Source of the DNA: a virus
IMG/VR virus record: IMGVR_UViG_3300023087_000103
Coordinates: 1 to 23,658 of that record
Reading direction: 5' to 3' (one strand)
Length of the DNA: 23,658 bases
Positions within the stretch are counted from its first letter, which is position 1, and the number at the start of each line of letters is the position of its first letter. Made by a program: the position numbers and the translations under genes. Positions 1-23,658 of this stretch are shown here, in pieces. The notes below the pieces were generated by a model. That model worked only from the letters and a program-made list of their open reading frames with translations, made no database searches and had not been told where the DNA came from.

Positions 1-604
1 CACGACCACCTGTTGCCAGTGTAGGCGAAATTGAAGTCCAAAACTCTTCCGCAATATTAGGTTGCACAAACGCAAACTCGTCACAGTATAGTAGCGAGAT
101 AGACATACCACGTCCTGTGTTGCCTGTTGTTGTTTGACTTACAATACGACTTCCGTTTTCAAATTCAATACTACCTTTGTTGTAACTTGTAACACCTGCC
201 CTAATATGATCTGGACACGTTTCATATACATAGCGTATACGTGCCATAATCTCTTGCGCACCAGTATATTTGTGTGCCGCAATAAGAATAGTTTGGTCTG
301 GATGGAACATAGCATACCAAGCAAGATAGATAGCCGCACAAGTAGTCTTACCTGTTTGTCTCGGCATCATATTAATGTTAAATCTATAACTGTGATATGA
401 ATGCATTAAACGCAATTGATATTCATAGGGATCGAATAAAAGTTTACCTTGCACAGGATGTTGAATAAATGCAAAGTGTCTTGCAAAATGTAAATAGCCG
501 TCGTTAGGATCCATGCACTTAGCAATATCTTCTATCTGTGCATTTGTATATTGTTCTTTTTGATTTGCTTTTTTGGTTAATACACCGTCTAAACTTTTGC
601 TCAT
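1..604 (-). CDS. gp17: Terminase large subunit, N-terminal ATPase part (cut by window start)
   Basis: This is the ATPase half of the DNA-packaging motor that pumps DNA through the portal and cuts the concatemer. Reading leftward from the ATG at 604, the 201 visible residues carry a Walker A loop (PRQTGKTT, residues 81-88) and a Walker B segment (LLYCDEFAFV, 171-180), both close to T4 gp17. The segment after Walker B (SPTLATGGR) also fits. The C-terminal nuclease domain lies outside the window. There is no Shine-Dalgarno; the ATG follows a TAAATA box by 4 bases (TAAATACAGTATG). The preceding gene's stop lies inside that box. The family call is firm; only the length is unknown. Confidence 0.95.
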   Translation of the reverse strand, partial: MSKSLDGVLTKKANQKEQYTNAQIEDIAKCMDPNDGYLHFARHFAFIQHPVQGKLLFDPYEYQLRLMHSYHSYRFNINMMPRQTGKTTCAAIYLAWYAMFHPDQTILIAAHKYTGAQEIMARIRYVYETCPDHIRAGVTSYNKGSIEFENGSRIVSQTTTGNTGRGMSISLLYCDEFAFVQPNIAEEFWTSISPTLATGGR

Positions 605-608
605 ACTG

Positions 609-616
609 TATTTAAC
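609..616 (-). promoter_or_regulatory. Late-promoter-like box before terminase large subunit
   Basis: On the minus strand this reads GTTAAATA, ending 4 bases before the gp17 ATG (CAGT spacer). The same TAAATACAGTATGA string recurs before the genes starting at 9163 and, as GTAAATACAGTATGA, at 10252. T4 late promoters are TATAAATA-type -10 boxes recognised with phage gp55. Assignment as a late promoter is inference. Confidence 0.6.
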
Positions 617-950
617 TAATTATATCATTGTAATAGCCGGTATCGAAGCGTAAATCAAATAACTTACGTCTGTCTTGTTGTATTAGTATAGGAACTGGAC
701 TTGCATAATCTCCGTGCGTAGGTTCACTCCATAGCCATTCATATTCTAAACTTACATCTAACTTTTTACAAAGTTTTTTAAGACGTCTGCGATTATACCC
801 TTCGCATATGTATATAATGGCTTGATTGTTGCCTAATTCTTCTGTTTTACCGTCCCAATATTTTACTTTTATTTCACCCTTTTTCCAAGCGGCTCCGCTC
901 CAAGGACATACAGGTTTAATATGTTCAAAGTATTTGGTCCAGTCGATCAT
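612..950 (-). CDS. Hypothetical protein, 112 aa
   Basis: I do not recognise the family. The protein is 112 aa, mixed in charge and rich in aromatic residues, with no signal peptide or membrane segment. A basic patch (NRRRLKKLCKKL, about residues 53-64) follows a predicted beta strand (AIIYICEGY), which would suit a small nucleic-acid- or protein-binding domain. It is its own unit: a strong hairpin terminator lies just upstream (969-992), then a TAAATA box, then ATG 5 bases later, with no Shine-Dalgarno. Its stop codon lies in the promoter-like box of the terminase gene, so the two may be co-expressed. The ORF is supported by this layout and by its neighbours' tight packing. Confidence 0.75.
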   Translation of the reverse strand: MIDWTKYFEHIKPVCPWSGAAWKKGEIKVKYWDGKTEELGNNQAIIYICEGYNRRRLKKLCKKLDVSLEYEWLWSEPTHGDYASPVPILIQQDRRKLFDLRFDTGYYNDIIS

Positions 951-955
951 GAAAC

Positions 956-963
956 TATTTACA
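956..963 (-). promoter_or_regulatory. Late-promoter-like box before the 112-aa gene
   Basis: On the minus strand this reads TGTAAATA, then GTTTC, then the ATG at 950. It starts within a few bases of the end of the upstream terminator, so terminator and new promoter abut. Confidence 0.55.
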
Positions 964-992
964 GAAAAAAATAGGGCCCGTAGGCCCTATTT
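963..992 (-). terminator. Rho-independent terminator after the 226-aa gene
   Basis: A perfect 10-bp stem (969-978 with 983-992, AAATAGGGCC) closes a 4-base loop. On the minus strand it runs into a continuous T tract from the bases at 964-971. It lies 23 bases past the stop of the gene at 1015-1695. Confidence 0.9.
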
Positions 993-1014
993 GAATATAT
1001 GTTATATTTAATTA

Positions 1015-1695
1015 CTATTTCTTCTTGCCACGTCCACGTCCGCGACCTTCAGTTGTTTCAATATCTTCTTTTGCCTTCTTGCCACGTCCACGACCTTCTG
1101 TAGTAAGTTTTTCACTTAGTGCCTTCCAAAGTTCTTCTTTGATTGAATTTTCAAGTGCCATTGGATTGTCGCCATCTTGTGTAGCCTTATATGCTTTCTT
1201 TTCTCTATTTAAACCGCCTGACAAATCTTTAGTCATAGTTTTAACATTTGAATATTCTTCTTCTGGGCTATTGTCCCATTCTTCTTCAACATCGTCTTCA
1301 TCTTCCATTGCTGGCATTTCTGGACCATCTGTTGAAATTTTCATTAATTTTTTCATGTCGCCCATTTCGTCGTCATGTGTATCAGGTGCAGGTAATGCTG
1401 TAGGAGCAGGCATATGTACTGGCGCTTCTTGAGGAGACATTGCGCCGCCCATTAGCTTAATTAAATCTTCAACTGCATCGCCTCGAGCACTTAAATTAAC
1501 GTTCATTGATACTTTATCTTCTGGAGCAGTTGGCATGCTCATGTCGCTGCCGCAGCCTTCATCCATTCCGCATTCTTCAACTTGCTGAATAGACTCTAAA
1601 ATAGTTTTCATATCGTTTACGTCTTTTGCGCCAGCTGACGGTTTTTCTCCTTTAGCTGCCGAGTCCATGTTTTCTAAGATTTTTTTCATATCCAT
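1015..1695 (-). CDS. Acidic low-complexity protein with basic GRGRGKK tail repeats, 226 aa
   Basis: The function is not recognised. The protein is mostly acidic and Met/Pro/Asp/Glu-rich. Three related short motifs start DMK (MDMKKILENM at 1-10, NDMKTILESI at 28-37, GDMKKLMKI at 112-120). The end changes character: a short helix (about 181-197) is followed by two copies of TTEGRGRGKK (198-207 and 214-226), strongly basic and suited to DNA or RNA contact. An acidic body with a basic tail between two terminase genes would fit a scaffold, core or packaging accessory role; this is inference. A strong ribosome site (AGGAGG) precedes the ATG. It is co-directional with the 185-aa gene, 4 bases away, and is followed by a clear terminator. 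Confidence 0.8.
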   Translation of the reverse strand: MDMKKILENMDSAAKGEKPSAGAKDVNDMKTILESIQQVEECGMDEGCGSDMSMPTAPEDKVSMNVNLSARGDAVEDLIKLMGGAMSPQEAPVHMPAPTALPAPDTHDDEMGDMKKLMKISTDGPEMPAMEDEDDVEEEWDNSPEEEYSNVKTMTKDLSGGLNREKKAYKATQDGDNPMALENSIKEELWKALSEKLTTEGRGRGKKAKEDIETTEGRGRGRGKKK

Positions 1696-1699
1696 TATA

Positions 1700-2257
1700 T
1701 TAGCCTCCTACGACCGATTTAGTGTTTTCCGAATCATCAATGTCGCTTGATTCTCCCACAGGTGCGCCTTCTGCACCACTATGCAAGTTTTCTTTGCGAG
1801 CAGTTTCTAACTCTTTTAGTAAGTCCATCACTCTATTGCCTGCAACATCGTTTTGTGCTGATTCGCCGCCCATATCTTCATTAGGAAGCAATGGCTCATA
1901 TGCTTTATTATCTGATTCTTCTTGGTATTCTTCTTGTGGTGCAAGTGGATTACGTACAATAATATTGCTTTGTGGAATATCGCAACATTTGCCTAAATAT
2001 TCTTGTAAAACTTGAACCGTTGTTGGGTATGTTACTTCTGCTTCAAAATAAGTAACATCTATATTTTCTAATTGTGGAAAATCTAAAGGACGTTTTGAAA
2101 TTGGTACTCTTTTGCCGTCTGTTATTTTTACAATACCAAACTTTCCTAAAGCATTTTCTAATCCTGCTTTGCAATCTGTTGCATAATCACCTGCAACGCC
2201 AATTTTAAAATCATATGTCTTTTTAGACTCTGTTAAATATTCTGAAAAACTTTTCAT
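1700..2257 (-). CDS. Putative internal head protein with T4-like capsid-targeting N-terminus, 185 aa
   Basis: The N-terminus MKSFSEYLTES matches position by position the T4 capsid-targeting peptide (MKTYQEFIAEA pattern) that directs internal proteins into the prohead and is cut by protease gp21 after an (I/L)xE site; here the site would be LTE|S at residue 10. The rest looks like a compact alpha/beta domain (about residues 15-105) followed by an acidic, poorly structured tail. The globular domain is not one I can name. An AGGAA ribosome site precedes the ATG and a GATAAATA box lies about 20 bases upstream. Targeting into the head is inferred from the N-terminal match; the role after entry is unknown. 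Confidence 0.8.
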   Translation of the reverse strand: MKSFSEYLTESKKTYDFKIGVAGDYATDCKAGLENALGKFGIVKITDGKRVPISKRPLDFPQLENIDVTYFEAEVTYPTTVQVLQEYLGKCCDIPQSNIIVRNPLAPQEEYQEESDNKAYEPLLPNEDMGGESAQNDVAGNRVMDLLKELETARKENLHSGAEGAPVGESSDIDDSENTKSVVGG

Positions 2258-2277
2258 AACTTTATTCCTGCTTTGTA

Positions 2278-2775
2278 TTATTTATCCATATTCTTTAGTT
2301 TTTCTATTAAACTATTACGGTCTGTAACTACGTAACCTTCGCCGTTTACGATATCGCCGTCACTACTGCTATCTCTATCTAACTTTTCTTTCTTAAGTTG
2401 TAATTCGATCATTTTTAATTTTTTATCCATTTTAGCAACTTTAGAATCTAACGCAGTTTTTAACATACCTCCAGCAACTTCAAATACTCTACCGCTGTAA
2501 CGTGCTTCTACATTCATACCTAAATCCATTAAATCTTCGTATGCTGATAAAGCTCTATTAGAAATATCTTCTAATTCAGAATCTGCCTTATCTCCAAGAC
2601 CCTTTACTTTTGGTAATGCACTTGCAATTTTATCCATTTCTTGCAATGCATCAAAAGTTTCTCCTTGTTCAACTATAGCAGTTTCTCTTTTATTTTGTTT
2701 TTCTTCAGATTTTGCTTCATCTACAATTTCTTTCGAATCAGGCAAATTTAGAAGTTCTTCTAATTTTTTAGTCAT
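2278..2775 (-). CDS. gp16: Terminase small subunit
   Basis: The protein has 165 aa, almost the same as T4 gp16 (164). It has a variable acidic start, a helical centre (ALSAYEDLMDLGMNVEARYS at about 75-94) and a long charged coiled-coil-like helix (about 108-137), as expected for the ring-forming small terminase that recruits gp17 and DNA. The end (VVTDRNSLIEKLKNMDK) resembles the conserved C-terminal segment of marine T4-like gp16 (inference from memory of the family). It lies in the head/packaging block but is separated from gp17 by three genes, unlike T4, where 16 and 17 adjoin. No Shine-Dalgarno is evident. Confidence 0.75.
   Translation of the reverse strand: MTKKLEELLNLPDSKEIVDEAKSEEKQNKRETAIVEQGETFDALQEMDKIASALPKVKGLGDKADSELEDISNRALSAYEDLMDLGMNVEARYSGRVFEVAGGMLKTALDSKVAKMDKKLKMIELQLKKEKLDRDSSSDGDIVNGEGYVVTDRNSLIEKLKNMDK
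2279..2286 (-). promoter_or_regulatory. Late-promoter-like box before the 185-aa gene
   Basis: On the minus strand this reads GATAAATA, 21 bases before the ATG at 2257, leaving room for the AGGAA ribosome site. It overlaps the stop codon of gp16. Confidence 0.5.
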
Positions 2776-2801
2776 TACATTATACCATTATATGCTATTA
2801 T

Positions 2802-2809
2802 TATTTAGC
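2802..2809 (-). promoter_or_regulatory. Late-promoter-like box before gp16
   Basis: On the minus strand this reads GCTAAATA, overlapping the stop codon of gp4 and 26 bases upstream of the gp16 ATG. Two TATAATG strings lie between box and start, so the true start point of transcription is uncertain. Confidence 0.45.
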
Positions 2810-3245
2810 GTCTTTTGCCACCTTGATGAAAAATATCATTCTCTGTTATAACACGAAACGTCATACCTTTCTGTTTACAAAAAGCATATGCCGCCTCCCA
2901 TTTGGCTTGATTAACTATATAGCTTGCTTGATTAACTCGCGAACGTCCTACTTGTTCTTTATATGTTTGATTTGCTGGTTTTACTTCTACTAATTCAGCA
3001 CGAGATTTTCCTTTCTTATCAGCGTATGCAATAAAAAAGTCTGGTACATATATAGTATGTTTACCAGTTAACGGATTTTTATAAGGAATACGTATTGATT
3101 CAGATGCCCATTTTGCAACACTTGGGTGCTCATCGCAAAATTTCATAAAATAAAATTCCCAGCTGGATCTATATGTTGGTGATTTTGTACCTATATATTT
3201 TTCGGGAAATTTAGGTGTGAATTTTCCTTGAGCAAATCTTGACAT
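2805..3245 (-). CDS. gp4: Head completion protein gp4, nuclease-like
   Basis: This matches T4 gp4 (head completion, acting after packaging so that neck and tail can join) in length (146 aa) and motifs. A start rich in basic and aromatic residues leads to TYRSSWEFYFMKFCDEHP (24-41), then YVPDFFI (66-72) and VEVKP (86-90). The set E30, D69 and E87-x-K89 has the spacing of a PD-(D/E)xK nuclease fold, known for this family. It is tightly coupled to the upstream 122-aa gene (the stop and ATG are one base apart) and has no separate ribosome site. The next gene is the small terminase. Confidence 0.85.
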   Translation of the reverse strand: MSRFAQGKFTPKFPEKYIGTKSPTYRSSWEFYFMKFCDEHPSVAKWASESIRIPYKNPLTGKHTIYVPDFFIAYADKKGKSRAELVEVKPANQTYKEQVGRSRVNQASYIVNQAKWEAAYAFCKQKGMTFRVITENDIFHQGGKRR

Positions 3246-3246
3246 A

Positions 3247-3615
3247 TCACGCTACAATATTTCTTTTTTCAGTTTTATTAGACGATTCTGTTCTTTTAAA
3301 ACCTAAAGTACTTGTACGTGCTCGTGAATAATTTAATACTTCTGTAACTACTGCACTTAGTTGAACTGCTTCTAATCCTTTAAGTGTGTCTAATAATTTA
3401 AAAACATTAACGTTGTCAATTTTTGCTTGTTTTAATAATACTGTTGAAACAGCAATAGCCGCAGTTTTATCAAAATTTCTATTTTCAAAAAACCCAATTA
3501 CTGCATCTACTTGGTTAGTTGGAAAACTTAATTCTTTAGAATAAAATTCGTCAAAGAAAGTTGTTATTTCTTGATCAGTATATTTTTTTGTTTTTTGTTT
3601 TGGTAAACTTGACAT
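3247..3615 (-). CDS. Conserved marine T4-like virion-region protein, 122 aa
   Basis: A small, mainly helical protein without membrane segments. The C-terminal part (VLNYSRARTSTLGFKR, about 92-107) resembles small proteins I recall beside gp4 in marine T4-like phages, but I cannot give it a T4 name; assembly or baseplate helper roles are possible. An AAGGAT ribosome site precedes the ATG. It lies 9 bases after the tube-cap gene and one base before gp4, so it is the middle gene of a three-gene unit read from the box at 4905-4912. Confidence 0.7.
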   Translation of the reverse strand: MSSLPKQKTKKYTDQEITTFFDEFYSKELSFPTNQVDAVIGFFENRNFDKTAAIAVSTVLLKQAKIDNVNVFKLLDTLKGLEAVQLSAVVTEVLNYSRARTSTLGFKRTESSNKTEKRNIVA

Positions 3616-3624
3616 TTTTAATCC

Positions 3625-4899
3625 TTAATCAAATTTTTCTTTTTCAGATGTTGGTAAAGCATTAAAATCAGCTCTTGCCGCGTTTATGCCTCCAGAGTTA
3701 CCATCAGCAAGCCATTGTTTTGAAAATTTATTAAAACGTGCATCATCAATGTTAGTAGGATTAATATCTCCAGTTGATGTACTTGTTTGACTAATACTAC
3801 TTACTGCTGATAATCCAGCAATAGCAGTAGTTGCTATTAATAAATCTTTTCCAGAACCCCCGTTGCCGTTAGATTTTGGAAAGAATGTTTGAGAAACACC
3901 ACTTACATCAATACCTGCGGCACTACCGATAGCATCAGTTAGTATACTTAATCCGCCTGCTTTTAAACCTTCAAATCCATTATCTCTAACGCTGTTAAAA
4001 GCATTAACAGCCGCTATTCCTGCTTCAAAAGGATTACTAAAATTTTTACCTTGTGTAATATATTCGTATAAGTCAAGACCTACTCCAAATGCACCATCAA
4101 TACCTAATTGGCCGCCACCTAACGGAGATATTGGGCTTGGTGTTACGTCATAGTGGTCTGTTCTTCCAAATCCTGTAGGATCTCCGTTTTCTCCAGCTTC
4201 AACGTGTCCTCTATCGTAAAATACAGTATCGTACTGAATTGTCATCCTATTTTCCATAGGATTACTGGAAGTATTATCTACACTGTCATGTTGCCAATCA
4301 GTTACAATAGGATTAACTAATGTATACTTTGTATAATTTTTACGTGACATTTGCGATATTTCAATATAATCAAAAAATGGAATAGCTGGTATATTATTGT
4401 TCATACCAAATCTAAAATCATTATTTCCTTGACCGTCGTATAGCGTGTCACCAGTTGATCTATTTCCGTAAGATCCGTTATTTAAATTTTGTTGGCCATC
4501 TGCATAATAATATTTAAAATATGCTTCCATAAGTGCTGTAGTAGCACCATAGTTATCATCGTGGAAGGTAATACTAACCGGAGAATAACTTAATGATGTT
4601 TGTACATTTTTCTTACGATTGTATTTGTTTTTTGTTTCTACATTTGCTGTAAATTTTGGAAGATCGGCTTGTTTTACAAGCATACCAATTTCATGAATAT
4701 ATTGGTCAACTTCTTTAATTATTTTTTTGCCTTGCTCTGTTAAAACAAATCTTACATGATATGTAAAACTTAATTTTGGTGCGTGTTTTTGAGTATCAGT
4801 AACATATAAACGACTTGCGTGTTGCCAGTCGGCTAAGTTACCTTTAGGGTTTAACACACCATTGGCAATATTATCTAAAAATCCGTTGAACTTGCTCAT
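3625..4899 (-). CDS. Baseplate tail-tube cap/initiator-like protein (gp48/gp54 type)
   Basis: The 424-aa protein has a tail-tube-like N-terminal domain: FTYHVRFVLT (about 45-54), ADLPKFTANVETKNKYNRKK (about 78-97) and VSITFHDDNYG (about 108-118), followed by an aromatic stretch (YFKYYYADG). This pattern is typical of T4-type proteins that start or cap the tail tube on the baseplate (gp48, gp54); I cannot choose between the two. The C-terminal half is Gly/Ser/Asn-rich and looks like flexible or loop-rich sequence. It is the first gene of a unit with the 122-aa gene and gp4. The ATG lies 5 bases after a TAAATA box with no Shine-Dalgarno. Confidence 0.7.
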   Translation of the reverse strand: MSKFNGFLDNIANGVLNPKGNLADWQHASRLYVTDTQKHAPKLSFTYHVRFVLTEQGKKIIKEVDQYIHEIGMLVKQADLPKFTANVETKNKYNRKKNVQTSLSYSPVSITFHDDNYGATTALMEAYFKYYYADGQQNLNNGSYGNRSTGDTLYDGQGNNDFRFGMNNNIPAIPFFDYIEISQMSRKNYTKYTLVNPIVTDWQHDSVDNTSSNPMENRMTIQYDTVFYDRGHVEAGENGDPTGFGRTDHYDVTPSPISPLGGGQLGIDGAFGVGLDLYEYITQGKNFSNPFEAGIAAVNAFNSVRDNGFEGLKAGGLSILTDAIGSAAGIDVSGVSQTFFPKSNGNGGSGKDLLIATTAIAGLSAVSSISQTSTSTGDINPTNIDDARFNKFSKQWLADGNSGGINAARADFNALPTSEKEKFD

Positions 4900-4904
4900 A
4901 CTAA

Positions 4905-4912
4905 TATTTATC
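4905..4912 (-). promoter_or_regulatory. Late-promoter-like box before the tube-cap gene
   Basis: On the minus strand this reads GATAAATA, then TTAGT, then the ATG at 4899. It lies just downstream of the gp19 terminator (4934-4964), again a terminator-promoter pair between units. Confidence 0.6.
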
Positions 4913-4933
4913 TTTGGAAATTAAGTGCGTATA

Positions 4934-4964
4934 TAATAAAAAAGGGAGCTCAACGGCTCCCTTT
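4934..4964 (-). terminator. Rho-independent terminator after tail tube gene
   Basis: A perfect 9-bp stem (AAAGGGAGC at 4941-4949 with 4956-4964) closes a 6-base loop and is followed on the minus strand by TTTTTTATTAT. It lies 26 bases past the gp19 stop. Confidence 0.93.
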
Positions 4965-4989
4965 AATATTGAATGGCTAAGGAGTTGTA

Positions 4990-5616
4990 TTAAACGCCGC
5001 CGCCAGTAACTAAAGTATTTACTGTACGTCCGACTGCTGTACCAATACCAGTACCTTCTGGAGTTTGGATAGCATTATCGTAGCGTATAGTTAGGCCTAC
5101 TTGTACAGGCTCATTTGAGCTATATGCTAACTGATTGTAAGTTGCATTTTGTACAAAGCAACCATATAATTCAAAAGTTTCAAGTACATTAGGTGTATTA
5201 GCACCGTTACCACCGTCTAAGATTTCAATACGTGTTGTAAATTTGTAATCTTGTCCAGATGCCGCACTTGACTGCTCGTAGAAGTCGAATTGCTTCTGTA
5301 ATTGCTCGCCGACTAATTTTTGTACATTGTTGTTTACATCTTCACGTAAGTTAAGCGTAATTGCTTCCCAAGTATGCTTACCTGCTAAGTATGCACGTGA
5401 GTTATAAACTTCAATTGGAATCTCTTCAAAACTTACTGTTGGACGAGTTACGTCAACAACTTGTTTTGTTAATTCTGTTGTTGGTGTTGATACACCAAAG
5501 TTCTCTAAAGTAACACGGAAGCGATACTGTAGCTTAGGCATTAACAAGCCTTGTGCGCTTGCGCTGTCACCAGTTGCTAAAGGAACTGTAATTTTTGATA
5601 GTGTTGAAATTGCCAT
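4990..5616 (-). CDS. gp19: Tail tube protein
   Basis: This is the major tube subunit that lines the contractile tail. At 208 aa it is somewhat longer than T4 gp19 (163). Features that fit are LMPKLQYRFRVTLENFG (about 25-41), DVTRPTVSFEEIPIEVYNSR (about 54-73), the HTWEAITLNLRED segment, and a C-terminal LTIRYDNA strand, all typical of the T4-like tube fold. The tail ends in Gly/Val-rich sequence. A good AGGAG ribosome site and a GCTAAATA box lie upstream. It sits directly after the sheath gene, as in T4, but has its own promoter-like box and hairpins on both sides, allowing higher expression than the sheath. Confidence 0.92.
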   Translation of the reverse strand: MAISTLSKITVPLATGDSASAQGLLMPKLQYRFRVTLENFGVSTPTTELTKQVVDVTRPTVSFEEIPIEVYNSRAYLAGKHTWEAITLNLREDVNNNVQKLVGEQLQKQFDFYEQSSAASGQDYKFTTRIEILDGGNGANTPNVLETFELYGCFVQNATYNQLAYSSNEPVQVGLTIRYDNAIQTPEGTGIGTAVGRTVNTLVTGGGV

Positions 5617-5637
5617 TCTTTGTTCTCCTGTTGCAAG

Positions 5638-5645
5638 TATTTAGC
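5638..5645 (-). promoter_or_regulatory. Late-promoter-like box before gp19
   Basis: On the minus strand this reads GCTAAATA, 21 bases before the ATG, with AGGAG between. It follows directly on the hairpin at 5654-5674. Confidence 0.6.
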
Positions 5646-5674
5646 AAATTTAAAGCCCCATTATTTCAGGGGCT
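5645..5674 (-). terminator. Probable terminator between sheath and tube genes
   Basis: A 6-bp GC-rich stem (AGCCCC/GGGGCT, 5654-5659 with 5669-5674) has a 9-base loop and is followed on the minus strand by TTAAATTT. It is weaker than the other two terminators and may be leaky. Confidence 0.6.
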
Positions 5675-5686
5675 CTAAGTTATGCG

Positions 5687-8600
5687 TTATAGCCCGCTAA
5701 TTTCTCCAGTGTTTTTAAGTCTTAGTGGAATGTAAATAAATTCAACTGCTTTAACAGGCTCAATAGCAATGTCTAAGTATAGTTCATTTCTATCAATTCT
5801 GCTTGGAGTATTGTTTGATTCATCACATACTACTAAGAAGTCATAAAGTGCTCTTTGACCCACAAGCTCAAGCATTAAGCTCTCTGCCGCTTGTTTGATC
5901 TCATCGCGTGTAATCTTATCATTTGGTTCAAAGATGTAAGGCTTAGCAAGTTGATTTAACTGCGAACGTAAGTAAATTACTAAACGTGCTACGTTAATTC
6001 TATCTAATGCGCTTGAACCTCTTGCACGAGTCTTCTGTCCAAAGTTAACAAGTCCTGCACCACTAATAAATGTAATTGGGTTAACATTTTGTGCATATAA
6101 TGTATCACGTTGTCCTTCATTTAGTGCAACAGTTACAAATTCGCCTTCTGCATCAACAAAACCTGTTGCAGTAGCGTTAGTAATACCACCACGTCTTGTA
6201 CCTGCTGGTGCAAACCATGGGAAGCTAACTTGGTCACTTAGTGCAACTGTGCGTAGCATCATATGACTTGGTGGAACAACAACGTTGTTTCCTGCATTGT
6301 CACTTGTGAAGCCCCATGGATAAAAGATACCAAAGTATTCATCTCTGCTTACTAAGCCATCGTCGTTATCTTCTGGTGCTAATGCTTGGTTAGTTGCCCA
6401 GTTATTAAGTGCTGTAGCATTTGGTTCTAATCTTGCTGGCGTATCACCAATAACAAATGCTGTTAAGCCTCTGTCATAGTTTAGAGTAATCATTTCGCCA
6501 ATTAGCTCTGGATACCCTGGAGTTGCCATCAAGTTAAAGATTCTTGACTCATCATCTCTAATATCGTCGTTGCTGTTTAGCATTGCTTGTAAAGATTGTA
6601 CAATTACTTTACGCTGTGCTTTACGACCAAAGCTACCTGAACCATCGCCTTGGTTGCCTGACTCAGTTACCCAACGATGTGGATAATAATCAGCCATTGC
6701 TTCATCGCCCTGACGACCGTTATCGCCGTTTACATCAATGTAGTTACGTACAAATTTCTTAACATTAAAGCCAGAACGTCTTAGATTCCATAGCAACATA
6801 CCTTTTGGATATAGTGCTGGATCTGGAGCATCTGGATCTAAGTAGTCACTTGTTAGTAGATCTACAATAGAACCGTCTTCGTCGCTGTTTGCACCTGCTG
6901 TGTTATAACGAGCATCTGCAAATAGTACACCATCTTCTGATGTTTGGTCTGCTTTATCAAGCAATGTCCAACGATTAGCAATCGGTGTGTTTAACAACTC
7001 TGCATTGTACTTGTAAATTTGTGGATAATTTTCAATATCTGATGTATCAATCCATAAATCGCCAGTTACAAGTGCTGTTCCGTCGCTTTGTAGCAGTGGA
7101 GTACTTGCACTTACAATTGGACCTGCAGGGTCACAATCGGCATAATCTGCACTAAAGTTTTGATATCCAACCCAAGTATCACCATTATGAATCATAATAT
7201 CTACTTCGTCTACAATTGAATTATACCATAAAGCACCGTCTTCAGTTAATGAAGTAACTTCATCATCTGACGCTGTGTAAAATGCAACTTCTGTTCCTGA
7301 AGAATTAGCTGTTGCCTTCCAAAGAGATGCTTTTAATTGTAATGGATTAGTATTACCGTCTGTTCCTTGTTCGTAGTATAAGTTTGGTGTTCCTGAAGTA
7401 ACACTTTCAAAATGTGCAAAGCCCATTCTACTTAATACTGCATTATCAGAATCATCAACAAGTTTTACATCGCCGCCTTTAGCGTGAGTAATAACAATTT
7501 TGTTTCCTGTAACTACTTCTGCACTTACATGCGTAACATTTGCGTTTGATATTGCTGATGCAACAACTTCAGCATCAGTTGATGCGCCTGTAGTTGTAAA
7601 CTCAATTGAAACAATAGTACTTAGATCTGCTTCTCCTGGTGCTGTTGCTTGAATACCAATAGTGTAAGTATCTGCAATAATTCCTGAAGATCCAATAGCC
7701 GATCCTGTTACTGTAGTTGGTGCAACACCGTTACGTCTAAATACTTTAAATGTTGCTAATGGCTGTGTATCAGCCGCTACGTTTGATTGTACATAAATGT
7801 CGCCGGCTGCAAGACCTTCGCCACCGCCAGTTCTATCTAAACTATAAAGTGCTTCAGAATGTGAAGCAAAAATTGGAGCTTCTACTGCGTCCCATAATTT
7901 AGTAGCATCATTGAAAGATTTAATTCTCCAACGTGCACCGTTTCCTGGCTCAGTTGTTTTAATCCAAACAGAACCTGTTGGACGAGAATAAGTATCGCTT
8001 GATTTAAATGCAGGCACTTTAGTATGCTTGTCGATATGTAATGCTGGTGGATAATAAGTATCTACTTCAATTCCAAGTTCGCCAAGTAAAATAGTGTCGC
8101 CGCCAATTTCAATTTGACCAGTTGCAGAAGAATCACCTTGTGCTGAATCTGTTCCGTCACTGTAAATTTCTAAACGTCCATCAACTGCTGCCGCGCTAAT
8201 ACTTCCTGTTGGAAATACCTGCGTAATCTTAGTTGCAACATCTCCAATTGTTTCTGCATCTGTTACAGTAATGTCTGTATCGTTAATAGTAATAACTGCA
8301 CTGCCTTGTGAGAACGAAGGATTAGACTTAGTGCCTCTTACTGTTGCCCAGCTCTTAGTCCAGGGCTCACTACCAACAAGTACCCATTTCCCTGAAGCAT
8401 TTCTGTAAAAAATTCTAACAATAGTAGATGCAAATACTACAGCATAGTCGCCAATTGCTCCAACTGTTTCTTTTGGAACATAACCTGAAGTACCGTTTGC
8501 ATTCATAGTACCAAATTCAAGCCTTGTTGAATCTGTAATTACAATTGGATCTTTACTTGTGAATGATTGTCCGCCTGTTGTAGTAACTCCTGCGCCATTC

Positions 8601-9046
8601 CATTCTTGAATTCCAAATTTAGAAATTTGTGTATCTAACCAATATGTGCCGTTAGCAGGGGTAGCTGCCGGAGCATCTGCTGTCGGATTTAATGCAGCCA
8701 AATCAATGTCTGCTCTTACAACCCATGCTCTATTGCTTACACCTAAATATGAATAAGCAGCCTGTAAGCCATATTCGTTAAGCTCACCTGCGTGAATTGG
8801 GTTATTGTTGTTATCTGTGTAAAACAGTGGATCGCCAAATGTGTCTGCTAAATCACGTTGTGATGTTAACAAAAATGGTTTTCCAGCGTTTGCCTTTAGC
8901 GTACCTTGAGCTGTTCCAGTTCCGCTTGCATTTGTTTTATTTTCAGCGGAAGCAACAAAAATCATCGGTGTTGTGCCAGGCTCAGCCGGAGTGTAAAAAC
9001 TCTCGTCAATTACTTTGACTTCTACTCCTGGTGATGTTAATGCCAT
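5687..9046 (-). CDS. gp18: Contractile tail sheath protein, very long form with inserted modules
   Basis: The sheath subunit contracts around the tube at infection. The N-terminal handle (SPGVEVKVIDESF, 5-17) and the C-terminal core (from about 745, including ITFISGAGLVNFGQKTRARG and the last 110 residues) are clear T4 gp18. At 1119 aa it is about 460 longer than T4 gp18 (659). The extra mass lies at about 120-745. It includes two stretches resembling flagellar hook IN motifs (about 249-326 and 459-543) and several 'W-(I/Y)-D/N-T ... W' beta modules (about 133-150, 357-386, 604-627 and 661-697). I chose the ATG at 9046 because AGGAGA lies 6 bases upstream; the in-frame GTG at 9097 overlaps the late-promoter-like box. 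The insertions should decorate the tail surface. Confidence 0.93.
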   Translation of the reverse strand: MALTSPGVEVKVIDESFYTPAEPGTTPMIFVASAENKTNASGTGTAQGTLKANAGKPFLLTSQRDLADTFGDPLFYTDNNNNPIHAGELNEYGLQAAYSYLGVSNRAWVVRADIDLAALNPTADAPAATPANGTYWLDTQISKFGIQEWNGAGVTTTGGQSFTSKDPIVITDSTRLEFGTMNANGTSGYVPKETVGAIGDYAVVFASTIVRIFYRNASGKWVLVGSEPWTKSWATVRGTKSNPSFSQGSAVITINDTDITVTDAETIGDVATKITQVFPTGSISAAAVDGRLEIYSDGTDSAQGDSSATGQIEIGGDTILLGELGIEVDTYYPPALHIDKHTKVPAFKSSDTYSRPTGSVWIKTTEPGNGARWRIKSFNDATKLWDAVEAPIFASHSEALYSLDRTGGGEGLAAGDIYVQSNVAADTQPLATFKVFRRNGVAPTTVTGSAIGSSGIIADTYTIGIQATAPGEADLSTIVSIEFTTTGASTDAEVVASAISNANVTHVSAEVVTGNKIVITHAKGGDVKLVDDSDNAVLSRMGFAHFESVTSGTPNLYYEQGTDGNTNPLQLKASLWKATANSSGTEVAFYTASDDEVTSLTEDGALWYNSIVDEVDIMIHNGDTWVGYQNFSADYADCDPAGPIVSASTPLLQSDGTALVTGDLWIDTSDIENYPQIYKYNAELLNTPIANRWTLLDKADQTSEDGVLFADARYNTAGANSDEDGSIVDLLTSDYLDPDAPDPALYPKGMLLWNLRRSGFNVKKFVRNYIDVNGDNGRQGDEAMADYYPHRWVTESGNQGDGSGSFGRKAQRKVIVQSLQAMLNSNDDIRDDESRIFNLMATPGYPELIGEMITLNYDRGLTAFVIGDTPARLEPNATALNNWATNQALAPEDNDDGLVSRDEYFGIFYPWGFTSDNAGNNVVVPPSHMMLRTVALSDQVSFPWFAPAGTRRGGITNATATGFVDAEGEFVTVALNEGQRDTLYAQNVNPITFISGAGLVNFGQKTRARGSSALDRINVARLVIYLRSQLNQLAKPYIFEPNDKITRDEIKQAAESLMLELVGQRALYDFLVVCDESNNTPSRIDRNELYLDIAIEPVKAVEFIYIPLRLKNTGEISGL

Positions 9047-9052
9047 TATCGT

Positions 9053-9058
9053 TCTCCT
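9053..9058 (-). promoter_or_regulatory. Shine-Dalgarno that fixes the sheath start
   Basis: AGGAGA on the minus strand, 6 bases before the ATG at 9046. It excludes the upstream in-frame GTG at 9097 as the main start. Confidence 0.85.
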
Positions 9059-9087
9059 ATAATTCGAGTTGGTAGTTTCGTTACATG

Positions 9088-9095
9088 TATTTAGC
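9088..9095 (-). promoter_or_regulatory. Late-promoter-like box before gp18
   Basis: On the minus strand this reads GCTAAATA, 41 bases upstream of the sheath ATG. The divergent plus-strand box for the HNH gene lies at 9151-9158. Confidence 0.6.
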
Positions 9096-9150
9096 ACCGT
9101 AACATAAAAATAGGCTGTTAAACACCGTTAAAAAGGCACCAAAAAGGTGA

Positions 9151-9158
9151 GCTAAATA
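9151..9158 (+). promoter_or_regulatory. Late-promoter-like box before the HNH gene
   Basis: GCTAAATA, then CAGT, then the ATG at 9163. The full string from TAAATA to ATGAG is shared with the terminase start at 604. A small hairpin (CACC-AAAAA-GGTG) lies just upstream. Confidence 0.6.
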
Positions 9159-9162
9159 CAGT

Positions 9163-9498
9163 ATGAGACCATTATGCAAGTGCGGACAACGTCCGGCCGC
9201 TATAAATTATAAAAAAGGAGATAGAATCTATTATAGAAGTCTATGCGAATCTTGCCTGCGTAACGGTTTAGGTCACGGTATTCCTAAATGGAAGCAAAAG
9301 GGTTATACAAAATTAGATACTTGCGAAAAGTGTGGTTTTAAAAGTAAACACACTGAACAGTTTAATGTGTTTCACATTGATGGAAATTTAGAAAATTGTC
9401 GCCCTACAAACTTAAAAACTATTTGTGCTAACTGTCAGCGTATTCTGCAAAAAGAGGGAGTTGTGTGGAAACAGGGAGACTTAGTCCCCGATTTCTAA
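9163..9498 (+). CDS. Small HNH-type zinc-binding protein
   Basis: The 111-aa protein is built around four Cys pairs (C5/C7, C28/C31, C54/C57, C88/C91). The last two pairs frame an HNH-like core: FHIDGN (70-75) and NLKTIC (83-88). This is a treble-clef zinc fold as in HNH endonucleases; the N-terminal pairs form a second zinc knuckle. Stand-alone proteins with this layout are common in marine T4-like phages, some as homing or packaging-associated nucleases; activity here is not shown. It is the only plus-strand gene in this part of the window, is transcribed divergently from gp18, and its last 71 bases overlap the 3' end of the opposing kinase gene. There is no Shine-Dalgarno; the ATG follows the TAAATA box by 4 bases. 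Confidence 0.82.
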   Translation: MRPLCKCGQRPAAINYKKGDRIYYRSLCESCLRNGLGHGIPKWKQKGYTKLDTCEKCGFKSKHTEQFNVFHIDGNLENCRPTNLKTICANCQRILQKEGVVWKQGDLVPDF

Positions 9499-9988
9499 AA
9501 ATAGTACGTATAAGTGTGTCTACATTTTTTTGCAATCTATCTAAATCGCCATTGTTGTCAATAGTGTAATCACACATCCATTGTTCGATGCTCATTGACT
9601 TAGGATCTTCCTTAGGCAAATGATCTGTGCGATCTACCCAAATAGCATAGTCAAAGATTTCTTCGTTTTGCATAGCAAAGAATTCACGTTTATTACGCAG
9701 TCCACAGTATATTTGATTCTGGGCAAACAAGTTGCGTCCAAGGCGTGCCAAATCATCTTTACAGTAGTCATGAATCATATTGTACCACAACTCTCGATGA
9801 TTGTGTCGATCTGCGTAACATTCTTCTTCGTTAGCATAACCATGCTTGTCTTTTAGATCGTTGAATATAAACAGTTCTGAACAGAACTTAGAACTTGATT
9901 GAAATGTATATCCGTACTTCTCTAACATTTCACAAACGGTATCTTTGCCATGACGACCATGACCAACAATTAATAACTTAGGTAACAT
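9428..9988 (-). CDS. Deoxynucleoside monophosphate kinase-like P-loop enzyme
   Basis: The protein (186 aa) starts with a beta strand and P-loop (LLIVGHGRHGKDT, 5-17). This variant, with KDT in place of KST/KTT, is typical of phage dNMP kinases of the T4 gp1 type, which supply dNDPs for genome synthesis. A DYAIWVDRTDHLP segment (about 112-124) fits the second core strand and lid region. T4 gp1 is longer (241 aa), so this is a compact form; other adenylate-kinase-like folds are possible. It has an AGAGGAAA ribosome site and, unlike the virion genes around it, a consensus sigma70 promoter. Its 3' end overlaps the HNH gene. Confidence 0.78.
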   Translation of the reverse strand: MLPKLLIVGHGRHGKDTVCEMLEKYGYTFQSSSKFCSELFIFNDLKDKHGYANEEECYADRHNHRELWYNMIHDYCKDDLARLGRNLFAQNQIYCGLRNKREFFAMQNEEIFDYAIWVDRTDHLPKEDPKSMSIEQWMCDYTIDNNGDLDRLQKNVDTLIRTIFRNRGLSLPVSTQLPLFAEYADS

Positions 9989-9998
9989 GTATTTCCTC

Positions 9999-10019
9999 TA
10001 TAATATAAGTTATATTATA
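9999..10019. repeat. Perfect 21-bp palindrome over the kinase promoter start region
   Basis: TATAATATAA-G-TTATATTATA. It covers the -10 box and the expected transcription start of the promoter at 10014-10042 and the stop codon of the 80-aa gene. It could act as an operator, or simply give the -10 sequence on both strands. Confidence 0.6.
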
Positions 10020-10252
10020 ATAGGATTTGGTCCCTTTGTCAAGTTCTTTTTTGCGTTTTCTGCTTGCCGTTGTGCCCAGGCTGCTTCAAACCCTAACTCA
10101 GCATATTGAGCTCTTTCGTGATTGCCCCATAGTCTACGAAAATATGATTCATACGTAGACATGATATCTTTATCACTCCAGCTTTCGGGAATAAGTTGAC
10201 CTTTGACCATCCAGTAAAAACGATTTGCTTCTTTTTCTTGAAAGTATGTCAT
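10010..10252 (-). CDS. Hypothetical protein, 80 aa
   Basis: A small, mixed-charge, probably helical protein rich in aromatic residues (NRFYWMVKGQLIPESW near the start). No family recognised, no membrane segment or signal. The ATG lies inside a 20-bp palindrome that also contains a TGTAAATA box, with 4 bases from box to ATG and no Shine-Dalgarno. The consensus sigma70 promoter of the downstream kinase gene is embedded in its 3' end (-35 at 10037-10042). It is a plausible real gene because its start shares the control string of the terminase and HNH genes. Confidence 0.65.
   Translation of the reverse strand: MTYFQEKEANRFYWMVKGQLIPESWSDKDIMSTYESYFRRLWGNHERAQYAELGFEAAWAQRQAENAKKNLTKGPNPIII
10014..10042 (-). 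promoter_or_regulatory. Consensus sigma70 promoter for the deoxynucleotide kinase gene
   Basis: On the minus strand TTGACA (10037-10042), a 17-base spacer, and TATAAT (10014-10019): a full match to the bacterial housekeeping consensus at both hexamers. The expected start is near 10007, about 19 bases before the kinase ATG. Confidence 0.85.
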
Positions 10253-10269
10253 ACTGTATTTACAGTATG
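10250..10269. repeat. 20-bp palindrome across a start codon and late-promoter-like box
   Basis: CATACTGTA-TT-TACAGTATG is a 9-bp inverted repeat with a 2-base centre (itself not self-complementary). On the minus strand it contains TGTAAATA (10257-10264) and the ATG of the 80-aa gene. Confidence 0.6.
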
Positions 10270-10289
10270 TTTAGATTATAGCGTTAACA

Positions 10290-11273
10290 TTAGCCAATAG
10301 TAAAGCCGTAGCCAACACCACCGCCAACTTGTTGCATAAGGTCTGCTTCAAGTTTTTCCATTTCTTGCTGTGCTTCTGCTTTTAGTGCATCACCGTTAAG
10401 TGTTGATCCGCCTTGTGGTCCTGCAATAGTAGCAAACTTTGAACGTGCTTCACCTAACATATATTTACAACCAGCAAGCGTATAATCTTTAATCCATTGA
10501 CTTGCAAGATAGTCATTTAATAGTTCGCTATCTGGACGATAATTGTAAACATATAGTAATAAATTTTCTTCTGCTCTTGGACGTTGTAATAGTGTAAGTT
10601 GCTTGGTAGTTGTGTTCCATTTAAACTCAATAAATGAACCAAACATACGTCCAACTAATTCTTGATATTGACTAAAAAAGTCATAAGTTGCTAAGCCGCC
10701 CATCTTACTACTTGATAATAAGTAAGCATTTGTATAAGCTAATCCAAAAGGGTCAAACAGTGATCCGCCACTATTTTCTCCAGTAGCAAATAATTTAATT
10801 CCAACAACATCGCCTGCATTCAACGGTGAGTTAAAAGTTAGTGTTCTTTGTGTAGAATCTGTTACAAAATTATTAGTACTACTACCATTTACTTCGGCAA
10901 TAACAGTTGCTACACTACTAAGATTATAGTTTATACTAAACGTACTTTGGTTTGCGGTTGCTGTATAAGATTGTGTAAAAATTGGTCCTGAAGTATTTCC
11001 TGTGATTGCTCTTGAGCCAATACTTCTACGAAACAGTTTACGAACTTCTATTACTTCGTTTGGTAACGTATATGTATTTTGATCAAGCACAGTCGGCATG
11101 AACATATATGATTCTTCTACAGAGTTATCAGATCTTTGTCTAAACTTAGTAAGTGCTTTCTTTAATGCAGTCTCGTAATGAATAGGATCGAGCTCAACAT
11201 CAATCATGCCGCCACCTAAGAATGCGTTAACATAATCAAATATTTCTTGTTTTTGTGTGGTTAAGTCTGCCAT
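10290..11273 (-). CDS. gp13: Neck protein gp13, with an inserted fibre-type beta module
   Basis: gp13 forms part of the collar that seals the filled head and joins the tail. The ends of this 327-aa protein fit the marine T4-like gp13 family: helical start (DYVNAFLGGGMIDVELDP, 13-30), TALKKALTKFRQRS (35-48), then FDPFGLAYTNAYLL and the C-terminal AGCKYMLGEARSKFATIAGP. Between about 100 and 163 it carries a beta-rich insert (SYTATANQSTFSINYNL ... AEVNGSS ... NAGDVVGIKLF) of a type seen as repeats in phage tail fibres. A GGAG ribosome site precedes the ATG and a GATAAATA box lies at 11296-11303. gp14 and gp15 lie on the other strand, unlike T4. Confidence 0.85.
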   Translation of the reverse strand: MADLTTQKQEIFDYVNAFLGGGMIDVELDPIHYETALKKALTKFRQRSDNSVEESYMFMPTVLDQNTYTLPNEVIEVRKLFRRSIGSRAITGNTSGPIFTQSYTATANQSTFSINYNLSSVATVIAEVNGSSTNNFVTDSTQRTLTFNSPLNAGDVVGIKLFATGENSGGSLFDPFGLAYTNAYLLSSSKMGGLATYDFFSQYQELVGRMFGSFIEFKWNTTTKQLTLLQRPRAEENLLLYVYNYRPDSELLNDYLASQWIKDYTLAGCKYMLGEARSKFATIAGPQGGSTLNGDALKAEAQQEMEKLEADLMQQVGGGVGYGFTIG

Positions 11274-11295
11274 ATACTAATAATCTCCGCTAAAG

Positions 11296-11303
11296 TATTT
11301 ATC
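11296..11303 (-). promoter_or_regulatory. Late-promoter-like box before gp13
   Basis: On the minus strand this reads GATAAATA. It is back to back with the plus-strand box at 11305-11312; together they form a near-palindrome. Confidence 0.6.
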
Positions 11304-11304
11304 G

Positions 11305-11312
11305 AATAAATA
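11305..11312 (+). promoter_or_regulatory. Late-promoter-like box before gp14
   Basis: AATAAATA, ending on the A of a first in-frame ATG (11312). The second ATG at 11318 lies 5 bases past the box, matching the spacing seen at other leaderless-looking starts. Confidence 0.55.
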
Positions 11313-11317
11313 TGTAT

Positions 11318-12700
11318 ATGCCAAGATTAAGTTTATACAAACCGGAAAAAGGACAAGACTACACTTTCTTAGATAGACAAATCTTAGAAATGTTTACCAT
11401 TGGCGGCACCGATATACATGTTCACAAGTATTTGGGTCCGTCAAATCCTGACGAAGAAGATGCTACTGCTACTGAACCTCGCTACGATGCAGTAAAAGAA
11501 ACTAATATTCAAGATATGCTATTTCTTGAAAACAGAGATAGAAAATACGATCCGGACATTTATAGAATGCGTGGAATATACAATGTGCAAGATGTTGATT
11601 TTAATCTTTCACAATTTGGTATGTTCTTAGACAATGACACTTTATTTTTAACAATACATATTAATAGTAGTGTAAAGACACTTGGTCGCAAGATTATGAC
11701 TGGTGATGTTATTGAACTTCCTCACCAAAAAGACGAATACGCACTTAATGATTATAAAGTTGCACTTAAAAGATATTATGTTGTAGAAGATGTTAATCGT
11801 GCAAGTGAAGGGTACTCACCTACGTGGTATCCGCACTTATATAGATTAAAATTAAAACAAATTGTTGACAGTCAAGAGTTTGCTGAAATACTTGATTTGC
11901 CTGCTGATGCTGATAATGACAATGGAGATACATTGCGTGATATGCTTTCTACATATGAAAAAGAAATGCAAATTAATGATGCAGTTATAAATCAAGCTGA
12001 AGCTGATGCTCCAAAATCTGGTTATGACACAAGTCATTATTATTCTTTAGAAGTCAAGACTACTGAAACAGGTAGTGATGTAGAAGTTACGAAAGTTAAT
12101 AATGAAACTGTTACTGTTCCGCCTTCTAAAAGTGGGTATGCAGGTTATTTAGTAGGCGACGAATTAGCACCTAATGGTGAAAATTTTGGTCACGGAATAC
12201 AATTTCCAATTAATCCTGGCGTTGGTGACTTTTTCTTAAGAACAGATTTTATGCCAAAGCGTATGTTTAGATTTGACGGCGATAGATGGGTTAAAGTACA
12301 TGATGTACAGAGAATGACAATGACTAATACCAATACACGAGCAACACAAAAAGCAACATTTATTAATAACAATAACTATGTTTATAACGAAAAAGTTGCA
12401 AGCACAAGTGTAAAAGTTTCAAAAGACGATATAGTAATTTCAACATCAATTGCATATCCAGTCGATGCAAAATATCTAATGTTAAAATTTGATACACTTG
12501 AAAAAGCATATGTTATTTCAGACCATCCTGAATTAATTACATCTAATAGTGATAACACTGTTTTAATTACTTTACCTGAAGAAGCAGGAATACAAGATAG
12601 TATCGAATATGACGGAATATGGACTGTAAACTTCTATAATAATAGAGAAGCAGAGCGTCAAGGACTTTCTAAAGCACTAAGACCTAAGGCAGACAACTAA
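11318..12700 (+). CDS. gp14: Neck protein gp14, extended
   Basis: The start (LDRQILEMFTIGGTDIHVHKY, running to about residue 38 from this start) is the conserved T4-like gp14 neck motif, followed by a long beta-rich part. The protein has 460 aa against 256 for T4 gp14. The extra C-terminal part contains a GDFFLRTD ... FRFDGDRWVK module (about 303-327) like the W modules in the sheath. I placed the start at 11318 because the ATG at 11312 overlaps the promoter-like box; starting at 11312 would add two residues. No Shine-Dalgarno. The stop overlaps the next start (TAATG), so gp15 is translationally coupled. Confidence 0.82.
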   Translation: MPRLSLYKPEKGQDYTFLDRQILEMFTIGGTDIHVHKYLGPSNPDEEDATATEPRYDAVKETNIQDMLFLENRDRKYDPDIYRMRGIYNVQDVDFNLSQFGMFLDNDTLFLTIHINSSVKTLGRKIMTGDVIELPHQKDEYALNDYKVALKRYYVVEDVNRASEGYSPTWYPHLYRLKLKQIVDSQEFAEILDLPADADNDNGDTLRDMLSTYEKEMQINDAVINQAEADAPKSGYDTSHYYSLEVKTTETGSDVEVTKVNNETVTVPPSKSGYAGYLVGDELAPNGENFGHGIQFPINPGVGDFFLRTDFMPKRMFRFDGDRWVKVHDVQRMTMTNTNTRATQKATFINNNNYVYNEKVASTSVKVSKDDIVISTSIAYPVDAKYLMLKFDTLEKAYVISDHPELITSNSDNTVLITLPEEAGIQDSIEYDGIWTVNFYNNREAERQGLSKALRPKADN

Positions 12701-14154
12701 TGCAACATTTTTACGACGGACAAATTAGAAGATACTTAACACAACTCATAAGAATGTTTAGTAGTTTTTCTTATAAAAACGGAAAGAATCAATTAACGCA
12801 AATACCAGTAATGTACGGTGATATTACTCGTCAAGTAGGGTCAATATTACGAGATAATTCAGAAAACAAAATTCCAAGTGCTCCTCGTATGGGAGTTTAT
12901 GTTACCGGTTTAGAAATGGACCGAACAAGAACTTCAGATTCAAGTTATGTACATAAAGTGAATATTAGAGAGCGTTCTTACGATAGTACTAATCAAGAAT
13001 ATTTAAATACAGAAGGCAAAAATTACACAGTTGAAAGAATAATGCCTACACCATATACACTTACAGTTAATGTAGATATTTGGTCAACTAACACAGATCA
13101 AAAGTTACAAATTATGGAACAACTTTTAACTTTATTTAATCCCAGTTTAGAATTACAAACTACTGATAATTATTTAGATTGGACCAGTTTAAGTGTAGTA
13201 AATTTAGAATCAATTAGTTGGAGTTCCAGAAGTATTCCAGTTGGAACAGAAACTGAAATTGATGTAGGAACATTAACATTTACTACACCAATTTATATAT
13301 CACCACCGGCAAAAGTTAAACGATTAGGTGTTGTTACTGATATTGTAACTAAAGTATTTGAGAATGTTAACGAACTTGCTTCACAAGAAGATAGCATAGA
13401 TGAATTAGATTCTAAGGCAAATATTAGAACAGGAATATATGTTTCACCTACTGGAGAAATTGAAAGAACTCGAACAAGTAAGGATTGGCAAGATAGTTTA
13501 AATCAGCTAAATGTACAAGCAGGTACATATCAAAGTTTAGAGTTACTTGTTATTGGTAATAGCGGAAAATTAGTTAAAAGAGGAGTTACCGGAGGTAAAA
13601 CTTGGCCAGAATTTATAAAAGCATTTCCATTTAATTTCGAGCCAGGTGTAACAGCTATTAGACTACAAAGATCTGATTGGGACTATGATATCATAGGAAG
13701 AATAGCAATTAATCCAACAGACGAAACTGAAGTAATAATAGATTGGGACGATGATACATTACCTACTGATACTGTAATTTCTTCATCATTAGGTGATAGA
13801 AGTAAAATTGATTATATTATTGACCCAACTAAGTCTAATCCTCAAGAGTTAGGATTATCAGGAAATCCTCGTATATTATTGTTAAGCGACATTGGAAATA
13901 TTAAAAACGAAGACGGTGCCGATGCTTGGAAAAATTTAGACGGCACAGATTTTATAGCCAGTGCAAACGACATTGTAGAATGGGACGGCTCAAGATGGAA
14001 TATTATTTTTAATTCTAACGAAGACGTTAGCATTTACGGCACAATATATACAACTAATCTAAACACAGGTGTTCAATACAAATTTGACTCAGGCGAGTGG
14101 ATATTAAGTTTTGAAGGCGAATATCCAGATGGTGCCTGGAAGATGGAATTCTAA
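12700..14154 (+). CDS. gp15: Tail sheath stabiliser/completion protein gp15, long form
   Basis: T4 gp15 caps the tail and joins it to the head. The N-terminal half fits: HFYDGQIRRYLTQLIRMFSS (3-22), IPVMYGD (34-40), a YTLTVNVDIW strand and IMEQLLTLFNPSLEL helix (about 140-154), and TFTTPIYISPPAKVKR ending the core near 210. Beyond this is a roughly 270-residue extension absent in T4 (272 aa total) with DGSRWN and KFDSGEW motifs near the end, as I recall in cyanophage gp15. It follows gp14 with a one-base overlap. The extension is a likely surface decoration of the neck. Confidence rests on the N-terminal half and on the gp14 neighbour. Confidence 0.83.
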   Translation: MQHFYDGQIRRYLTQLIRMFSSFSYKNGKNQLTQIPVMYGDITRQVGSILRDNSENKIPSAPRMGVYVTGLEMDRTRTSDSSYVHKVNIRERSYDSTNQEYLNTEGKNYTVERIMPTPYTLTVNVDIWSTNTDQKLQIMEQLLTLFNPSLELQTTDNYLDWTSLSVVNLESISWSSRSIPVGTETEIDVGTLTFTTPIYISPPAKVKRLGVVTDIVTKVFENVNELASQEDSIDELDSKANIRTGIYVSPTGEIERTRTSKDWQDSLNQLNVQAGTYQSLELLVIGNSGKLVKRGVTGGKTWPEFIKAFPFNFEPGVTAIRLQRSDWDYDIIGRIAINPTDETEVIIDWDDDTLPTDTVISSSLGDRSKIDYIIDPTKSNPQELGLSGNPRILLLSDIGNIKNEDGADAWKNLDGTDFIASANDIVEWDGSRWNIIFNSNEDVSIYGTIYTTNLNTGVQYKFDSGEWILSFEGEYPDGAWKMEF

Positions 14155-14167
14155 GCTAACTATTTGT

Positions 14168-14602
14168 ATGAGCAATATAATTTGTAGTGGAGCTTTAATC
14201 TATAACCTTGACACTAATCGTTTTTTATTTTTACATAGAGCAAATAGTAAAAATAAACAAGTATGGGGTCTTGTAGGCGGAACTAATGAAGGAGAAGAAA
14301 CTCCTTGGGAAGGCCTAAAACGTGAAATCTTTGAAGAGATTGGCGAAATAGATATAAAGAAAACTATTCCTTTAGAAACATTTGTATCTAACGATACTAA
14401 ATTTTTATTTCATACATATCTATGTATTGTTTCTAAAGAATTCATACCAACCTTAAATAAAGAGCATGATGGATATGCTTGGGTTTCTTTTGGTCATTGG
14501 CCAAAGCCTTTACATTTTGGATTACAAAATACTTTAAACAAAAAAGTAAATCTTTCTAAATTAAAAACTGTGTTTGATGTTATAGATTTACTTGACAATT
14601 AG
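14168..14602 (+). CDS. NUDIX hydrolase
   Basis: NUDIX enzymes hydrolyse nucleoside diphosphates linked to another moiety. The 144-aa protein has the box G-x5-E-x7-RE-I-x-EE-x-G (near residues 38-60 from this start; REIFEEIGE visible), with E where the final hydrophobic residue usually stands. The start at 14168 gives MSNIICSGALIYN, a normal NUDIX first strand; an in-frame ATG at 14111 would lie inside gp15. The substrate cannot be told: candidates include oxidised nucleotides, ADP-sugars or GDP-mannose. The WVSFGHWPKPLHFGL segment recalls GDP-mannose hydrolase-like NUDIX proteins (weak). It lies between gp15 and the ADP-heptose genes, so action on an ADP-sugar pool is an open possibility. Confidence 0.88.
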   Translation: MSNIICSGALIYNLDTNRFLFLHRANSKNKQVWGLVGGTNEGEETPWEGLKREIFEEIGEIDIKKTIPLETFVSNDTKFLFHTYLCIVSKEFIPTLNKEHDGYAWVSFGHWPKPLHFGLQNTLNKKVNLSKLKTVFDVIDLLDN

Positions 14603-14620
14603 AAAGTTTGAGTGTACAAT
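14592..14620 (+). promoter_or_regulatory. Sigma70-type promoter for the heptose operon
   Basis: TTGACA (14592-14597), a 17-base spacer, and TACAAT (14615-14620), one base off the -10 consensus. The expected start is 6-8 bases later, at or near the A of the hldE ATG (14627), which lacks a Shine-Dalgarno; a leaderless mRNA is likely. The promoter overlaps the end of the NUDIX gene. Confidence 0.8.
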
Positions 14621-14626
14621 AATATT

Positions 14627-15766
14627 ATGAAAGTCTTAGTTATTGGTGATGTAATCACAGACAAATATATTTATGGTACATCTTCTCGTATTAGCCCCGA
14701 AGCGCCAGTTCCAGTTGTAAACTTATTAGACATTAAAGTTTTACAAGGCGGAGCCGGACTTGTACATCAAAATTTAAGAAATTTAGGAGTAGATGTAAAA
14801 CTACTAAATTTATCTAATCCACAATGCACTAAAATACGTGTAATTTGTGACGGGCATTATATTACAAGAATTGATGAAGATTACGTTACTGACGGTCAAG
14901 AAGCTCTTAAGTCTATATTAGAAAAAGACTTTAGCGAGTACGAATATGTAATCTTAAGTGACTACAACAAAGGTGTATTAGAATATTCAAACGATATTAT
15001 TGCACATCTTAATAGTTTTAATTGTAAGGTTATTGTAGACCCTAAGAGACACGTTAGTTGTTATGACGGTGCATGGTTAGTAAAACCCAATGGTAAGGAA
15101 TATAACGAATTAGGATTTAATAGTTGGGGCGGAAATATTATTACTACAAGTGCAAGTAACCCTGTTATTGCTAAAATAGATGATAATAATTACAATATTC
15201 AAGTTGAAGCCGAAGAAGTTAGCGATGTTACAGGAGCAGGTGATTGTTTCTTAGCCGCGTTTGTATACGGATTGGTTAATAATTATAATTATGAAAAATG
15301 TTTAAAAATTGCTGTTAAAGGCTCAACAGAATCAGTAAAACATACTGGCACATACATACTTAGTGAAAACGATCTGCAAAATAAAATAGTTTTTACTAAT
15401 GGTTGTTTTGATATACTACACACAGGACACCTTACATTGCTTAAAGAAGCCCGTAGCTTAGGTAATAAATTAATTGTAGGTCTAAACAGCGATGACAGTG
15501 TAAAACGCTTAAAAGGGCGTAATAGACCCGTTAACAGCGTTAATATAAGAAAGGAACAACTTGAACTTATTCCGTATGTAGACGAAGTTATTGTGTTTGA
15601 CAGCGACACACCTTACGAGCTTATTAAAGAACTAAAGCCAGACTTAATTGTCAAAGGTGGCGATTATACTGTAGAAGAAATTGTAGGACATGACTTAGCA
15701 CCTGTGCATATTGTTCCTACAGTTGAAGGATACAGTACAACAAAGATATTAGAGACTAACAAATGA
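14627..15766 (+). CDS. hldE: Bifunctional heptose-7-phosphate kinase / heptose-1-phosphate adenylyltransferase
   Basis: HldE makes two steps of ADP-heptose synthesis: phosphorylation at C1 of heptose-7-phosphate, and adenylylation of heptose-1-phosphate. The N-terminal PfkB kinase domain (1-245) has GDVITDKYIYG (7-17), the GGAG glycine pair (41-44) and the catalytic DVTGAGDCF (200-208). The C-terminal nucleotidyltransferase (about 254-379) has FTNGCFDILHTGHLTLLKEA (256-275, HxGH), SDDSVKRLKG (288-297), RPVN and VKGGDY (342-347). The second domain is very close to E. coli HldE. At 379 aa the enzyme is shorter than E. coli (477), nearly all from the kinase half. The ATG at 14627 is chosen over the GTG at 14612, which overlaps the promoter. 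It overlaps hldD by 4 bases. Confidence 0.94.
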   Translation: MKVLVIGDVITDKYIYGTSSRISPEAPVPVVNLLDIKVLQGGAGLVHQNLRNLGVDVKLLNLSNPQCTKIRVICDGHYITRIDEDYVTDGQEALKSILEKDFSEYEYVILSDYNKGVLEYSNDIIAHLNSFNCKVIVDPKRHVSCYDGAWLVKPNGKEYNELGFNSWGGNIITTSASNPVIAKIDDNNYNIQVEAEEVSDVTGAGDCFLAAFVYGLVNNYNYEKCLKIAVKGSTESVKHTGTYILSENDLQNKIVFTNGCFDILHTGHLTLLKEARSLGNKLIVGLNSDDSVKRLKGRNRPVNSVNIRKEQLELIPYVDEVIVFDSDTPYELIKELKPDLIVKGGDYTVEEIVGHDLAPVHIVPTVEGYSTTKILETNK

Positions 15767-16572
15767 AAATTTTAATTACAGGACATAAAGGATTTATTGG
15801 TCAAAATTTAACTTTTTATCTTCAAAACGATCACGAGTTATTTGGCTATGAGTGGCAAGAAGAACATTTGCCAGAAGTTGAAGGGTTTGATTGGGTAATA
15901 CATGTTGGCGCTATTTCAAGCACAACAGAACAAGATGTTGATAAAGTTATTTTACAAAACTATGAATTTAGTAAATGGTTATACAACCAATGTAATATCA
16001 AAGGCGTAAATTTTCAATATGCATCAAGTGCAAGCGTATATGGCCCATATGAAAAATTTAACGAAAACGATCCTAAACAGCCACAGTCTCCTTATGCATG
16101 GAGTAAGTATCTATTTGACAGATGGGTGTGGCAACAAAATCATAAAATTATTGTACAAGGATTTAGATATTTTAATGTGTATGGACCGTTAGAAGATCAC
16201 AAAGGAGATCAAGCAAGTCCGGTAACTAAGTTTACAAAGCAAGCAACCGAAAATGGCTCAATTAATATATTTGAAGGCAGCGACAAATATCTTCGAGATT
16301 TTGTATTTGTAGGCGATGTATGCGAAGCACATAAACAACTATTAGATAATAAAAAATCAGACATATATAACATTGGAACTGGAAAGCCAGTTAGTTTTCA
16401 AACAGTTGCAGAAATTATTTCAGAAAAATATAATGCAGAAATAAAATACATACCTATGCCTGAAAATTTAAAAAACCAATATCAAGAATATACTTGTGCA
16501 GACATATCTAAATTAAGTAATGTAGTAGATATTAATTTTGCAACAGTAGAGGAGTATGTAAAAAATGGCTGA
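15763..16572 (+). CDS. hldD: ADP-L-glycero-D-manno-heptose 6-epimerase
   Basis: HldD converts ADP-D,D-heptose to the L,D form used in LPS core. The 269-aa short-chain reductase has the Rossmann loop TGHKGFIG (6-13), the family's ISSTTE (51-56), YASSASVYG (86-94), catalytic Y111xxxK115 (SPYAWSKYLFD), FRYFNVYGP (134-142) and HKGDQAS (146-152), where K147 aligns with the second catalytic lysine of E. coli HldD. FEGSDKYLRDFVFVGDV (170-186) is also diagnostic. It is about 40 aa shorter than E. coli. It overlaps hldE (ATGA) and the cupin gene (8 bases), so the operon is tightly coupled. Confidence in the exact activity, rather than another sugar epimerase, comes from these diagnostic segments. Confidence 0.93.
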   Translation: MKILITGHKGFIGQNLTFYLQNDHELFGYEWQEEHLPEVEGFDWVIHVGAISSTTEQDVDKVILQNYEFSKWLYNQCNIKGVNFQYASSASVYGPYEKFNENDPKQPQSPYAWSKYLFDRWVWQQNHKIIVQGFRYFNVYGPLEDHKGDQASPVTKFTKQATENGSINIFEGSDKYLRDFVFVGDVCEAHKQLLDNKKSDIYNIGTGKPVSFQTVAEIISEKYNAEIKYIPMPENLKNQYQEYTCADISKLSNVVDINFATVEEYVKNG

Positions 16573-16960
16573 TGTAAAAAGACTAAGCGGTGTTGTTCAA
16601 AAAGGCTGGGGTTATGAAATGATTTGGGCCACAAATGAAATGTATTGTGGTAAAATTATGGTCTTTAACAGAGAAGGTGCTAAAACAAGTATGCACTTTC
16701 ATAAAGAAAAAGACGAGACTTGGTTTGTAAATAATGGAAGATTTAAAGTTGCATACATTGATACAAAGAATAGTATGCTATACGAAAAAGAACTTAAAGA
16801 AGGCGAAGTTTGGCGCAATCCTCCGCTACAGCCACATCAATTAATTTGTTTGTCTAAAGAAGGAAGTGTAACAGAAGTTAGTACACCAGATAGCGTTGAA
16901 GATAATTATAGAATTGGTCCAGGCGACAGTCAAAGGTTAGAAGATGCCGCAGAAGATTGA
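16565..16960 (+). CDS. Cupin, sugar-phosphate isomerase/epimerase-like
   Basis: A single-domain cupin of 131 aa with the two metal-binding motifs: H44-x-H46-x4-E51 (SMHFHKEKDETW) and H91 (LQPHQLIC). It ends with EVSTPD and YRIGPGDSQR, as in the cupin part of type II mannose-6-phosphate isomerase/guanylyltransferases. Stand-alone relatives occur in LPS and nucleotide-sugar loci as isomerases, epimerases or binding proteins. The substrate here is unknown; a role in sedoheptulose or heptose supply, replacing gmhA, is a guess with no family evidence. It overlaps hldD by 8 bases and the oxygenase gene by 17 bases. Confidence 0.8.
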   Translation: MADVKRLSGVVQKGWGYEMIWATNEMYCGKIMVFNREGAKTSMHFHKEKDETWFVNNGRFKVAYIDTKNSMLYEKELKEGEVWRNPPLQPHQLICLSKEGSVTEVSTPDSVEDNYRIGPGDSQRLEDAAED

Positions 16961-17561
16961 ATTTAAAGATTACTTTCCTGTTGCAGTATTACACTATAAG
17001 ATTGATGACGACATGGCCAATGCTGTATGCTCTGCTGTGGAGCCAGAATTAAGTAAACTACAAAGAACTACGCCAATAGTTGATTATGGTGGCGATCCTT
17101 ACACGTCTGTTGATACACATGCTACAGATTTTTGGGATAATAAAATTCAAATACACACGTTAGTTCCAGACTTTTTTGAAGAAGTTAGAAATGCAGTTTT
17201 GCTTTATCAAGAGCATACAAGCATTATGATTAACCCTAACTTTAAAATACGTTATTGGACTCAAGATTATTCAGACGGCGATTCGCACGATATTCATAAT
17301 CATGGAATACATGGCATTAGTGGAACATATTATATGAGAGCTAATAGTGCGGCTGGACCTATAAGATTTTATAATCCTAATCAAGTAGCCGGACTTGTTA
17401 AACATATGATGTCAGGAAATCCATATTGTGCAGATACTATGGACGTTTACCCAGAAAAAGGCACAATGTTAATTTTTCCATCATATCTTAAACATAAAGT
17501 TGTTGAATGTAACGAAGGCGCAATTCGTACATCTATTTCTTTTGATATTTGCCCGGGGTAA
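16944..17561 (+). CDS. 2-oxoglutarate/Fe(II) oxygenase, first copy
   Basis: The protein (205 aa) fits the 'putative 2OG-Fe(II) oxygenase' family common in marine T4-like phages. DIHNHGIHGISGTYYM (116-131) supplies two candidate metal ligands (H118, H120) as in the H-x-H-P-x-SGvyY motif; YPEKGTMLIFPSYLKHKV (169-186) supplies the distal H184; and IRTSISFDI (194-202) supplies R195 for 2-oxoglutarate. Such enzymes hydroxylate amino acids, nucleobases or sugars; the substrate is unknown. Its place between the cupin and gmhB suggests tailoring of the heptose product or of a sugar-carrying protein. It overlaps the cupin gene by 17 bases. Confidence 0.85.
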   Translation: MPQKIEFKDYFPVAVLHYKIDDDMANAVCSAVEPELSKLQRTTPIVDYGGDPYTSVDTHATDFWDNKIQIHTLVPDFFEEVRNAVLLYQEHTSIMINPNFKIRYWTQDYSDGDSHDIHNHGIHGISGTYYMRANSAAGPIRFYNPNQVAGLVKHMMSGNPYCADTMDVYPEKGTMLIFPSYLKHKVVECNEGAIRTSISFDICPG

Positions 17562-17564
17562 TAA

Positions 17565-18200
17565 ATGTATAACATAAATTGGAGTAATCAGAAAAAACCT
17601 CAACCCGAAAAAATACCGTTCTATGATCATAAAAATGTAGCACCTAAAGTAGTTGTTGGTTTAGATCGAGACGGCGTTATTAATGTTGATAGAGGTACCT
17701 ATACATATCGTCCTGAAGATTTTGAACCAATTCCTGGAAGTCTTGAGGCAGTTGCTAAAATTAGACAACTTGGTCACAAGATCGCAATTATTACAAATCA
17801 AGCAGGCATTGGTAAGGGATTATATACACCCGAAGATGTAGATAAAACACACGACTATATGTTTAAATTATTAGGTGAAGCTGGCTGTGCAAGTATTGAT
17901 GCAATTTATTATAGCGAAACAAATTTAAGAAATGATATATTTGCAAAACCTAATACAGGAATGTTTAAAAAATGTGAAGAAGAAAATCCTTATATTAAAT
18001 TTAAGAAAGGATTCTTTGTTGGTGATAAAATTTCTGATTTAAAAGCCGCACATAGGATAGGTGCAAAACCTATTCTTGTAAGAACAGGTCACGGGGAAGA
18101 AACTATTAAAGAACTTAATAAATTTAGTAATAGAGATCTTAAAAAACGAGTATCTATATTTAATGATTTAAAAGAGTTTGCTAATTGGCTTGATCGATAG
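17565..18200 (+). CDS. gmhB: D-glycero-D-manno-heptose-1,7-bisphosphate phosphatase-like HAD enzyme
   Basis: GmhB removes the C7 phosphate between the two HldE reactions. The 211-aa HAD protein shows motif I DRDGVIN (34-40), the TNQAGIGKG loop (77-85), K128 in AKPNTGM (127-133) and GDKISDLKAA (153-162), the order and spacing of GmhB. An N-terminal extension of about 28 residues is added. The Cys/His zinc loop of E. coli GmhB (before the KP-GM motif) is absent: here the stretch reads YYSETNLRNDIFAKP. Histidinol-phosphate phosphatase and other D,D-heptose-1,7-bisphosphatase-like HADs share the fold, so the call leans on hldE and hldD in the same operon. Its end overlaps the opposing oxygenase gene by 20 bases. 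Confidence 0.85.
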   Translation: MYNINWSNQKKPQPEKIPFYDHKNVAPKVVVGLDRDGVINVDRGTYTYRPEDFEPIPGSLEAVAKIRQLGHKIAIITNQAGIGKGLYTPEDVDKTHDYMFKLLGEAGCASIDAIYYSETNLRNDIFAKPNTGMFKKCEEENPYIKFKKGFFVGDKISDLKAAHRIGAKPILVRTGHGEETIKELNKFSNRDLKKRVSIFNDLKEFANWLDR

Positions 18201-18783
18201 ATTCTATACCAAAATTTGCACTTACTGAATATCTTATTTCGTCAGATTTATTATATGTAACAAAATGATCTAATGTACTTGGAAAGAATATAATCTCTCC
18301 TTCTTCTAAATTAGTATCAAAAGATTTTCCAAATTGATTTGTATTAAAAAGTAAGTTTGTTTCTGCTGGAAATGGTTCATACGAACTATTATAAAATATA
18401 AACTTACTTTCAGAATCTTTTGGAACGTGCAACGAATAAGCACAACTAAAAACATTCTTATCACCAGTATGACAATGTACGTCTTGATGTTGTCCTTTAG
18501 AATACCCGTTAGCCCAGGCAGATCCGCCAATAGTTGCTAAATCTGTCTTAAAAGAAATAGATTCTAAATAAGAATGTAAAATAGGGTGTATACTTGTAAA
18601 AAATAAATCCCAATTAATATTAATATCTGTTCTTCCGTGTGTAGTATAACAGTCGCAATACCAATCATCGCTCGGACTAAGAATATTATCTTGTTTTAAT
18701 TGAGATAAAAGATCTTCTTTTATCTCATTATGGTTAGGAATTTTTGTTTTATAAATTGGAATTCCAAAAATACTAAATGTCAT
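18181..18783 (-). CDS. 2-oxoglutarate/Fe(II) oxygenase-like protein, second copy
   Basis: A 200-aa protein with FGIPIYKTKIP at the start, typical of marine phage 2OG oxygenases. AWANGYSKGQHQDVHCHTG (89-107) offers H99-x-D101 and H103/H105; EGEIIFFPSTLDHFVTYN (161-178) supplies the distal H173; R184 in IRYSVSANF would bind 2-oxoglutarate. It differs clearly from the first copy and is not a recent duplicate. Its start overlaps the carbamoyltransferase stop by 11 bases, so it is the last gene of the leftward GT9, carbamoyltransferase and oxygenase unit. Substrate unknown; a carbamoylated sugar or the acceptor protein is a contextual guess. Confidence 0.8.
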   Translation of the reverse strand: MTFSIFGIPIYKTKIPNHNEIKEDLLSQLKQDNILSPSDDWYCDCYTTHGRTDININWDLFFTSIHPILHSYLESISFKTDLATIGGSAWANGYSKGQHQDVHCHTGDKNVFSCAYSLHVPKDSESKFIFYNSSYEPFPAETNLLFNTNQFGKSFDTNLEEGEIIFFPSTLDHFVTYNKSDEIRYSVSANFGIESIDQAN

Positions 18784-20572
18784 TTTTAATCTTAATCATC
18801 TTTTTAAATTCTGGTAAAAATAAGTATTCTATATCACTTTTCTTTAAAGTCCACATTGCATCATATAATGTTTCAACTAATGGATCGCCTCCCAAATTAA
18901 ATGATGTATTGAATACAATTGGAACACCTGTCTTTTCTTTAAATGCTTTAATAATATTGTAATAATGAGGATTTTGTTCTTTATTAACAGTTTGAATACG
19001 ACAAGTTCCGTCTACGTGAATAATAGCAGGAATCTTTTCTTCAATGCCTGGCTGACAGTTTACAGCATACATCATTGTAGGTGAACTTTTCATACCACGC
19101 AAATCAAACCATTCGTGTACATCTTCTTCTAAGATACTACCTGCAAACGGACGGAAATATTCTCGACGCTTAACAGTATTAACAAAATCTTTGCCATTAG
19201 GATCAGTTGGATCATAAAGAATACTTCTATTGCCTAAAGCTCTTGGACCGTTCTCAGATCTTCCTTGATATACTGTAACAATATTTCTGTCTGTGATTAA
19301 ATCTACAAGATCTTTATAATCTGCATCAGTAACTTCGGCATTAAATTGATCTGCAATTTGTTCTACATCTTCAGTTGTGTAATTGTAAGTAGGACCGTAA
19401 TAAACAGTATCGACTTGTTTATTAATTGTCATATCTTTTGTTATAGTACGATAAGCCCATAATGCGGCGCCTATTGCTGTTCCGCCGTCATTAGACACCG
19501 GTTCGACATATAAATTAATACCTTCGTCTTTTAATTGCTCTAAATACCAATAGTTAGCAACACAATTTAATCCGTATCCTCCAGAAACAACTACATTGTT
19601 ACATCCAGTCATTTCAACTGCTTTCCTAATAACATCTAATGATGCTTGTTGAGTTTGAGTTTGAATAGCATATGCCATGTCACGTCTATTTTGACTTTTA
19701 GTACAATCTTCTCTGTCAGGTTCTTCTCGTAAAACACTGCTAATCATTTCGTTAACAATTGAACCATTGGGATATTTTGGAATAAACAAGTTACGATTAG
19801 TTAACGGAGTTGGCCAATCAATATTTTCATCAAAGACTTTTGGGATCATATTGTTTTCTTTACCGTATGGAAATAATCCCATAGTCTTTCCAGCTTCAAT
19901 TGCGTCCCAGCCGCAGTATTCTGTTACTGCTTCATATGCTTTAACAATGCCTGCTCTATCTGAGCATGATACTTGATACATTCCAGTATCATTACCAAAA
20001 ATATCAGTGTCTTTGTTTTCGTTTATAAATGTAGGTAGATAATCTCTACAACCCATTGTTTTATATAAAGTTTGAATTTGGTCTGGATATGAACATTTAT
20101 AGATAGTTTCAGTTTCCCACATATATCTTGGAGAATCTTCATAATCCATAGGAAAACATGTGCCAGCGCCATCAATAATAACTGCTGTTGCTTCTTCAAA
20201 TCCAGAATTATAAAATGCAAGTGCGGCATGCATTTTATGATGTAGTTTTGCAGTATCAATTATTTGAGGGTGTGCATCAAGTGGATGTCCTTTTTCAATT
20301 AGTCCAAGTTTCCTTGCAAATCCTGTAATATAATCTTCATTTGTATAGTCAATACGACCAGCAGTATCGCTAAGTGTTTGTGTATGTGATACAACCAAAT
20401 AATCTAATTTATTTGTATATTCTAAAATTTTTAAAATAGATGCTAATGGTCCTCCATCATATTTGGTTCTTGTGAGTCTTTCTTCTTCCATAGCAAATAC
20501 AATTTCGCCATCTTTAAGTAAACACACACCAGCATTATGACCTCGAGCTACGCCTGCAATCCATTGACTCAT
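18773..20572 (-). CDS. NodU/CmcH-type O-carbamoyltransferase
   Basis: These enzymes move a carbamoyl group from carbamoyl phosphate, through carbamoyl-adenylate, onto a hydroxyl, often of a sugar. The 599-aa protein has both halves. The N-terminal Kae1-like domain shows GHNAGVCLLKDG (11-22), EEERLTR (29-35), the metal-site LHHKMHAA (110-117), VIIDGAG (131-137), VVSGGYGLNCVAN (328-340) and PVSNDGGTAIGAALW (358-372). The C-terminal domain shows YQGRSENGPRALGNRS (435-450), REYFRPFAGSI (470-480), HVDGTCRIQTV (519-529) and VFNTSFNLGGDP (553-564). I chose the ATG at 20572 because AGGAGG lies 8 bases upstream and it begins one base after the GT9 stop. The neighbour context suggests it modifies the transferred sugar. 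Confidence 0.92.
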   Translation of the reverse strand: MSQWIAGVARGHNAGVCLLKDGEIVFAMEEERLTRTKYDGGPLASILKILEYTNKLDYLVVSHTQTLSDTAGRIDYTNEDYITGFARKLGLIEKGHPLDAHPQIIDTAKLHHKMHAALAFYNSGFEEATAVIIDGAGTCFPMDYEDSPRYMWETETIYKCSYPDQIQTLYKTMGCRDYLPTFINENKDTDIFGNDTGMYQVSCSDRAGIVKAYEAVTEYCGWDAIEAGKTMGLFPYGKENNMIPKVFDENIDWPTPLTNRNLFIPKYPNGSIVNEMISSVLREEPDREDCTKSQNRRDMAYAIQTQTQQASLDVIRKAVEMTGCNNVVVSGGYGLNCVANYWYLEQLKDEGINLYVEPVSNDGGTAIGAALWAYRTITKDMTINKQVDTVYYGPTYNYTTEDVEQIADQFNAEVTDADYKDLVDLITDRNIVTVYQGRSENGPRALGNRSILYDPTDPNGKDFVNTVKRREYFRPFAGSILEEDVHEWFDLRGMKSSPTMMYAVNCQPGIEEKIPAIIHVDGTCRIQTVNKEQNPHYYNIIKAFKEKTGVPIVFNTSFNLGGDPLVETLYDAMWTLKKSDIEYLFLPEFKKMIKIKNDI

Positions 20573-20573
20573 A

Positions 20574-21581
20574 TTAATGTCCTCCTGTATGGGAACAAGT
20601 TGAATTATTATCAAATTGATTCTGTGTTGGTTGTTGTGGTGCTGAACGCTCACTTTTACCTACACGTTTTTTAATAGAATTAACTATACTATCAATTTGT
20701 TCTTGTGTCAAGTCCATTGCTTTATCATTTAATCTGTCAGGTTCTTCTTCCATTGATACTCTAATAGGACTATATACACGTCTTCCTTCGCCAACATCAA
20801 AGATTTCAATATCTTTGTCATTTACGTATGATGTGTTAATTGGATATGTACTACCAGTAATAACTGTAGCAGTGGTGCCAAGTGATTTAGCAATATGTTG
20901 TCCTACACTGTCACATCCTAAGAAGTGATCTGCGGCATCAATTACTCCTCCCCAAATTCTAATATCTGGAATTTCTGGTTGTGCGAGAGGAGCTTCGTTA
21001 GGATCTTCATTATACATGTTAAGCGGCAATTCGCTCATTATAATAATTCCGTATTCTTTTTTAAGTTCGTTAGCGATTGCTAACATATCTTCTACGCGAA
21101 AACTTCTCGATGTTTGATCTATTAATGTTTGTTCAACTCCTCTGCCAAAAGGTTGAATTACAATTACTTTACTTAAACCAGTAACTGCTTTAACTTCGTC
21201 AACAACACTTTTACCGTGTAACTTTTCTGATTTATTAAGATATATTTGGGGAATATGTAAATCTCTAATACCTTTTTTATTAATTTCAATATCAAAGGCT
21301 TGTGCAATACTGCATTTTTGATTATAATACTCCCAAATACGATATGGTTCTGGACTTACACAAGTTCTATCTTTAATAAAGTTTTCAAATAATCCTTTGT
21401 GCCAAACGTCATATGCACGTTTATGCAATGTAGGATGTCCTTTATAGAAATCAGTTCCTCCTTCACAGACAATAATAAAATCATCCTCAGGATTTTCTTT
21501 TTCAAAAAGTTCAAGTGCGGGAATTGATGTTATAACACGGCCGGCGCCGCCGTTAATAAAAAATGCTGTTGATCTTGACAT
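20574..21581 (-). CDS. GT9/heptosyltransferase-like glycosyltransferase
   Basis: The protein (335 aa) has the two-part layout of glycosyltransferase family 9, the LPS ADP-heptosyltransferase family. At the start, GGAGRVITSIPALELF (11-26) matches the G-D-x-(L/V)-x-T-x-P-(A/L)-L segment. A linker leads to the second Rossmann domain with VIVIQPFGRG (139-148). DAADHFLGCDSVGQHIAKSLG (215-235) corresponds to the donor-binding DTG-x-x-H-x-A-x-A motif, here DSVGQHIA. The last 25 residues are Gln/Asn/Ser-rich and probably disordered. The next genes (1 base away) are the carbamoyltransferase and an oxygenase. ADP-heptose as donor is inferred from hldE/hldD nearby; related GT9-like proteins also act on proteins. 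AAGGATAG lies upstream, inside an inverted repeat. Confidence 0.78.
   Translation of the reverse strand: MSRSTAFFINGGAGRVITSIPALELFEKENPEDDFIIVCEGGTDFYKGHPTLHKRAYDVWHKGLFENFIKDRTCVSPEPYRIWEYYNQKCSIAQAFDIEINKKGIRDLHIPQIYLNKSEKLHGKSVVDEVKAVTGLSKVIVIQPFGRGVEQTLIDQTSRSFRVEDMLAIANELKKEYGIIIMSELPLNMYNEDPNEAPLAQPEIPDIRIWGGVIDAADHFLGCDSVGQHIAKSLGTTATVITGSTYPINTSYVNDKDIEIFDVGEGRRVYSPIRVSMEEEPDRLNDKAMDLTQEQIDSIVNSIKKRVGKSERSAPQQPTQNQFDNNSTCSHTGGH
20581..20586 (-). promoter_or_regulatory. Shine-Dalgarno that fixes the carbamoyltransferase start
   Basis: AGGAGG on the minus strand, 8 bases before the ATG at 20572, inside the 3' end of the GT9 gene. It excludes the upstream in-frame start at 20653. Confidence 0.9.
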
Positions 21582-21584
21582 AGG

Positions 21585-21639
21585 TAAACACTATCCTTAC
21601 TAATATTCAAAAATATTTATAGTTACAGGATAGTGTTTA
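21585..21639 (-). promoter_or_regulatory. 13-bp inverted repeat with a late promoter in its loop, before the GT9 gene
   Basis: TAAACACTATCCT (21585-21597) and its exact complement (21627-21639) flank 29 bases. The loop holds TATAAATA. On the minus strand the second arm carries AGGATAG, the likely ribosome site of the GT9 gene. Read-through RNA from the upstream genes would contain both arms and mask this site; RNA started in the loop would contain only the second arm. There is no T tract, so it is not a normal terminator. Confidence 0.75.
21614..21621 (-). promoter_or_regulatory. TATAAATA late promoter for the GT9/carbamoyltransferase unit
   Basis: On the minus strand this is an exact copy of the T4 late -10 consensus TATAAATA, within the loop of the inverted repeat at 21585-21639. 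The expected start is near 21607. Confidence 0.75.
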
Positions 21640-21651
21640 AATTAGATCTGG

Positions 21652-22491
21652 CTATTCAGGAATGTCGTCGCTTTGTCTTATAAATCCGGTATCAAGACCG
21701 TAATCAGTATCTATTTCTTTACATTCTGGCCAGCAACTGTCAACATACAATAAATCTATATCTGCAAGGGCAGTTGGCATATTTCTTAAAAGTTCTTTAT
21801 ACTCTTCAATTTTTTCTGCTACTGCTGGATCATGCTCTTTCATTGCAAGGTGCATTGCATCAACATCTTGCAGTCTTTCAGTTCTTTCCATTCTAATATC
21901 ATTCCAAGACTGCGGTTGACCTAATGTATCTATAGATGATCTTTTATAAAGTTCAACTTCTCCAGTTTCAAAATTGTATGTAGTTAGTTTGTCATCATAC
22001 AAATGATCTGGATGAATAGGGTATTCATATTCAAAGAAACCATAACCCGGAATAACAGGTGACGGAATAGTTTTTCTTCCTGGAGTTTCTAACCAGTCGT
22101 CAAAATCTTTATAATTATCATGGTAGTCAGAGAGTACTTCGGCTTCTAATGGATTTTTTGTTGCATCAAGTTTTACAAGTTCAATTTCGCCAGGAATATC
22201 TAAAAAATCGTTAGTTTGTTCTCTTGCTTCTTGTTCTCTCAATACAGTTTCAAACTTTCCTCTTTCTTCTGGAGTATCTTCACCTTTATTAACATAAAGA
22301 TACAAGTATTTAGGACCTATATATCTTCCATTTACTGTTTCAGTTGCAGGTCCATCTAAATAGTTTTCTGAAGGACATTCGTACGTGTAATCAACTTCTA
22401 CCCATTCAGTACCTAATTCGTCAGTATCTGTTAATGTGCGATAATCGACTACAGTACTTTCAAGTTCATCGTTGTTTAAGTTTTCAGCCAT
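21652..22491 (-). CDS. Tail assembly chaperone-like protein, 279 aa
   Basis: The last third (about 197-255) follows the plan of phage tail fibre assembly chaperones: WNDIRMERTERLQDVD, then an acidic helix, IEEYKELLRNMPTALADID (227-245) and a WP pair (SCWPE), like the R-xx-R-xx-LL ... YR-xx-LRD-P ... WP pattern. The first two thirds are acidic, aromatic and of unknown fold, with several YEYPIHPDHLY-type segments. It lies directly after the Cys/Gly-rich protein (4 bases) and before the GT9 unit; fibre chaperones commonly follow the fibre gene they serve. A GGAG site overlaps the previous gene's end. The function is inferred from this partial pattern and its location. Confidence 0.65.
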   Translation of the reverse strand: MAENLNNDELESTVVDYRTLTDTDELGTEWVEVDYTYECPSENYLDGPATETVNGRYIGPKYLYLYVNKGEDTPEERGKFETVLREQEAREQTNDFLDIPGEIELVKLDATKNPLEAEVLSDYHDNYKDFDDWLETPGRKTIPSPVIPGYGFFEYEYPIHPDHLYDDKLTTYNFETGEVELYKRSSIDTLGQPQSWNDIRMERTERLQDVDAMHLAMKEHDPAVAEKIEEYKELLRNMPTALADIDLLYVDSCWPECKEIDTDYGLDTGFIRQSDDIPE

Positions 22492-22494
22492 TGA

Positions 22495-23358
22495 TTATCT
22501 CCAAGTAATCTTTACTAATCCCGGATGTCCAGGAGTTCCACGACAGTGACTTATATCTTGACCACAAGTTGCTTTAATTGCACTTGCTCCGCCTCTTGCA
22601 ATTTGTCGGAAACCTCTACAACAAGACATACATCCGCAATATTTGTTTTGTGTTTGTAGATTATATTCGTGTCTATTTTTTAATCCCCACGATTCTGAAA
22701 TACCACTTGCTCTGGTACCACAGTTAACGTTTGATCTAAATTGTGTAAAATATGGTTGGTTACCCATATCAATAAAGTCATATTTACAACCAATACATAG
22801 ACCTAAACCACACATTGACTCTTGTCTATTACCCTGGTTATTACACATGCATGTACAGTAAATATTATAACCGCCTTTACCGCCTGTTATACAAAAACAA
22901 CATAGTCCAGATCCTCTAATATGCGAAGAACAACCTCTTGGCTGATCACAACATACTGAAAAACATCCACAACCGTTATTTGTTGTACCGTTGCCGCCTG
23001 CTCCTACACAGAAACAATATACGCATCCTGGGTTAAACTGCCCGTCTGGTCTTCGTAACGTTTTTCTACCATAATATCCTGAAAATGCACCGCAACTGGC
23101 CATGTCGCACCAACAACCTTGACAACAGTGTCCTGCTCCAGAGCCGCCGCCACTCCATATTTCAAATGTTATTTCAGAAGCACATGTTGGTGCTGTCCAA
23201 GTGCCACAGCGACCGCAATGTGATCTACATCTATGAGGACCACAGCATACCATACAGGTATTAAAGCACTGAAACATTCCTCCAGGAACAGTACCCTGCG
23301 TTCTTTGGCATGTACCGTCTGGAAATCTTATTCCATCACTATATAAACAAGTTGCCAT
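22495..23358 (-). CDS. Cys/Gly-rich putative tail-tip adhesin, 287 aa
   Basis: The composition is extraordinary: 39 Cys in 287 residues and many Gly. The start (SDGIRFPDGTCQRTQG, 7-22) has the 'I-x-F-x-DGT-x-Q' motif of phage fibre proteins. Then GTWTAPTCASEITFEIWSGG (52-71) and CVGAGGNGT (about 117-125) follow the plan of a glycine-rich fibre domain (W-x-x-P ... V-W-GGGG ... VGAGG), with Cys pairs and CxC motifs inserted throughout (CC, CFC, CTCMC, CGC). The end returns to an ordinary strand (PGLVKITWR). It lies between a fibre S74 end and a tail-chaperone-like gene, so host adhesion is likely. Cys may bind metal or form disulphides after lysis; neither can be told from sequence. Confidence 0.82.
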   Translation of the reverse strand: MATCLYSDGIRFPDGTCQRTQGTVPGGMFQCFNTCMVCCGPHRCRSHCGRCGTWTAPTCASEITFEIWSGGGSGAGHCCQGCWCDMASCGAFSGYYGRKTLRRPDGQFNPGCVYCFCVGAGGNGTTNNGCGCFSVCCDQPRGCSSHIRGSGLCCFCITGGKGGYNIYCTCMCNNQGNRQESMCGLGLCIGCKYDFIDMGNQPYFTQFRSNVNCGTRASGISESWGLKNRHEYNLQTQNKYCGCMSCCRGFRQIARGGASAIKATCGQDISHCRGTPGHPGLVKITWR

Positions 23359-23658
23359 TTATGCATCTCCTTTTAATTTATTTATTTCTTCTTTTAATTC
23401 TTTAATTGCCTCTACAAGTAATGGTACTACTCTTTCGTATTGTAGTGTTTTGTAATCTTCGCCTGAAATACTATTATCGTCTTCATCTCTATCAAATGGA
23501 GCATTGTGAATAATTTCAGGAAGTACTGCTTCAACTTCTTGTGCAATCAAACCTACTTCAGTTTTTTCTTTATCAAAACCTTCTGGTGTGTTTTCATTCC
23601 AATTATATGTTACACCATTAAGTAACATAACTTTATCTAATGCATTTGGAATGTTTTC
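23359..23658 (-). CDS. Tail fibre C-terminus with S74 intramolecular chaperone (cut by window end)
   Basis: The reading frame is open to the window edge; 99 codons are visible. The sequence from NALDKVMLLNGVTYNWNE through VGLIAQEVEAVLPEI, then LQYERVVPLLVEAIKEL and a short charged coiled coil, is a standard Peptidase S74 domain, the self-cleaving chaperone that trimerises fibres and endosialidases. The upstream fibre body is outside the window. Its stop directly abuts the ATG of the Cys/Gly-rich gene (TAAATG), so the two are translated as a unit; AAGGAG lies inside its last codons. The internal ATG at 23628 is not the true start because S74 residues continue upstream of it. Confidence 0.92.
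   Translation of the reverse strand, partial: ENIPNALDKVMLLNGVTYNWNENTPEGFDKEKTEVGLIAQEVEAVLPEIIHNAPFDRDEDDNSISGEDYKTLQYERVVPLLVEAIKELKEEINKLKGDA

Follow-up and report, generated by a model that had tools for sequence, protein, structure and literature searches.

T4-type late promoter boxes next to start codons suggest leaderless late mRNAs in marine phages

In a fragment of a T4-like marine phage, six genes start at an ATG placed four or five bases after a TAAATA box, and this close-box class reaches well past these six genes, as seen from spacing in related contigs and in cultured pelagiphages. We consider leaderless late mRNAs, transcribed from T4-type late promoters, to be the best explanation for the close boxes, with a probability of about 0.8 on the strength of sequence comparisons. 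The window, that is, the whole stretch of DNA analyzed, is the entire IMG/VR record IMGVR_UViG_3300023087_000103 (23,658 bases). The genes recognized in it include those for the terminase large subunit, tail tubes, sheath, gp4-like and gp13-like proteins, and a gp15-like sheath stabilizer. Judging by the structural protein encoded at 11318, the closest cultured relatives are Sinorhizobium phage Phosso, Agrobacterium phage Atu_ph07, and Pseudomonas phage PA5oct. Gene starts are the output of a simple purpose-made ORF caller. The six close boxes, their genes, and the adjoining terminators are as follows.

609-614, minus strand: TAAATA box, CAGT (4 bases) to ATG 604; shares bases with the stop codon of the preceding gene
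1-604, minus strand: 5' part of the terminase large subunit gene, truncated by the window edge; predicted leaderless
956-961, minus strand: TAAATA box, GTTTC (5 bases) to ATG 950
969-992, minus strand: intrinsic terminator, 10-bp stem and T-run, just ahead of the 950 box
612-950, minus strand: 112-aa gene, function unassigned; predicted leaderless
4905-4910, minus strand: TAAATA box, TTAGT (5 bases) to ATG 4899
4941-4964, minus strand: intrinsic terminator upstream of the 4899 box
3625-4899, minus strand: tail-tube-like protein gene, 424 aa; predicted leaderless
9153-9158, plus strand: TAAATA box, CAGT (4 bases) to ATG 9163
9163-9498, plus strand: HNH-endonuclease-like gene, 111 aa; predicted leaderless
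10257-10262, minus strand: TAAATA box, CAGT (4 bases) to ATG 10252
10010-10252, minus strand: 80-aa gene, function unassigned; predicted leaderless here
11307-11312, plus strand: TAAATA box, TGTAT (5 bases) to ATG 11318
11318-12700, plus strand: virion structural protein gene (phrog_11591); predicted leaderless

The first-pass annotation had listed these six boxes and described all six starts as lacking a Shine-Dalgarno (SD) sequence. The boxes and spacers are all as it gave them, and the lack of an SD sequence holds for five starts; the start at 9163 has an SD-like AGGTGA, but this lies 12-13 nt from the ATG, upstream of the box and outside the predicted mRNA. It had also set apart gp18, gp19, and gp13 as genes with an SD sequence and a more distant box, and we found the same, with AGGAG or GGAG as the SD sequence. 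Further distant boxes, beyond those on its list, precede the starts at 2257, 2775, 21581, and 23358. The leadered boxes (distance being the number of bases from box to ATG) are the following.

2279-2284, minus strand: leadered box of gene 1700-2257, distance 21
2802-2807, minus strand: box of gene 2278-2775, distance 26, weak SD
5638-5643, minus strand: box of the tail tube (gp19) gene, ATG 5616, distance 21, SD
9088-9093, minus strand: box of the tail sheath (gp18) gene, ATG 9046, distance 41, SD
11296-11301, minus strand: box of the gp13-like head-tail adaptor gene, ATG 11273, distance 22, SD; divergent from the 11318 box
21614-21619, minus strand: leadered box of gene 20574-21581, distance 32, SD
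23379-23384, minus strand: box of gene 22495-23358, distance 20, SD; inside the upstream ORF

The close spacing is not a product of base composition. TAAATA lies at distance 4 or 5 from 6 of the 24 starts in the window, while in 2000 shuffles of the upstream regions such starts averaged 0.15 and never exceeded 2. Among the boxes within 45 nt of a start, 6 of 13 are at these two distances (binomial P ~9e-6). Of 14 other hexamers with the same bases, 13 score zero in the window, and the remaining one, AAATAT, scores two, both being TAAATAT, i.e., the box shifted by one base; in the relatives, the only spikes that other A4T2 hexamers have at 4/5 are likewise the box read out of register. Nor is there a spike at these distances in an AT-rich Pelagibacteraceae genome. 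TAAATA as such is not over-represented across the window (40 occurrences, 48 expected), so the unusual thing is its placement.

A tally of spacing and SD matches in relatives, which the first-pass annotation had proposed as a check, gave the same two classes. In ~1.6 Mb of related contigs, sampled as stretches and yielding phylogenetically redundant contexts, the distance is 4 in 48 cases and 5 in 99, with a total of 22 cases at 6-12 and 286 at 13-40. The distribution is bimodal, with a peak at 4/5, a nearly empty interval at 6-12, and, from 13 to 40, a wide second rise made up mostly of genes with an SD sequence; a histogram of 81 loci similarly has maxima at 4 and 5, almost nothing at 6-12, and a renewed climb from ~16. 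The close cases are spread across 18 protein clusters. Counted as distinct clusters, there are 7 at distance 4 and 14 at distance 5, compared to 0-7 at distances 6-12, the value of 7 being reached at distance 7. About one-third of the late-promoter genes in the window phage and its relatives belong to the close class. SD matches are frequent in the distant class; in the close class they are mostly lacking, and the exceptions there belong mainly to the HNH family, where the match is upstream of the box. The gap at 6-12 may be the range in which a leader would be too short for an SD sequence.

The spacing is conserved gene by gene. Distance 4 or 5 was found in 7 of 8 start-aligned orthologs of the terminase gene (identified by a PHROG terminase match at 3e-46 and by Pfam Terminase_6N), in 24 of 26 for the tail-tube-like gene, and in 37 of 38 for the HNH gene, and the family of the 11318 gene contributes 47 start contexts at these distances. 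Single orthologs at distance 7-8 occur in families otherwise at 4/5, and in places there may therefore be a leader of 2-3 nt. The mode may also switch within one gene: the homolog of the 11318 gene in Phosso is SD-led, with the box far upstream and the identical start methionine, and one tail-tube ortholog has distance 19 and AGGAG.

The start sites of the close class have further marks in the relatives. Their start codons are ATG in 147 cases and GTG or TTG in one, while GTG and TTG starts with a distant box do occur. The base at -1 is T in 137 cases, C in 9, and A in 1 (a pyrimidine in 146 of 147), while the leadered class is A-rich at this position; a pyrimidine at -1 fits the pyrimidine/purine step at which transcription would initiate. 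An intrinsic terminator precedes the box by no more than 45 nt in 26 of 147 close cases, as compared to 4 of 205 leadered ones; such terminators lie at 950, at 4899, and at many orthologs. The two bases before TAAATA vary, and the box precedes sheath, tube, adaptor, and terminase genes.

We propose that the TAAATA boxes are T4-type late promoters, which would be read by the host RNA polymerase with a gp55-type sigma factor. Homologs of gp55, the late sigma factor, were found in relatives L090, L098, and L099, and none in the window fragment; searches of the partial records of the relatives with small profiles gave no matches to the gp45 clamp or the gp33 co-activator. In the close class, a -10-like element 4-5 bp before the ATG would put +1 on the A or within a base of it; for a box ending five bases before the ATG, +1 would be the A itself. 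In T4, the late promoter consists of 8 bp situated roughly one turn of the helix before the transcription start (PMC2988020), and +1 might therefore be displaced by one or two bases. Such mRNAs would have neither a leader nor an SD sequence, and the ribosome would have to start on the 5'-terminal AUG. The remaining late genes, with the identical box 13-40 bp upstream, would have an ordinary SD leader. The first-pass annotation had suggested leaderless mRNAs of this kind, and every test that we ran on the sequences supports them. Pointing the other way are the orthologs at distance 7-8, the SD-like element of the HNH family upstream of its box, and the apparent lack, in a crude test, of a clear sigma-70 leaderless class in a SAR11-type genome itself.

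The alternative that survives best, which we nevertheless consider unlikely, is dual use, with the genes expressed mainly from read-through transcripts or by coupling to the upstream gene and the leaderless transcript being minor. The ATG at 604 comes 7 nt after the preceding stop codon, and the overlap of this stop with the terminase box (window 602-614) means that stop-restart coupling is also possible; gene 10252 overlaps the upstream stop in some relatives, where it is apparently coupled to the upstream gene; and the HNH gene has its SD-like element upstream of the box. However, several members of the class are divergent from their neighbor or lie right behind a terminator, and for these a longer transcript is not expected.

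AU-rich regions can help translation initiation, and TAAATA beside the ATG could be such a signal within a longer mRNA rather than a promoter. The lack of SD sequences at the close starts and the overlap of the 604 box with a stop codon would agree with this. Still, we find it very improbable, as the identical hexamer with similar flanks also lies 13-40 bp upstream of SD-led late genes, the terminators directly upstream would cut off a longer mRNA at 950, 4899, and in many orthologs, the divergent gp2 and gp4 genes of phage HTVC008M leave only 26 bp for it, and the hexamer controls described above have no spike of their own. Least probable of all is that the starts are misassigned and the boxes are ordinary leadered promoters of SD-led starts farther downstream: the annotation is mechanical and gene 10252 does have an in-frame ATG with GGAG at codon 31, but the other five genes have no SD-led alternative in their first 40 codons, and the N-termini are conserved in orthologs, the SD-led Phosso homolog included. 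The 11318 ORF has a second in-frame ATG, at 11312, which overlaps the box; its homologs begin at the 11318 methionine.

Several of these loci have additional features. An 8-bp perfect inverted repeat, CATACTGT/ACAGTATG (window 10250-10269), spans the box and the ATG of gene 10252, and its consensus TACTGTAAATACAGT is retained in close orthologs. HNH orthologs retain AAAAAGG..ACCAAAAAGGTGAG upstream of the box (window 9128-9152), which may be SD-like or part of an antisense terminator. At 11296-11312, two divergent late boxes are separated by 5 bp, and relatives retain the palindrome-like TATTTATCG...CGATAAATA; with this spacing, one leadered and one putatively leaderless gene share a promoter core, and their use is probably mutually exclusive. 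Gene 9428-9988, which is SD-led, has a perfect TTGACA-17-TATAAT in front of it (window 10014-10042), a promoter of the host type among the late ones.

Among cultured phages, the class is most evident in the distantly related marine phage HTVC008M, with 11 ATGs at distance 5 and one at distance 4. Its gp2 and gp4 have divergent starts 26 bp apart, with both boxes in the gap at distance 5, and this arrangement is kept in its metagenomic relatives (38 cases at distance 5, none at 4). Mosig has four cases in 100 kb and more in the remainder, and Melnitz (OM43) has at least two convincing ones (one gp2-like gene, one cyclase-like). In T4, there is a single candidate at 4/5 and no spike, and no close cases were found in Syn9 (100 kb), RaK2 (50 kb), or Phosso (50 kb). 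Whole-genome pattern counts, given against a reversed-pattern control, are 12 vs. 1 in HTVC008M and 7 vs. 2 in Mosig, 2 vs. 4 in P-SSM2, 1 vs. 3 in S-PM2, and 3 vs. 9 in RaK2, with none in phiM12; Atu_ph07 has 10 matches vs. 3 in controls, but the matches fetched were mostly off gene starts, and we do not count it. No close-box class was seen in the cyanophages examined. A trait of all T4-like phages is ruled out by T4 and Syn9, and at the level of samples or patterns by RaK2, phiM12, P-SSM2, and S-PM2; a trait of SAR11 phages only is weakened by the Melnitz cases. In Melnitz (MZ577097), a gp3-like gene has an SD-led start, ahead of which (129244-129272) a late box is followed at distance 5 by an ATG in another frame; this ATG is possibly the start of a leaderless upstream ORF.

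The first-pass annotation had linked the class to changes of the ribosome during infection. HTVC008M, Mosig, and Melnitz carry a phage S21 gene; it was not found in the partial records of the window's relatives, so the idea gains no support here. As Melnitz moreover has S21 but few predicted leaderless genes, we rejected S21 as a driver. In the Pelagibacteraceae genome, 203 of 316 first starts have no SD match, and such hosts may thus depend only weakly on SD pairing. Close spacing might compact the genome and set low expression for some genes, which is a guess; comparison with protein copy numbers gave a mixed picture. A broader proposal, which we put forward tentatively and with the odds somewhat against it, is that several marine T4-like lineages, including those of SAR11, have one promoter type and two modes of late translation set only by the box-to-ATG distance, the leaderless and SD-led proteins differing in rate or in their response to the state of the ribosome during infection.

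If the leaderless reading is true, virion genes of abundant marine phages (terminase, gp2, gp3, gp4) are translated without SD pairing, and HTVC008M on HTCC1062 is a cultured system for leaderless translation. Gene callers also gain a practical rule: in these phages, an ATG with TAAATA 4-5 bp before it is probably a genuine start. Late transcription in T4 is textbook material; we found no report of a leaderless class at T4-type late promoters in the searched open-licence literature, and the portions of papers on marine T4-like phages that we consulted describe the late box and not a leaderless class.

The T4 late promoters (TATAAATA; gp55, gp33, gp45) are similar in having the same box, SD-leadered late genes 13-40 bp downstream of it, and gp55, which has homologs in the window's relatives. 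Unlike T4, the window lineage and SAR11 phages add a class with the box touching the ATG. The Thermus phage phiYS40 is unrelated to T4 and is not known to use gp55-type promoters, and its leaderless mRNAs are linked to changes in IF2/IF3. Its middle and late genes are reported to be largely expressed as leaderless mRNAs (cited in PMC3594737), which gives a phage precedent for leaderless mRNAs of later genes. In Deinococcus-Thermus, the -10 region adjoins ORFs a few bp before the ATG, yielding leaderless mRNA (PMC12340547); there, it belongs to a bacterial housekeeping promoter, whereas here it would belong to a phage late promoter.

Follow-up and report, generated by a model that had tools for sequence, protein, structure and literature searches.

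What purpose do heptose genes serve in marine phages? For more than 10 years these genes have been treated as either stuffer DNA or potential LPS genes and, since cyanobacterial LPS contains no heptose, their purpose in cyanophages, where they are already known as "LPS genes", had been open. The question is raised again by the window, that is, the whole 23,658-nucleotide stretch of marine phage DNA analyzed here (IMG/VR record IMGVR_UViG_3300023087_000103), in which a first-pass annotation had proposed that the phage makes ADP-heptose and attaches it to host LPS or to a virion adhesin. Profile searches and fold comparison confirmed all of the genes named there (hldE-, hldD-, GmhB-like, GT9-like, O-carbamoyltransferase, and oxygenase) at their positions, although a cupin and a second 2OG oxygenase were missing from its list. 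The plus-strand genes at 14,612–18,200 (HldE, HldD, cupin, 2OG oxygenase, GmhB-like phosphatase) are separated by overlaps of 4–17 nt or 3-nt gaps, as expected of the tight operon that had been described, and are faced by a 2OG oxygenase, a NodU/TobZ-type O-carbamoyltransferase, and a heptosyltransferase-like protein:

14612–15766 (likely ATG at 14627), plus strand: hldE-like, fused heptose-7-phosphate kinase and heptose-1-phosphate adenylyltransferase (PRK11316, TIGR02199, conserved motifs)
15763–16572, plus strand: hldD-like ADP-heptose 6-epimerase (TIGR02197, PDB 1eq2, conserved Tyr/Lys)
16565–16960, plus strand: small cupin (phrog_7851; same cassette in cyanophages, T4-GC307)
16944–17561, plus strand: 2OG-Fe(II) oxygenase (PF13759, E = 2.1e-17)
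17565–18200, plus strand: GmhB-like HAD phosphatase without the Zn-binding Cys loop (PRK08942)
18181–18783, minus strand: second 2OG-Fe(II) oxygenase (PF13759, E = 7.8e-12)
18773–20575, minus strand: NodU/TobZ-type O-carbamoyltransferase (PF16861, PF02543, PDB matches, metal ligands)
20574–21581, minus strand: GT9-fold glycosyltransferase (GT; phrog_8954), probable heptosyltransferase (AF2 model, Foldseek)
21652–22491, minus strand: tail assembly-chaperone-like protein, encoded between the fibre protein and the GT (synteny; weak PF16778 match under the gathering score, E = 8.4e-5)
22495–23358, minus strand: Cys/Gly-rich tail-fibre-like protein (phrog_4205), proposed acceptor (composition, Gly_rich_2, Foldseek, P-SSM2/S-CAM3 homologues)
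23359–23628, minus strand: C-terminal part of a tail-fibre gene with an intramolecular chaperone-like end (many tail-fibre PHROGs, best E = 5.8e-23)

Chance is not the explanation for this gene set, since it turns up again in dozens of related contigs as well as in isolated cyanophages. HldE (384 aa, with both domains fused and the kinase portion reduced to some 250 aa) matched the NCBIfam models PRK11316 (E = 4.8e-85; 285.9 bits, short of the equivalog cut-off of 521) and TIGR02199 (E = 9.7e-48), and its PfkB GAGD Asp211 and HxGH His270/His273 were kept in 24/24 distinct relatives, among which STT 375–377 was also conserved. HldD scored 245.1 bits against TIGR02197 (E = 9.4e-73), just under the NCBIfam equivalog cut-off of 274.6, with 1eq2 as its best PDB match (E = 2.3e-48); Tyr111 (32/32 relatives), Lys115 (32/32), and Lys147 (31/32) correspond to Tyr140, Lys144, and Lys178 of 1eq2. 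Judged by this conservation, the active sites of both enzymes are intact rather than degenerate. The GmhB-like protein matched PRK08942 (E = 1.2e-39, under the curated NCBIfam equivalog cut-off) and has the HAD DxD motif (D34 in 41/47 sequences, D36 in 44/47), but the Zn-binding loop C-x-H...C-x-C occurred in 0/47. The proposal that HldE, GmhB, and HldD perform the steps to ADP-heptose is partly supported, by the enzyme identities and by the HldE and HldD residues, and weakened by the missing GmhB loop. The pathway is incomplete on the phage, as had been noted: gmhA is missing, and its profile (TIGR00441) matched 0/50 related whole records, including four complete cyanophage genomes. The cyanophage "phosphoheptose isomerase" (T4-GC306) was rejected as a GmhA, being 106–114 aa long with a HAD-like "IDIDGTIC" start and no SIS domain. 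Also set aside as a pathway member was the NUDIX gene at 14111–14602, which accompanies gp15 in 27/32 NUDIX loci and occurs without hldE in 9/32.

The GT matched nothing in Pfam and reached just 15.6 bits (E = 0.006) against NCBIfam TIGR02201, which has a cut-off of 170; fold comparison was needed because a profile search of PDB sequences likewise gave no relevant match. When an AF2 model (pLDDT 83) was compared with the PDB by Foldseek, the 24 best matches were all GT9 (E 2e-9 to 1e-6, TM 0.46–0.62), among them 3tov, TibC (4rap/4rb4), WaaC (2gt1/2h1h), and WaaF (1psw). The description of this protein as a GT9-like heptosyltransferase therefore holds for the fold but not for the catalytic Asp, whose expected position is occupied by Arg15 in 104/104 distinct relatives, an equivalence judged from motif and model topology rather than superposition. 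We take the GT9 catalytic Asp to sit after strand 1 in a GxGD motif (D13 in WaaC). In TibC, it is Asp110 (PMC4358343). The replacement accordingly suggests different catalysis, or possibly a different donor or acceptor. The same 104 sequences all share the C-terminal signature D-S-x-G-x-H and numerous further polar residues; Glu40, Asp97, and Asp155 are invariant acidic ones. There is no BAHT four-Cys iron finger, with a single cysteine (Cys223) conserved in at least 93% of the 104 sequences and Cys39 and Cys90 invariant only within a 32-sequence set, nor does the model have the BAHT N-terminal beta-barrel (~97 residues), its first strand lying at 5–9 and its first helix at 13–29. The family appears to be virus-only, as 11.3 million genome contigs yielded 6 matches, all of them in marine MAGs. 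Based on the model, the GT is probably a heptosyltransferase, and its co-occurrence with HldE and HldD makes ADP-heptose the candidate donor.

The carbamoyltransferase, which starts at an ATG (MSQWIAG), exceeded the cut-offs of both PF16861 (E = 1.2e-58) and PF02543 (E = 4.2e-27) and matched 7xb6 and TobZ (3ven) in the PDB. Its metal ligands His112/His116/Asp135 were kept in 102/102 relatives, and its predicted catalytic residues are intact. Cyanophage carbamoyltransferases have been assigned to pyrimidine synthesis (PMC9146016, PMC10436341); we rejected that role here, because the domains of the window gene and of its relatives linked to a GT are NodU/TobZ rather than aspartate carbamoyltransferase.

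What links these enzymes to a possible acceptor is the neighboring fibre-like protein, which comprises 13.6% Cys and 16.8% Gly, matches Gly_rich_2 (E = 0.003), and, with a model of moderate confidence (pLDDT 67), finds the cyanophage Pam3 fibre and the Bxb1 tail tip by Foldseek. Such a protein lies upstream on the same strand in 55/55 GT loci with at least 4.5 kb upstream, and a carbamoyltransferase lies on the same strand in 73/73 GT loci with at least 4.5 kb downstream. A scan for the fibre protein only, counting loci with at least 5 kb downstream, recovered both GT and carbamoyltransferase in 36/36 loci from contigs that did not belong to the GT set, inverted arrangements included. When the fibre protein was compared with phages by tblastn, no matches emerged, probably owing to low-complexity filtering, and an alignment-based search was used instead. 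Of 13 complete cyanophage genomes, 4/4 with the GT encode the fibre protein, against 0/9 without the GT (Fisher p = 0.0014, uncorrected for phylogeny); three of those nine carry heptose genes and two a carbamoyltransferase, but none the fibre protein. The phages S-SM1 and Syn9 do not have it. Across the sequences covered, the GT–carbamoyltransferase pair is obligately linked to a Cys/Gly-rich tail-fibre-like protein, in the strict order fibre–chaperone–GT–carbamoyltransferase. This coupling is new here, as we found no description of it in the literature searched, and it provides a concrete, testable acceptor. Between the two acceptors originally offered, host LPS and a virion adhesin, the genomic linkage (55/55, 36/36, and 4/4 versus 0/9 cyanophages) favors the virion fibre protein.

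We give a probability of about 0.5 to the island being a phage system that modifies the virion's own fibre tip. Sequence or structure establishes the enzyme families, the intact HldE, HldD, and carbamoyltransferase active sites, the GT9 fold, the absence of gmhA, and the gene linkage; that TibC, a protein heptosyltransferase, is among the best matches of the fold also speaks for this reading. ADP-heptose would be made from host heptose-7-phosphate, the GT9-fold enzyme would move the heptose onto the neighboring Cys/Gly-rich fibre protein, and the O-carbamoyltransferase would place a carbamoyl group on the sugar after heptosylation; further marks may come from the 2OG oxygenases and, in other loci, also from a flavin halogenase. 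Receptor binding, stability, or shielding may be the purpose. Because of the arginine in place of the catalytic Asp and the missing Zn loop, we infer the donor and the later steps. There are precedents for both modifications, since TibC heptosylates an adhesin (PMC4358343) and WapO is a putative enzyme carbamoylating core heptose (PMC8005017). A wider version is put forward tentatively: a widespread marine-phage system in which ADP-heptose and a virus-only GT9 with a non-canonical active site yield a heptosylated, carbamoylated Cys-rich fibre adhesin, in relatives also halogenated or hydroxylated, making the receptor-binding tip a multiply modified glycoprotein. If true, host recognition by oceanic phages may depend on post-translational sugar chemistry missed by genome annotation.

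Linkage to a fibre gene would also be expected if the enzymes altered the fibre's receptor. Under the corresponding alternative, which we regard as unlikely, the host receptor or LPS would receive carbamoylated heptose in the course of infection, so that rival phages are kept out or progeny do not re-adsorb to debris; the genes would accompany the fibre since changes in fibre and receptor must match. Heptose and carbamoylated heptose are classical features of the LPS core in Pseudomonas (PMC8005017), WaaC/WaaF are among the GT's matches alongside TibC, and papers on cyanophages and pelagimyophages interpret genes of this kind as LPS genes, the pelagimyophage glycosyltransferases having been proposed to prevent coinfection (PMC3037559, PMC7029224). 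However, cyanobacterial LPS has neither heptose nor Kdo (PMC4390846), yet the module is kept in cyanophages, and some phages have heptose or carbamoyltransferase genes but not the fibre protein, whereas every GT seen was accompanied by it. Flavin halogenase genes, present in 37/80 GT loci, do not suit LPS sugars either; because these enzymes act on aromatic rings, a polypeptide target fits better, and the coupling may provide the natural setting in which viral flavin halogenases (VirX1-like) and carbamoyltransferases of phages act.

It is quite unlikely, in our judgment, that the GT9-fold enzyme uses another donor or has a non-catalytic role (e.g., assisting the fibre as a lectin-like or chaperone partner) while the heptose genes serve other products. 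The invariant arginine would fit such a role, hldE/hldD were not within 10 kb of the GT in 49/80 loci, and heptose genes occur in the GT-less cyanophages P-TIM68, S-T4, and S-SM2. Nonetheless, the invariant D-S-x-G-x-H signature and other polar residues speak against this reading, every GT-bearing cyanophage species found has HldE, and 17/20 GT-bearing records of at least 60 kb have both HldE and HldD, which bears out the expected co-occurrence in relatives (3/20 lack clear HldE/HldD, and IMG/VR records may be fragments). That captured LPS genes are merely parked, functionless, in a plastic fibre region is very improbable: a "stuffer DNA" possibility has been raised (PMC3037559), the fibre region is hypervariable in T4-like phages, and the pathway lacks gmhA, but the predicted active sites are intact, conservation across divergent phages is strong, and gene order is strict.

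Modification of virion proteins by phage glycosyltransferases occurs in actinobacteriophages, with other enzymes and another sugar, whereas the window has a dedicated ADP-heptose pathway and carbamoylation. BAHT enzymes (TibC, AAH), which act on autotransporter adhesins, have in common with the window GT the GT9 fold, a gene beside an adhesin-like protein, and the proposed ADP-heptose donor. The window GT differs in having no N-terminal beta-barrel, four-Cys iron finger, or catalytic Asp, and its candidate acceptor is a phage fibre protein; by analogy, the island may be BAHT-like in function, although its GT is not a BAHT. Counterpoints to fibre modification are the arginine, the absence of BAHT-specific parts, the many islands with no hldE/hldD near the GT, the moderate confidence of the fibre-protein model, and the absence of gmhA from every phage examined. 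WaaC/WaaF combined with WapO-type heptose carbamoylation (Pseudomonas core) share the fold, the likely donor, and the carbamoyltransferase family, whereas the window GT is fibre-tied, has its catalytic Asp replaced, and belongs to a viral family for which no clear cellular members were found.

Closest in content is the cyanomyovirus "LPS gene" cluster (T4-GC 302–308 in P-SSM2 and S-SSM7; also S-CAM1 and S-CAM3), which has the GT (phrog_8954), carbamoyltransferase, HldE domains, cupin, and HldD beside tail-fibre genes. There, HldE is split and in reversed order (adenylyltransferase then kinase) rather than fused, and the small HAD-like T4-GC306 takes the place of the GmhB-like HAD. A cyanophage origin of the window is nevertheless unlikely: psbA was found in 0/46 related IMG/VR records as opposed to 4/4 cyanophages, and the phage has a jumbo-type sheath, unlike cyanomyoviruses, closest to those of the jumbo phages Atu_ph07, Phosso, and PA5oct.

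The window is a 23.7-kb piece of a T4-like myovirus. Its left side carries genes for a tail tube-like protein, the sheath, head closure, the neck and a sheath stabiliser, and a tail-fibre end lies on the right. The genes that the first-pass annotation had assembled into an island for ADP-heptose synthesis and transfer are real: hldE, hldD, gmhB-like, GT9-like (GT), carbamoyltransferase (CT) and 2OG-Fe(II) oxygenase (2OG) genes lie in two sets converging tail to tail at 18,181-18,200:

Plus strand, in order: hldE, hldD, cupin, 2OG, gmhB-like
Minus strand: fibre end; Cys/Gly-rich protein (22495..23358, phrog_4205); chaperone-like protein; GT (20574-21581, phrog_8954); carbamoyltransferase (18773-20575); 2OG

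Modification of a virion fibre is the most likely reading of the island: the phage would make ADP-heptose, a GT9-type enzyme would transfer heptose to the Cys/Gly-rich fibre protein, and O-carbamoylation, and hydroxylation, would follow. The first two decorations have separate precedents in TibC, which heptosylates autotransporter adhesins (PMC4358343), and WapO, a putative carbamoyltransferase for core heptose in Pseudomonas (PMC8005017). The proposed acceptor contains 13.6% Cys, and the gene before it has a tail-fibre C-terminus. Its moderate model (pLDDT 67) first matched the cyanophage Pam3 fibre and Bxb1 tail-tip proteins in the PDB, and S-CAM3 and P-SSM2 neighbours in a viral library, suggesting that it is likely a fibre-tip protein.

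A GT query against viral contigs yielded 436 relatives, and the best 80 were fetched. Among these top-scoring loci, some of them near-duplicates (a set of 84 GTs comprised 59 distinct ones), a Cys/Gly-rich protein lay upstream of the GT on the same strand in 55/55 loci whose upstream stretch reached 4.5 kb or more, often as three tandem copies followed by a chaperone-like gene, and CT was present in 73/73 loci with enough downstream sequence. Conversely, when viral contigs were scanned with the Cys/Gly-rich protein alone, leaving out those already seen, all 36 loci with at least 5 kb downstream carried GT and CT; in the related loci L107 and L129 both are inverted, yet present. A fibre-protein profile built from GT loci was also run as a control against 13 complete cyanophage genomes; it detected the protein in exactly the four GT-bearing genomes (P-SSM2, S-CAM1, S-CAM3, S-SSM7) and in 0/9 without GT (Fisher p = 0.0014, not corrected for phylogeny). 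Since GT-less cyanophages have heptose genes (3/9; P-TIM68, S-T4, S-SM2) or CT (2/9; P-RSM4, S-CAM8) without the fibre protein, GT tracks the fibre protein rather than either of these.

Under the main rival, receptor or LPS modification, linkage to the fibre gene would be expected too, but this reading is less favoured because cyanobacterial LPS is without heptose (PMC4390846), yet cyanobacterial phages keep the module. A polypeptide target also suits better than LPS the flavin halogenases (37/80 GT loci, best 80 of 436) and DUF6445 proteins of related islands:

Flavin-dependent 'tryptophan' halogenases: locus L022, 13525-15036; locus L067, 15133-16587; NC_015287 SSSM7_125
DUF6445 proteins: L022, 15008-15727; L067, 13471-14178

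PDB relatives of the halogenases include VirX1, from cyanophage Syn10 (PMC8407142), and viral halogenases may have their natural substrate in or near the fibre protein. Proteins with no Pfam match, SGNH-like by eye, also recur in islands (L022:12842-13528, L022:16154-17038, L067:16584-17447).

The GT is barely detected by sequence profiles; its AlphaFold model (32 related sequences, pLDDT 83) has GT9 enzymes as top PDB matches (3tov, TibC, WaaC, WaaF), and its C-terminal D-S-x-G-x-H signature is invariant. The chief weakness of the heptosyltransferase call is an Arg at the position of the GT9 catalytic Asp in 104/104 distinct sequences, with which either another residue would be the base or the mechanism would differ. 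ADP-heptose as donor is supported indirectly by co-occurrence: HldE and HldD lay within ~10 kb of GT in 31/80 and 30/80 loci (best 80 of 436), and strong matches to both came from the same 17 of 20 records that carry the GT and are 60 kb or longer (some of them non-independent). The prospect, raised in the first-pass annotation, that these genes never co-occur in related phages did not materialize, as GT, CT, HldE and HldD recur together. In Vibrio phage D505 (L184, 9478-10215), a distant GT relative (27% identity) sits immediately upstream of the gene for a tail protein and may represent a second, diverged fibre-linked group. The phage GT also occurs on six MAG contigs (L169-L174, up to 335 kb) assigned to Euryarchaeota, Actinomycetota, Neomarinimicrobiota and Flavobacteriales, which are probably mis-binned phage genomes.

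Degenerate HldE or HldD active sites, likewise considered initially, were not found: the HldE kinase Asp (GAGD, Asp211) and HxGH motif are kept in 24 distinct relatives, and HldD retains Tyr111, Lys115 and Lys147, which line up with Tyr140, Lys144 and Lys178 of the E. coli enzyme (1eq2). These HldE and HldD residues have established catalytic roles. Both proteins scored below their NCBIfam equivalog cut-offs (HldE, 285.9 vs 521; HldD, 245.1 vs 274.6), partly because they are shortened. HldE is fused in the window's clade, and split with reversed domain order in cyanophages and others. Most relatives of the GmhB-like HAD protein have the HAD motif and 0/47 the Zn loop; in the carbamoyltransferase, both domains are present and the metal ligands are invariant.

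That gmhA alone is missing agrees with the lack of a gmhA match in 50 whole related records, including complete P-SSM2, S-CAM3, S-SSM7 and P-TIM68, with control genomes positive. Phage heptose must start from host heptose-7-phosphate or some other source. The cyanophage gene labelled 'phosphoheptose isomerase' (cluster T4-GC306) encodes a protein of 106-114 aa whose beginning is HAD-like and in which no SIS domain was found; NC_006883 PSSM2_311 and T4-GC306 relatives begin with a HAD-like IDIDGTIC motif, also without SIS domain. Judging from these motifs, the label is likely a misannotation spreading through cyanophage genomes, and published gene lists such as PMC7378029 may thus overstate the heptose pathway.

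The heptose genes themselves are not new, since Sullivan et al. (PMC3037559) described cyanophage LPS gene clusters including T4-GC 304, 305, 307 and 308, without deciding between a function and stuffer DNA, and pelagimyophage LPS genes including rfaE are known (PMC7029224). Cyanophage carbamoyltransferases (T4-GC303) have been called pyrimidine-synthesis enzymes (PMC9146016, PMC10436341); the GT-linked members are NodU/TobZ-type O-carbamoyltransferases. The strict GT-CT-fibre coupling, GT9 assignment, Arg substitution, absent gmhA and occurrence in non-cyanophage relatives appear unreported in the open-licence PMC papers that were searched.

Because the nearest sheath relatives are from jumbo phages (e.g., Agrobacterium phage Atu_ph07, Pseudomonas phage PA5oct) and psbA, present in 4/4 cyanophages, was found in 0/46 related IMG/VR records, a cyanobacterial host seems unlikely for this phage, which probably infects some other host. 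Elsewhere in the window, a NUDIX hydrolase gene (14111-14602, plus strand) adjoins a gp15-like gene and tracks gp15, not hldE, across relatives, and a small Cys-containing ORF (9163-9498, plus strand), HNH-like by eye, lies on the strand opposite to the structural genes.

Follow-up and report, generated by a model that had tools for sequence, protein, structure and literature searches.

Translational control by an inhibitory helix lying on the ribosome site of a late gene is a published mechanism in bacteriophage T4, demonstrated for gene e and also reported for soc, 49 and I-TevI (PMC3014915; PMC2988022). These T4 examples sit in RNA on which early and middle genes are found as well (PMC2988022), and for the homing endonucleases the late promoter is so positioned that part of the helix is missing from late RNA (PMC2988022; PMC3014915). 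A different intergenic element of T4-like phages, the promoter early-stem loop (PeSL) cassette, is cited as a promoter-terminator motif with an early promoter (PMC4503421). The late promoter reported for marine cyanomyoviruses is NATAAATA (PMC2984593). The locus described here lies in a 23.7-kb record of a marine T4-like virus; we call the whole record the window, and it has tail sheath, tail tube and head-tail genes of T4 type. At this locus there is probably a translation lock coupled to a promoter, as in T4 gene e, such that a unit headed by a GT9-like ORF would be translated solely from its own late promoter.

The intergenic region, in minus-strand order, runs from the stop codon of a tail fibre assembly-like gene (21654-21652) across a short gap to TAAACACTATCCT, GTAAC, TATAAATA, TTTTTGAATATTAGTA, AGGATAGTGTTTA, CCT and finally the ATG at 21581 (Table 1). 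An earlier note on this DNA had pointed to a perfect 13-bp inverted repeat around an exact TATAAATA, and this is confirmed: TAAACACTATCCT (21585-21597) and AGGATAGTGTTTA (21627-21639) are 100% complementary, and the 29-nt loop between them holds the only TATAAATA in the window, where composition predicts about 4.5. Perfect inverted repeats of at least 13 nt whose loop does not exceed 60 nt are expected 0.03 times per window (200 dinucleotide shuffles) against the one observed, and no second copy of the arm sequence was found in the window when two mismatches were allowed. In minus-strand reading the second arm begins with AGGATAG, and the ATG stands 3 nt beyond the arm. The spacing from AGGA to ATG is 12 nt, above the usual optimum, which is a caveat against a ribosome-site lock. 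The loop measures 29 nt and the stem is not followed by a U-run, so it is no classical terminator; nor did a search of the minus strand from the upstream gene to the hairpin find a terminator-like site.

Table 1. Features of the hairpin locus and of the genes on either side of it (window coordinates).
Feature	Coordinates	Strand	Remarks
2OG-Fe(II) oxygenase, final gene of the unit	18181..18783	-	
Nol-like carbamoyltransferase	18773..20572	-	likely start codon ATG, 20572, one base beyond the first ORF's stop; own AGGAGG
Regulated ORF, 335 aa, phrog_8954 (unknown function), GT9-like glycosyltransferase	20574..21581	-	weak match
Hairpin 3' arm, AGGAUAGUGUUUA	21585..21597	-	holds the ribosome-binding AGGA; retained in late RNA
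Inferred late transcription start	21608..21608	-	sixth base past the box, T4 spacing
Late promoter box of T4 type, TATAAATA, within the loop	21614..21621	-	NATAAATA box kept here in nearly all relatives
Hairpin 5' arm as RNA, UAAACACUAUCCU	21627..21639	-	upstream of the inferred late start, hence missing from late RNA
Upstream gene, tail fibre assembly-like	21652..22491	-	its read-through RNA would carry the locked site

The identity of the first ORF is less firm than its position. The earlier note had called it GT9 outright, a claim that the profile comparison weakens: the window protein matches PF01075 (Pfam glycosyltransferase family 9) with E 0.17 and 11.6 bits, below the curated cut-off of 22, and weak matches occur in nine of 39 family members, the best with E 0.0041. 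We treat the GT9-like assignment as a weakly supported lead from sequence similarity. The genomic setting is recurrent, and in cultured Kyanoviridae (e.g., S-SSM7, S-CAM3, P-SSM2) the same gene is followed by a carbamoyltransferase, behind tail-fibre or hypothetical genes. Two contigs, L001 (48.8 kb) and L002, are nearly identical to the window (99.8-99.95% over the stretches compared), and on L001 the upstream genes extend from one for a baseplate-wedge-like protein across a 4004-aa ORF; the genes upstream of the hairpin are baseplate, tail fibre and fibre assembly genes, presumably late themselves. A gp55-type late sigma factor (phrog_234) is encoded on the related long contigs G002, G004 and G005, with matches of about 1e-22 or better; G001, which represents the window's species and is a fragment, gave no match. 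Relatives of the ORF (L458-L464, 47-54% identity) lie on contigs that had been assigned to MAGs of Neomarinimicrobiota, Rhodobacteraceae, Flavobacteriales and Euryarchaeota. One of these contigs is 335 kb long; they are either phage contigs in these bins or carry host copies.

As RNA, the 55-nt element folds with -18.1 kcal/mol (z = -5.5). To describe its effect on the ribosome site we used an opening energy, the free energy required to open the start codon together with the last 16 nt before it, and compared a read-through RNA with one starting 6 nt past the box. For the null, shuffles were confined to the sequence upstream of the box, because that is the part that late RNA lacks. The earlier note had proposed that the arms pair over AGGATAG in read-through RNA, that RNA begun in the loop leaves the site free, and that T4 e is a precedent, and the predictions bear out all three. 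The window requires 18.4 kcal/mol as read-through and 4.4 with the inferred late start, against 7.9 +/- 2.2 for upstream shuffles (z 4.75, p 0.001); T4 e, the positive control in the same test, behaves alike (15.2 vs 0.85 kcal/mol, z 3.6, p 0.008). The window result is robust between 15 and 37 C, the effect being larger at 15-25 C, and also to longer upstream context and to shifting the start by a few bases. Against a lock counts the 4.4 kcal/mol still needed in the late-start RNA, which is above the value for T4 e. The test gave no effect for T4 I-TevIII with its nearest upstream box; either known cases can escape it, or the start annotated for this gene is not the relevant one.

Comparison across the gene family extends the prediction beyond a single locus. 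A first scan yielded 80 relatives and two others added more, giving 51 distinct leaders, 47 of which have a late-type box, and nearly all relatives have a NATAAATA-type box in the corresponding position. As controls we took 61 leaders of other late-promoter genes on the same contigs. Seven of the 47 family leaders reach p <= 0.025 (Fisher combined p 3e-4) as against two of the 61 controls (combined p 0.90), and the two sets differ with p 6e-4. Among short leaders, in which late RNA extends no more than 28 nt ahead of the start, the median drop in opening energy is 6.6 kcal/mol for the family and 1.4 for the controls (p 2e-6). The arms themselves differ by lineage: TAAACACTATCCT in L001, TTTTTGTAATTA in L004, GATTAAC/GTTAATC in L054, and in L018 TCAAATTAC, which pairs over a TTG start.

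The earlier note had also looked to arm covariation in relatives, and here the outcome is divided. L004 (with L011) rebuilds a strong lock, but its arms and those of the window are not homologous, the same lock being made from other sequence, and the remaining lineages of the window's clade, L003, L009 and L014, show little or none. Positional covariation within one alignment was accordingly discarded, pair counting being meaningless for non-homologous arms. Natural arm variation is absent within the window's species because its contigs are near-identical. A scan of viral_contigs for arm patterns with a variable gap, using short patterns that proved too permissive, placed a late box between the arms in the two known contigs alone among the matches listed. 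On the gene tree the lock changes state about nine times, with a z threshold of 1.75 of our own choosing. No lock was found in the homologues of the cultured cyanophages S-SSM7, Sf-FS3, S-CAM3 and P-SSM2; upstream of the gene, Sf-FS3, S-CAM3 and P-SSM2 have variant boxes alone and S-SSM7 has none. Across the gene family, then, the lock is not universal, nor is it inherited as a sequence.

Our proposed mechanism is as follows. Read-through RNA from the upstream tail genes would carry both arms, which on pairing would bury AGGA together with the nucleotides from there to the AUG and so block ribosomes at the GT9-like ORF. A phage late RNA polymerase with a gp55-type sigma factor would initiate at TATAAATA in the loop, and the resulting RNA, beginning between the arms and lacking the first, would leave the ribosome site open. 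The GT9-like/carbamoyltransferase/2OG-oxygenase unit would in this way be made only when its own late promoter fires. As to purpose, we lean towards insulation: the lock may shield the unit from tail-operon read-through, a role we favour over timing because the upstream neighbours are tail genes and probably late. An intrinsic terminator lies upstream in L003, L004, L009 and L014, and the window's lineage, with the strongest lock, is alone in this five-lineage clade in having none. This fits insulation, although it was noticed afterwards and is not significant family-wide: a general trade-off of terminator for lock was rejected, as there is no clear association over all leaders (p 0.48). With one far clade dropped post hoc the association has p 0.06, and a sign test on four independent pairs on supported branches was not significant.

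The strongest alternative, which we regard as unlikely but worth serious attention, accepts the same lock and makes its role strictly temporal, with early or middle RNA that crosses the locus being silenced until the late phase. Such a role is documented for T4 e and I-TevI, and the earlier note had described a 'stage-specific' switch. That description is not well supported, since the baseplate, tail fibre and fibre assembly genes upstream are expected to be late, which leaves the division into early and late RNA unsupported, and no early promoter reading into them was identified. A T4-style contrast between early and late RNA may not apply because the upstream genes are probably late.

Two further readings dispense with translation, and each seems to us improbable. 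The inverted repeat could be a DNA operator, its arms forming two half-sites for a dimeric repressor or activator around the late promoter. The symmetry about a promoter would suit this, as would a 16-nt palindrome, TTTTGTAATTACAAAA, directly after the box in L003, L004 and L011. Yet the half-sites vary between lineages whereas pairing over the ribosome site is enriched, the arm sequence does not recur in the pieces of G001 examined, and near-matches to TTTTGTAATTACAAAA in G002 are, among the matches listed, unlinked to late boxes. Equally, the hairpin could be a weak attenuator, an RNA processing site or a 5' stabiliser that does not lock translation. A stable 13-bp intergenic stem invites that view, and the window has no detected upstream terminator, unlike other close lineages; but the stem lacks the U-run and tight loop of a terminator, and pairing in the family is directed at the ribosome site and at times at the start codon too.

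That the repeat arose by chance in an AT-rich leader we consider very unlikely: the close lineages L003 and L009 do manage without a strong one, but the shuffle expectation for such repeats, the targeted opening-energy test and the enrichment at family level all speak against it. We reject an invertible promoter flipped by a recombinase at the 13-bp repeats, which would explain inverted repeats on both sides of a promoter, since the orientation is identical in all three records and known invertible promoters are far longer than a 29-bp segment.

Several other promoters and leaders drew attention. Within the window, divergent NATAAATA boxes overlap at 11296-11312 (minus 11303, plus 11305). On one side of them is a head-tail adaptor gene (10290-11273, minus), on the other a virion structural gene (11312-12700, plus), and the pair is likely to form a bidirectional late promoter; in relative L210 a comparable dyad covers the late box, its arms separated by GAAA. 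The window shares CCAGATCT (window 21642-21650), located some 25-30 nt before the late box, with L003 and L014, and CCAGATC is common to L057 and L059; either may be an upstream promoter element. In the window's species, the leader of a 1598-aa baseplate-wedge-like gene (L199 of G001, around 2920-2965) gives 11.8 vs 0.4 kcal/mol (z 5.3, 100 shuffles) and looks locked as well. Finally, in many of the L021-L047 leaders (e.g., L025 at 3490-3512, L045 and L034) the late box is followed, still ahead of the start, by a sigma70-like promoter, TTGCAA-17-TATAAT. A dyad spans the -10 region of this promoter, and its sequence differs from lineage to lineage (e.g., ATATGCTATTATAATAGCATAT and AGTATTATAATGTTAATACT). 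Here it is RNA from the sigma70-like promoter that would lose the first arm, reversing the logic of the late lock.

More broadly, we tentatively suggest, as a possibility we would not yet back over its negation, that marine T4-like phages are under recurrent selection to translate this sugar-modification unit, behind tail-fibre genes, from its own late promoter only, the lock being re-invented with unrelated arms so that the logic of regulation persists although the RNA sequence that carries it is exchanged. The device seems to be rebuilt repeatedly before one gene, which offers a comparative system in which to ask why such enzymes should be kept silent in read-through RNA.

Among described systems, T4 e is the closest to this locus. 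Both have TATAAATA upstream of the ribosome site, the first helix strand upstream of the late start and the helix over the ribosome site, and the predicted energies are similar. They differ in the gene controlled (lysozyme there, a GT9-like enzyme here), in the number of late boxes (two in T4 e, one in the window), in the long Shine-Dalgarno spacing of the window, and in the upstream genes, which are early and middle in T4 and tail genes in the window. T4 soc, gene 49, I-TevI, I-TevII, I-TevIII and segB, and mobE of Aeh1, share an inhibitory helix on the ribosome site of a late gene, but concern other genes in other phage groups. PeSL cassettes resemble the locus in combining a promoter and a stem-loop in an intergenic region; as cited, they pair an early promoter with a terminator stem, whereas the window has a late promoter within a non-terminator stem, and the late box, the missing U-run and the 29-nt loop rule out such a cassette here. 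In the open literature searched, coverage of which was incomplete, we found no account of such a device either from marine T4-like phages or at a gene for sugar modification. Its presence here would extend a classical T4 control device both to uncultured marine T4-like phages and to a unit for modifying sugars of the virion or host surface. We conclude that this is probably a ribosome-site lock of the T4 e/soc/I-TevI type, new for the phrog_8954 GT9-like family in marine T4-like phages.
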